From contig JAMYGW020000001.1 in the NCBI GenBank assembly GCA_025617375.2, forward strand, positions 124,001 through 188,000: DNA of 64,000 nucleotides, read 5' to 3'. Of the stretch, positions 1 through 64,000 are shown one piece after another. A program made the position numbers and the translations under genes. The notes under the pieces are model-generated. The model saw nothing but the letters and a program-made list of their open reading frames with translations. It was not told the DNA's origin and did no database searches. Within the stretch, counting starts at the first letter, position 1. Every line of letters starts with the position of its first letter. The stretch comes from Acarospora socialis. Its lineage: Eukaryota; Ascomycota; Lecanoromycetes; Acarosporales; Acarosporaceae.

Positions 1-235
1 ATTCATTCTCGAGGATTGTCCTTTCCGTTGTCGACCGAGTTCATATTCCTTAGGTACGAGGTCGGCGGTATTCTCATGTAATGGATTTGCTGAAGTCGAG
101 ATTGGTACTTCGCCCGTCTAGCTAATTCGTGTTGTCTTCCTACTGAGAGTCAGATCTCGTTCGCGATGATATGGCAACGAAGTCGATAAAGTGGTCGAAG
201 CTGACAGAAGTCTTAGGAAGTGCCGTATCTGACTG

Positions 236-1186
236 ATGCCAAGAGGAAGACGACGGCAGAGAACATCAAGTCAGAGTAGTACTCCAGGATTCAAGTCAAG
301 CTCTGTCCAAGGGCGGTCAGTCGCAACAGCGGAGTCCGGAGCTTCAGGCACTCCTCGAAGACGTTCGTCACGGATCGCAAGACTATCTGCCAATCGGGAA
401 GATCCCAGCATAGGAGAGCTTGCTTTCCAAGGACCTCGAAACATATATCGACAGGATCGTGGTCCTGCAAGAGCTGCAGGGACCGAGAGAGCACAACAAC
501 AAGGAAGCCAAGAGAGCACAGGCGATTCAGTAGCTGACGGGACTGGCTACCCTGTCCCAGAAGCACATCAGCAGCGAGCAGTCTCACAATCTATGCAGAG
601 GCCTCCTCAGGAAGGGCTACCTTTGCCGCGAATAGACGGAGAGATCGTTCAAGAGATTGGCCCGTACGAAATGGAGATAGTTGTTCAGCCACCGGCAGAG
701 ATCCAGTCTGGAGTAACGTTGGATCCTCCGATAGTGGCGCGCCTGCGAGCAAGAGACGGCGCTGAAGATGTTCCCGATATCAGTGGGATATGGGCCTCAG
801 TTTTCCTGACCTCCGAGGATGGTATCGAGGTACTGGCACCACCAAGCAGAGACTTGCTACAGGGTGCGGTCGTGAATTCGGTGCAACATGTCGTCGACGA
901 AGAAGGCGAGAAGGGATATGTGAGCTTCCCGGGCCTGACGATCTCGCAGCCGGGCACCTATAGACTCCGCATCTGCCTGATCAGGATGGAAACGAGGGAG
1001 AACACGAGCAGTGTCCCGGAGGGGGGAATAAACTTTCAGACGGTCCACAGCCGAGTGGTACGTGTTCAGGCTGCGGCGCTTCCCCATGGAGGAGACGTGT
1101 AAGTCAACGAGAGCAAAACGTCATACGTAAGGTGAAAGCTGAGTTTTCCCAGGTCGGCAAACACACGACAATACCGACACATCTAG
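236..1186 (+). CDS. Velvet-domain regulatory protein
   Basis: Predicted 298-residue protein in two exons (236-1098, 1153-1186); the intron has a GTAAGT donor and a CCCAG acceptor. The first ~130 residues are basic, Ser/Gln/Arg-rich and look disordered. The velvet fold follows at about residues 140-285: a strand with a VVQPP motif, a DPP motif before VARLR, a GYVSFPGL core, the PGTYRLR signature, and the closing HSRVVRV strand. Velvet proteins are fungal DNA-binding regulators that dimerise and couple development to secondary metabolism in the nucleus. The domain is compact and none of the larger VeA-type C-terminal tail is present, so it is closest to a stand-alone velvet factor. Without splicing the frame stops at 1102, so the short last exon is the least certain part. 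Which paralog (VosA, VelB, VelC-like) is not decided. Confidence 0.8.
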
Positions 1187-1821
1187 TAAGGGCGAATTGC
1201 TCATTCTCATCTTATTGAAACAATTCTTGCCTTATACCATTTCTCGCTGAAATCATGCTGCTGCACAGAGTTGAATCTCGATAAGGAACAAGTTGCCAGA
1301 TTTCAAGGATAACAACGTTCCAAGGGCTGGATGGTAATGTGAAAGGAGAACCCCTCTCCACAGTTTGTTAAGCATACACACTTTGATTAGTTGAACGTCT
1401 GCTTTTCACGCTCCATCAAATGAAATGAAACACCGTCGCTGTACCTGGCCTGAAAGTCTTCCGATAATACGGACATGAAAGTAATTTACACAGCCTTAAG
1501 CTCTTCTCCCTTGAGGCAGGTAAGGTACAGTAAGGTAAGGTAGCTCCGTGAGGGCCCCTCGATGACTAATCAGTATAGCAGCTACACTTGGCCCGAGGTC
1601 CGGAATACCTTCTCACCTAACATTATTGTTAGGTACCTACAACTACGTAATCTTGCTACCTTATGGATGATCTAGGCACGAAGAGATACTTTAGGTAGCC
1701 CCAGAAACAGAGACACAACTGCCCGCTTTACCATGTCCCTTGTCAACTTCATCTCCAAATCGCAATCGAAAAGCCCATCCTACCATATAACACAAACCCT
1801 CCACTTCTCATCTTCCCCACC
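1187..1821. other. Intergenic, AGGTA/TACCT-rich
   Basis: No gene seen. The stretch around 1500-1700 carries dense repeats of words such as GGTAAGG, AAGGTAG, TTAGGTACC and TACCTTA, part of a family of short motifs spread over intergenic DNA of the window. Pyrimidine-rich sequence just before 1822 probably belongs to the promoter and leader of the next gene. Confidence 0.5.
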
Positions 1822-2845
1822 ATGCCCCTCCTAAGCCTCCACCTGCTCCGCCTCGATCCAATCAAGACCGTCCCCGCCTTCATCCAAGACCTGCACTCAA
1901 CCCCAAACATCACCCTCATCCTCGCCTCCGAACCCCGCCACCTGGTCATCAAGCCCACCCACCTCGACCTCTCCCCGCTCGCAACCACGAAATGGGATCT
2001 CCTCCTGCTCCTCCACAGTCCCTCGTCCGCTCTTCCCGGCCCCTTACAATCTTGCGTCACCGCCGAGTACAAGCTCAGCGTCGGCGTTCCCAGCAAGCTA
2101 GTCAGCCGCTATCCGGACCATAACGCGAAGCTGATCGCGGAGGCGCCGAACGTCAGGCTGACGGGGGCGCTCGAGAGGGCGCGGGAAATGGTCAAGGACG
2201 ATGCGCAGAACCTGGAACTGTCGCCGGAGTTGCTGGCGTTTATGGAGGAGTTGACGAAGACGTATGGCGATCGGCCAGTTACGATGCTGAACCTGCTGCA
2301 GTTCAACGAGGGGGGAAAGCAGAGTTATTATAAGTACGGGCAGGTATGTGGATGACTGCCATGATACGTGATGTCTTGTCCGGAATCTCTGCGCAGGCCA
2401 GGGCAAGAGAGGTCTAGGGGGGACGAAGCTGACCCGCGGTTAGGCATTCATCGAAGTCGCCGGGCGGCGTGGGGGTGACGCCAAACTGGTCGGTAACGTC
2501 GTTCCTCCACTAAAGGGCACCTCAGACTCGCGCGGTGACCCGAACCGCGGAGAGGGCGAATGGTGGAACGAGATCAGTATCGTGCATTATCCGAGGTAAG
2601 GGGCTCCTTTATTGTTCGGGATTTGGGTCGGATTCATGATTGGCACCTATAGTATCAAAGCGTTCTGCGACATGCTTGCTGGCGAAGACTACCAGGAGAT
2701 CAACGCCAAGTACCGTCTGAATGTGAGTTCCCTTTATACACAAGTTTGATCGGCATTGACGGGATTGAAGGCGCTGAAGGATACGTTGTTGCTGTGCACG
2801 ACGGAGATCGGGCTCGACAGTGCGAGGAGGAAGGCTAAGCTCTGA
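1822..2845 (+). CDS. DUF1330 / dimeric alpha-beta barrel-like protein
   Basis: Predicted 272 residues in four exons (1822-2343, 2444-2595, 2653-2722, 2771-2845), all with GT-AG introns and matching phases. The C-terminal half (from about residue 145) has the DUF1330 pattern: a start with PVTMLNLLQF, then YYKYGQ, AFIEVAGRRGG, the loop GEWWNEISIVHYPS, then a helix with AFCDMLAGEDYQ. Such proteins are small dimeric ferredoxin-like barrels of uncertain chemistry. The N-terminal ~120 residues look like a second, degenerate barrel unit (a KWDLLLLL strand, then a segment ending in SVGVPSKL). Two-barrel fungal relatives are common. No catalytic residue can be named. The start at 1822 is the first ATG after a C-rich leader. 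Confidence 0.8.
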
Positions 2846-4348
2846 GGCACGCTCGATCGGGCTGGTACTGCTACTATGTGATAGATGATTGCAACGATGA
2901 TTCATGTCTTCCGAGCATGGGTTTGCCGTTTCTCAGATGTGGCTCGGAGTCATATCTCCGAACATCGTTCATGTACAACATGTCCTATGTATCGAGCTTT
3001 GAATTTCAGAACAATAAAAGCTGATAGTAGTGCTGCTCAACCAAAAGCCCTAGAAATGGTACCACAGATTTGCCAAATATTGAGGTGCGTATTGACGCAG
3101 CTTAGTGAGCGCCCTAAGTGAACATCGATCATTATATCACTACACCTGTCTTTTCCCCATCCGAAGCAGACTCTCCTTGTCCCTGATCTGCAGAACAAGA
3201 GACGAGCCAATAACTCATCTGCTATAGCGACAGCACCGGACGCGGCAGCACTCAAGGCGACAGCACATAGGACCAAGGCAAGACCAGGAATGCGTAGCAA
3301 TTAGATCGATAGTTTAGGCAGAAGCTCGCTCCAGGTCGACAAACTGAATTCAATGAAATATATCAAAGACATCAAGTGTATGTGAAAAGAAAATGCAACG
3401 AAGAGGTGACCATCCCGAGCTGAGATACGAACGTAAACACGCTACAAACTCCTCGCCGGCACACTATGGGGACTCCCCAATATATCACACTGCAGTACGA
3501 CCCTGGCTGTAATTGAAGGATCTTTGTTAGCTTAGGTAGATAGTGGGACTTGCAGATGTCAAATCTGCAATTGAATCTGCTCGGAGCCAGCTGAGAAGGC
3601 GGGAAGATGATTAATGACATGTTTTCAGAGGGTGTAGGTAAGGTAGGTATTTAGGAGGGGACGATTAGTCAGCTGCACCCTAACTCCTTTGAGATCAAAT
3701 GTTTCACGAAACACATGACTCAAGTCTCGTGATTGGTATTATCAATGGCTGATAGGTGCCTTACTCAACTCATGAGATACTACTAGGTACTATCCTTCAG
3801 CTTAAGGTGGTCATTCATCTCCTCAGATTTAACACCCATACTATGGTCGTATTCCTGACCTTCAATACCTAGTTGATCTACCAGGTATTGAGCGTCTGTT
3901 GTACACTGACATTTTGTTTTCTTCCACATACGGCGTAAACATTTACGTATATGCTGGGTCATTCGTGGCTTCCGCGTTTATAGCCACCCAACTCTGTCCA
4001 CAATGACAACATTTGAAGCACGTGAACTGCTACGGGCGCAGTTCAAGGTAAATTCTGGACATGTCTCATACTCTATGAATCATAAGGCTTTCGCCTGCGC
4101 CACTGCTGCCACACGCGGCACGAGGCTCAAGTCTTCTGGTGTTGCTATAAAGCCTTTTCACCTACCTTTCTATCTTGCTGAGATACATCTGTTTACCTGT
4201 GCTTTCAGGTTTTCTCTCAACGGCAGTGATCTAGAGACATCTCATATCTGAACGCAGCATCATCAACCGGCCTCGAGCCGGAGTGATACCCTTGCCGAGA
4301 CTGACGAAGTCTCCTCACCTAACTCGATCTGACTCGGGTCAGGAGCGT
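2846..4348. other. Intergenic region with one weak small ORF
   Basis: About 1.5 kb without a recognisable gene. A weak minus-strand ORF with a hydrophobic start lies at 3037-3300 and is listed separately. Around 3630-3900 there are many GTAGGTAAGG, CTAGGTAC and TACCTAG words. The sequence just upstream of 4349 may be promoter of the next gene. Confidence 0.45.
3037..3300 (-). CDS. Possible small secreted or membrane protein (weak)
   Basis: Minus-strand ORF of 87 residues starting at 3300. It opens with MLRIPGLALVLCAVALS followed by an alanine-rich segment with an AASG stretch, which looks like a secretion signal or a single membrane segment. Downstream there are several cysteines (LLFC, RRVC, RCSD, LSC). 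The last third is less protein-like and the true gene may be spliced or end earlier. No family is recognised. The case rests only on the signal-like N-terminus and open frame, so chance is quite possible. Confidence 0.25.
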   Translation of the reverse strand: MLRIPGLALVLCAVALSAAASGAVAIADELLARLLFCRSGTRRVCFGWGKDRCSDIMIDVHLGRSLSCVNTHLNIWQICGTISRAFG

Positions 4349-4981
4349 ATGTCGTTCTTTACCCACCACAGCCGACACTCATGGCCACCTTACGAGACCC
4401 CAACAAAGCATCCTCGCGCTGGGAATGACCGGAAGAGCGAAGACCTCAGCATCGACGAGAATCCGTTTTCTTTTTTCATTTCGCCTCCAGCCGATGACGA
4501 CCGCGAATCCGACGAAGATTACTTTTCCGCCGGTATCGACAGCAAACCGACGCCGTCTCGCTCGCCTTTCCGTCGCAGTCGTACGAATGAGTCGTCGGTG
4601 ACTGACGGGGCAAAGTCACCGGCAGCGGTACTCCGGCGTTGGATCAAGTACATGGAAGCACGTCATCCGTATCTGTCCCATCGTCGACAAGTTGAAGGAC
4701 CTCCACCGGAGCCTGTCGTGCCGTTTATTGTCCCTTCGGATAGCACTACCGAACGTGGCCGGGAAGCGGATCGGTCGACCGAGACGATTAGAGGTCGAAA
4801 GCAAGTGAGGAGCCACTCGGGTCGACCACGCTCTTGGCGAGAGCCGAGTGCCGACTTATGGCCAGTGTCGGAGGGATGCGAGGGGTCGGAAGAAATGCCG
4901 AGTAATCGAACGGGTGACGAACGCAGAATGAACAGCCCACCACCGAGGGCGAGACGCATCAGATTTGTGGAGGATGTATGA
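4349..4981 (+). CDS. Hypothetical disordered protein
   Basis: Single-exon ORF of 210 residues if started at the ATG at 4349 (MSFFTHHSRHSW). An upstream in-frame ATG at 4283 would add 22 residues but is less convincing. The protein is low complexity and charged: an acidic run (DDDRESDEDYFSAG), Ser/Pro/Arg-rich parts (PTPSRSPFRRSRT), one predicted helical piece (AVLRRWIKYMEARHPYL), and a basic C-terminal end (RARRIRFVEDV). No domain, membrane segment or signal peptide is visible. Function is unknown. The frame runs 600+ bases without a stop and codon use is like its neighbours, so it is probably real. Confidence 0.55.
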   Translation: MSFFTHHSRHSWPPYETPTKHPRAGNDRKSEDLSIDENPFSFFISPPADDDRESDEDYFSAGIDSKPTPSRSPFRRSRTNESSVTDGAKSPAAVLRRWIKYMEARHPYLSHRRQVEGPPPEPVVPFIVPSDSTTERGREADRSTETIRGRKQVRSHSGRPRSWREPSADLWPVSEGCEGSEEMPSNRTGDERRMNSPPPRARRIRFVEDV

Positions 4982-5337
4982 GAATGATTTGATCATAAAG
5001 TCTATATGGGGGCACTACACGGGTATCTACCAGTTTGGGCTGTGGAGAAGTTGGGGCTGGGTAGTCTTCTCACTGCATGGGACGGGCGTTTTGTTTTGCG
5101 TATCATTATGTCTCAGGCGCGAAGTTTCATGTTGACTGCCCGTAATCTGCACTACAAGGCTATCAACATTGCGTAGTTTCTAGTAATATACAAACTCCCA
5201 CGCGCAAAGCACCCAGAACGCCCTGATGTGTTCCGATAGCTGTACAGATCCTCGAGAGCTTGCACGCCTCTCAATCTCTCCACCTCCAAAGCCCTTCCGA
5301 ACACATCATACCACCCACATCCCACCCCACACAACCA
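4982..5337. other. Intergenic, convergent 3' ends
   Basis: Space between the 3' end of the disordered-protein gene and the 3' end of MRPL31 on the other strand. Nothing gene-like is seen. It presumably holds both 3' untranslated regions. Confidence 0.4.
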
Positions 5338-5946
5338 CTAAAACCCCGGCGGATTCAACCTCTGACTAACCCTCGTCCACTTCGGCAGCTCTGTCCACAA
5401 ACACCACACGTCAGCCCTGATCCCCCAAACCCCACTCTCAAAACCAGTATCGTCACCATCGACCCATTCCCCCCTCCTCTTCCCCACCAAACCAAACCCA
5501 CCGCACCCCACCAGAATACCGTCAGGGCGCACTCACTATGAATCCCCTTCCGATACCCCTTGACCTTCCGATCGAAAATACTATACTTATCGCGCGGCCG
5601 CATTTCCTTTTCGGCCGGCATCTCGCGGTGCCAGCGCTCGAGCGCCTTGGCGCTGAAGCCTTGCTTGGATAGGGCGTTGGACACGGTCGAGACGAGGGCG
5701 TCGATGGCGCGGAGCCGTTTGCGCTGGCGGGCTTTTTGCGGGGTGGAGAGGCGCCAGGGGATTTTCCTAGATGAGAGGAGAGGGGGGTTAGTGGTGATGG
5801 GTTGTTGTTTGGGGGAGATGTGGTGATGGGTTGTTGTTTGGGGGAGATGTGGTGATGGGTTGGGGGTTGGTGGGGGCGAGGGAAGGGAGGATATACCAGA
5901 GGAGACCACCGGATAGGGCGGAGGTGGGTTTGAAGGGGCCGAACAT
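5338..5946 (-). CDS. MRPL31: Mitochondrial large-subunit ribosomal protein (MRPL31/mL60 family)
   Basis: Minus strand, three exons (5946-5897, 5766-5537, 5390-5338), 110 residues. The spliced protein begins MFGPFKPTSALSGGLLWKIP, then WRLSTPQKARQRKRLR, continues with VDTVS-like helices (here VSTVSNALSKQG), a charged part with MPAEKEM and DKYSIFDRK, and ends KLPKWTRVSQRLNPPGF. This is the conserved pattern of fungal Mrpl31, a protein of the large mitoribosomal subunit. Both introns cut inside codons (the W of LLWK and the K of GIHK) and restore the family sequence exactly, which supports the model. Intron 1 holds a 29-bp tandem repeat. The gene is divergent from the sedlin gene with about 330 bp between starts. 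Confidence 0.93.
5791..5862. repeat. 29-bp tandem repeat in MRPL31 intron 1
   Basis: On the plus strand a 29-base unit starting GTGGTGATGGGTTG and ending GGGGGAGAT occurs at 5791-5819 and again, identical, at 5820-5848, followed by a partial third copy. It lies fully inside the first intron of the minus-strand MRPL31 gene and lengthens it. Confidence 0.9.
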
Positions 5947-6279
5947 GGTGGTGTTGGTGGTGGAGGGAAGTTTAGACGTGGAGTGCAAGGTCGAAGAGTA
6001 AATGTACGAGTCCTTGTCTGCCAAGACTTCTGCTGTGCAGAGCTGTCAGGCCAATGAACCTCGAGGCGGTGAAAGGAGCTACGAGATCTGCCACTACTCC
6101 CGGCGGCACAACAACTGAACCAATAAATATCGCTCCGCACATTACTCCACGAGCGAACGCCTCATCATTTCAGCTCATGCTCCTGTCTCCAGTCATGTAA
6201 ATCAGATCCCCTTGTCAGAGCTGTTCTGCCTCATCGCCGCGAGTCCACATATCATCAACCCTACAAACACGACCACAGC
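5947..6279. promoter_or_regulatory. Divergent promoter region of MRPL31 and sedlin
   Basis: The 333 bases between two oppositely directed start codons must hold both promoters. No clear TATA box or named factor site was recognised. Bases just before 6280 are CA-rich (ACAAACACGACCACAGC), typical of fungal leaders. Confidence 0.5.
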
Positions 6280-6996
6280 ATGTCCTACTACTTCTGCATC
6301 GTCGGCACGAAAGACAATCCTCTCTTCGAGCACGAATTCGGCACCTCAAAGCAAGGCGGCGACGGCATCGCCCGCTTCCGCGACGAGGCCCGCCACATGA
6401 ACCCGTTCATCGTGCACAGCAGCCTGGATATCGTCGAGGAGGTGCAGTGGGCGAGCGGGGCCATGTATACTTCCCTTTTCTTCCTTCCCCCGTCCCTCTC
6501 TGCCTCGTCTTGTTCCGCCTATTCTCAGTGGTCCTGTCGTCCCTTCTCTAAATCCACACCGAGCAATTGATTCCATCACGCCCTCCCCTAAGAAAAGTAC
6601 CTTCGCTAACCTTACACCGACGGTCGTCGGTAAAGGTATCAAAAAATAATCGACCGCTTCCAAACGTCACACATCTCCCTCTTCCTAACCGGCTGCAACA
6701 TCCGTTTCCTCCTCCTGCACCTGCCCCTCCCTCCCCCAACCTCCACCTCCAGCTCGACCAACTTCTCCTCCTCCTCCTCCTCCAACTTCGCCTCTTCCTC
6801 CTCGGCGCGCGCCTCGACCTCCATCGCCGCCAACCCGACGTCGCAGGCCACGGAGGAGGCGATCAGGCAGTTCATGACGGACGTGTACGAGGTGTGGGTC
6901 AAGACGGTTATGAATCCGTTTTATCGTGTGAATATGGAGGTTAAGAGCCCCGTGTTTCGGCAGCGGGTGGCGGCGGCGGGGAAGAAGTATTTGTGA
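6280..6996 (+). CDS. TRS20: TRAPP complex subunit, sedlin family (Trs20/TRAPPC2)
   Basis: Two exons (6280-6464, 6636-6996), 181 residues. Sedlin features: MSYYFCIVGTKDNPLFEHEF start, then HMNPFIVHSSLDIVEEVQW, the GAMY junction rebuilt exactly across the intron, then IIDRFQTSHISLFLTG and the terminal FMTDVYEVWVKTVMNPFYR block ending at GKKYL. Sedlin is a small longin-fold subunit of the TRAPP tethering complexes that activate Ypt1/Rab1-type GTPases in ER-Golgi and Golgi traffic and in autophagy. Unusual here is an insertion of about 40 residues made almost only of Ser, Thr, Ala and Asn between the central and last helices. It is encoded by a TCC-rich tract and makes the protein longer than the usual ~140-170 residues. 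Confidence 0.93.
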
Positions 6997-7455
6997 GTCT
7001 GGTTGTACTTGTACGTGTACATGGAGATGTGGATTAGGGGTTTGGGGGTGGGGTGGTGGTCTGTCGAGTATGCATTTGAGGGTGTTGGTCTTCGATGGGG
7101 AAATTTGTTTGGGGGGGTGTTGTGGTGGGCATGTTTTGAGGAGTATTTGGAGTAGGAGTACATGTTGTGATATGGATATGGGCTACATCCATTAGAGCCG
7201 CGACCGTCATTGGACAAAGTGTCATTGCATGGTCATTTCAAACAGCCCATTACAAGCATAGCTAAATGATTTACAACGACAGAACGAACACATGGAACGA
7301 CCCAAGCAGACGTCGCCGAGCACCCCGCACAAGTATCAATCAGAGCCGAGGATCTTCCATAGAATCGACCACCCGAACAGGACACAACGAATCGAAAAGA
7401 CCATTAACAAGCCGTGATCCTTAAACGCATCAACTTACCGCTGCCGTCTTATCTT
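6997..7455. other. Intergenic, convergent 3' ends
   Basis: Lies between the 3' ends of the sedlin gene and the long KDEL gene. The first half is G/T-rich (GGGGTGGGGTGG-like, 7030-7130). No gene is seen. Confidence 0.4.
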
Positions 7456-10400
7456 TCACAACTCATCCTTCTTGGATAAGACCTTACTCGTCGCCGAGCT
7501 TGCCGCGCTGCTGATACCACTAGCGAGCTCCTCCACGTTACTCTTTGCCGCCTGAACGGCGTCGTTCGCGCCCTCGCCCGCATTCTCTGCGAACTCGGCC
7601 AGACGCACTCGTGCGCTTTCCACAGCCGCACTGAGCCTGCTCTGTGCGCTCTCCACCGCTCCTTGCTCGGGTCCGTAGATCATTGAGCTGGCTTTTGCCT
7701 GTGCGCTGGAGAGATTGTCGCCCACAACGGAACTTGCGGCAGAGAGGTTGTCTCGCACGACGGAGGTAGCGGATGAGTAAACGTTCCCTGCGGCACTGGT
7801 GACAGCATCTGCTGATGGCGTTGGTGTACCGTAGATGGCGGCGGAGATGGCGCTTTGAGCAGACGAGACTGCATCTTGGATTTGACTGGATGCGGCCTCG
7901 GTGTACCCGGTCTGGGTGCCGTAGACGGCTTCGCTGACCTTGGATTGAACGGAGCTGTACGAATTCGCAGCTGCTGAAGTCGCTTGCTCGTACGTACCTT
8001 TGCTGGTACCGTAGAACTGGCTGCTTGCAGCGTCAACGGCGGCGTTGACTTGCTCGCTGGCGGAAATCAGGATTGCTTCGAGCGTAGGGGGAGGGGTGAA
8101 AAGCGTTGAGGCAACCGAGGAAGCTGAGGCATAAACGTCACTTGCGTAGCTGGATGCGGATGCTGCAACACTAGCATGATATCCGCTGTGATAAGCTGAG
8201 CTCAGTCGGGCCATGACACTTTCAGTGAAGTCCGGCTCCTTCCCGATGATGAGTTCAGAGAAAATGGCTTGAACGGCTTCATATTGAGCGACGGCAGCAC
8301 CTGTAGCTTGAGCCGCATAATCGCCAACCTGAGAAACGACCGACTCCGAGAACGGGGTTGGTGCGCCATAGACCTGTTCGCTAGCCTTGGAGACTAAAGC
8401 CTCCCAGTTCTGAGATGCTTGGCTGGCAACGGACTCTGTCCATGGTGTTTCTGAACCGATGATTTGGCCACTTGCAATTGACGAGATGGAGCTGGCTTTC
8501 TCGGAAATGGCTGAAGCAATCGACTCCATGCTTCCGGTGGGCTGGCCATAAATAGCCGTACTTGCGGCTACAGAAGCCGAGGACAGTGAAGCTGAAGCTT
8601 GTGAGAGTGCAGCACTGTATTGGGACGACGCAGAGTCGAGGATGCTTTTAGCTGGAGACTTCTGTTTCTTCCCTACGGCAGAGCTAGCGGAACCAAGGAC
8701 CTGTTGAAGACTGTCTGACGCTTGAGACGCAGCATTATTGTATTGGCTTTGTGCGGCGCTCAGCAGACTCTGATAGGCGGGGACTGGGGTTCCGTAGACT
8801 GCTCCCGATACAGCATTGTACATGCTCTGGTGAACAGGCGTCGGCGTACCGTACACAGCACTGGATGCCGCGCTCACGAAATCGGAATATCGCTCGTGAG
8901 CTAGGCCAATGCCTTCGTAGTAACGTCGTTGGGCATTTAAGAGGTATTGTTGAGAGGCTGGTGTCGGTGTCGCACCTACGAAAGACTTGGCGCTAGCATA
9001 TTGAGCTGATGCAACACTAAGACTGTCGGCGAGTCTAGTCGAGGCCACAGCGGAGATGGACTCGAGTACGCCTTGAGGTGGCCCGTAGTACGCGGTACTG
9101 GCTGCACTGGTGGCAGCTGCGTATTGAGAGCTGGCGGTGCTGATTAGATCCGAGTAGCGCTGGCCTGCTGCAGAGAGCATGGAATCAGAGCCACGAGTGG
9201 AAGACTTGCTGAGAGCACTCTTGGCTTGGTCGTACTGTGAGGAAGCCGCAGTTATAGCATCAGAATACTTCTCATTCGCTACCGACAGAACCGACTGCTG
9301 AGGACTCAACGGCGTGCCATAGACTGCAGTTGATGCTGCGCGGAGGGCGGATTGTAGTTTGTCACTAGCTGTCTGGATCGACTCCGAGTACGCGCTTTCG
9401 ATGGATGCTAGCATTTGCTGATGCGCTGGTTTCGGAGTCCCTGAAATCTTCCGGGACGCAAGCGATTTCGCCTGAGAGTATTGTGCCTGCGCTGCACTGA
9501 TGGCGTCCGAGTATTGGGAGCTTGCCTGCGATGCTAATGATTTGGTAACTGGAACTGGTGTGCCGTACAGAACGGAAGAAGCACTACCGACCATTAGCAA
9601 CACAGACGCACAAATAAGAATATGCTCTGATGAGGGCGGACTTACGCTGAGACGGCGTCGGCATAACGTCCCGATGCCGCACTTGCAATACTCTCTCCTT
9701 TGCCCTTCGATGTACCATAAAGGACACTAGAGGCAGCGGCAATCGCACTCGCATATTGCTCGCTTGCAACTGAGGTGATGCTCTCGACAGACCCCTGCGT
9801 GGCGCTTGAAGGCTTTAGTAGTGCTTCACTGACTGCTCTTGTAAGATCCGCATATTGATCTCCTGCTTCGCTGACCATACTCCGCAGCTTCTCGGAGTAG
9901 GTAGAGTCCTCAGTATCCTCGACCACATCATCGAGTATAGGCGTTTGTCCCTTGACCTTCTGCGCCATGGCCCCACCCCACACCTTCTTCGACGCTTTGC
10001 TAGAAGCTGAACTCGCTACAGAACTGGCAGAGCCGCTCAGACTGGAGATGCTTTCGGCAACGGGAGTAGATGAGCCAACGATTGTCTCGGATATGGCTGA
10101 CATGGCTGACATAGCGCTAGAAGAAGCTTTGGAGGCGATAGATTCGTGGACAGGTGCTGGTGTGCCCACCAGTGCTTCGCTAGCCTTTGAGGATGCGCTT
10201 CCAGCCCTTTCCACAAATTTCATTGTGAAGCCTTCAGCGCTGTCAGAGGCAGCGCTAGCAGCTTGTGAAGCTTTGGAACTGGCGACTGAGATGACACTCT
10301 CACCCACGGGCTGTTCGGTACCCACTGCAGCTACCGAAATCTTGCTTGAAGCTTCATGGATTTTGTCGCTGGCCACTGAAGCGACACTCTCGTGGAGAGG

Positions 10401-12696
10401 TTTTTGAGTGCCACTTATTGCTTCAGAAACCTTCGAGGAAGCCTGGTCCATCACAGCGGCCGCCGTTCCTAGAACCACAGAGGAGGCGCTTGAGGCAGCG
10501 CCTGCGACGCCTTGTGTGGCTACAGAAATGACAGATCCTGCACTGTCTTGCGAGGCACCAAACATGCTCTTACTAGCTTCACCGGCCGTTTCCGTGATTT
10601 TCCGGCTGGCTGATGCGGCAGCGGCGGGAATAAACTTGCTGCTGAAATCGTCGCTGGAATCTTGCGCGTTTAATTTCCATTTGCCAACCTCCTTCAGCCG
10701 GCTCAGTTCTTTCGCTGTTTCTTCTGCAATAGTCATACCTCTGGACTCAACTTCATCTCCGGCTTCTTTCGCCTTCTTCAAGCCATGGTGCTCCTTGGCG
10801 ACAGTCTCGATCTCATTCCTCCATTTGTCGAAAGTTTCCTTCAGGCCGTGATATCTGGACCAATCCTTATATGTTACACCCTCCATCCATGCCCACCGCA
10901 TTCCAATCTCCTGCATTCCTAGGTCCCGAATATTATCTACGACTTGCAGAGTGGACTCTGACGCCGAATTGACAAGCGACGAAGTCTCTCGTTCGTAGTC
11001 CTGCTTCCATGATCGAAGGGCCTGCGCCCTTTCTTTTACGGCTAACCCGGCTTGCTTGATGGCGCTGGAGAGTTTCTCTTCGGCTTTTTCCAAGTCTTGC
11101 TTGCTGGGTTTCGAGGGGAGGGACTGAACCAGCTTAATGATTTTACTCTTTAAGCCGCTCAGCTCGGACTCGGAGCTTTTCTCAAGTTGAATCACCAACG
11201 CTTCTCCCACACCATGAACTTGACTCGCCACCTGCCGTTCAGTGATTTCTTTGACCCGCTGCTCCAGATCCTCGGTGCCTTTGTCGGCAGCTTTTGCAAA
11301 TTTCTCCTGCCAAGATTTGAGATCGCTTTCAACCCTCTCACGAACTTGCTCAGCTTCCTGCTCCGGACTGAGTGATGATGAATCCGACGCGGTTGGAGAT
11401 GAGCTGACAGTGCCACTTGAGCCTGTGCCCGTAGTGGCGTGTGCCGATGCTACCGATGACGAGACTGATGAGAAACTGGAAGAGAAAGATGAAGACTTTG
11501 AGGAGCTGCTGATGCGCACATTGTTAGCCTTGGAGCTGCCAGGTAGTCAACACGTGGGTATGTGGGTATGAAAGTACAGTAGTAGGAAAATTTTCTAATC
11601 TGATTGAGTTCTCTGAAAGGCACAGTCCTTAAAGGCAACCCAACTGAGAACGCTATGCGACCGATCCCAATGTTGTCACCTTCATATACCGCAGTGCCCA
11701 ATGGCAAAGAGTCCATAGTTCCTCACGTATACGAACCATAGATTTTGAGAAGAGTAAAGGCTCACCTATCAACTGCCTCAACTGCAGCCTTGACCTTCTT
11801 CCCATCCCTGTACCTACCAAGCCTCTCGCTGATCCTCACAAGCTGTGGCTCGACATTTTCGCCATACAGTATCCTCATTTGTGGCCACAGCGTCCTGTTT
11901 ACGAATGCTGCGGTGGATGCCCAAGCCCATTGTGTATAAGGAAGACCGGTGTCAACAACAAAGCCATGACCGAGAGTGTAAGCTTTTTGAGCATACGGTA
12001 GGGAGGAGGTGTAAGTCGGCAACACATGCGAATGGTACATCTCAAGGACGTGGTGTCGTGCAACGTTATAGTAAGGTTTTGTAGCTGTCGATACTCTGCT
12101 AACGTGAGGAGCCAAAGACGAGTCATACTGCTTCTGAGCCTGCTCGCGGGCGAGCTCGAGCTTCGGTCTCAATGTTTTCTGCCACTGGCCTTGTCCGTAA
12201 GCACGTGCCTGATCGATCCGAGGAGCGCCGTAAGTTCCATAACTCTGTTTCCCCAGTCTGACAACAGGCTTGTACACCTGTTTGTCTAGTTTGTCGATAT
12301 ACGGGCGGGCATTTTCGACATATGGTGCAGCGTATGTATTGTAGTATGGTTCCAGGTAGGGGGTGACCTCCGAACGCAGCTCGAAATAGGACTTGCACAC
12401 ACTCGGAGACGTCTCATCGAGGTCACCTACGGTGCTTGGACATCGGAACAGGACTGTAATCAGACAATACCAAACCGATAACCTTTAACATTGCTTAGCA
12501 TACCAACGCCATAGGATGCTGTGCGGCTAACTGAAGGAAGCGCTGCAAAGAGAATTACGTACCTTGAGATGATACTGAAACCTCTAGTGACAGCAGATCG
12601 CTGTGTTCTGCTTGGTCTCGATGATCGTAAAGCTATGTGTCCATTCGGTCTGCCTTTGAAAGAATCCACCGGCCGGCCATTCGTCTCCACAGCCAT
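7456..12696 (-). CDS. Giant Ala/Ser-rich repeat protein with C-terminal KDEL (relatives listed as 'hoxa13')
   Basis: Minus strand, four exons (12696-12504, 12453-11766, 11535-9646, 9583-7456), 1632 residues; all junctions keep phase. Residues 1-45 are basic. A hydrophobic stretch with YVILFAALPSV leads into LFRCPSTV and could be a signal anchor. Exon 2 is rich in Tyr/Pro (VTPYLEPYYNTYAAPYV, ARPYID) and forms helical repeats. Exon 3 begins Ser-rich, then a charged coiled-coil-like part (SWQEKFAKAADKGTEDLEQ), then repeats. From about residue 590 to the end there are roughly twenty repeats built on YGTPTP / VGTPAP signatures spaced 35-50 residues apart and separated by SVASxASxxYxxA helices. It ends SKKDEL, a KDEL-type ER-retrieval signal. 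I believe homologs carry the name 'transcription factor hoxa13', yet no homeodomain is present. Inference: a type II or secreted ER-lumenal repeat protein of unknown role. Confidence 0.82.
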
Positions 12697-13540
12697 CGTA
12701 AAGCCTTTGAAAAAGTGCTAAGCGTGAATTACAGAGCCCCGAAGCTCGATGGTTTCAAATTCCAAGGTGCGATCGCATCTGATGGAGCCAAATCCCGGTC
12801 GTCTTTGATACTTGAGGAATCCGGTCTGTTCAGTGCTCACACAAAGCACAGGTCGAACTTCAATCAAACAGAGCCAAGTTGCTCGCCTGCCGTACAAGCT
12901 TTGATGGGGGTCAGGTAGAGAAGATTGAGAGAAGAGAACTTCTTATTCTTGATTTGTTGAATGCTCAAGATGAGACGGCGGGAAACTGGGGAGCTCTAAT
13001 CAAAAGACTGGGCAGCAAAACTGGGTTTAGGGACGAAGCGAGACGTCACAGCTTTGCTTACACCGATTACCAGGCCAGTAAGCAGTAAATAAGATACAGT
13101 AACACCTTTGTTGTAACACTGAAGTTACAGCAGTCTGTGTCATTCTCTATCTTTCGATAATCCGATAGCTCGGCCCATTGGAATTACTATATGTCTACTT
13201 TCAAGCCTACCTTACTGAGAGTATATATTGAAGTAAGCTGAAAAAGCTGCTCTGACATGTGAAGTCATATCAATCACTTCACGGAACTTGCCGCTTCACG
13301 CTCTTTGACATTGAGGTCCTTACTCCTGGTGACAACGACGTAAGGTACATGTATTCATAGAGTACACCGACGGGAGGCTATCTTGGACGCTGGCACTTAC
13401 AGATCTTGGTTGAGAACTTATATGAATCGGGCGCAAAACGATATTGACACATCTCTGTCAGCTACCACTGTCAATCATGACGCCTTGACCGTTGTCTCCC
13501 CCAGTGGCAGTCTGCTTCGAGGCACAAATTCAACTCGATA
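12697..13540. promoter_or_regulatory. Divergent promoter region between KDEL giant and DOA10
   Basis: 844 bases between two start codons facing apart. Short ORFs here are not convincing. TACCTTACTG and TAAGGTACATG words occur at about 13208 and 13340. No unfolded-protein-response element could be recognised with confidence. Confidence 0.4.
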
Positions 13541-16500
13541 GTGACACTAAATCCGTCGAACACAGTCAACATGGTTACTCACGACTTCTCCACCCTTGAG
13601 GTGGACCAACCAGACCTGATGAATGACCCAGCTTACGCTACAAATACCGAGAGCAAGGGCAAGAGCCGCGAGGACCCAGATACGTGTCGGATATGTCGAG
13701 GCGAAGGAACTAAAGAAGAGCCCCTGTTCTATCCTTGCAAGTGTAGTGGGAGTATCAAATACGTCCATCAAGACTGTCTGATGGAGTGGCTGTCACACTC
13801 GCAAAAGAAGCATTGCGAGCTCTGCAAGACGCCTTTCCGGTTCACGAAACTGTATCATCCGCAAATGCCACCAACTCTGCCGACACCAGTCTTTCTCCGC
13901 CAAGTCGTGATACACAGCTTCAGATCCCTTCTCACCTGGTTGAGGTTTCTTTTGGTCGCTTTCGTCTGGCTCGTTTGGCTGCCATGGACGATGCGGGTGG
14001 TGTGGAGAGGCTTGTTCTGGCTTGGAGACGGAGGATGGGTGGATACGCGCCTTACCGACACCAGACTTACTCTGGCCGCTCAAGAGCAGGCAGCTTTGCT
14101 TGCGGCTAACGACACCTCTCCGGCTGCCCGTACCCTACACTTGTCAAAGGAGGCGGCGGCATCGGCTCTGGTCTCGGGCGTGGCGAATCTGATTCCAAAG
14201 ATGCTGTCTCCAATCTCACAGACGCTCAACTTCACCGCTGATGAGCCAACGGTATACAGGCTCGCCAAGGGCTTCGTTCTCAAGTCTGCCAGACAGCTGG
14301 CGACTCCGCTCGCTGCCTCTAGCCTCTATACGGCTGCCAATGGTACCGATACTATGAGGGCTGAGTTCAAACATCAATCTTGGTTATCCAATGTGAAATT
14401 ACTCAAAACACTTAGTCGATCACAGTTCCTAAACGACTTGATTATCGACGTTCTCGAAGGCCAGCTGATTACCTTATTTGTCGTTGTTACTTTTGTCCTT
14501 ATTTTTTTGATTCGTGAGTGGGTCGTACAGCAACAGCCTGGCATCAACCTAGGCGGAGATCCGAATGCTAATGTTGCCGGCGGGGAGCTGGCTCTGCGCG
14601 GAGCCATGCAACAACCGGGGCAACAACATGTGCCACCCGGAGATGACCTTTTGGGAAGACAACATGATGCTGAAGCGGTCGATGATGTGGGTAACGGACC
14701 GGACGTGGTAGAAGGAGGCGGTATCCCACGCGCCAGAATTATGGCCCGACCAAGACATAGACGAAGGGCGCGCTCACCACCTGCGCGAATCCAGATGCAA
14801 ATTGTCCATCAGCCGCTAACACCACTCGGACATGAGCCCGGACCATCGAACACCGAAGTTGCGATGTTTGGGGACAGACTACCAGAGGGTGAAATCTTTC
14901 GGTTTGGAAGCAGTTCTGAACGCGCAGGACCAAATACTCAGCAGAGACCTGGGATGCCCACCCGGAACGCACTCCCCAGAGCTGCCGAGATTCAGCGCAT
15001 GATCGAAGAGACGAATAGGCTCGCAGCTAAGAAAGATTGGCCAGGACTCCAAGTCTTTATGGATCTCTGGCAACGCGCGGACAGTAAGCCGGAAGAAGTT
15101 TTGAGAATAATTGAGGCTGAGGGTCGCACATCCGAGCTCGAACGGCTTGTGTCAGAGATGAAAAGACTGCAGAACGTAGACAACATCCAAGAAGCAACAC
15201 AGGTTGAAATCCTGGCAATTGGCTCTGGAGGTGAGAATACCGCGAACGAGCAGAACAGTGAAGGCAGTAGTCAAAGTTGGGAGGAAGTATCAAGGTTAAT
15301 CTTGGGCGAAGAGCTAGGATCCGGCAATGAAACATGCCAATTCCCTGTGGCAGTACAAGCAGAAGGAGAAGTGGGCGAGCTGGGTTCTTGTGCTGAGATT
15401 GACCATGAATACACCGGCGCCCTTCTTAGGAACGACCAGGTAGAGCAATCAAGCAAAGGGAAGGGGAGACTCACTGATGCCCTCACTTTCACGAGCGCTA
15501 CTGGTCAAGGGGGGGATCTCCAAGTGGATAAGAACGCTCCGTGGTTCCCAGATTCTGAGGAATCAGATCATCATATTGTCAACCCGGACCACGAGATCGA
15601 GTCTTTTACAATTACTGAGCGCCTGAACAATGGGCAAGTACCAAGGAAAACTACCAGTCTGGGAGACTTTTCGAACAAAGACTCTATCGACCCTGAGAAA
15701 TCCGATGTAGTTCCCGGAAGTGCATCGAACGAATCATCCTCTGACAACTCTTTTGCAGGGTTGGCAGCCCCACAAGAGGCACATGTTACACCGCCTCCGC
15801 CTGGTGCAGTGTTTCCTACTACAGATGCAGAAGCTCAACCGCAGATGCTTCAGCAGCAGCATCCGATCGCAAATGATGACGCTGCATCCCAAAGCCTAAT
15901 AGATAGAGTAATGACATGGCTCTGGGGAGGTGTAGCAGAGGTAGAGCAGGAGCAGCTCCAAGACCTACAAGGTGGGAACGAAGAGGAGGTTGTTCAAGAT
16001 CTTGCCGACCAGCCACCATTCGTGCCAGTGATCCACGGACATGTTGCTGTCCAACAGGTTCATGCACCACCAAACCCCGCGCAGAACGACGAAGCAGAAG
16101 GAGGCCCGGAGCCCAACGATCCAAATGCAGTAGAAGAAGGAGAGGACTTGGAAGGAGTGATGGAGCTTGTTGGAATGCAAGGTCCCTTGACGGGGCTTTT
16201 GCAAAATGGCATGTTTAGCGCAGTGCTTATCTCAATTACGGTAGCTGCTGGTATCTGGCTCCCTTACATCTGGGGCAAGATGGTGCTCTTGCTCCTAGCC
16301 AATCCGGTGTCTATGATGGTTAGACTTCCTCTTCGATGGCTGTCCTCCACTGCCGACACCATTGTTGATATCTGCATCTTCATTATCGGTTGTCTAGTCT
16401 ACTGGATCGACACCCTCGTCCATTTGTGCCTCGTTCCTATTGGCATGGTCTTTCCGAGTATTGCAAGGTTGACGTACCACAGCACCTTGGCGACGGGTGC

Positions 16501-18924
16501 GAAGGCAGTTGCAGAAGGTGGATTGGAAAGACTTGCGAAGAAACTGGTAACGACCAGCAGCGGCTTCGCTGAAGCGGAGTTTCCAATATTCTCCATAGTT
16601 TCCCATGAAGCCTTGCACTCTATGGAAGCGCACATTGCTCGCTTCGTACAGCTCTTGTTCTACGCTGTTCCTACAGGCTTTACCGCATTGGTGCGACAGA
16701 CCTTGCGGAGTCCGCACTCGATCAAAAACTTAGGAACGAGCCTCGTGTCGACAGCACGTACTTTGCCCGCCTCCATCCCATACAGAGCGTCTGTCCTCAC
16801 AGGGTACGCGCGATCTCTTCTCATGGTAAATCCGTTGAGCATTACTCTCGAATACCCTCGCCGAACTATGCCACTTGACTATAGTCTGGCGTATTGGGAC
16901 ACGAAGGATCGATTCATTACGGTCCTCCTTGGTTACGTCTTCTTCACTACAGCCGGGTTCGTATATCTAAAGATCAGCGGATCACTTGCAAAGGCTCGAC
17001 GTGGAGAAAGGGTCACCGGTGTCGTGGCCGAGATTCTACAACAAGCAGGTGGTGTGGTCAAGGTGATCCTCATCATCAGTATCGAGATGATCGTGTTCCC
17101 ATTATACTGTGGCTTGTTGTTGGATGTAGCTCTCCTGCCACTTTTCGAAAACGTGACCATCATTTCCCGAGTTAGATTCACCATTCACTCGCCGAGCACT
17201 TCACTGTTCGTTCATTGGTTTGTTGGAACATGTTACATGTTTCACTTCGCACTGTTCGTGTCTATGTGTCGAAAGATCTTGCGGAACGGGGTTCTGTGTG
17301 AGTGAAAATCTGTCGAACTGCAACAATTGACTGACGACTAATTGATCCTTTCTCAGATTTCATTCGAGATCCGGATGATCCGACATTCCATCCCGTCCGT
17401 GATGTCCTAGAGCGAAACGTTTCGACGCAGCTGAGGAAGATCGCTTTCAGTGCTCTGGTCTATGGCGCTCTTGTGATTGTCTGTTTGGGTGGTGTGGTTT
17501 GGGGTTTATTCTACGCATGTGACGGCGTGTTGCCCATCCACTGGTCCTCCAACGAGCCTGTGCTGGAGTTTCCCGTTGATCTCCTTTTTTACAACTTCCT
17601 TATGCCTCTGGCGGTGAAGTTCATAAACCCTTCCGACGGGCTACACACGATGTATCACTGGTGGTTTCGAAGATGCGCAAGGCTACTTCGTCTTAGCCAT
17701 TTCCTTTTCGGAGAGCAAGACCCAGCCGAGGAGGGCCGGCACGTTCGTCGCACTTGGTACGGAGTTATTACTGGGAAACGAGGCGATGTTAATCGCCCGG
17801 TCCTTGGTAACGACCGAAGGATCCTAGCTGCAGATCGCAACCTCGACGCATATTTCTTACGGGACGGCACCTATGTCCGTGCTCCGGCATCTGATCAGGT
17901 TCGCATCCCGAAAGGAGCAAAGACCTTCCTCGAGGTGACCGACGAAAATATACAAGTTGATGGACAACGGGATCCTGACAACGGACCGCATGGGAAGAAT
18001 GCGGGCATGTTCACTACAGTGTATATTCCACCCCTGTTCCGAGTACGTATTGGGCTATTTATCCTCCTCCTCTGGCTCTTTGCTGCCACGACTGGGATTG
18101 GTATCACAATTCTTCCTCTCGTCTTCGGCCGCATGGTGTTTGCCTATCTTCTTCCCAACCATGTCCGTATGAACGACGTCTATGCCTTTTCCATTGGGAT
18201 CTTCATTCTCGGCGGCACCTTTTCCAGCATGTTTCACCTTCGTACTGCCTCCGAATCTGTTAAAATGATCTTTCTATCTCATGCGAGTTTGCACCAGGGA
18301 ACTCGCAAGATTTACAAGTACACATTGCGCTTTTTCCGCCTTTTGTACACTTACGCGACGTTTGCCCTCGTGCTGCCCTCGCTGGCCGCACTCATCGTCG
18401 AGTTCTACATCGTAATTCCTTTCCACACGTACTTGGGCGCTGGGGAGCGCCACATCATCTACTTTATACAGGACTGGACCCTCGGCGTACTCTACGTCAA
18501 GATGGCAAGCCGGCTGATCCTATGGCACTCGACATCTCGTCCGGCGCAGGCACTGCGCGCCGTTGTCCGGGACGGATGGCTCAACCCCGACGTAGGGCTC
18601 GCGACAAGGGGCTTCATCTTCCCTGCATCTGCGCTGATGGTGGCCGGGCTATTGCTGCCCTTGCCATTTGGATGGATAGCGAACAAGACCTATTTCCGCA
18701 GTGCGGGTAGTGCGATGCAAAGCTCCGTCTACCAGTACAGTTACCCGGCGGTTCTAGCAGTGGGCCTATGGTCGGTTGGTCTGTACCTGCTATGCTTAGC
18801 GTTGAAGGGTTGGAAGCAGAGGATCAGGGACGAGGTTTACTTGGTTGGCGAGCGACTGCATAACTTCGGAGAGAAGAAGGCCGCTGCTGTTGGCACCTCA
18901 TCGAGAGTGGTGGTGCAGGGCTGA
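13541..18924 (+). CDS. SSM4: ERAD E3 ubiquitin ligase, RING-CH type (Doa10/SSM4/MARCH6)
   Basis: Two exons (13541-17297, 17357-18924), 1774 residues. A C4HC3 RING-CH finger lies at about residues 47-100: CRIC, CKC, HQDC and CELC with the linking GSIKYVHQDCLMEWL. It is followed by many membrane segments, first near residue 130 and 300 (LITLFVVVTFVLIFLI), then a cluster after residue 900 (VLISITVAAGIWLPYIWG and later). The intron restores GVLYFIRDPDDPTFHPVRD, a conserved Doa10 block. Doa10 sits in the ER and inner nuclear membrane and ubiquitinates misfolded or short-lived proteins with Ubc6/Ubc7. Residues ~340-870 form a long polar, apparently disordered insert that makes the protein larger than yeast Doa10 (about 1320). 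A second ATG at 13571 (MVTHDF) is an equally possible start. Confidence 0.95.
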
Positions 18925-19534
18925 TTGGCGTGTGCATTTTGCGGATGCTGGCGTTGAGGGAGATTACAGGAGGACCTCATAGGCGTAAAGTTTGAATGTG
19001 GTTTATCAATCCCCCGTGTACTACTCCAGGTTCTTACCAGATATTAGAAACACCTCCTACAAATATGCATCTTTGCTAGGCCCTCTAAGGTATGCAGTCC
19101 AAATTACCAGTACGAGTGCGCATGACGAGGCGTGATTGGCTTAATTGAAATGGCAACTTGCTGACTAATATATCGACGATTCGACACCTTTAGGCAGACA
19201 ATCCAATCTGACCAACGACCATTGGCCGGCTTCGAAGATCTCAGGCTGGTTGACCATGCTCTGTTGCCTATGATGATCTTAGGCTCCGGTCTGGTATTAG
19301 GAGATGATTTAGGTAGAATCCTAAGGTTCTTGATGTCTTTGCGAAGAACGACCTTGGTAGCAGGCTTCACTTTGTACTCGTACCAATTCTAGGCAGCAGC
19401 TTAGGTACTCTTATTAACGACGCGACTCTTTCCGAATATGAACTTCTTCCTACCGCTACCGGATAATTCAATACCATTTGGAGTACTTTCTTACCTCATG
19501 ACATACTAATTGCACTTCTTGATCGTTCTATGCG
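18925..19534. other. Intergenic between DOA10 and HeLo-kinase-protease gene
   Basis: No gene seen. It carries CTAAGGTATG (19085), TTTAGGTAG (19310) and TTAGGTACTC (19402), members of the dispersed intergenic motif family. It must contain the DOA10 3' end and the promoter of the next gene. Confidence 0.4.
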
Positions 19535-22500
19535 TTGACGAAAGCGATGGAGACGTTCCGTGGTGGTCTGCTCCCGCGACGCTTAACAAGAATGTATGCA
19601 GAGACCAAGAGGTCGTACGAGAATGTCATAGAGCCAGAAAAGACGCAGATCAGCTCGATATCGTCCACTTTGCAACGGAAGCTTCGTATACAGAAAGATC
19701 GTCTGATCACCTGGGGCCTGGACTGGAGTGACGCCAGCGTAACGCAGCCTGCAGACATTGACGATGCCCTTGACAGAGCAGGGCTCAGCGATATCGTGGC
19801 CAGTGTCATGTCCTCCATTCAGGAACTACTCGATGAAGCCGAACAGCTCCGAGTTTCACGGCCATCCAAGTATGCCAGGAAGCTCTCGGCTGAGAAGCGT
19901 TCGGAGGACAACGCACAGGGAACTCAAAGTTTCGAGAAGGCCCGCTTCGAAGATCTTTTGAAAGACTTAACAGCGTCTATTGACACGTTATTCGACCTGT
20001 CTCGGTCGCGGCGGGGTTTCACTCATCCCGAACTTTCCCAAGGCATTGCTGCGAAGACACCAGCTCGACTCTCTGCAGAGAATAGGCCGGCATCAAGGGT
20101 AGATGGGCTACATGAGCTTCCCAATTCTGAGGTTAAGATATCTGGTTGGTCATCAGCTCAAGCTGATCAAGCCACAAAGTCTTCCGCTCCTGGCAGTTTT
20201 GAGAATCCTAAAGAGTTCGGTTACGTGACGGAGAAACCAGGGACGCCAACATCGCTTCCGCCCCCGTATGAGGCTGTAACAGCCTATCAAGCTAGCACAG
20301 TCAACTTGGCCACGCTCTTGCAGCTTCCCGCAGACCATACAGGGGCAACGGTGCCCAATCTCGAACACCGCCTACGTCTAGCTTTTAATCTGGCGTTGAA
20401 CCTCAACGAACTTCACAGACTGGGATGGGCTTATGGAAAAGTCAACAGCGACAACGTGGTTTTCTCTCGCTCAGGTAATACGGCACATGGAGACTTTTCC
20501 AGAAGTTGGCGAGGATACGATGTTCGGAATGCCACCTTCTCGCCGAGCAATGCGCTGGATATGTCGATGGCAGGGGAAACTTCGGGAGTACGTTCCTCGA
20601 GTATCTTCCAGCATCCTCGATTAGTACATGCAAGCTCCCTTGCGCAAAAGCAAGCATGCGATGCTTACAGTCTCGGCCTCGTGCTACTGGAGATAGGATT
20701 CTGGATGCCCCTGAATGCGTTCTGGAAGATGAAGTACACCTTGGAGACCTTCAAGTCGAGACTGGAAAATGTCTATGTCAAGAAACTGGCAGCGAAATGT
20801 GGCAGCATATACATGCGTACGGTACATCATTGTCTCACATTAGCGGATCGCCTGTTCTCGACACTGCCGTTGTCTACTGTTCAGGCCAGCGAGGTGCAGC
20901 ATGATTTTTGTAGCAAGATCATCAAACCACTGGAGCGCTGCTGCACGCTAGATGACCCCTACATGGTCTCAGGTTTCAACATCACAACTCTGCCCTCTAC
21001 TGCAGAGACTGAGCCAATCAAGCCTCCGAATCTCGCCTCGACTCCAGACCGTGCCTCGAAAAGTGAAGCGAAGCACAGATGCCCGGTGAAAAGAAAATTC
21101 AGGATCTGGTCTATCCTTCCACCGAAGACAGTATTGAGCGAATGGAACACTCTTCTGTTGCCGTGCTTGGAGAGGATAGTGAACAAAACACTCAGAAATC
21201 CTCAGGAATCTTTCAGTGCGGACCTCATGATGATTGGAGAGACATCAGAGACTTCGAAACCAACAATCATCATCACATGCACCAGCGTGCGCGAGATTAA
21301 GACGGCTATACATCGGCATCTCAAATACGAGAAGCAAGTTTATGACGTCAAAGTTCGTAAAGGTGAAGTTCGTCGGTCCAAACTCTCAGGACCCAGGAGG
21401 CAACGCAGGCACCGCCGGTCGGCAGGCTGTAACGCCTCCAACCTAAGCATTGACAAACAACCTGCTGCGAACCCACATTATCAACAGCAGCCAGCTTGTG
21501 GTGCTTCAATAGGCGCGTTTCGAGACAATGAGCATTTGCCACCAGTCTCTCTAGGAGGAGTTATCTTGATTGATGACGAACCATACGGCATGACCGTGCA
21601 TCATATGCTTGAACAGTTGAGTGAAGGCGAGGATGCGTGTTCGGGGGGACATGATGAAGTTCCAACTTGGTCTAGCGCTACCCCTGATCCAGGTCTGCTA
21701 CTGTCTGATCCTATTCAGTCGGTGTACGACCAAGACCTACTGCAGACTGAATACCCCTTCGAGATCTCGGATGACGATGATGACGGATACAGCTCCGTAG
21801 CTGATGACGATGATGATGACGATAATGGGGCATGGTCGCTGGAACAGTCCGACGTCAACGAAAGGACAAGCATCGATGACGACGACATCTCACTTGGTGA
21901 CTCGCCCGGCATCGACCCAGATGACGATGATGGCTCAAATTATCTAGTCACGCAGCCAGCAATTGACGACGTCGACGATACCTTCTTTCCCAGTGAACAG
22001 GACCGAAACGAAGAACACCTCGCATCTCACTTCCTCGGCAACATCCACGCATCCTCCGGGATCCGAAGACGCATGCGTGACGGGATGAAGCACGAGGTCG
22101 ACTGGGCATTGATCAGGTTCAGCGATCAGCGCGTACAACATCAGAATATCGTGAAGGGTGGTAGGAGATACTGCGCCAAGCGAGAGTGCAACAACGTTGC
22201 CAGCGAAGACCTCTACCCGCATCGCATCGCCGGACTCGACGAACTCGGTGGCCTCAAAGTTCATTCTCTCGGCCGGACGAGCGGGTTGCAAGGCGGCACG
22301 ATCTCACCTGCCATGAGCCTTGTCAAATTCCAAGGCCGGTATACATCCTCACTCAGCTGGCATGTCGTCGGCAACTTCGGCGGTAAGTGATGGCCTTTCT
22401 CTCCTACACCTCAGCGAACTCCTTTCGAATATAACACTGGCTGACGCGGTACACAAACAGTGGGCGGCGACTCCGGCGCCTGGGTCATTGACAACGACCA

Positions 22501-23050
22501 CGGTCGCGTTTGTGGGCACGTCCTAGCCTGGTGCTCGAAGAACAGCATCGCGTACATTGCGCCCATGCAAGTGATGTTAGAGGACATCGCCGAGACGCTG
22601 GGCGCTGAGCGCATCACGCTCCCAGAGCCCAGGACTACACGTGCCTCTGAGTCAACAGCACTTCCGTGCAGAGAAAAGTATCAAAACCAAAAGGACGGAA
22701 CGGGCACGAACATCCTGGCCTCGATCGAGAAGCCCCTCCCGCCTCTCCCGCTACCTGCTCTACCAATCCTTCCACGTACACCAGAGTCTCCACCTCTCTC
22801 AACTGACAGAGCGAACACTGGCATCATATCCGACCTGACGGAATGCATGGACGAGCTTCAAGGCGTCGTCGGCCTCGGAGGCGCACATTTCGACCTCGGC
22901 CTCGATCTCGAGAATTTCCGGATCGAGGACCCATCAGCCAAGTTGTTCCCGGATACGACGCGCCTGCACGACGTTTCGACTTCTTACGAGAGGGGAAAAG
23001 GGGTGTTGATGGGGGAGCAGAGGAAGGGAGATCAGGTGGCCAGGTGCTAA
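19535..23050 (+). CDS. HeLo domain - pseudokinase - trypsin-like protease fusion
   Basis: Two exons (19535-22382, 22461-23050), 1145 residues. Residues 1-150 resemble the HeLo (prion-inhibition and propagation) helical domain: KLRIQKDRLITWGLDWSD, then DIDDALDRAGLSDIVASVM and IQELLDEAEQL. Residues ~250-490 look like a protein kinase lacking catalytic motifs: the HRD position reads YGK (WAYGKVNSDNVVF) and the lobe shows DAYSLGLVLLEIGFW. After a basic linker (RRQRRHRRS), residues ~660-1000 look like a fungal S1-type serine protease: GGVILIDDEPYGMTVHH (His689/690), VDWALIRF (Asp856) and GGDSGAW (Ser954, rebuilt across the intron). An acidic Asp-rich segment lies between the His and Asp parts. HeLo proteins drive membrane-linked cell death in incompatibility. 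Role here is inferred. The upstream in-frame ATG 12 bases earlier than METF was used. Confidence 0.75.
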
Positions 23051-24328
23051 GAGGGCCGGGGTGGGCATGATTACGAGGAAAGAATGTTTATTGTTATCGT
23101 GGCACCTGGATGTCCAGTCAAGGTGAAGCTGAGTTCAGAGTATGGGAGAAGAGCCTTGGTAAAGGTAGGCATCATACTGAATGGTTTGGTTGGTGCCCAC
23201 TGTGTCTCACGGTAGATTTTCGAAATATTCAGTTTATGGTCCTTCCTTGCCCTCCCTGTACACCTGAAAGTGCTTGTAGACCTACGGAAATCACTCTGAG
23301 GATTTGTATTAGTTCTAAGTGGAGTGATGGGCAAGAAATGTATATCTGATCGCTAGCACTTGTGGCTATTTCTGGTATTACTACTTACCTTACCTATTAT
23401 CTTCGTTTCGGGAAAATCGAGGAGCTTGGTTATGCAGTCACGTGTTGTCTAATATACCTCCCACGCGCAGAGTTACGGGACGTCAGGCAGACTCATACCT
23501 AGCAAGGCGACAACCGTCAGCCAATCTGTCATGGTCTCACGGACAATTCAGCAAGCCTTACGAGCGTACCAGATCTGACTGTTCTCACCGACTCAGTAAT
23601 CTTACATGTAAGCAGACAATTCATGCTGTGGAAATGGTTAAGTTAGGTTACTTAGGTATTTCCAATCGCAAGGCTCGCCTTGCAATCTATAGCGCTGCCT
23701 GCCGTCCCGGACGCTTGCCCTGGGGTATTATCAAACCCCAAGTCTTTCGTCTAGAGATATTTCCACTCGAGTTCTCGAATTCTCTAATGCTTTCAATTTT
23801 TGTTTTCCTGCCAAAAGATCATACAGGTAACCCTGTCACTTGTCTTGGTTGGCTGCAACTCCCCGCCCTTAGCTGCAGCTCCCCCACCTTTTCAGCTTAT
23901 CGTATACCGTAGGTATAGCGTTGCATATAATTACACAGTGTAGGTGTTTTGGATGTCCGAGCCGCAGGAGCTCATCTCACCCTGATCATACTTGTACCCC
24001 ATACAGCATGGTCGGATCTTTTCCTACTTACCTTACCATCGCACCTCAATCACTTTTGCGTTTTGATGTGCGCAACGTCGGCCAGGTACAAGCCTGTGAT
24101 TTTGATACTGTGTGCCCGATTCCTACCATATTACCCCACGTAATTTGACGACACATTTACATACTCTCCCAAGGCTATCGCCTATAGCTGTCAGCCTTTC
24201 CGACTAGTCACCTACTCGGACGAGTCATTACTGGCCCATCTCTTGACTGATCCACCGGGGCTTTCTTCGTCGAATGAGGCTTCTCATCAGAAAGCGAACG
24301 TCCTTTGGCATACAACTCTTCTACAACG
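23051..24328. other. Intergenic, motif-rich
   Basis: 1.3 kb without a recognised gene. ACTTACCTTACC (23388), AAGTTAGGTTACTTAGG (23640), CGTAGGTATAG (23909) and CTTACCTTACC (24026) belong to the dispersed intergenic motif family. Short ORFs show no family resemblance. Confidence 0.4.
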
Positions 24329-27300
24329 ATGTCGTTTGGTTGGGCCGGCGGTGACCTGCTCGCCGCGACAAGGCTGGCATGGGATCTTTACCACAACTGT
24401 TACCTCGTCGCGCGCGACGCTCCAGAGGAGTTCCGACAGCTCGTCAACGAGCTCGCCTCCCTTCAGGGCGTTCTCAGGACTCTGCGGGATGATGTGAACT
24501 CGGACAAGTCGTTCCTGGTTCGGATCGGCGACGCGCGGAAGCAAACCCTTGAGCGGTGTATAACCGGCTGCTATGAGACGTTACAGAGACTCAACGACTT
24601 GGTGGTCAAGTACCGCAAGCTCGGGATTGGCGACGGCTTGCAATTTTGGCGCAAGATAAAATGGGTTTATCAACAGACGGAGGTGGCAGATCTCAAGGCG
24701 AAGGTGATGGTACATACGTGCAATCTGAGCTTGTGCATGAGCGCCATCGGAAAGTACGTGCCCTTGTCTCCAAGAGCGGGCTTCGATCAAACCGCTTACG
24801 GTTTGATATCACAGTTCCTCCTTAGCCCGAATAGAGACCCAGTTGATAAAGGCGCTTGAGCGACAAGAAGCTTCGGATGCGGCGGGCGAACTGTCTGATG
24901 ATACAACTAGCCCACTCACAAGATCCAGAACGACCCCGGCTGAGCCTCATGAGCCCACTGAAGCCAATGGCCTTGGGCTGCGGGGCATGGGCATACAAAG
25001 ACAATTCACCGACCTTACCCTAGTAGATCGAACAGCTTCGCCGGAATCGACGCCGTCAATGAGCGAAGAAGATGCTTCAGACCTTAGTGTTACGGGAAGG
25101 TCGACGGCTGTGTCGCCGAGGAGAGCGTCTGGGCCAAATGGCAAGTCCCGACAAAGTGCTTCGAACACAACCGACTCGAGACCTTTCCCGCCTAGTTACA
25201 AAGTCTCCGAACCTGAAATTGGAACAATGAAGCCGAAACTGAATGACAGTTCGCCTATAATGAACGGGGAGCCTAGTGTGAAGGGCGGCAACGCGCCGAA
25301 CGTCCTCGAAGTTGTTGCGGAAGCTATGAAGGAATTGTCAAAGATCAGACAGCGAGAACAATCGCAGAGACCGCTAAGGATCGTTCCTCAAGATCCGGTC
25401 CACAGACCTGATGATTCGCTGAGGCAAAACTTTCAAGAGCTGGTAAACGACGAACTCAAAGTACGGAGGTTGAACGCTAGAGATTGGCTCAGGGTTGCGA
25501 CGTGGTGGCTTCTAAAGGTCAAAGGTACCGTTAGACTTTGCGGTTCAAGCGTGCTGACGTACCGGATGTAGGCCAGAAATAGTATGGAAGTTCACGAGAA
25601 GCCTGAAATGGCCAATCTTCGCGGCAGCTTCAGCCGCTCGTCTGATTCGAGATCACCCTCGAATCAAGCTTATGTCGACCTCTTGAAGGCGTCGTGGATT
25701 CTCTACGAAGTTATCTTGAAAGATGAAAACCTGACTTTGTTGCTGACTGACGAGAACCGGAAACTCTTCTATAACCTGTCCGACGTGAGCATATTCGCCC
25801 ATGCGTCTTATCAGATCCGAACTGAGAACGGTGTAGGGCATTAACGAAGACTTCGCCTCTTTTCGTCCTGTTGACATACCGGACAAGAATACGCTATACC
25901 GCCAAAATCTCAACATATGGGAACTCTTACAACCCGAAGAGGAGAGCTTTGAGGACGATGTCTTCTCGATAGGCCTGGACAATGGGCGGTGGGTGACAGT
26001 AGAACAAGAAGACGCCGGCGAAGAGGGTGAAACAGTTCTCTTTCGTACTTTCGTCAATGCGGAGATTGGTGGGAAAAGATACAGGATGAAATCCAAAGGT
26101 GCTCCGTATCTGTTGTTACTGTCAACCAAGGAGGGGGAGAGCGAGCCGAGAGTCACCATCTGCAACCAGAGTGGGACGCTCGGATTATCAAGAGAGTGTA
26201 AGCAACCGCCTCTAATCTTCCCAAGAATGAACTTTAATTTGTACACAGTCACACTCGAGGATCTTAGACCTCCTGTATTATCTGCGAGTTCTGTGTCGAC
26301 TTCAGCGCAGTCTATGGGTCTCGAAATGGCTGGTAACGAGGCTCTGCCGCTGAATTTTGGCAGGATGAGCGTATCCGTTGCGTTCACCAGTGATATTGGT
26401 ATGTCTACCTGGTTGGCAAGTCGGAGTACACCTACTGACGTGTCTTTGGAAGACTTCAATCGCTTCATGTACATTCCAGAGAGATATTTTAGTGCCGTCA
26501 AAAAACGAGAGCCTCGACAGCTGGAAAGGGCGACGGAGACGTTGCTATTCAGAAGGTGAGTCTCGTAGGGATGCTTGTTGTACCGCGCATTGCTCACATC
26601 TCCAGTTCTGTCGAGGTCTTTGAGCAACTGAAAGCATCGACGATGAAACCGTTGAGTCCCAGGCAACTATCGCAGTCCTGCGATCTTCGTGTACTGGAGA
26701 CCACTGGTCGAGAGGGTTGGCGAACAACTCGTCGCCTGGTAGTCAGCTCTTCTGCTGGTGAACGGACACCATGGTGTACCGACTTCTGTCAGTGCCCTAG
26801 CTTCCATGTATCTTACTTAATTATACTTACAATAGTTAGTTTTACCCTTGAGCCGAGTTCAACTACGCCGAGATGGGATCTCTCGCCAGATTTTGGCCAA
26901 ATGGTCCAACTGCCAACATGAGACCCTAGGCAAATCTGACGGCAACTACAATAAAATCTACAGCTACTATTACGACGACAGCAATCCTAACATTGCTGTC
27001 AGTTTACAGTTCCGTACACAAGCCGATGCCACCGACTTTGAGAACACGATCTTACAGCTTAACCTCCCTGCGGCCTTCAAATGGAGCACCGGTCTAGATT
27101 CACGTTTCGTGTATAATGTCTCTGATACGGAGCCCGAACCCAAAAACTACAAGGCTTTGATGGTAACTCACACGCGGCTTTCATGGAAGTATTCCGAGCT
27201 CTACTACATGTACCGCGATACCGACTACCAATACAACCACGCCAATCTTCACGTCCGATTTCCCCAAGTCTATTACACTGACTACATTTCGACGCACGTC

Positions 27301-28062
27301 GACAAGCTTTTTGAACCACGACCGAACCAGCTACCGGAGTTCTCCCACTGCGTTAAGAAGGTCGGTAACCTATCCCTTGCCTTCGACAACTCAGATGTCG
27401 CCCAGGCGTTTATGAAGTCCCTCACCAACGGTCACGACCTTGTCTTCTCTCGTCGAGCCCATTGGATAACAACCAAGCCACCCTCCCGCTTTGGTAGTCA
27501 AAAATCGAACAAAGGTGCCGCAGAAGTTCAGCTCTGGCGCAAGAGCAGCACAGCCACCGGCACAAGCACCAAAGGAACAACCAGCACACGCCTCGTATCC
27601 CGCTGGGACGACCACGTTGAAGACAAGTGGATGACAATGGCAATTTCACCCACATCCACATCTAACGGCGCCCACAACGCCAGAGACAGCAACCGTGCAG
27701 TGTTGCCCCGTGCCGAATACAGTCGCGGCAGGTGGATTGATATGGCGAATCTGTTAGCAAGGAATCCAAGGGTCGCGGCCGACGCCAAGAAGACCGGACC
27801 TGTTACTATTGCTTTTGAGACTGTTCGAGGCGAGTATTTCACCTCTTTAATCCTTTGCCTTCCTTGCCCACCCTCTCTGATTCCAATGTTTTATGGCATC
27901 GGGCGGATACGATACGACCGTCTAGAGAGTAAAGAGTAGTGCTAACAGACATGGGTGTCCACAGACAGAGAAGAGTTTGCGGCAGCGCTCGACGGAACTT
28001 CATCTCCCAAGATGAAGAACGCTGTCGGTGATTTACTCGGACCACTAGGACAACCTTACTAG
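24329..28062 (+). CDS. Large fungal protein with helical N-terminal signalling-type domain, function unknown
   Basis: Seven exons (24329-24753, 24815-25517, 25572-25784, 25837-26555, 26606-26787, 26840-27829, 27965-28062), 1109 residues. The first ~150 residues (MSFGWAGGDLLAATRLAWDL, EFRQLVNELASLQGVLRTL, a long helix to LSLCMSAIGNSSLARIE) match the fungal N-terminal domain found on STAND and related proteins. Residues 160-300 are Ser/Pro-rich linker. Residues ~350-560 hold the conserved blocks LLKASWILYEVILKDENL, LTDENRKLFYNLSDGINEDF and FRPVDIPDK. The remainder includes beta-rich blocks (KIYSYYYDDSNPNIAVSLQF, VTIAFETVRDREEF) of a kind seen in fungal proteins of unknown function. Intron 2 has an unusual GTCAAA donor and intron 6 a GC donor. 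It follows the HeLo fusion gene in the same direction. Confidence 0.75.
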
Positions 28063-31000
28063 CCATTGCGCTTCAAGTTCATCATTCTCCATTTCTCTAC
28101 AGTTCAGATCCTACTCTGACAACAACTAATCGTAGCTTTCAGCCGCCAAGTAACAAGGAGCAAGACTACTAATTGGTGACGGTACACTTTAGTCAAGGGG
28201 GTTTAATTTTCCTATCTTGCCTTCCTCGCTTTAAGTCCATACTGTTCAATCTCTTATCCTTAGAACGGATAAAGGTCACACCCGAGCTTTCTATAATTTT
28301 GTATCTTCTTGGGGCTCTCACCCTTGTCTTTCGCATTTCGGTCTGGAATCAGAAAGGGGTAGGTTGTTAATCTACTTGGACGGTACTTTGTGTATCGTAT
28401 ATGTTGGGGCTGCACTGGACTTGGAGCAAAAGCGATTATACCAGGCTTCTGACGTTGGTCTGGAGTTGAAGGGCTTTGACTGTGGAGGCGGTCGTCGGAG
28501 CCTGGGCGATGCGTTTTGTGTCCTTGTTGGCTTGCTGGTCATTTTTGATGATGCTTATCTATGTATTGTCTCTTTTCAGGAGCGGGGTGTCTTGACTGCA
28601 CAATCTATGCTCGATTGACGCATGCAACTGTATTCGAGACCGAATTCAGTCGTTTTCAGCTTCGTGACTGTCGTGACTGAATCAAGTCGTCCGCACTTCA
28701 TCCTGGGCAGTCTTCTCAAAGGATGTGCGTAAGTTTCCTCTAAGCAATATAAAAACGGTCAATTGATCCTCTGCTTACCCGAAGTCGAACGTCACCTTCC
28801 CATACCGTTAACCGGCCCTCCCCGAAACCCAGCACACCTAACAAACATACTGCGTCCGACAGTTAAACAGCGCCACCGATTGCGTCAGACGGTCCCGGAC
28901 AGAGCAACCTCCTCCTCAGCCTCCCTCCCTCCGCGCGCAATAACACCTTGGCCCACGCTCCCTCGTGCGGAAGGCAGTGAGGTTACTCAAGCTAAGAGAG
29001 ACAAACCTCTGCAACTTCTGCCTCCATCGAAGCGACGCCGGTCGAGCCACCTCAGAATCAGATCCAGATTATCATCAACGCCGATAGTGCGCCATGTATG
29101 TCAACCCACACGTCTTGGCCGCATCATACTATAGAGCTAACCCATATCAACCTAGTCGATATGCCTTACTCTGATGAGACTCAGCTGTCTAACTTTGCAC
29201 CCCTCACAACTCAGAATACCCCCAGAGACAGCAAGATCACGCAGGTCATGAGGCGGATGTCTGAGCCAATTCTCCCCTTTGCAGCAACACCTCATTCTAT
29301 TGACTCCGGTGAAGATGTTGTCCATGCAGGACACCATGCAACATTCATTAAAACTCAAAGATGTTCCGGTACCATGTCCATCCTACTGACCAAAACACGA
29401 TTGAGGAGTGTCTGGCCACAGGGACAAAAAGACAAACTGATGTACCTGAACCTAAGTTTCAAAAGAAAGTCAGATCAGTGTACGACAGCAACCCTGACTC
29501 CATGCATTGATTGAGACATTCAACCCACTCATCTCACACTCAGCAGCGCAGCATGTCCCCAGAGTTTCTGTGAAAAGACTACACCTCATTGAGGGAGACA
29601 CACTCATCAATACTTCCAGTCTTCATGTCGGAGCCTTTATATCTATTCTCCTCACTGTTAGCATCATCACGCATCAATAATGCTAATGATATCTCATCAT
29701 TATCTAATACAAGCAAGTATACAACCATCGTCCTCAAGTCTGTCCACTGTTTTTGATCTGTCAATTAGGACGAGTCTATCGACACTCATGCACACTCATC
29801 AACTCTACTGACACAGCCTACAATCAGAGCTTTCAAGGTGCCGGTGAGCATCTCAGCCTGCATGCACTGCAAAGAGGGAAGATGATCGATGACAGCATCA
29901 TCAACGGAGTTCTGGGTCTTGAAGACACCAGTGGGTGTGTCGTTGTCGACTTATTGACATTAGCCTCGGACTAGAAGGCGGTCAGCGTCGTGATCGCCGG
30001 CGGCTGCTGGATACTCAGCCACGTGTCTTGGTTGCCCTGGACATGGTAGTTTGGCAAGCCGTCGGGGGCTTAGCGTGGAAGCAGAGGGCCGTGACAGGTG
30101 GGATTCCACTGTGCAGGCGCGGTTGTTAGCTTCGTGGTTGTTGGCTTGAAGGGATGAGGGGGGCGTCGTGTCTTCAGGGCGGGGTGAGTGTACTGTGATT
30201 ACGCCTGGTAGGAGAGGGGCCGCGGGAGTGCTTGCCGCAAGGGCGCAGAGGAAGAAAAACAGTAGTACTGAGAAAGGAAGAGTGACTACGGACGGGCTGG
30301 CTGTTGATCTAAGCATGCTGAGGTATGTGAGCAGAACTGGGGAGCGAGTATCCCCTATCGAGATGCAAGGAACGATTTAGCTTGTCCTCACCTTCGGGTG
30401 AAGAGATTGAGAAGGCCCTCGGGGATTTCCCTCAATTAGTAAGGACTTGACTAAAGCTAATCGTTAGCTACTTAAGGACAACCTCCATCCTGCAGAATCG
30501 AACTAGATCTGTGGCGCCGACCCGATTACTCTTGCGATGCTTGTCTCATTCGCTGTATAAAAGGCCGACGTGTACGATTGCGGTAATTTAACGGATGTGT
30601 GCGCGACGTCCGGTGCTTCCGACCAGAATGGATGAGCTTCAAGAAGGGTCTCAAAGAAGCAACGACCGAGACTTGGATAGACACACATGCCGCTGTAGAG
30701 GTGGGTAGTCACTTGTGGATGTGAGTATGGGACTCTTTGTAGACTCTTGGCCTGTTCACTCCCTGCGAAGCTCATGTACATTGAAATGTCTAGTGCCACT
30801 GGGTTCCCTACTGAAAATCCAGGCTCTTTTTTGAGTCAAGTTGGTTCGCAACATGTTTCCGAATCTGCAAACTGCGCCTCAAGTCTTGACCTAAAGCGTC
30901 CTCTACCTCCATTATCGGCTTTGAGGCAGGACACGTCGAGGTCTCGTGTTGCTTATTGTGTGTGGACTCCGTCATATGCGTTCCGCCAACGGGTAGAGTC

Positions 31001-31224
31001 TAGGCCATTACAACCGGCACTACTTGCTCTCTGTTTTAGCTGACTGGCGAGAGGTCCAGTGTGGTTGTTGTTGTTCACCGCCGGTGAATCGGCCTTATCG
31101 ATTTCCTGTCGGAGATGCAGATGTCGTTTTCGTGGCGTTTCGGGTAACGAATCAAACCTTCCAAACTTGAGTCTATAGCTCCGAACTGAACAGGAGTCAT
31201 GTGTGACTATCACTTCCTACCACG
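28063..31224. other. Gene-poor region, 3.2 kb
   Basis: No recognised gene. Weak plus-strand ORFs at 28763-29134 and 29098-29514 could be joined by a short intron (GTATGT donor near 29096, CTAG acceptor near 29156), but the predicted protein resembles nothing known to me. A signal-peptide-like minus ORF (29960-30316) is listed separately. Sequence near 28150-28620 is T/G-rich. Confidence 0.4.
29960..30316 (-). CDS. Possible small secreted protein (weak)
   Basis: Minus-strand ORF of 118 residues. It starts MLRSTASPSVV, then a strongly hydrophobic run (LPFSVLLFFFLCALAA) and a small-residue site before TPAAPLLPG, a good match to a secretion signal with cleavage near residue 30. The rest is Pro/Ser/His/Arg-rich with only two cysteines (RACTV, PCPGQ). 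No family is recognised, and the C-terminal half may be wrong if there is an unseen intron. It stands alone in gene-poor sequence, which is common for secreted effectors but is not proof. Confidence 0.35.
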   Translation of the reverse strand: MLRSTASPSVVTLPFSVLLFFFLCALAASTPAAPLLPGVITVHSPRPEDTTPPSSLQANNHEANNRACTVESHLSRPSASTLSPRRLAKLPCPGQPRHVAEYPAAAGDHDADRLLVRG

Positions 31225-32462
31225 TCAACACTGAAAAGCCACCCCTTCCCGCTTCGCCATATTCGTGCCCCCGCCAGCGAACCCCGTCCCTTCACTACTT
31301 ATCTCCACCAACCCAGGCCTAATCCTCTCTTTCTCCTCTTTCCCATCTTTCACCTCTTTCCCATCTTTCACCTCTTTACTGATCTTCCTGTCTGTGAGGT
31401 CAGTGTCGCAAACATAACACTGGATCCGTCCATGGCGCGCGTCCAGATTATGCGGATCTGGGTCTTTGTGCGGTGTCATGAACTTGTCGACGCAAGGTTT
31501 ACAGATGACGTGGCCGCAGGGCTTCGTTAGCATTGCTTTGAGTCCGTTGCTGAGGCCCTTCTTGCAGCTAGGGCAGATTCGAACCTGCTCCGATGATTTT
31601 TCCTCCTTCTCTTCCGTGAAGTTGACAGTTACCAGAGTTTTCAGTGAGTAGTTGTGAGGCGACTTCTCTGCGGATGCCGGACAGACTGGGTTGAGCTTGA
31701 GGGCTTTTACGGGTTTGTGTAGAGTGGTATTGCCGTTCGAGGAAGGTGTAAGGGATGGAACCCAGAATGAAGGTAGCTGTGATTTTGAAGCCTCTGTCTG
31801 ACGTAAGGTCAATCATTGAGGCCACGATCATGTTCCACCCCGAAACCAGAATGGAAACCATTACCTTCTCGTCCTCCAAAGCTTTCCGCGCCTTGCCTCT
31901 CTCTGCCCTCGCTATCCTCAACAACTCATCCTCATCCAGCTCAAACTTTCTCTTCTTTCCCCTCACCACCCCCGTACCCTCCTCTTCTTCCTCCACGAAA
32001 ACCTTCCCATTCTCCCGTCCAACAACTTTCCGACCCTTTCCCACCATAACCTCCAACCCCATCTGCACCCTCTCGAACTCCTCAACCGCCCTATTCCTCG
32101 CTTCTTCGTCCGCCCTACCTTCCTCATCCGCCTCTTCCAACTTCTTCCTCTCGGCCTCCTTCTCTAATCTCTTGATCTCCTTCCTCTGCGCGAGGAGATT
32201 GCTTACGGCGCATTCTCGGCAAAAGATGTCGCCGTTGCTCGCGCAAGCTACGGGCGAACGAGCAGGAAGGAGACAGAGACGGCATGATGCGAACGGCAGG
32301 AATGAGTCACGGGAGAGTCGTGTCGACTGCGAACCCCAGGTTGATTTGAGGAGGGAGCGCTCGTGCGAGGTGAAGAAGGCGAGGGAAGTGTTACGTTTGC
32401 CTGTGTCAAAGTCAGTAAGTTCTAGGCTTGGTACGCAGTGAGGTGGATTTACTATGAGACAT
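31225..32462 (-). CDS. NOSIP-type RING ubiquitin ligase
   Basis: Minus strand, three exons (32462-32453, 32400-31865, 31797-31225), 372 residues. The first exon is only 10 bases and gives MSHS; joined to exon 2 it yields [19 protein letters not shown], the conserved NOSIP start. The N-terminal variant RING/U-box follows ([32 protein letters not shown]) and a charged coiled coil (residues ~95-180). A second C-terminal RING has [22 protein letters not shown] and [15 protein letters not shown] proteins are nuclear/cytoplasmic E3 ligases; fungal members associate with splicing complexes in proteomics. A tandem KEVKDG repeat sits near the C-terminus, encoded by an 18-base unit. The gene is divergent from tafazzin (269 bp between starts). 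Confidence 0.9.
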
Positions 32463-32731
32463 TATGCGGTTTCTTTAAGGATTATCAGCTGCGGAATCAT
32501 TGAGCAAACTTGGGTCGTACTGGAATCGAAGACACGCTAGGGCAGGAGCATTCGGAGGCCGGCGATATGAAAGGCCGTCGATGGTCCGGCCGGTCCCTGC
32601 ATTAGTTACGTTCCTTACTTTCTTGTTTGCTTCAAGAAAGAATTCTTGCGACGAGGTTCTACCCAGTTCTCATATAAAACGCTCGTCTCCTGCAAACTCG
32701 CCATGATCGCTCGATAGCATCTGAATATGCA
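32463..32731. promoter_or_regulatory. Divergent promoter region of NOSIP and tafazzin genes
   Basis: Only 269 bases separate the two start codons, so both promoters must share this space. A CATATAAAACG stretch near 32671-32681 is a possible TATA element for the tafazzin gene. Nothing else was recognised. Confidence 0.45.
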
Positions 32732-34078
32732 ATGGCAGCCGCCAATCAACCCACGTCGCCCAGTCTACCATGGCGAGTCGGCTCAGTCATGGCCATGGCC
32801 TTCTCAGGCTCGATTGCACGCGCCTTTCTATTCGGCTTAAACAGAACGCAGGTCCATGGTCTGGACAACTTTCTAGAAGTTCTAGATGGAAGAGCAGATA
32901 TAGACGGAAGGGAGAGAGGTCTCGTTACCGGTAGCGTCGTACCACCCCGAACATACTCAAGTCGCAGTCACTAACACCCTCCTCAGTGTCGAACCACGTC
33001 GCCGTGTACGTACGTACCACTGTCCTTGGCTGTCTCGTCTCCCTACAGCATCTTAGCCGGGTGGACTTACTGATGACTGTTCTACACAGAATCGATGACC
33101 CATTGATATGGGGCACGCTTCCGTTCCGCTTTAATTTCAACCCTAGCAACCACCGGTGGTCGCTAGGCAGTTACGATATTTGCTTCACCAACAAGTATGA
33201 TATTGTGGCCACTCCTCTCAACCCTTGCCTTATACTAAGCGATTCCCAGATTCCGATCCACATTCTTCGCCCTAGGCCAGGTTCTTCCAACCCACCGCCT
33301 CGCGCATTCCCCCCACGGCGGCCTCTTCCAACCCACCATGACGCAAGCCGTCCGCCTCCTCTGCGCCCCACCTTTCCCTCAAACAGCATCTCCACCACCA
33401 CACGCAGACCCCTCCCCCGCATCCCCCGACCTCACCGACCCCTTCTCCTCCCCACACCTAACCTACTCCACCAACGGCCTCGACACCTTCCCCGCCCCCG
33501 CCGCCTATCCCTCCCGCCGCTACAGCTGGATCCACATCTTTGCCGAAGGCAAAGTCCACCAGCGCGCAGACCGCTCAATGCGCTACTTCAAATGGGGCGT
33601 CGCGCGGTTGATCCTCGAACCCAACGTCTGTCCGGACGTCATACCGATGTGGATCGAAGGGAACGAGCTCGTGATGCACGAGTCGCGACAATGGCCTCGC
33701 TTCATACCAAGAGCAGGAAAGGACATCAGCGTCACTTTTGGCGCGAAGGTTGACATGGAGTCTGTGTTCGGTGACCTACGAGCTAGGTGGCAACGTTTGC
33801 GGGATAAAGATGCTGCGGAGAACAAGGGCGGAGGCGAGAGTGAGAGAGGAAGGGAGAGAGAAGTGGGCGAGTTGAGTGAGAGGTTGATGTACGGTTCTGA
33901 AGCGGTGGAGTTGAGGGAAGAGTGTACGAGGCGGGTTAGAGGGGAGGTGTTAAAGCTGAGAAGGTCGAGGGGTCTGCCGGATGAGGATCCGAAGGAGGGG
34001 TTGGTGGAGACTTGGGCGGAAGAGGGTGGGAAGAGGGAAGGGAGGATGAAGGATGGGAGCTGGGTGCGGGATACGTAA
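32732..34078 (+). CDS. TAZ1: Tafazzin-like lysophospholipid acyltransferase
   Basis: Four exons (32732-32930, 32987-33005, 33090-33194, 33250-34078), 383 residues. Spliced sequence reads LVTVSNHVAVIDDPLIWG, giving the catalytic HX4D motif (His70, Asp75), then WSLGSYDICFTNKFRSTFFA and LGQVLPTHRLAHSPHGGLFQ, the hallmark tafazzin block. Later YSWIHIFAEGKVHQ and RYFKWGVARLILEP follow, then a charged C-terminal tail. Tafazzin remodels cardiolipin acyl chains on mitochondrial membranes. The 19-base second exon carries the catalytic His and the following exon the Asp, so correct splicing is essential. A Pro/Ser-rich stretch of about 45 residues after LLCAPPFP is an insertion relative to the core. 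The long tail after residue 300 is also fungal-type. Confidence 0.93.
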
Positions 34079-34539
34079 GGGTTGTGCTGCGTGGGAAGGG
34101 TGGTTTAGCGGGGTTATGGTACGGTAATATCGTACGGTGGTTCGGATAGATAGCGTCATGGCTTGAAGGATATCCATGGATTTTAGACGCACACGCGTCG
34201 CTCAGCCCTAAGAATACCTAGGTTACCCTCACTTCACTATGATTACAGACTAACGATAGCCAGAAAACGTATCCGCATCCCTCTTGTTATCACCCTTGGC
34301 TCTACGTCAGATCTCAGTCTCTTCAAACGGAAACATCAACAATCAACTCATAAAAACCACTTGAATCTAACTGTTAACCTTCATCGTACCCAAGAGACAA
34401 TCTGGAGTACATAAACCTCTAATCTCCGAATTCCATGTCAAAACCTCACGCACACCCTCACTACCCCAGAACCACAAAACGCCAAGCCCTAGAGCAAAAC
34501 ACCCAATCGCCCCTTTCCCCTACCACCCACGCAACCCAC
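34079..34539. other. Intergenic, convergent 3' ends
   Basis: Between the 3' ends of the tafazzin and annexin genes. Nothing gene-like is seen; the region just before 34540 is C/A-rich, probably annexin 3' untranslated sequence. Confidence 0.4.
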
Positions 34540-35970
34540 CTACTCAATCATCGCCAAAAGCAACCTCTCATAATCTCCCTTCGTATCGCCCTTGATCCGC
34601 TCCCTCAGCTCCTTCTTATACTTATGTCGATACGCGCCCTTCACCTGCTCTAAATGCGCCCGATTCCAATGAACCCTCACCACCCTATTCACCAACAAAT
34701 CATCCTTCGTCCCCATCCCCTTCATCGTCTCTTCCAACCCCCTCGCATCGCGCATCGCCCGATCCGTTCCCGCCCGCAACATCAACAGCAGCGCGTCTAA
34801 CATATGCCCGGAAAACTCCTTCTGGATGACCTTTTCGAGTGGAATACGGTACTTCGCCTCATACGCGTGCGCGACGGCGCGCAGGTGCCCGTCGCTGCGG
34901 TTCGAGAAGATGGCGCAGACGGCGATGGCGTCGTTGCCGAGCTTGGTGGCTTCGGTCGCGCGATGCAGGTCCGCGACGTCGGCGTCCACCTGCTGCGGCA
35001 GCACGGGGGCGCCGTCTTCCTGCCGGGTCGCGGCCAGCACCATGGCGAAGAGGCGCTCCGTCTTCAGCGACAGGTCGTCGCGGACGTCGCGCTCGAGGGG
35101 CCGCCCGTATTTGGCGGCGTAGGCGGTCTTGATGGCGTGCATGTCTGCGTTGGAGCGCGCGAGCAGGACGTCGTTGAGGACGCACTCTTTGGTGCCGATG
35201 CCGGCGAGGGCTTTGTTCAGGTTGTGCACGTCTTGCGCGAGCGGGCCGCGCACGATGGCCAGCAGGCCTTCTTTGAAGTAGCCGGAGGCTTCGGACGCGA
35301 TGTCGGATTCGAGGCTGCGGCCGTGGCGTTGCTGGTAGGTCGTGCGGAGGAGGGCGACTTGGAGGGGGTCGAGGCGCGAGAGGGTCCGGATCAGCGCTTG
35401 CTCGTCCGTACCGAAGCCTTTCATTGCTTTGCGGAGCGTGTCGGCGTCGCGGCTGGCGTCGCCCGGTGGAATTTGGTTGGGGATGTAGCCGGGTGAAGGG
35501 GGTGTTGGGGCGACGTACGGTTGCTGCATGGGTGGAGCGCCGTATGGGCCTTGTGGGTGCGGAGGACCGTAGCCTGGTTGCTGTCCGTAACCCTGTTGCG
35601 GTGGGTATGGGACCGGGGATGCGGCGCCGTATCCATGTTGCGGAGGCGGATAGCCAGGATTTGGTGGACCGTATGCGCTTTGCGGAGGGTACCCTTGAGG
35701 CGGGGGTTGGTTGTATCCGGGCTGGTGGGGCGGATAACCTTGTTGGGGATGTTGCGGTGGTGGAAGAGAGGGAGGAGGTCCGTGACCTTGCTGTTGAGGA
35801 TAAGGAGTGTAGCCGTGAGAACCTGGATACGGTCCCGGCGGGGGAGGATTGTATCCTGGCTGAGGTGAGTCTGCAATTCTGTCAGTAGGTAAATGTTAAA
35901 CGGTCAGGTGGGGCATACGTGAAGGTGCGCCGTACGGCGGATAGCCTCCTTGAGGAGGAGGATAGGCCAT
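34540..35970 (-). CDS. Annexin
   Basis: Minus strand, two exons (35970-35919, 35870-34540), 460 residues. Residues 1-~135 are Pro/Gly/Tyr/Gln-rich (repeats such as QQGYG, PQHGYG, PPHQPGY), a flexible tail like that of mammalian annexins 7 and 11. The annexin core follows with four repeats: type-II calcium loops KGFGTDE (repeat 1), AGIGTKE (repeat 2) and KGMGTKDD (repeat 4); repeat 3 is divergent (EATKLGNDA), usual in the family. Annexins bind acidic phospholipids in a calcium-dependent way and take part in membrane traffic and repair. High GC at third positions contrasts with the AT-richer sequence around it. The start is the ATG in exon 1 (MAYPPPQGGYPPYGAP). An internal ATG at 35529 would remove the tail. 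Confidence 0.95.
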
Positions 35971-37064
35971 TGTCGTTCGTGCCAGAAAGGTGTTTTGATC
36001 TTCGATATTACTATGATCCTGCAGAGATTCTCTTTCAAGACACAGGACGTTGGTACATTATGAAGTCGGGCGAGTTCCCTTTACTCTAGATCAGCAGTGA
36101 TGGCGATTGCGTACGTGGGGCAGTGCACGCTAAGCTAAGGCGTGGGGCTGACTCTAATTTGACTTTGTCGGTATCAACTTCGCCCGCTTTCATGACGGTG
36201 TCGAAGATAAGTCTCATGCTGACAGTGGTATGTCAGAATTCAGAGGGGTCGCCTCCGCAAGGCACAGCGTTCCGATGTTGAGTTTTCAGGACGGGTGTTC
36301 ACACCGTGAAGCAATGCTAGATCCCTTTCAAAAACGTAGTCCGAAACCAAAGGTGGCTATGCACCTCGGACTCTGGTTCATTTCAACGTAGAGATGGGGT
36401 ATGTGGGAACCAGAGTCGTCGGCCGCACGGTATAGCAGGTTGTACAGGATGTGAGGACAGTCGTCGAGTTAAAGATATCTATGTCCGGTCATACAAGGGA
36501 ATGTTCGCCGAATGCAAACTGTACTGTACGATCCGCCTGGTTAGGTGCGGCATACCGAGAACTACTCATAGGCACATAGGTGGACATGTAGACGGTAGCA
36601 CATAGATCTTTCACGCACAGAGCAAATTGGACAATATCCAGAAACTCTTCTTCGATCTGTAGTTTCAGAGCTTAGATTGGTTGATAGCCTGAATAAGATC
36701 TGACACTCTACCAAAAGTGTGAGATCGATCTGGGATTAGTGCTCTTGTACTAAGACTCTGATAGCTGGTGACATTCAGTGTCTCACTCGGTGAGATGCGG
36801 ATAGTTCAGCGTGGTGCCGGTTGCCGCTATGGTGGCCTGTAGTCACGGCGAGAAGTGGCCCAAGTGGTGTCCTGCGACTGAGCACTCTTTGAAAGGTCAG
36901 TGAGCATCTTAATGTTTACATGTCAGATTACAGGAGCGCGCATACCATCGATAGACTGGGTTTAAGCAGACTGCAAGCACACCTCTATGTTCACAACCCC
37001 GCCTTGAGATAGCCACTACCTTTCTTCTAGCAGGCGATACTCTGAATTCCATGACCAACAACTT
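35971..37064. other. Intergenic
   Basis: 1.1 kb with no ORF of note on either strand. It must contain the annexin promoter on its left. No repeats or RNA genes were recognised. Confidence 0.4.
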
Positions 37065-38180
37065 TCATGTAGGTGCGTGCTTTATCCTTTTAACCTGTCG
37101 TTGCTTGATCGAGTCCCCGACGACATCTGGGTACTCTTCTTGCTCCGAGCCGTCATCCGAGTCGTCTCTGCGCCTCTTACTCCCTGCCTGCTGACCCAGG
37201 TCATCATCCGTGTCATCTTTACGCTTCTCGCTCCCTGCCTTATATTCCAGGAATTGGCTCAATGTCATGTGCAGAGCTAAATATTCGTCGTCCACAGTGA
37301 CGTCCGAATAAGCAGGCAATGACAACGGTGGTGGCGGAACCTGGTTTTTGTGCAATAGATGCTCCTGACTAGGTTTCTCTGTGATATGGGCCTTAGATGT
37401 CATATCCGATTCCTGAAAGCTCTCTGAAACTTGGTCCTCCGCCTCGCCGTTTGAGCCCGCAGGATGTGGACTTGGGGAAGATGGTTCGCTATCAATGGTT
37501 CGCAGTTTCACCAAGCGCATGTACTCCTCTTGCCGTGCGAGATAGGCTTGGCGGATTGGATCTGGGGAAGACGGTTCGCTATCGGTGGTGTACGTAGCAT
37601 CCATGCGTATCATCTCCTCTTGCTGTTCAGTATAGGCTCGGCGGAGAGGACTTGGTGTGAACCCTCGTTTGTACTTCAACGCGTACTTTCCATACTTGTT
37701 CAAACGCCACTTTTCCCTCAGAACCGAAAGGTCGTAAGCGCACTGAACGTCGTATCCAAACCCGTGATCGACGTACCCAACCACTACGGGTTCTGGAGGT
37801 GAAGGGAGCGTTTGGTAGTCAATGTTAGTGGGTGCTATGTCCTCAGAGAAGCTCGACTTGGGTGATGGACCATGGTCAGGCGTTGTGTTTCTGCTGAAGC
37901 GATTAGACCTGAGTTGGCCAGGCGTCGATCGTTCACTAGCTGGGCTGAGCAGGCGGTCGAGGAGGCCGCCGTGTAGATCGGTTCGGTCTTCCTTGACCGT
38001 TGTCGAATCCTTGAGTTCGTCATCTTCGCGTGCTGCCCCTAGCGTAACACTTAAGGCTTTACTTATTTCCCCACTGGGCGAAGTGTCGGGCGACCTGAGC
38101 TGGACGTTTGGGAGCTTTGAGAGGTTCTTGGAGGATGAAGTAGAGTCTGCCGTCAACGTTTCGTATGCAGCGGCCTCCAT
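37065..38180 (-). CDS. Hypothetical disordered, probably nuclear protein
   Basis: Minus-strand single ORF of 371 residues (start ATG at 38180). It is Ser/Pro/Glu/Asp-rich. One more ordered block lies at about residues 125-190 (VGYVDHGFGYDVQCAYDL, REKWRLNKYGKYALKYKRG). It is followed by two imperfect copies of a unit RRAYTEQQEEMIRM / RQAYLARQEEYMRL, each ending in DSEPSSP. The C-terminus is rich in acidic and basic clusters (GSKRRRDDSDDGSEQEEYP, KQRQVKRIKHAP) that resemble nuclear localisation signals. No known domain is recognised. Divergent from the FHA-like kinase gene (299 bases between starts), so shared regulation is possible. Confidence 0.6.
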   Translation of the reverse strand: MEAAAYETLTADSTSSSKNLSKLPNVQLRSPDTSPSGEISKALSVTLGAAREDDELKDSTTVKEDRTDLHGGLLDRLLSPASERSTPGQLRSNRFSRNTTPDHGPSPKSSFSEDIAPTNIDYQTLPSPPEPVVVGYVDHGFGYDVQCAYDLSVLREKWRLNKYGKYALKYKRGFTPSPLRRAYTEQQEEMIRMDATYTTDSEPSSPDPIRQAYLARQEEYMRLVKLRTIDSEPSSPSPHPAGSNGEAEDQVSESFQESDMTSKAHITEKPSQEHLLHKNQVPPPPLSLPAYSDVTVDDEYLALHMTLSQFLEYKAGSEKRKDDTDDDLGQQAGSKRRRDDSDDGSEQEEYPDVVGDSIKQRQVKRIKHAPT

Positions 38181-38479
38181 ATTGAGAGACGGCAGTTCAA
38201 CCTAGACATTATGTTTCATCTAGTACAAGTGGTATTTCTATTCGACACTGTTGGTAGGACGTAGGTTGGATGAATTGTAGAGTGATAGTCTTTGGAGGTT
38301 GAGAGTTTCGGCTTATATAATCTTACCTCACCAAGGCAACATCGGATCACTTAGGACTCTGAGGCTCAATGTTGATACTGATTCACCCGACATCACACTA
38401 CACCATATCACTCAGCGGGAGTGTAGAATTAGAACCTATGCAACTGTGATTGTTGCTTGAAGCCAGAAGGTAGCAAGAC

Positions 38480-40150
38480 ATGGAGCCTCAGGGGAGCGAA
38501 TCGTCATCTATGTTTGCCCGATTGACTCCACACAACATAGAAGCATGCAAAGCTTTCAGTAATGTTGTTGATACAATCCTTAGTTACTCAACACAATTTG
38601 AGCATCACCGCAAGTTCATAAGCTACAGCCCCACCCAGGTACCTCTTCATTCTGTCGTTGGTTTTTCCAGCGCATCCTCGTCGGCCGGGACTGGAACCGA
38701 CACAGAGACCGAGCCAACCGTTGGAGAGGATGCAAAGTCTGAGACCAAGGAGCAAATGATATGGAAAGGATCATACTCGCTTTCTCTAGACAACCCGCCC
38801 CGCTTTCCTGCTGCGGGCTGGCGTGCTGGTAGTGGGCGATGGAAAGATGATGCTACCGGAGGAGTAGACCTGTTACTCAGCTATAATACGCCGCAAGATG
38901 ATGTGCGTGGAAGCCATGTTTGGTTGACTTTCAACAAGAACACCGGTGTTCTTATGCTGCAGCCACGGCATGCCGGTCGCAATGGCATAAAGCTGAAGGC
39001 TGAATACCATGCAGGTCAAAGCAATGCGCAAGCATTGATCGAACCAGCATCCGTTGTCCAAGTCGGGCGTCTTGAGTACGAGTTTGAGTATACAATTGAG
39101 CCACATAGTGCCGTGGAAAGGAGCTTTCAACTCGAAAAAGCAAAGTTCTTCCAGGTACACTTGAAGGCCCCCCCACCAATTGAAGCTACATCGGTGACTC
39201 CATCGCGGAACAGCATGGCCATAGGCCCGTGGACTATACCCAGTACTGTAGGCAAAGGCGCTTACGGTGTTGTCAGCGCGGCAGTCCACCGGAACGGAAC
39301 AGTCGTAGCTGTGAAATCGTTTCTGCGTCATGATCGCCGAACTAACAAGAGCGTTATGGACGAGATGGTCACGGCTCAGAGACTTATGGGCGAGACCGGA
39401 ACACATGATTACCGAGAGTACATATTGCAACTGCAAGAGGTAATCTTTCAGCGAGGAGCGTCAGAATTCGACGGAGGGCCGCCAGAACAGGTTTGGATGC
39501 TGTATACGCCGCTTGCGCGTTGCACCTTCTCGGAATATTTCGCTCCACAAGGTAAAATGCAATCCAGGGAGGCACGCGTCGCACTGCTCGAACAAGTCCT
39601 GAAAGGGCTCGTTTGCCTTCACGCTCAGGGTTGGGTTCATCGGGATCTCAAGCCTCCAAATCTTGGTGTCGTCAGCATAGAACCACCAAAGGCCGTCATC
39701 CTGGATCTGGGACAAGCACATCATATCGAGGCCAGTGAGACCAAATCGGGCATTCAGCCAAATCCAGGCCGCGTCGGGACGGTGTTGTATCTCGCCCCAG
39801 AAATGGAGCTCCGGCCTTATAACGAGCGAGTGGACGTCTGGGCCTTCGGTCTTATTGTTCACCAAATAATGATGGGCTTTCATCCATGGAAAATGAGCGT
39901 CAACCCATGGCGACCTGACAAGAACCCGCAGTATAATAACACAATGATATATTACAACGCATACCTAAGGGATTGGACAAGAGCGGCTCCCGATACGGTA
40001 GAGAATCTCGTATTGAAGTTGCTGGAGTGGGATCCAAAACGACGCCTGTCTGCCACAGAGGCCCTTCAGCATCCTTTCTTCAAACCTGGTCCCGCAAATG
40101 CAGCCGCTTCAGCTGAGATAGAGACAGGGAAGAAACGGCCGAGGGAATGA
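38480..40150 (+). CDS. Serine/threonine protein kinase with FHA-like N-terminal domain
   Basis: Intronless, 556 residues. Residues ~95-225 look like a forkhead-associated (phosphothreonine-binding) fold: SHVWLTFNKNTGVLMLQPR, then RNGIKL and QVGRLEYEFEY. The kinase domain spans ~250-535: glycine loop VGKGAYG, VAVK with Lys279, HRDLKPPN with Asp389, a DLG in place of DFG (Asp409), YLAPEM, and DVWAFGLIVHQIMMG. All catalytic residues are present, so it should be active. The C-terminal end KKRPRE may be a nuclear signal. FHA plus kinase recalls Rad53/Chk2 checkpoint kinases, but the FHA part is degenerate and a specific ortholog cannot be claimed. Confidence 0.85.
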   Translation: MEPQGSESSSMFARLTPHNIEACKAFSNVVDTILSYSTQFEHHRKFISYSPTQVPLHSVVGFSSASSSAGTGTDTETEPTVGEDAKSETKEQMIWKGSYSLSLDNPPRFPAAGWRAGSGRWKDDATGGVDLLLSYNTPQDDVRGSHVWLTFNKNTGVLMLQPRHAGRNGIKLKAEYHAGQSNAQALIEPASVVQVGRLEYEFEYTIEPHSAVERSFQLEKAKFFQVHLKAPPPIEATSVTPSRNSMAIGPWTIPSTVGKGAYGVVSAAVHRNGTVVAVKSFLRHDRRTNKSVMDEMVTAQRLMGETGTHDYREYILQLQEVIFQRGASEFDGGPPEQVWMLYTPLARCTFSEYFAPQGKMQSREARVALLEQVLKGLVCLHAQGWVHRDLKPPNLGVVSIEPPKAVILDLGQAHHIEASETKSGIQPNPGRVGTVLYLAPEMELRPYNERVDVWAFGLIVHQIMMGFHPWKMSVNPWRPDKNPQYNNTMIYYNAYLRDWTRAAPDTVENLVLKLLEWDPKRRLSATEALQHPFFKPGPANAAASAEIETGKKRPRE

Positions 40151-40916
40151 ACGTTTTCATTCCTTCAAAACGTATTCAAACGTACAATGCCATCGCAGGC
40201 CTAGCCACCTGTCCAAGCGAAACTTTCGTCAAGTCGCTGACCCTGGGTCGCTGGGGTGCCCCATAGAACATCCTGGAGGTATGTCGTGGCTTATTATTCT
40301 AGCCGGGTAACACTAACTCCGGTAGATGTCGACGAGAGAACAACGGGCATGGTGCTCATTTCGAAGCCGTGATGTACATCATGCTGGCACATTCCAAAGA
40401 GACTTTCGAGTGTTGAGGGAGCACTCCTAGTCCATGGCACGGAGAGTGTGGGTTCGATCCCTCGGCCATCAAGCACCGGCGATACTACGGAGACGAGTTA
40501 GATACTTCGGTACGGCAAAGAAGCGCAAGCCTACTCCGTCAGCAATATGTATTTAGTTACAAGTCCCACATCATCATACTCTAAGTACGCAGGGTTCAAC
40601 AGGACCTGAGGTTTCTGGAGACTTTTTCTTACCTTCTGTTTTGCTCACATGATTGAGACGTAACGTAACCCTAAGTACTTGAGCAAAGTGGCGATTGTAA
40701 GTATAGAGGAGCCTTCCCACTCGCCGAGGACAGATCAACTGTACCCAGCTGAGGGTCTTCCGTAGCTACATAGCCGCATAGCAATCATAAGCTTGGAGCA
40801 CACATACCACCACCGAACAAACGAGCACGTCGAATATCTCAACCCATAAGCCATAACCCTATCCCAAATCCACATCACAAGCAACCTGCCAACCCCGGAA
40901 GTCCCATCCCATCCCA
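40151..40916. other. Intergenic, convergent 3' ends
   Basis: 766 bases between the 3' ends of the kinase and GFA genes. No gene is seen. A GGGTTCGATCCC segment near 40442 looks like a tRNA T-loop, but no cloverleaf could be built (see rejected items). Confidence 0.4.
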
Positions 40917-41844
40917 TCACTCCTGTATAGCCTGCTTATGGAAAATCCCTACACAGCGCCCAGCATCAGCACACACGAACCGCAACACACCCTCGTCCCC
41001 ATTGACCCGCGTACAAGCGGAAGAGACAGCCACGACAAAAACACATACCCGGAATCTCCGGCATCCAGTTCGACCTGGCCTTGCAGAAGAACTCGCCTTT
41101 CGGCGGCAACGCGTCCGGATCGTCGAGCGTGCCGCACATGACATAGCGGAATTTATCCTTTGCCGGGGCCTGTGTTTTCGCACAACGCACACGTGCACAC
41201 AGTCGTCAGTCTCGGGGGTCTTCACTATAACGTTTCGCCCCCATCCCCACCCCTGGCTTCCTCCCCTCTCCTCTCCAAGCACAAACATCTACCAGCCCGC
41301 AGCGTTTTTGGACCCAAGAGCAAAGAGCAAGGAAAGCACGGGTCCGAAAAGCAGGGGGGGGGAAAAAGAACGTACGCCGTATTCCAAGATGCCGGACCCG
41401 CACGTGGGGCAGAATTCGCGGTACAGGGTGGTGCCGGAGCCGTTGTCGCTGACGTGCTGCTTGGGGGAGCCGGCGGTGAGCTTGAAGGCTTGGACGGGGA
41501 TCTTGGCCGTGAGGCCGAATTCGGTGCCGAAGAAGCGCTGTCGGGAGGGGGGAGGGAGCGAGTTAGTGTCGGGTTTTGTCTCTTGGTCTTGGTCTTGCGT
41601 CTGGGTTTGAGTTGATTTGGTTGCTTTGCTGGTTGTGATTGTGGATGGGTTGCGGGTGGGGGAGGGGATGGCGGGGGTTTGAGGGCAATGTGAGGATAGG
41701 TAGGGTATGGAGGAGAGGGTGGGTACGGGGGGAAAGTACCTTGCAGTTCTTGCAATGGCAGAGGGATGTCCGGGCTTCGTCGGGGGAGGAGAGGTCGATT
41801 TCGTATTTGATCTCGCCGCAGTAGCAATGGCCGGTGTAGATCAT
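40917..41844 (-). CDS. GFA / CENP-V family zinc-binding protein
   Basis: Minus strand, four exons (41844-41740, 41537-41376, 41169-41049, 40948-40917), 139 residues. Zinc ligands follow the family pattern: HCYCGEIKYEI, CHCKNCK and FCPTCGSGILEYG. The N-terminal strand MIYTGHCYCGE, the block RFFGTEFGLTAKIPVQAFKL and the end block FFCKARSNWMPEIPG also fit. The family is named after glutathione-dependent formaldehyde-activating enzyme, a zinc protein that binds the S-hydroxymethylglutathione adduct; most fungal members have no tested substrate. Three of the four exons have GC-rich introns with simple sequence. The last exon codes for only nine residues plus the stop. Confidence 0.9.
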
Positions 41845-44800
41845 TTTGGAGGCGGCGGTTGATTAGGGTTAGGATATGGCCCTGGTGTTGTTGTGACACG
41901 GAGGTTCTGGCTCGGTTCCGGTTTGACGTCACTCTCGTTCAAGTTAGGTAATTATAGATCAGCGAGGACATCCTCGCTCATACAGAGTACTCTACGGAGG
42001 GGCGCCAACAAATACATAAATTTTCTGCTATAAGGTAGATAATTTAGTAACAGGAAACAAGAACTGGAAGGGCTCATCAACTTGAGAAATCGCAGAGACG
42101 AGAATCGGTCTCAACGAAATCTGATCAGTTTTAGTGTATTTGATCAGGCATTGTCTGCCATCCTCCTTCATGGAGATCTAGAGTCCTCCAGTCTCGAGTA
42201 CTCGTAATCGTATACACGCTTACGGAGTACCTGACTGACATCTGAGACGTGTCAATCAAGGAGATTTCACCCCCCTGAGACCGGAAGTTGCCGCATGCCC
42301 AGTGAAAGGTGCCGTTACGAGACATACCTCAGTGAAAGGTTTCCAGCTAATGCAGCAATGTAGCGTAATCTGTGAGATCCTGTACGACCTGAACTCTGAT
42401 CTCAACTAATGCAAGTAATCAGCTGCAGCTGTCAGAGATCGATGAGCTGAGCACCCAGATAGATTTCAAGTCAATCGTGCAGTGTTCTAGACCATGCGCT
42501 CCCCTCAGACTTAGGGACGGGAGATGAAGAGGAAGAGGAAGAGGAAAAGGAGGATGCCTCAGGATGAGCTGACGCAGTAAGGAAGGAGAGCGGAACCTCT
42601 ATACTCTACTCTACTTCGCATGTACGAATATGGTAGGTAGGTCATCGCGCAGCGAAGCGAAGAAATAAAGTGAGGCGAAACGCTCTCCGTGGGATGATAC
42701 CTAATGATGAAGAAGATGATGATTGCCGCCCGCGAACCGGGAGTCGATCTCTTCCGTAGTTGCCCTGACTTGGAAATCGTCGTCGGTTGACATTCCGAAA
42801 TCGCTGTGCTGTAGAGTTTGGCAGCCTTCGAAAGGTCGAGTGTTCGGAACGCCGTGCAAATGGCGGTGAGTGCTTGCAAAGAAGACTATCATCACCTCAT
42901 TATCATCTACAAGCGATGGTGCTGTCGAAAGCTCCGGTGGTTGCTTCTAGGTTCTCCAGATAGCCCTTCTGTAGGTATAGAACCGTGAGCGGACCATGCC
43001 CGTGGACTACGGGATTGAGGTGGTCGTTCTCAGCAGTGATGTACCTCGCTTGACCCGGAGCGGTTGCACGGCAAGGGGGGTGGGAGGCAGAGGGACACGA
43101 TCATGCGCGGCGCACATGTCGGAAAAGCATCGAGGGCCGCAGATTCGCTGGGTGGGTGCATTGCATGTCGAAATCCCGCGCCGACGACGATCCTTCCGCC
43201 GTACTTGTAAGGTGAGAGCCCGGTTTGCGCGGTGGTGGTACGAAACGCACATGTGGTGGTCGTGTGGAGTATGTGCCGAATGTAGAAAGGGATCGATGTC
43301 AGGCTTGATGAATGGCCTGTGTCAGTGCCCTAACAGATCTGAGAACGACATCAAAGATGTGCGGCTTTCGAAGGTATATCTTCTCCCAAACAGGCAGACA
43401 TCTTCGGTACTATGGTATTGAATGTCATGAATATTAATGGATTCCAGGCAGTGGCAGTCAAGCAGTGGAAGGGTGGTGGATGAGCACGGTCCTCCTCTGA
43501 ATGTGCTGTGCAGCGAGAGAAACAGTCGCAGTCGCAGAAGACTGACGCAGCAAGGATAGTCATATAGTTTGCAGCATCATGCTGATGCATTCCACGAAGT
43601 CGGCATCTCTGGTCCCGTGAACATGAACATGAGCCGGCATTTCTCCTCAACGCAGTGGACTCTGGTAAGGTAGGTAGTGTCTACAGTAATCAATACGGCA
43701 CGAGATCATGCTCACAGCTTATTCTTGACGCCTCAATGGGCTGAGTATTTCTTGAAAGATCCAGTCTTCGAGCTATGCGATACACACAAGCAGAATGAAT
43801 AATATGAGTGGAGCACCATCCCGTAAGCAGAGCGCTTGCGATGTCGCTGAAAATGTGTGGTGCTGTAGTATAGGCTAAAAATAGAGCGGGGCTCTGCAGG
43901 ACGGCAGCACTCCTTCTCGTTCGTGATGACGCTTGAGGGCAAAAGCGTGGTGAGAAAAGCATCATTACCTTATTACCTTATTGCCGCGTGCCGAATTTTG
44001 ACGTCTTCCTCGTCTATTTAGATACATGGTTGAGAGTGGTTCTCTGTCCCGGTCTGTTCTGTCTGGGTGCCTGGGAGGACTCACCGGCAAGTTAGCGGCA
44101 TTGGTGTTAGTGTTGCTTACTGGCGTCTGATGAATGGCTTGACGGCTTATGGGCTTGACAATAGACCCATCTGGACCTCTGACCCGAGGAGCTGAAAGAC
44201 TGGATCAAATGTGAGGTCAAATTGGAAGAGGGGTTCATCATACGAGTCCTCCGTACCCTGGGTTGTGCCTTGCGGTGCCAGACAGATGCAAGTTCAACAT
44301 GCAATATCCGACCAACTGCCTAGATCAACGGACATACGTAGTTGGCTTGATCCAAAGGGAGGCACTGTAGTCTGTACTGTAGAGAAGGATTATTGAGGAT
44401 TCCGGGTATGAGAGATAAAGCGATCAGCGCAGAATGTAACATGCAACATGCGAGGAGTGCAACACAGATTGCTCTAATCGTATAAGGTATGTATGTATGA
44501 GTGGAGAAAGACGTTGAAGAAGGTACCCATTTGGAAGAACTTCAGTCATTTGTACCACCCCGATCGACAAACGTACCAATACCACTTTGGGATCATAGAT
44601 TGCACCTCTGTGGAACAGATCCTTCGTATCGATACTTGTGAATAAACGAGGCCAGCTCTTTTCAATTAATAAGGTACCGAAAGCGATGTTACCTGACCGC
44701 CTTCTGCCCGCGAACCAAAGATGATGTTTTCTGATGATCTCCTGATGATCTCTTGGGATCACTTGAGATCCCTGACAGCGGCCGCCGTGTTCGCACATGC

Positions 44801-47800
44801 TCGGTCCTTATGCGATCGGTCGATCCTTTCGTCAATGCAGGGAGCCATTAGCCCGTTGCTGTTAGGCTCCCCTTTCGACCCTTGCTTGCCATGATTCGGC
44901 CTGTGAGCCGACAAGAGTAGATATAATGCTCCGATCGTCAAATGAACGTCTCGGCATTTCTCTCACGCCTCTCCAGCATTGCCTGCCGAAGGCAAGTGAT
45001 CGCTGCCAGGGGTGACGGCTTCCGCTGTCTACTCCTGAAAGGGGAAACGGTCAGGGGCGCATCATATTGTCGCTCTCGGTCCTCAAGACCTCAAGACGAG
45101 CCAAAGGTGACGCATATCCAAAGACTTTTTGTACGGTTCAGCGGAATTGTCACCGCCCGGCAATGGTATTGCCGTCGTGCAGGGCAAAAGCTGGTTCTGT
45201 TCCCAGATGGGGAAGCCAGCAGTGCGTTCACTAGATCTGCCACATTATTGTGGATCAAGTTGCTTCCTCTCGATCAGCCATGAGGGAAAGCAAGGCGGGA
45301 GACCTTCCGAAGCGATGAACCGCCACCCCGGTTACGACGCTGCCGCCAACCATGGTTCCGCCCAATGCGTGCATAAGGTGGCCATCAGTCGGAGTGTGCG
45401 ACTCCTCCATACCTTAGTACCTTAGGTAGGACCTGCATGGCCGATGGCAGACCTACGTCTAGAATCTGAAATCGACCCTCAGTAATGGCCGTACGATGAA
45501 GAGTACCTGCTCCTCTTCTGCATTTCAAGAGCTTATCTTGGAATCATGAAACCTCCGACTTTCAGCCCCGTCTCTGTCGAAGGCGTGAATTTCGGTAGAT
45601 GGGTATATTTGCCGCTTTGATTGGTTCTGTTTCGAGTTGATGCAAGTAATTTCTGAAAGCTTTCTAAGCTAAGAGTAGCTGGTCTATTTTCTGTGATTTG
45701 ATGCCTACCTACGGATCGTTACCCACCTCAAGGTAGCTATACCTGCCTCAACCCACTTCATTTCATGCCTCCACTAAGGTAAGGTACAACACATACAGTA
45801 AGACTTTACGCTACTGTGTACTGTACATACCTGATTCTCGAATGGTACCCTTTTTCCCTTTGAGGTATATTTCCGAAGGATTTCATTTACGACCTGCACT
45901 TGCACTATGACTTGCACTACGACTTGCATTATGACTTGCATTTCTCTCACACAAGCTACTTCAGGTTGTGTAAAGTACTTTAGAGATGACATTCAAAACT
46001 CGTACACAAATAGAACTTGCCGCAAGACTGCTGTTGCCTTGCCGTGCCTTGTGCCTTTAGCCTTCCCTCTGCGCCGGAACAGAGACCTGGGGGTGGGGGG
46101 CTGAACATAAGGTACATACTAGGTACAGTACCTTACACATGGATGATGGAGGGGCCTTGCTCGCTCGGATCCGTAGACTGCCTTAGTGTCCTCTCATGAC
46201 CTGGTAATGGGTTCATGACAAATGCCGACCACAGACGTCCTCGAATTTTCATTGGACCCGACACCGTCAAGATTCACACATTTCTAACTCGATGCTGCAA
46301 AGGTAAGAGTACGATCACTTGATCGGTATCACATCCATGCATTCTGTACTCGGACCTTTGAATTCCAAGCAGTACCTTAGGTAATACTACCTTTAGTCGG
46401 CGTGTGACAGAATACGACGGCACGACAGCGCCATCCGGCCTGACATCTGCCACCACCACCACCACCCATCACTTTGCGCTACTGTCAAACCTGTCAAACT
46501 CACTGACACTTCGGGCCCCACAAGCAGAACCTTGTCCAATCGAACCCTCCTCTCTATTTCGATTTCGGTTCCTTTGGATGGAATGCAAATCCTACCCGAG
46601 CACCGCCTCCCATTGGCCCTGTTCGACCCCACCCACAAATCCCGACATCCAGTTTTCCACCTGGGTGTCACTTCCCTTGGCAGTCCGTCTGACCGTCCCC
46701 TGGCGTTAGCTCTTGAAGGCGCTTCATCGCTTCATTGTACAGTACGAAGGGTGACCAAGTCCCCAAGGTCACCGGAGGTGCTGAACAGGTACTCTACAGG
46801 TATGACACAGAGCAATACCTACTTGCAGTACGGAGTACCTCAAGGGACCTAGCTACCTTCCTAAGATAGAGACATTCCTCCTCCCCTTGATGCACTAAGG
46901 TACTGCTCTACCAAAATACCTTATCTTTGGAGGCGCTATATCACACTTTTGGGGTGGAGATACCTTGGTGATGGTGGCTGAGGAGTCCCCTGGTGCAGTT
47001 CCTCCTGACGCAATTCCCTGGTTTGCAAGACCCCCTGTTACTCCATCTTATTCTGTGCTGCTGCCGGGGGTCTTGCATGATTGTGTCGACAAACAAAACA
47101 GAACAGACGGCCGGCCTTTCCATAATCTCATCTAGTGTCGTCTTCGTCCTGGACATGACCCCGTGGCAGTCCGTGTCCGCCTGTCTCATTGACTTGAGCT
47201 ACCTCACCTTAAGAGGTATCTGTCAAAATTCGGAAGGCAGATCCCTGTTCATCATCATCACAGCACCCTTACTTCCACACTAAGGTACTCAGTCGACCTT
47301 ACGACTCTGTACCTTGCCGTAGGTAGGTGCACGGTCTGTGGTCGGTCGGTTGAATACCTTACCTGACCAACTTACGCCATCCTTTGCACTGTCGGGACAC
47401 CCGGCGCAAAGAATCCAGATGGGATCTGACATCTTCAAAGGATTCTTGGCCGATCGGCAATCTCAATCTTGCATGGCTTACTCGGACCATATTTATCACA
47501 AGGTCCCATATCTTACTCGTACCGTGCCTTGCTCCACACAAGGTACTCGATGAGGCGCTCTACCTTATATGCCTCACTTTCCTCCTCGTCTTCTTTAGTT
47601 TATATTCTATACTACCTATCTCGCTCCGTATCAAAGTATAGAATCCACCCTTTCCGCACACTGCACTCGTTGTTGCTGCTTGCTGTAAACCTGCAGCTCC
47701 TTCCTACGCCTCCAATCCCCACAACTGCACACTACTGCACGCTCACTCACTCTCCACTTCAAACAGTCGCTTCCTCGTTGCTGATATTGATATTTATTCG

Positions 47801-48892
47801 TTGTTCCGAGGGATCGAACCTTTGCTTGTTCCGAGTTTCTCTCCGTGTTCTTGTCGGAGAATTGGTCATTATCTTATTTCGGCGCGCCTCGTTGGTGGAA
47901 CCCCCGATACCTTGGCTGTCGTTTTGTCAAACCTCAACATGACTAAAAGGTACGCTCCTTCCCACAATGGTGGTGATCCACCGTCCCACAGCTCCACAGT
48001 ACCTACAGGTGGTCGGTGCGTAGCGCAGCCCGTTGCGCTCCCATCATCTCCCAAAACAGCACCCCCGTCCCACATCCCAGATACCACATCCCAGGTCACC
48101 CTCTCGCACTTAGTCTACACCTCCCCATGCCACCGATGCGCTGCGACGTCTGATAACTTGCATACATAATCTCACATCCGCCCTGCGCTCCGCTCGGCTT
48201 CGTGCATCCTTGCCGTCATCCAATTTTCGGAGGCGAGAGCTACACACACGTCACCTGCGTTCACTTTCGAACCATTGCTGACGTTGATTGGATCTACCTT
48301 TGGCCGGCAGAAATTGACATCGATTGTGGTGTCACTCTGAAAAATAAAACTGAGACCGGCGGTGACGGGTGACCGGTGATCGACGGGGAATGCGCTACAT
48401 ACTTTATCCCAAAGCTCGTTCACCTTTCTTCGACCCTTCTGCTTCGACATCGCTTCGTTACGTACCATCGTTGGAACCGCGGTCAGTCACTTTCCATCCA
48501 TGGGTACCGCTCGATGAGTCTTGAGCTTGCAAGCGTACCACCAAGGTGATTATACTCCGAATCCCGCGACCTTTCCAATACAGCTGAACCGATTTTCCTT
48601 TGAACCCCATTTTCGAACTTGACCTGCTTTTACACTTCAATGTTGATCAAACATCAAGCGAGGGTGACACTTTTCAGATGTTCCTATATCGTGGGTTTTT
48701 CTAATACAGACTCGATTCGACCTTCCTTTTAATCACATGCGGCCTAATTGGGCTTTGCGCAGATCGGAAGCTAACTCTCGAAGATCAACGGTGGACTCGA
48801 TGCTAACCTTGTATGACACCTTGCAGGTCATTCGCACTAGCGGCCAGGTTCGGAAGACCTGACATACAAAGAAGCACCTCTACCCCGCGCAT
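41845..48892. other. 7-kb gene-poor stretch before the homeobox gene
   Basis: No gene with family resemblance on either strand. ORFs are short and stop-rich. The right half (45400-47560) is dense in GGTACC, AAGGTA and TACCTTA words. Around 47500-47800 there is a pyrimidine-rich tract typical of fungal promoters and leaders. A CCACCACC microsatellite lies at 46450-46467 and a 12-base tandem repeat at 45889-45942. Position and character suggest a long regulatory and untranslated leader region of the downstream homeobox gene, as is common for fungal developmental regulators; a non-coding RNA cannot be excluded. Confidence 0.45.
45889..45942. repeat. 12-bp tandem repeat
   Basis: A 12-base unit ATGACTTGCACT / ACGACTTGCATT repeats three full times at 45907-45942 with a degenerate copy and half-copy before it (from 45889). 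It lies in the gene-poor region upstream of the homeobox gene. Confidence 0.8.
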
Positions 48893-50107
48893 ATGGAATA
48901 TCCACCATCCTCAGAAGACGACGGAGACCCGAGGATGGCCATCTCCGAGATTGCCGTTCTTCGACCGAGCAAGGCCCCGGTCTTACCACCGATCAGACAG
49001 GTAAGCCCTCGAAGCCATCCTCAGGAGGCCTCGACAATCCTTAACGGCCTCTTAATCGCAGGTGGTCCCACAGATCAATGCGGCCATTCCTCCACTATTG
49101 ACCGGCAATTACGCTCGACAGCCATGTCATTCACCTGCTGGCATCGAACAGCTCTCGATCAGTGGATCCAGTACCCCTTCACCCTCGAGATCACAACGGA
49201 TCCGATCCTCACCTTTACTCAACCATGACCCGACAGCGTACCGAAATACCGCCTGGCCGACTCCAGAGCCATCCGAAGGCCGTCCGGACACGCACCCGGC
49301 GATGTTTTCTGGGCCACCGACGCAGGCCAACGGTAGCTACCCGATGACTGGATCCGCGGACCGACGCATCAGTCTGGTCTCGAATCCTTCATCCGTAGAC
49401 AGGCTTCGGGCAAGCCCTCTGCTACCATCAATCTCCGGTCTGCGGTCTTCTTCACAAAATGTCCTTTACGAAAGGGACGACTCCGATCAGGTCACTCTCC
49501 CTTCATTGTTCGGTAACAGTCGCGGCTTGCCACCGAACTACTCCCCAAGGGATAGGCCATCGCTGCATGAGTCCAGACGAGATACGACTCAAACTTACCC
49601 GCCCATGTGGGACTATGACCTGCCATCGCCGCAGTCTGTTTCGTATGGAGAATTTCCCTATGCGCAGCACAGACATGCCTCGGACGTCGGCCCTGTCCAC
49701 TCCAGTATGGACGGATCTTCAATTCATGGTTCCGGGCATCAGCAAGTGAACTTTGAGATGGTCGGAGACTATCCCGATCACCGGAACAAGAGACGCAGAG
49801 GCAATCTGCCCAAAGCGGTAACCGACATCCTCCGGTCGTGGTTTCACGATCACATTTCGCATCCTTACCCCAGCGAGGACGAGAAGCAGATCTTAATGGC
49901 CCGGACAGGTCTCAGCATCAGCCAAGTCAGTTAAGTCGCTTTCTCGAGCTTGCTCCTTAACAACCTTGCGGCCATCAGCTAACATGCGTGTAGATCAGCA
50001 ACTGGTTCATTAACGCCAGACGCCGTCAATTGCCTGCTATTTTGAACTCGGCCAAAGCAGAAGCTGATGCCAGACAGTCTCAGGCCACAGCACGTGGATC
50101 GCCGTGA
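48893..50107 (+). CDS. TALE-class homeobox transcription factor
   Basis: Three exons (48893-49000, 49062-49925, 49994-50107), 361 residues. Residues 1-270 are disordered, Ser/Pro/Arg-rich, typical of an activation or interaction region. The homeodomain (about 275-338) begins NKRRRGNLPKAVTDILRSWF, continues HDHISHPYPSEDEK, a three-residue-loop (KN/TALE) type, and recognition helix ISNWFINARRRQLP. The last intron falls inside the domain before ISNWF, with a GTCAGT donor. TALE factors bind TGAC-like sites as regulators of development; the fungal group includes factors for conidiation, dimorphism and metabolism. I cannot give a specific ortholog. The start MEYPPSSEDD was chosen because it is the first in-frame ATG; an upstream GCAG acceptor at about 48828 suggests a spliced 5' leader. 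Confidence 0.9.
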
Positions 50108-52826
50108 GAACTGTGAACGCACCCCGCCTGGGGCGAGGCTGATTCGGTACTGTCCATAAGATTTGTTTTTTACGTTGCGACTCGACGACCTGGAATGCAA
50201 AACCATGCTCCTGGACGAAAATACTAATATCTAGTTCTTGGTTCACAGCCATTGTGTTATGGGGTTACTGTATATTTACTGGCTCCCGGATGGAGCCGTG
50301 GACAAGAATACTTGTCCGTGTTCAAAGACACGAGGTTGCCGCCGTTTCACTTGGTTGGGAAACCTCAACACATATTTGCGCCGGCGACTCGGAAAGTACA
50401 ATACTGGCGATCTTCGGTCCACAGCACGAATTTCCATAGGCGCCAGCGGATTGCTAATGCGAACGGGTTCTGGCTGGCGTAACAAAGGCGTCCGATTGTA
50501 TTTTCTCTTTTTGGCAAGCTTGGAAATTGGGTTGGCGATACCATTTTTAGCGCTCTTTGTAGCAGCAACGGCCATGGAGCGACTCCTTCCATTTCGATGG
50601 CGTTCGGAAATCATTCAATTGTCACGTCCTCTACGCTTTGAGCATCCATTGCAAGTGTTTCGGGAAGACATTGTCCACAGAAAACCCGCATCTCATGCGG
50701 GCCAAGCGATTGGATCACGGTTCACTGCCCCCATCTCCAGCTCGAGGCAGAGGCAAAGTCAACTATCCATCCCGAAAGCGTTTCTGGTGGGTGTGATGGA
50801 AGGCCGATCAGGGTCCAGCTACGTCTCCCCTATGCTACGTAACCGCACCGAACTGCACGCACCGCAAGGGTCACTTCGGGACGGACATGGGCGTACAACG
50901 TGTGACGAGAACCCACGTCCATGAATCATGAACGCACAGATGCAGTCTCCTCGCCGTCCCCATCCGGAATATAAACCCATCCCTGCCCCCGATCCTCTCC
51001 GACATCATCTCTCACCCCCTCACATTCGCCCAAACCCCCACCCTTCCGCATTTGCCCCCATCCCCAGCGCCCTTCCTTTCCCTTCCCTTCCTTCCCGCCT
51101 TCCCTTCCCGACCACCCCACGGTCCCCACTCCCCGGTTGCAGTCCATCTCGCTTGCCCCGAGTCCACGCACCCGTGTGTCTGCAGCGTGCAGCTCATGCA
51201 ATGCGATGCGATGCGAGGGAACCCCTTGTGTGCGCCTTGCATGCGCTGTGCGATTCGAGATGAAGGCCCCCACTACGGTGTAGCACTGCGCTACCTGCCG
51301 CATCTCCGATAGCCGACCGCGCCATTCCATCGCAGGGAAGCGGTCACGGCAGGGGCCTATCCTGGTCGGCGGATTCGAGCCTGGCGGGGCGCCTACAGTA
51401 CGATATCAGCTCGACGAAGTGTAGCTACCACTGTCGTACTTCCTACCGCTTTGCTATGACTCGAGGTACTTGAGACATAATGCAGAGGCAGCTCGGCGAC
51501 TGCGGTCGGCAGAGAGTTGGACCTGGTTTTCGGTGGGGCCCGCGGCCGGGTGGCTGCGATTCGGCTCGGCTGGAATTTGGGGAAGGGGGGTGGTTGATGG
51601 CTGATCTTGGTGGTTGATGGGATACGACAGAGCAGAGGAGTACGGGCACTTTGATAGCCTAGCCTTCTCTTTACAATGTTATTTCTCTAAGGTGTTCTCT
51701 CTTCCTGTCAGTCTACAGACAGACGCTTACTTCCATTAAAACTACCCTTTCCCCAACTCTATCTTCTCATGTATCTCGGGAGCTGCAAGATCCGTCATTT
51801 CTCTTAGAGGAATAGCAACTTTGTTGTCTTGGGCCAGCGCGACCGTGAACTCCCATATTGGCGCGATATCCACGAGACATGGTACACTCAAATGGGAGCT
51901 TGAACTAAAATCGCGGACATTCATTGGGAACAATTACCAAGAATGAAGGGAAATTAGGAGGTCTCTGCAGCAAGAAAAGAATGCCATGGGCACACAAGGT
52001 GGAACATAAACTATTCACGACAGTCAAAGGCCGTCAATCCTTCATCCTTGCAACAACACTCTCATATAAGAGGTATAAGAATGCGCAAATAACGATTACC
52101 ACCATCTACACTAAGTCCACTGTTATCAGCGCATCTCTTGTACACATCCAGAGCTCAGTTTCGAAAGACCCGCAGGGATTACAGTCTACTCGAGTGTAAG
52201 ATGTTTGGAAAGCATCGGCATTCATGGCAGGGCTGTCATGAGGGTGTTGCACAGTATAAAGGTGAATAACAATATTGTTTGCCATCTCAAGCAACGTTTA
52301 GTGATCATTTTGACCACAACAAAGTGGTTGGGTGGCGGAAAAATTTGTTATCCCTCTTCATAGATGATAGCAAAGGGTAGTTCGACATTGTAGGGAGGCG
52401 GAAGACGATTTGCTTTTCAATGTGATTTTTTTTGGTGGCATATTCAATCTCTAGCAGACTGTAGGCGATCTAGGTGGGAATGGAAATCAACCATGAAAAC
52501 AACAGCCCCGAATTGGTAATCGACATTGAATGGAGAGATGGCATCTTTGATCTCAATGGAGTAGAGCAACGCAAGTGGAGAAGACAAAGCCAAGCGTGTC
52601 GGTCTCGGTCTTTGTTAGAAACCCGATTATAAATCTTACTAGATCCACCAGCCGGCGGATTTTGTCCGTATAATGGATATCTCACCACTACTGTCCATTA
52701 TATGAAGTAGTCCAATGCCAAAGAATTCTTAACATGTATGTAGCTTTCTTCATCCGGACGAGACTCATCACTTTCTTAATCAAACTTCTGTAAGGTGTCA
52801 CCACAGAAGAAATCTCTTCCTGCAAG
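50108..52826. other. Intergenic, 2.7 kb, no clear gene
   Basis: Includes the homeobox 3' region. An open frame at 50238-50924 has no family resemblance. 50940-51130 is C/T-rich. At 51742-51933 a short minus frame (residues such as PCLVDIAPIWEFTVALAQ) looks protein-like and may be a gene remnant. From about 51650 to 52830 base composition turns AT-richer, leading into the decayed genes that follow. Confidence 0.4.
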
Positions 52827-53495
52827 ATGGCTGTCACCGAGATCATATATTTTGGTGCAGAACCATTACTTGACACACATGCACCATACACAACAGTTGA
52901 CGACACGATCCAGAAAGTTGTCAAGGCCCTCAAAGGGTTAAAAAACCCCCAGCACTTCGTCCTTGGCACACAGGTTCAGGATAAAGGTGCTATTCAGATC
53001 ATATTAGAGTGGGATGGTGTCTAGGGCTATGTGAACTTTGAAACCACTCCGGAATCCAGTTCCTTTGTAAGGAGTATGCGCAGTCTCTGTGGCGAGCCAC
53101 ACAACAATTTCCACGTCGCCCTCGACCGGTCAGCATTCGGACCAGATGGGCCTGCTACGGCAAACGTGGTTGAATTTGTACAGACGTACTTCCCAGCTTC
53201 CCGCCTCACGCCGGAGTTCCAGAAGCAAGTCGAAGAGGACTTCCTAAGGTTTGATGAGATCTACAGTAAGGGCGTGCAGGGAAGTGTGGGTTGGGCATTT
53301 GGCTGGGTGCTGGAAGAGCAAGAGCATGAAAACATCAAGGGCGAGAAGGCCAAGTGTTTTTTCGTTACACGGGGATGGGAAAGTATGCATCATTTCGAGC
53401 AAGCGGTAAAGAATGATGCCTATAAGAAGGCTATACCGTTACTGCTCGCATGGAACGCGCCGTGGAAAATGGCAGGTGTCTACTTCGCCGTGTGA
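52827..53495 (+). pseudogene. ABM-type alpha/beta-barrel gene with in-frame TAG
   Basis: One frame runs from the ATG at 52827 to the stop at 53495 (223 codons) but is broken by a single TAG at 53022-53024. Before the stop: MAVTEIIYFGAEPLLDTHA to IQIILEWDGV. After it, without frame change: GYVNFETTPESSSFV, FHVALDRSAFGPDGPA, VVEFVQTYFP, WAFGWVLEEQEHEN, FFVTRGWESMHHFE, ending at the VYFAV terminus. The two halves form two ferredoxin-like barrel units as in fungal antibiotic-biosynthesis-monooxygenase-like or stress-response barrel proteins. No intron can remove the stop: the nearest GT and AG are 8 bases apart. A C-to-T change (Gln codon to TAG) explains it best. It could be a recent pseudogene, a null allele or a base error. 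Confidence 0.7.
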
Positions 53496-54207
53496 GGCAA
53501 TATCTGGAGACTAATAAATGGTAGTGGCATGTCGAGCGCAAAGCCTTAGACGGCTTCGAGGTTGTTGCATGACTGCTGATAGTCATTTCCCTGGGCCGAT
53601 CAAATAAGTTGACGCTACGGTCACCTTGATCGCCATTCGAAGTGGTGGTGGCGTATGCCAGCGGCTTTTATCGAAGACGTTCCAAGCTGCAAAAGAAGAA
53701 TTGCCGCTTGAGGCTGCTCTGGGTAGTCTCTTTTAGGCCGAGAGAGCAGATGAATATCTCGTTGATTGTTACGATGAGAGTTTGCGGAACTTCCTGAAGA
53801 AACATTCACTTGAAGTTGTACTATACGATAACTTGCAAGACTGATTGAGAAGACTGTTACTTGAGTTTTGACGGTGATGATAACGTCTTAAGCCGCTCGA
53901 AATGGTGGTGTGCAACATAACATGCAATGAGGTCGCCCCCTTTCTTGCTCCGGCCAGACAAGCTGGGCGCCTTTCCCGCCTCAGATTCATATCCAGACCC
54001 AACTTAGCCTTCGTGTAGCCGAGGAAGTGAGGCCTATGAGAAATGGGCAAACCCGAAGGTGTACATTGAGTATTTTCGTCCTTGTTTTCGTCCGGTACTA
54101 TCGATCGAGTCTTTCTCAAGGATCAATCAATGCGGTGTTTCTTGGCTGAAGACTTCCTTATAACAGCGCGTGTCCATCCCACGTCAATTTTGCTATGGAT
54201 GTTCTAA
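53496..54207. other. Intergenic between two broken genes
   Basis: 712 bases with no recognised gene on either strand. AT-richer than the housekeeping part of the window. Confidence 0.35.
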
Positions 54208-55495
54208 GTGACGATGACTTCCACAAAATTCACCCCTGTCCCTGGCACCGAGCCTGAAGTATCACAAGAGGAGCCTTTTCCTTCTGACAAATCATCATCA
54301 ACGGGGAGATATCGGTTTCAGGAGAAGTCCTTAGTCAGATGGTGCGGTCTCATCACTGTTGTTACATTTGTCTTGAGCCTACTTGGCCTGACAGCTTTGT
54401 AACTTTCTGAACTATGTCTGGTTCAGTTCACAGGAGGCTAACACAGAAGTCTTGTATTGAAAGGATGGGTTCCACGAACTGTTGCATTATGCTCGGTGAT
54501 TATTCGTTGGTCTGTCTCAAGCCAAGCAGCTATTGCGACATCAATGCTTGCGGAGATTACAATAGAACTGCACGGAATACCTCTCGATCAGGTCGCTGCT
54601 GTGTCCATCATCCGTCACACAACACTGGAACGCTCGATCTATCGTTCTTTCTATTTTGACCCGATCCTGGCCGCATCTTTGCTCGTCTAGCTATTGCAGG
54701 ACTCATGCTCACAACAGTCCTGTTGCAATTGACTTCAACAGTCCTTCTCTCAGACCTCCAACGGCGGCCGCTACCTGGAGCAGTGAACTTCTCCAATATG
54801 GACGTTTCGTTTCCGAATGACCAGACTTACTTGGACTTTGCGCCAGCCGCAGACGCCTTACCTTATTTCACTATCAAGAACCCGTCGTCCTTTCCAACCT
54901 TCGCTGAATACTCGGAACCTGGTATTTCAGACAACATGATTAGTGACACCGGAGTATCTCACCGAGCATTTTTCCCAATAGATCAGCAAACCGACCGGGG
55001 AAGCCTGCTATGATACAACGGTAAAGCCACTGTCATCGACGCGTGAGTACCTTAGTATGTTTCGCTCCGCGATTCATCAATCCGGACTACAACAAGGATA
55101 GAAGCGATTTACCTGGCTACACATTTGGCTCCCTGGTTGCTCCTATCTTGAACCAATCTCTTCCCCACGAGAGGAAGCTGAAGCTGCGTTACACAGCAGA
55201 CGGAATTCAAGCTGATTCAATCAGACTGCTTCCTCCGAACAGCACATTGCCTGAGTCAAGGACAGTCATCCAGCGACTTCCTAATGCTGCTTGCGGGCAG
55301 CAGTCAGCTTTGGATCCGAACAAACCACCCTTACCTTGTGGCATCAACGCCGCCTACGCCAACGCCCACATATCAATCCGGACGGTGGCCACATCTCATA
55401 CGACCTTACATATCCAACGATCTTTGGCAAGGCTAGTTCTTCTCTCGAAAGCGCGTGGATGGTATAGACCAACATTACAGAGGTCAAAGATGTAA
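54208..55495 (+). pseudogene. Decayed multi-pass membrane protein gene (DUF3176-like)
   Basis: A membrane protein family pattern is spread over three frames. 54208-54402: Ser/Pro-rich start, then a membrane segment WCGLITVVTFVLSLLGL. Next frame, 54410-54470: NYVWFSSQEANTEVLY. Next, 54470-54650: LKGWVPRTVALCSVIIRW, AAIATSMLAEITIEL. Next frame from 54690: RIFARLAIAGLMLTTVLL, TVLLSDL, FAEYSEPGISDN, DTGVSHRAFFPI, then a TGA at 55011 that fits a CGA-to-TGA change, then YNGKATVID and another shift before VSTLVCFAPRF. No introns with GT-AG ends explain the jumps. It resembles fungal DUF3176-type integral membrane proteins. The 3' part is missing or unreadable and is followed directly by an inverted-repeat element. 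Confidence 0.7.
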
Positions 55496-55548
55496 TATAG
55501 GATAGCCCTGTAAATATTGGTACGGATAACGGGCTCAAAGATCACCCA

Positions 55549-55881
55549 GTCCGGTCCGTACCTCACACTAAAACCTCGGCATACCTCGCCGAACCTCCGA
55601 AGACCTAAACTGGATAAGTTTCTACATGCCGCTTGATTGAATATACTCAGAATATATTAGAATTAGAGATTAGTGTTAGGGAGGTTAGGAGGTTAGATTA
55701 GAATGTTAGAGTGTTAGGGTCAGCAATGTGTATATTTTGAGTGTGATTTTGATATAGTCTCAGAGTATTCTAGTACTAATATTACAAAGTATTCTGAGAA
55801 TATAATAAAACAGCATGCTGTTTTGAGGTACTCCGAGTAAGCGAGAGGTACGCCGAGTTTAGTGTGAGGTCCGCCGAGCGA
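55549..55881. mobile_element. MITE-like element with terminal inverted repeats
   Basis: About 333 bases, AT-rich centre, no coding capacity. The left end (55549-55607) contains CCGTACCTCACACTAAAACC, CTCGGCATACCTCGCCG and CTCCGAAGACCT. The right end (55824-55881), read on the minus strand, contains GGACCTCACACTAAACTCGG, CGTACCTCTCGC and CTCGGAGTACCTC, so the two ends form imperfect inverted repeats of about 55 bases. Inner sequence also has ACTCAGAATATATT and the opposite TATTCTGAGAATATA. A non-autonomous DNA transposon is the natural reading. A target-site duplication is not clear. It sits between the decayed membrane gene and the acyltransferase promoter, about 60 bases before the latter's start codon. 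Confidence 0.7.
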
Positions 55882-55942
55882 TATACTCAATAGAACGTCC
55901 GCAAACCCTACAAATGGGAAGGCCTCTCACCCACTTCATAAA

Positions 55943-56942
55943 ATGGAATCAATAACAACCTACCTTCTCTACCTCCTAGCCCTTTACCTCACCGCCACGA
56001 CCACCCTCTTCGCCCTCTCCGTCCGCATCCCCCGCGCCGGCTTCTACGCCCGCATCCTAACCTCCTACCTCTCCCTCCTCTGCTGCGCCACCTACGGCGT
56101 GCTTGCCTCCATCGTCCTTCGGCTCTGCGGCTACGGCCGCGTCTCGCAATGGGCCACGGCCCGCGCCTTCAAACATCTCATGCGCCTCACGACCGGCGTG
56201 CACTTCGACATCCAAGGCCGCGAGCACCTCTCCACCCGCCCGGCCGTCTTCATCGCCAACCACCAGACCGAGCTTGACGTCCTCCTCCTCGGCGCCATCT
56301 TCCCGCCCTACTGCAGCGTCACGGCCAAGTCGTCGCTGAAGGCCATCCCCTTTCTGGGCTGGTTCATGGCGCTGTCGGGGACGGTGTTCATCGATCGCGC
56401 GAATCGGACGACGGCCATGGCGGCCTTCGATGGCGCGGCGCAGGAGATGAGGAGGGATCGGCAGAGCGTGTTTATTTTTCCCGAGGGCACGAGGAGTTAT
56501 TTCGACGAGCCGGACCTGTTGCCGTTCAAGAAGGGCGCGTTTCATCTCGCGGTCAAGGCGGGCGTGCCGGTGGTGCCGATGGTGGCGGCGAATTATAGCG
56601 ATGTGCTGAGTGTGAGGAGGAGGGTGTTTCGGAGCGGGAGGATTGCGGTTAAGGGTGAGTTGGTGCGGTTGGGTTTGGGTGTGAAAGGGCAGTGGATGTG
56701 CGGTGCTGACGGGTGTTGCGAAAGTGCTGCCTCCGATCCCGACGACGGGGTTGACGGCCGCGGACGTGGATGATCTGACGAGGAAGACGAGAGAGCTTAT
56801 GCTGCAGGAGCTGGTCAAGCTGACAGCGAAAGAGAGGGGACGGGAATCCGTAGGTTTGGAATCGAACGTCTCGAATTCGACGACTTCGGGGGTGGATCAT
56901 GGCACATGGCATGTCGACGGGCAGGTCAAGGCGGCGTTGTAG
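55943..56942 (+). CDS. SLC1: 1-acyl-sn-glycerol-3-phosphate acyltransferase (PlsC family)
   Basis: Two exons (55943-56654, 56725-56942), 309 residues. N-terminal membrane segments (TYLLYLLALYLTATTTLFAL and ILTSYLSLLCCATYGVLASI). Catalytic HX4D motif NHQTELD (His107, Asp112), then KAIPFLGWFMALSGTVFIDR, the FPEGTRS motif at about 179-185, and GVPVVPMVAANYSD. The intron rebuilds IAVKVLPPIPTTGL, as expected for the family. The enzyme adds a second acyl chain to lysophosphatidic acid, making phosphatidic acid at the ER or lipid droplets. Codons are strongly GC-ending, unlike the AT-rich MITE just upstream. The start lies only about 60 bases after that element, so the promoter may run through it. 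Confidence 0.93.
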
Positions 56943-57662
56943 ATAGTATCAACCAAGACGGAGGAGGGCATTCAGGGAGTTACCGAACGACAGGTCCGAT
57001 AATGTCTAGGCCACCAGGATCTGAGTCGAAGCATTTGCATTCCACCGTGAGCATTGGCAGGAGATACAAACATCCTATCCGCCGTTACGGTGTTCAATAT
57101 ATCATATCCATATCCATACTCAAACTCCACCAACCTTCTCGGATGTTAATGAATGTGAGTTGGACCAACTACAGGTCCACCGCAGGAATTGGACTATTCC
57201 CGTCAAAACCGGCTCCGTTCACCTTCTCAGGCACAGGAACAATGTGCTACATAGATCATGAGCGTGCAGTTCTCTATCTTCCAATGGACAAAATAAACAA
57301 GGGGGAGGAGGATGGACAGGAAGTCAGTACAACGTCACTGACATCAAAGCAATGGAGCGAAGTAAAGCGTCATGCTGTGGCCGAGACATCAATAGGTATT
57401 ATCAGACCTGTTAGATATGTATACCTCACATAAATTCCTGCGATATCAACAAGCTCCGACCCAGGCTCCGCCGCCTACACCTCACCTTGGTGATTCTTAA
57501 ATGTACACACGGTTCACCGCGCCTCGGAAATCTACACGATCCAGACCACGTCGCAGAACATGACCCGATCTTTTCCTCTCGTGTCGCGACAGCGCCAGAC
57601 GGCTGGAGGCAAAAGCACATGTCCCATCCAATCCCTTTCCATTTGCCCTTCCTCACACCCTT
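56943..57662. other. Intergenic, convergent 3' ends
   Basis: Between the acyltransferase and permease 3' ends. A frame open through 57433 shows no family resemblance and is taken as chance. C-rich sequence near 57650-57780 belongs to the permease tail. Confidence 0.4.
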
Positions 57663-59540
57663 CTAAAACACCCTCTTCCCACCCCCGTCCTTCTCCATCA
57701 CATCCCCATCCCCATTGCCTCTCACCACCGCCTCCCTTCCCTCCACGCCCACCACCCTCGGTCCCGTGAAACTCCTCCTTCCGCCCGCAACCCAAGTCAC
57801 AAGACTGATGACGGCAATGACGCCCACGGCCGCTGACGTGTAATTCATGTTGTCGCGATCGACGGGATACACGGTCGGGAAGTTGAAGGTGATGGACGTG
57901 AAGAGGAGGAAGAGGAAGCCGACGACGTTCAGGTAGATGGAGGCGCGGCCGAGGGACCAGGGGCCCTGGAGGGATTTGGTGGCGGTGGTAGTGGAGGACG
58001 AGGAGGGCGTAAAGTGGGAGAGGATGCGGGCGAGGAGGGGCATGGCGTAGGAGAGGTCTGTGTTTTGAGGGGGGTGGTTTAGTTTAAGATTGGTAGGTAA
58101 GTGAAGGGTAGAGGTTGGTGGGGTCGGGGGATGAGGGTGGGGGGAAGAGAAATGGACGAGGGGGTTGGACAAGGGAAAGAAAAGAAACAAGAAAACAAGA
58201 CAGGGAACTACGTACAGAAGCCTTCAGTGGCAATCGAAATAACCGTATTGAACCCCGTAAAAGTGCCAAAGTATATACTGTTCAGCACCATCTGCACCCC
58301 ACACGCGAGCAGAATCGCCGCGACGGGCACCTGCTTTCGCGGCTCGACGCTGCTGAAGACGCTCGAGAACGGCAGTCCCCTGTCTCGGGCGAAGGCGAAC
58401 AGACTTCTGGATCCTTCGGCCAGCAGCGAGTTGGCGGCGCCCAGGGTGATGACGAGGATCAACGACGACAGGAAGCAGGCGCCGACGACGGAGCCGGTGG
58501 AGTCGTAAAATATCTGGATCAGCGGCACGCCGGTGGGCGAGAGGGCCGTGTCGTTGATGTCACCGATGCAGAAGCAGATGCTGATCAGGAAGATGAAGCC
58601 CGTGATTGCGCCCAGGTAGACGGACATGACGATTGCTCTGGGCGCTTCGGTGCTGGCGTTTTTCATCTCTTCGGCCATGTGTGCGGGGGTGTCGAAGCAA
58701 TTGCTGTTGATGCATTAGCACAGACATCTCCTAGGGGGTATGAGGAATGTTTACCATCCGAAGGAGGCTTGTAGGAGGCCTAAAATGGCCGTGTATGCCG
58801 TCCCGAAACCGGTGAAGTTCTGGAAATCCTTGAATACGAAGCTGGCGGGTTGTTTGTGATTGTTTGTGGCCAGGACGACGATGATGACGATGAGAAAAGC
58901 CAGGATATTCCAGACAAGAATGCCGCGTGATATTCTATCCAACAGGTGTGGACCGTAGATGTTGATGGCGGTGCAAGCTAGGGCTATAAGGTAGCCGAGC
59001 AGGACCGTATGCCACCGCTGAATCACATAGTCCGGAAACGACAAATTGGCCTGCCCGAGGATGAAGTTGGCGCAGATAAAATTGTTCGTTGCGCCCATCG
59101 CCAGAATCCCTACATTCGCAATCAATCAGCAACGGTAAGGGCAAGGGCAGGACGAAGCCAAGTCTCGCACCCGTAATCATAAACCACCCCGTCACCCACG
59201 ACATGCCCCTGGCGATCTTCGGCGGCGCGAGGACGGCGACCCACGAATATTGGCCGCCAGCCACGGGGTAGGCCGAACAGATCTCGGCCATGGAGTACGC
59301 AACCGCCAAACAGAAGACGCAGATGCCGATCCACGAATAGATCATAACGGGCGGCCCGCCGGACTGGACGCCGAGAATCAAAACACCCCCTAGTGCCGTC
59401 CAGCTGGTGACGATGCTGAAGCTGAAGCCGATCATGCCCAGCAGCCCGAAGGAGCGCTTCAGCTCCTGCTGATAGCCCAGGTTCTCCAGCACCGCATCTT
59501 CTTGAAGTACGCTGTCGAGGACTTGCGCTTCTTTCTCCAT
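57663..59540 (-). CDS. APC-family amino acid / choline-type permease
   Basis: Minus strand, four exons (59540-59171, 59109-58755, 58703-58216, 58057-57663), 535 residues. About 12 membrane segments. The first carries SFGLLGMIGFSFSIVTSW, then GGPPVMIYSWIG, AEICSAYPVAGGQYSWVAVL and GWFMITGILAMGATN. Later segments include AHMAEEMKNASTEAPRAIVM and the EGSRSLFAFARDRGLPFS block with FSSVEPRKQVPVAA. These are hallmarks of fungal amino-acid/GABA/choline permeases (Uga4/Hnm1 group) at the plasma or vacuole membrane. Substrate is not predictable from sequence. The cytoplasmic N-terminus (MEKEAQVLDSVL) starts at the first ATG; a TTG upstream is not used. The C-terminal tail is charged and Gly-rich. Confidence 0.9.
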
Positions 59541-60424
59541 GGCCGGTACGAGACGGCGTCTTGGATTGTACAAGAAGTTATCAACTGAGAATCAAGGAAC
59601 AGATCGGTTCGAGAGGAGATAGACGTTGATGGTGGATGGAAATCTCCCATTTCAAATACCGGGTCCTCATCAAGTCCCCGACAGGCTGTCCATCCATAGA
59701 CAGGGGCTCAGGTGTCATCTTGCAGATCCAGGATCTGTCTGCCATGTCAGTTCTGTCCACCTTCTCTCTTTGAGCATGGACTAAGGCAACCCTGGTCGTT
59801 GTGGCTGCGGTGGGGGATTGCGATTGATGGTCCTTATCAGTGTGTGATTGCCATTGGTCAACCCCGGCTTGCGGCGTTGCAGCAGCGCCGCATATCAAAT
59901 ACGTCTTTTGCATATCAGGGTGCCGCCATAAAAAAAAAACGCAAGTTTATTGAACTACCGTGGCAGCTTTTACGTTGATTAATTATGTTCCACTGTGGAT
60001 GTCGGAATGTGGGGTGCAGATGTACACTCGATTGTCTGACGGTGTGCGCAAGGCATCCTTATTATCTCGGTCTTGAATGCCTCTGCTCCGGTCTTCGTGC
60101 TGGTTCGAGTTCTTTGTTTGGAGGTTCGCCTTATGAGGGTTGTGATTGGGATGAAGTTGTCTGATATTTAAAAGATCTTGTGTCATGATGACTAGTTATC
60201 TACTTCTTGCTTTCTTACAAGAGTGAAAATAAATCAGGCCCTTCCAGCTTGCCATTCCTACGTGTTCAATCACTATGCTTTCTCTTGCGTTCTCTTTGCA
60301 GTCAACATGTCGTCGGCTTTGCCGCAAGGCTGGTGGGTTCTTGAACGACAACAACTCTCATCCTGGAAAGCGGAGATTGTTGAGAATTGGTGACAGACTT
60401 ACAAGAAGATAGTAACAAGCGTGT
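59541..60424. other. Intergenic
   Basis: 884 bases holding the permease promoter on the left and the 3' end of the 774-residue gene on the right. An A10 run at about 59930 is the only simple repeat seen. Confidence 0.4.
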
Positions 60425-62749
60425 TCAACGTCTCACAGCGAGAGAATGGTGTGAACTTCGATTAATCACTCGACGGCCAAATTCGCTCGGATGCTTCTCA
60501 ACTTCTTTCAAGGCACAAGGAAGGCAGCAGTTGGAATCACGTACGACACAACCTAGTGCTGTGAGGCTCATTGTGACATTGAACTTCAACGTATCAAGTA
60601 TGGTAGAGACGTATGTGGATGGTCCCTTCATCTCATTCTCGATGCCCCAATGGCCCACAATGTCATCAAACGTCGAGACGCGTACAGCCAAGTCAAACAT
60701 CTGGGTGCTGTCGTGTGCCGGGTGATTGCACCGAGGAAAGTAACTTCTGTACAATCCCATGATTGCATCCATGGGATCAACGATTCGGCGGAAAGAATCG
60801 CTCTTGACCATTGTTAAGAGCCGATATGCTCCGTCATTCGGTTGAGCACCAATGATGGCAGTCTCCAGGCGAGCATCTGATATATCTACTGTTAGGTCGT
60901 CTACTGTCCGGTTACTCATGTCCGAATCCTCGCGTATAGCCTCGGCGAGCTCCATCTTAGCTTCCGTTTGCACGATTGCAGACTCGCTCTGAACGCCCAG
61001 GACCTGGCCCTCCGCTGCCTCAAAGCCAAAACTGTCGGACTGAGAAAGCGTTGTGGAGAGGTCAAGCCAAGCTGCGATTACCACCGAACTTCCATGTTGA
61101 AAAGCTGCGACTGCCGTCCAGTCCTGACTCATCCAACGCATGGAATGATGCAAATAGCCCTTTCCACCTAGATTAACCAACGCAGCAATGGCGAACCATA
61201 CATCCCAACGTACGTGACCATGAACGATAAGATCCGAGAACAACAGTGCTAAACCAAACTCCAGCTGACTGAGGTTAATCAAGCCCGATGTATCACGTGC
61301 CCCAAACCCATCAGTGATGGCATGCGCCAGAAGAAGTGTCAGTTCTGCTGTTGCAGTTCCTTTCAGGCAGCCGAACTTTGGTGGGGCCTCTGATTTCGTA
61401 GACCTACACATACGGCATGAACAACGAGTTCGAAGGCGTTCATATAAGTCCATGGCAATTGGGAAGTAAGGGATGACTTCTCGCATGCCCAGCAAAGAAT
61501 CCCCGTCGGTTTCGCCATCCATATTCGTGTCATCAGCTCCATGCGATTTTCCTGGAGGGCATTTGTAAATAGATAATGTCTTGAGCTTCGCCCCATAGTA
61601 TAAATTTGTAATGCTAGGCCATTGCTTGAGAATACTGCCGATTGTGAAGTGCGGAGAACTTGACTCAGTCACAACAGTCTCGAAGCCAAAAAAAACCGAA
61701 CTCGGCCTAAGGGGCACTTTGAGGAGCCAATCGACCATGGCTTGCGCAACCAAGCGGATATCGTTGGTTTCGGTATGGCTCAAGAGACCCCGCTCCCGAT
61801 CTTTGTCGACGTTGATAGAGTACAGGGGTTGCCTGACGGTTGGAACGGGCCTCTCAGGGTCACCGCTGCTGGTGCCACTCACCGTGACCGAGAGCTTACC
61901 ACCGACGTTCAAAGAGACTTTAATCTCACTTAGGACAGTCCGACAGTCAATTTCCGGCGAGCATCGCTCACGGACTAGCATGACCACTTTCTTCTTGGAT
62001 GATCCTATTGACTTCTCAAACATAATCTTCCCGGCTACTGAAACCTCGATCGTCCCCTCGTAATGGCCCATGAGCCACATCAAGATATCAGCTTGGAACC
62101 GCCCACAGTAGAGCAAGGAGGGCCCCTCATGGCGCTGTACAGCCATCACAACTGCAGCAAACGTTTGCGGCTCTGTCGTGTGCGGGCAAAGAGCTGCAAG
62201 ATCCGAAGAGAGGCCGCCCAGATCATGGCCGGCGTTAACAACATTAAGAGCAATGCTTTCCACGACCTTGAACAAGACTGGTTTTAACCGTATTCTGTGG
62301 ATACTGTAGGACCAATGAACGCCTGCCTCGTGCCCACCGCGATCCAAGATCATCTCGCATAGAGCGTCAGCTGCGTATTCATAGTTGTGGTATGCCATAA
62401 TCGCAGCCACCGTCGAGACCATGTAACAGTAGGTCGGATCAAGGGCCAGGGACCGTCCCACAGCTCCAGACGTGACCAGTTTGAGACCGGCAACCTTCTG
62501 GAGCCGGTGGTCTGAGTCAAGAATCTTTTGGCGCAATTGCAGGCCATTCTCGTTGGGGAAGGTAATAGCGGCTGCCCGTTCCATACAATAGACGTATTCG
62601 TTGTTATCGATGCCCTCTCTGGCCAACCATTGTAGGATTCCACTGACTGCTTTCGTTACGCTGCTACCTTTCTCCAAGGTATCGAGCAAGGCCCTCGTTA
62701 GATCAAAGGTCGACCTAGTCAGACTCATATTCGCCGATTGCTGCTCCAT
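60425..62749 (-). CDS. Hypothetical protein, 774 residues
   Basis: Minus-strand single ORF of 774 residues starting MEQQSANMSLTRSTFDL at 62749. I do not recognise a family. Visible parts: helical N-terminal third with hydrophobic stretches (CYMVSTVAAIMAYHNYEYAA, VVMAVQRHEGPSLLY), a beta-rich middle (TIEVSVAGKIMFEKSIG, SEIKVSLNVGGKLSVTV), a Cys cluster RTRCSCRMCRS at about residue 447 of possible metal-binding kind, and an alpha-rich part with LTLLLAHAITDGFGARD and DVWFAIAALVNLGG. The C-terminus is basic and polar. No signal peptide is visible. Length and long open frame argue it is real. Large lineage-specific proteins of this kind are common in filamentous fungi. Confidence 0.65.
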   Translation of the reverse strand: MEQQSANMSLTRSTFDLTRALLDTLEKGSSVTKAVSGILQWLAREGIDNNEYVYCMERAAAITFPNENGLQLRQKILDSDHRLQKVAGLKLVTSGAVGRSLALDPTYCYMVSTVAAIMAYHNYEYAADALCEMILDRGGHEAGVHWSYSIHRIRLKPVLFKVVESIALNVVNAGHDLGGLSSDLAALCPHTTEPQTFAAVVMAVQRHEGPSLLYCGRFQADILMWLMGHYEGTIEVSVAGKIMFEKSIGSSKKKVVMLVRERCSPEIDCRTVLSEIKVSLNVGGKLSVTVSGTSSGDPERPVPTVRQPLYSINVDKDRERGLLSHTETNDIRLVAQAMVDWLLKVPLRPSSVFFGFETVVTESSSPHFTIGSILKQWPSITNLYYGAKLKTLSIYKCPPGKSHGADDTNMDGETDGDSLLGMREVIPYFPIAMDLYERLRTRCSCRMCRSTKSEAPPKFGCLKGTATAELTLLLAHAITDGFGARDTSGLINLSQLEFGLALLFSDLIVHGHVRWDVWFAIAALVNLGGKGYLHHSMRWMSQDWTAVAAFQHGSSVVIAAWLDLSTTLSQSDSFGFEAAEGQVLGVQSESAIVQTEAKMELAEAIREDSDMSNRTVDDLTVDISDARLETAIIGAQPNDGAYRLLTMVKSDSFRRIVDPMDAIMGLYRSYFPRCNHPAHDSTQMFDLAVRVSTFDDIVGHWGIENEMKGPSTYVSTILDTLKFNVTMSLTALGCVVRDSNCCLPCALKEVEKHPSEFGRRVINRSSHHSLAVRR

Positions 62750-63088
62750 AGCTCAAGCGGTATAGGCGGACAAGGCAACACAATGTACTCCGAACGTCAG
62801 AAGTGGTTTGCAGACCTATGAAACATCAGCGTGCAACCTAGGGCAGAGTTGCTAGAGATACCTTAGACCGTATACTTACTCAAGTAGACAACGCTTAGCT
62901 CAAGTAAATAAATATATGAATGATGAGAAACAGACTCCTTATACCCACGATGCCAGGTCCTCGGAGACATCATGAGGCTGGTGGATCAGCCTTGCCGCAA
63001 ATGAACCCTGCAGATTGAGCCTTGGACAGCCCAGGCGTACTCACCCAATCCAACACAAACTCAACCATACATACACCCAACCACAACA
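62750..63088. promoter_or_regulatory. Divergent promoter region of the 774-aa gene and EBP-like gene
   Basis: 339 bases between start codons facing apart. CA-rich leader just before 63089 (CACCCAACCACAACA). No named regulatory site recognised. Confidence 0.4.
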
Positions 63089-63953
63089 ATGGCCACCTCG
63101 ACCCCCCTCGTAATCGACCAAACCACCATCCTCTCCCTCCTCCTCACCCTCGCCCTGCTCGTAACCGCCTACATCGTCTCCCTCCGACTCCTCCCCAAAC
63201 CCACCACCCCAACCAAATACCGCATCCTCTACATCTGGCACCTCTTCGACGCGCTCACGCACTTCCTCCTCGAAGGCTCCTTCCTCTACAACTGCTTCTT
63301 CACCTACACCGTCCTCGCCGCGCCCTCGTCCGACTACCCGCATCCCGCCTCCCTACCCGGCACCAACACCGGCGCAGGGGCGGGCTATTTCCTCGGCCAC
63401 AAAGACCGCGCCTACGGCAGCAACCACGGCAGCAACCCCGCGGCGCGCCTGTGGCAGGAATACGCCAAGGCGGACGCGCGCTGGGGCGCGGCGGACCTGA
63501 CGGTCGTGTCGCTGGAGCTGCTGACGGTGTTTGGGGCCGGCCCGTTGGCGGTGTATGTGTGCGAGTTGATCCGGCGGGCGTGTCAGGGTGGGGAGAGGAA
63601 GGGTGGTGGGGGGAGAGGAGGGCGGAGGAGGGATGGTGGGAGGTTGTGGTTTTGGGCCACGGTGTTGGCGACGGGGGAATTGTATGGGGGGTTTATGACT
63701 TTCGCGCCGGAATGGCTGTCAGGAAGTCCGAGTCTGGATACGGGGAATTGGATGTATCTGTGAGTGGATTTCGGTTCTTCCTTGGGTGACTGGGTTGGAG
63801 CTGATGGGTTACAGGTGGGTGTATCTGGTGTTCTTCAATACGCTGTGGGTGTGGTTTCCTCTCTGGGTCCTGTATGAGGCGTTCAACAGTATCAATTCCG
63901 CATTCGCGGGAGCTGGGGATATGACCGTGTCCAGGGGCAAGAAGTCGATGTGA
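63089..63953 (+). CDS. EBP / EXPERA-domain membrane protein
   Basis: Two exons (63089-63759, 63815-63953), 269 residues. Four or five membrane segments: ILSLLLTLALLVTAYIVSL, then IWHLFDALTHFLLEGSFLY, DLTVVSLELLTVFGAGPLAV, a segment WFWATVLATGELYGGFM, and WVYLVFFNTLWVWFPLWVLY. The WHxFDxxxHxxxEG motif (here WHLFDALTHFLLEG) and AKADARWG with a following acidic residue are typical of the emopamil-binding / sterol delta8-delta7 isomerase fold. The catalytic isomerase moves the sterol B-ring double bond in the ER; many fungal paralogs of the EXPERA superfamily have other or unknown roles. A Gly/Arg-rich insert (GGERKGGGGRGGRRRDG) between segments is unusual. The intron splits a Leu codon. Confidence 0.85.
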
Positions 63954-64000
63954 TGACAGGTCGAGGCGTTACCATTACAGAAAAGAGCAGAAGGCTAAGA

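Follow-up and report, generated by a model that had tools for sequence, protein, structure and literature searches.

Identification of a probable sltB ortholog

In the 64,000-nucleotide stretch of Acarospora socialis DNA analyzed here (the window), we identified a gene that is very probably the ortholog of Aspergillus nidulans sltB (AN6132), SltB being compared by its published description alone. The predicted product of the window gene is a single polypeptide in which a partial HeLo domain and the second half of a DUF7580 pseudokinase precede a chymotrypsin-type protease. This three-domain fusion, first proposed in the sequence-only reading, is real: HeLo and DUF7580 were matched in Pfam, the catalytic triad is shared with a family of related proteases, and the parts lie in one 955-codon frame plus one intron. 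What was supposed to be a new death switch is now assigned to a named signaling gene.

SltB is a protein of 1272 residues, in which a pseudokinase (residues 350-550) without the VAIK, HRD and DFG motifs is separated by a conserved region and a linker from an S64/trypsin-like protease with a His-Asp-Ser triad; according to its authors, it is found in Pezizomycotina only (PMC4557415). The window protein likewise carries a pseudokinase without HRD and DFG and then an S64/trypsin-like protease on one polypeptide. The single coding intron of sltB has its donor at nt 3413-4 (PMC4557415), so that it splits codon 1138 in phase 1, four codons ahead of Ser1142 of SltB. The sole predicted intron of the window gene is also in phase 1 and also stands four codons before the catalytic Ser (codon 946 and Ser950). 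After domain order, the place of this intron is the strongest link to SltB. It was present in none of six related proteases of this genome, where the frame is unbroken at that place.

The two proteins also share a Gly residue 14 positions after the catalytic Ser, Gly964 here and Gly1156 in SltB, the latter being altered in the loss-of-function mutant G1156R (an allele named in two ways in PMC4557415). Since Gly is present at this position in six of the seven family members aligned below, it argues for membership of the family more than for orthology. The catalytic Asp and Ser are 98 residues apart here; in SltB, where three Asp residues are candidates, the spacing would be 105, 96 or 93. The corresponding Asp is kept in all seven family members, and the nearest in spacing among the SltB residues is Asp1046 (96), followed by Asp1049 (93). 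This bears on which of the three is catalytic, a question left open in the 2015 paper (PMC4557415). In contrast, the window protein is shorter than SltB by 131 residues, and the distance between its catalytic His and Ser is 264 residues against 217 or 203 in SltB, for which the His is given both as 925 and as 939 (PMC4557415); an Asp-rich insertion lies in this interval here. A further difference is the HeLo match of the window protein, since neither PMC4557415 nor PMC11011638 contains the word "helo" in its main text.

Gene model

The predicted gene is on the + strand, starts with the ATG at 19547 and ends with the stop codon at 23048-23050, giving a product of 1141 residues (Table 1). The region 19523-22390 is open from stop to stop over 955 codons, and the probability that the 945 codons from the ATG would stay open by chance is about 4e-19 at this base composition. 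Position 19535, previously taken as the start, is a TTG codon four residues upstream of the first in-frame ATG, and for this reason the earlier residue numbers of the triad were 4 too high. The intron proposed earlier was upheld as a consensus predicted intron, with a GTAAGT donor, CTGAC at 22441 and a CAG acceptor, and it leads into the exon encoding GGDSGAW.

Table 1. Features of the predicted gene in the window
Feature	Position	Strand	Remarks
Exon 1	19547..22382	+	Codons 1-945 and the first nucleotide of codon 946
Sole predicted intron (78 nt, phase 1)	22383..22460	+	Interrupts codon 946, four codons upstream of that for the catalytic Ser; position shared with the sltB intron
Exon 2	22461..23050	+	Remainder of codon 946 to residue 1141, plus stop codon
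Partial HeLo match, residues 40-103	19664..19855	+	PF14479
Pseudokinase, second half of DUF7580, residues 244-464	20276..20938	+	HRD reads Y-G-K
Block ahead of protease, residues 520-640	21104..21466	+	Alignable with six related proteases, weakly conserved
Catalytic His686	21602..21604	+	Seven-member alignment
Asp-rich insertion (about residues 735-815), lying between the catalytic His and Asp	21749..21991	+	26 of 60 residues acidic in 735-794
Catalytic Asp852	22100..22102	+	Seven-member alignment
Catalytic Ser950 in GGDSGAW	22472..22474	+	Seven-member alignment
Gly964	22514..22516	+	Ser spacing equal to SltB Gly1156; Gly in 6/7 family members

The chance that two adjacent genes, or an assembly error, have been read as one gene is practically negligible. 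The part carrying Ser does require an intron that is predicted, but the HeLo and pseudokinase parts and the catalytic His and Asp share a single open frame, and SltB carries the same fusion. We also searched 18900-19700 in three frames for an upstream exon that could supply the missing first HeLo helix, and found no GTRNGT donor and no convincing ATG frame before weaker donors.

Several neighboring regions of the window were noted. Downstream of the gene and on its strand, the next frames (24287-27939) encode an N-terminal helical domain with matches to PigL_N (2e-5) and SesA (1e-4) below the cut-off, domains that stand at the N-terminus of fungal STAND-type proteins. No Pfam match was obtained for two further pieces of this region. 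The upstream gene (13481-18924) resembles, in its translation, a Doa10-type RING-CH membrane ubiquitin ligase. On the - strand, two overlapping open frames (7456-11546) are spanned by long, degenerate repeats rich in Ser and Ala, in which a YGTP-like motif recurs.

Protease part and its family

The Pfam scan of the window protein gave no match to a protease model, including Peptidase_S64 (PF08192). Across the genome, the Trypsin model matched one place, which is other than this gene, and no place passed the Peptidase_S64 cut-off. The family was recovered by a search of the genome itself (31.1 Mb, 38 contigs) with residues 1-1000 as the query, which found the protease part at at least six other places with E values from 2.6e-6 to 0.036. 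In an alignment of the window protease with these six, for which most of the acidic insertion was removed from the window row and some exons were joined by eye, the His-His pair, the Asp of the DW motif and GDSG are kept in all seven members. The triad proposed earlier is thus conserved throughout the family, with the corrected numbering of H686 (the second of the two His), D852 and S950.

The profile built from the seven rows was compared with the PDB, and the best match was chymotrypsin 2ea3 (E 3e-4), with the alignment lying in the C-terminal portion of the domain. The remaining four of the best five matches were NARROW LEAF 1 entries (E 6.6e-4 to 8.6e-4). When the family members were scanned against Pfam with E values up to 5, Peptidase_S64 was matched in 4/7 (best 7.6e-6), Trypsin_2 in 3/7 (4.3e-4) and Trypsin in 2/7 (2.4e-3); in L019 and L023, whose longer frames were scanned as well, they fell short of the curated cut-offs. 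Of the profile searches suggested earlier, that for HeLo passed its cut-off in Pfam, that for the pseudokinase (DUF7580) gave scores on either side of its cut-off, and no Pfam protease model matched the window protein, whereas the seven-row profile reached a chymotrypsin structure. Viral capsid proteases (E 0.03 and up) and YTHDC2 (E 0.11) were also matched weakly by the profile, and we took these matches as chance or remote.

The multiplication of the protease part raises the alternative that the window gene is a lineage-specific relative of SltB, for instance a duplicate with a different substrate, and that the true sltB lies elsewhere or is missing from the assembly. The length and the His-Ser distance, both unlike those of SltB, would fit such a duplicate, as would the six related proteases, and SltB was compared by description alone. 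However, among the 16 matches listed in the search of the genome the window gene alone has both the pseudokinase and the protease parts, and its intron shares place and phase with that of sltB. We consider a duplicate very improbable and retain the assignment to sltB.

Two members of the family appear from their sequences to be fusions of C2H2 zinc fingers with the same type of protease. The first, L022 (G000:C5:2108500-2118000, - strand; 1772-5586 in the reverse complement), has a predicted C2H2 zinc-finger part and an SltB-like protease with a full triad. Its exons meet within a finger; of two candidate acceptors, one restores the consensus C-x4-C-x12-H-x4-H, and joining the exons leaves 1240 codons uninterrupted by a stop. 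The first frame of L022 gave a match to DUF7896 (59.6 bits) and another, below the cut-off, to zf-H2C2_2. In the second, L019 (G000:C8:49000-57500, + strand; 2097-5282), a predicted 57-nt intron joins a zf-C2H2 frame (27.9 bits, cut-off 25.2) to the protease frame, giving 1043 codons without a stop. In such proteins a transcription factor and a protease would share one chain, whereas SltB and Ssy5 cut transcription factors.

Pseudokinase part

The PF24476 (DUF7580) model was matched over its positions 115-314 of 319, with 24.9 bits for the whole protein, 29 bits for residues 236-482 and 27.8 bits with neighbors in the genome search, the cut-off being 27. The second half of the model alone matches, and the kinase N-lobe is missing. 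As had been noted from the sequence, the HRD and DFG motifs are lost: in an alignment with five relatives of this genome, Y-G-K stands in place of HRD and no DFG was seen. At the same position 4/5 of the relatives have HK-G/D/S-I/L and one has YKDI, and since the relatives are also altered at this motif, the loss is a family trait taken further in the window protein. A profile of the six rows found kinases in the PDB, including the MLKL pseudokinase 6vbz, with E 3e-6.

Two other places in the genome contain parts that resemble the window pseudokinase. L026 (G000:C9:1519500-1527500, + strand; 2220-4604) has one frame that encodes a seemingly intact kinase (HYDLKPDN, DFG; Pkinase 3e-30) and, after it, a part resembling the window pseudokinase (E 1e-5). 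In L028 (G000:C5:1287000-1294000, - strand), a frame whose kinase-like end resembles the window pseudokinase (E 0.003) is closely preceded by a caspase-like stretch (Raptor_N, E 6.2e-4, below the cut-off) with what we take to be a DCC-type motif; the two perhaps belong to one gene.

HeLo part and the cell-death reading

The HeLo model (PF14479) was matched by residues 40-103, with 26.1 bits for the whole protein and 32.5 bits for residues 1-167, above the cut-off of 23.2, and the match was seen in none of six shuffled versions of residues 1-167. It spans model positions 34-95, i.e., 62 of 205. No significant similarity was obtained by BLASTP between residues 1-167 and the HeLo domain of L025, another HeLo protein of this genome (best E 0.63), and phmmer with the same residues found no HeLo in the PDB, so the HeLo link rests on the Pfam profile. 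Sequence searches of the PDB with residues 1-1000 and 1-167 gave nothing at E < 0.9. The HeLo domain of L025, on the other hand, matches the SMALL S PROTEIN (HET-s) entries (2wvo, E 2.2e-6). Structure prediction, which the sequence-only reading had recommended, was of no help, as the single-sequence model of residues 1-482 had a mean pLDDT of 37.2 and a pTM of 0.20 and was unusable.

The N-terminal helix is needed by HET-S (PMC12881547, section 18). In residues 1-60 of the window protein no hydrophobic first helix was found, the best 19-residue mean being -0.39, whereas L025 and a further HeLo protein of this genome, L024, reach 1.83 and 0.99, respectively. Because this helix is absent, pore formation by the HeLo part is unlikely.

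These data bear on the proposal that the protein is a cell-death executor, in which a triggered protease would free a membrane-permeabilizing HeLo domain with the pseudokinase as a switch. The profile match above the cut-off, the presence of HeLo-pseudokinase proteins in the same genome, and the protease and kinase-like domain fusions known in gasdermin pathways (PMC12881547) are consistent with such a role. They have to be weighed against the lack of the first helix that HET-S needs, a match limited to less than a third of the HeLo model, the missing kinase N-lobe, and a domain order and intron that agree with SltB. A death executor is very improbable on this evidence, and we disfavor the death-switch reading, including its analogy with MLKL plus caspase logic. 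The idea of a self-contained sensing and cutting switch comes near to published SltB in one respect, as the pseudokinase part of SltB is thought to be a prodomain cut off by the protease (PMC11011638); its cell-death role is the part that we find unsupported.

Proposed function as a signaling protease

In A. nidulans, tolerance of cations and alkaline pH requires SltB. The protein undergoes self-cleavage, which frees the pseudokinase prodomain, and it then processes the zinc-finger factor SltA from 78 to 32 kDa; deletion of sltB blocks this processing (PMC11011638). SltA is reported to co-occur with SltB (PMC4557415). Similarly, yeast Ssy5 is self-cleaved, kept inactive with its prodomain, released on a signal, and then cuts transcription factors (PMC12958826).

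By analogy, we infer that the probable sltB ortholog works in this fungus as SltB does in A. nidulans. The N-terminal half, made of the partial HeLo bundle and the pseudokinase C-lobe, would be a regulatory prodomain, and the C-terminal half an Ssy5-like chymotrypsin-type protease. If the steps transfer from A. nidulans, the protein would cut itself with release of the prodomain, and the freed protease would trim the C2H2 factor SltA from 78 to 32 kDa, leading to cation and alkaline pH tolerance. The window protein has a long N-terminal half, an alignable block before the protease and a complete triad. We infer from the analogy with Ssy5 that residues 520-640 may form a prodomain-like block. 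The sequence AGGCA, which we take to be the SltA site and hence a possible sign of control by SltA, occurs three times in the 622 bp upstream of the gene, no more than expected by chance (P 0.13).

Origin of the N-terminal half

A DUF7580 match follows the HeLo match at 4/6 of the HeLo places in this genome, including the window, so that HeLo is usually paired with DUF7580 here. One of these places, L025 (G000:C6:1671000-1678500, - strand; 3329-5071), encodes a complete MLKL-like protein with HeLo (141.1 bits) and DUF7580 (36.3 bits) in one 581-codon frame. The nearest pseudokinase to SltB is PskA of A. nidulans, and no parent kinase was found (PMC4557415).

The domain matches suggest that SltB had an MLKL-like HeLo-pseudokinase protein as its ancestor, with loss of the first helix and of the kinase N-lobe and acquisition of an Ssy5-like protease. 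We consider an MLKL-like ancestry of the N-terminal half plausible. The fuller proposition, that a necroptosis-type protein was turned into a stress sensor by the gain of the protease and that the freed piece keeps an activity of its own, such as oligomerization or membrane binding, is possible but doubtful; if true, salt and alkali signaling would share one chassis with death signaling. In the same reading, the Asp-rich loop between the catalytic His and Asp might be a site at which cations act on the enzyme. No statement of a descent of SltB from a HeLo-pseudokinase protein was found in the open-licence literature, and the apparent new point is this N-terminal HeLo homology, or cell-death-type descent. 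It would link two fields, the prodomain of SltB resembling a degenerate HeLo-pseudokinase protein of the type found in fungal cell death.

Comparison with known systems

Fungal HeLo-pseudokinase proteins such as L025, as well as MLKL, resemble the window protein in having a helical N-terminus followed by a pseudokinase. The window protein differs from them by the absence of the first hydrophobic helix and of the kinase N-lobe and by the added protease. Of the two-lobed pseudokinase that, together with a helix bundle, characterizes MLKL, the second half of the model alone was matched.

HELL domains occur with kinase or pseudokinase domains, and protease domains are fused to kinase-like domains (PMC12881547, section 18). 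The combination of a HeLo-type domain, a pseudokinase and a protease in one protein is not described in the passages of PMC12881547 that treat these systems, and the relevant passages of PMC10197012 and PMC9815663 contain nothing on such a fusion. The proteases of gasdermin pathways (HET-Q2 type) are similar in being placed in multidomain signaling proteins, sometimes with kinase-like domains, but those described in the passages of PMC12881547 on this subject are of the S8 or CHAT type, whereas the protease described here is of the chymotrypsin type. Plant NARROW LEAF 1, compared in the protease domain only, is matched by the family profile and has a similar T-x-HH-V motif.

Ssy5, the amino-acid sensor protease of yeast (MEROPS S64), shares with the window protein a chymotrypsin-type triad and a prodomain ahead of the protease, and its substrates are transcription factors. 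Its triad includes D545 and S640 (PMC12958826), with an Asp-Ser spacing of 95 residues as compared to 98 here. In contrast to the window protein, Ssy5 has no HeLo or pseudokinase part and is termed a single-domain protein (PMC5567314), and the Pfam S64 model of its family is without a match in the window protein.
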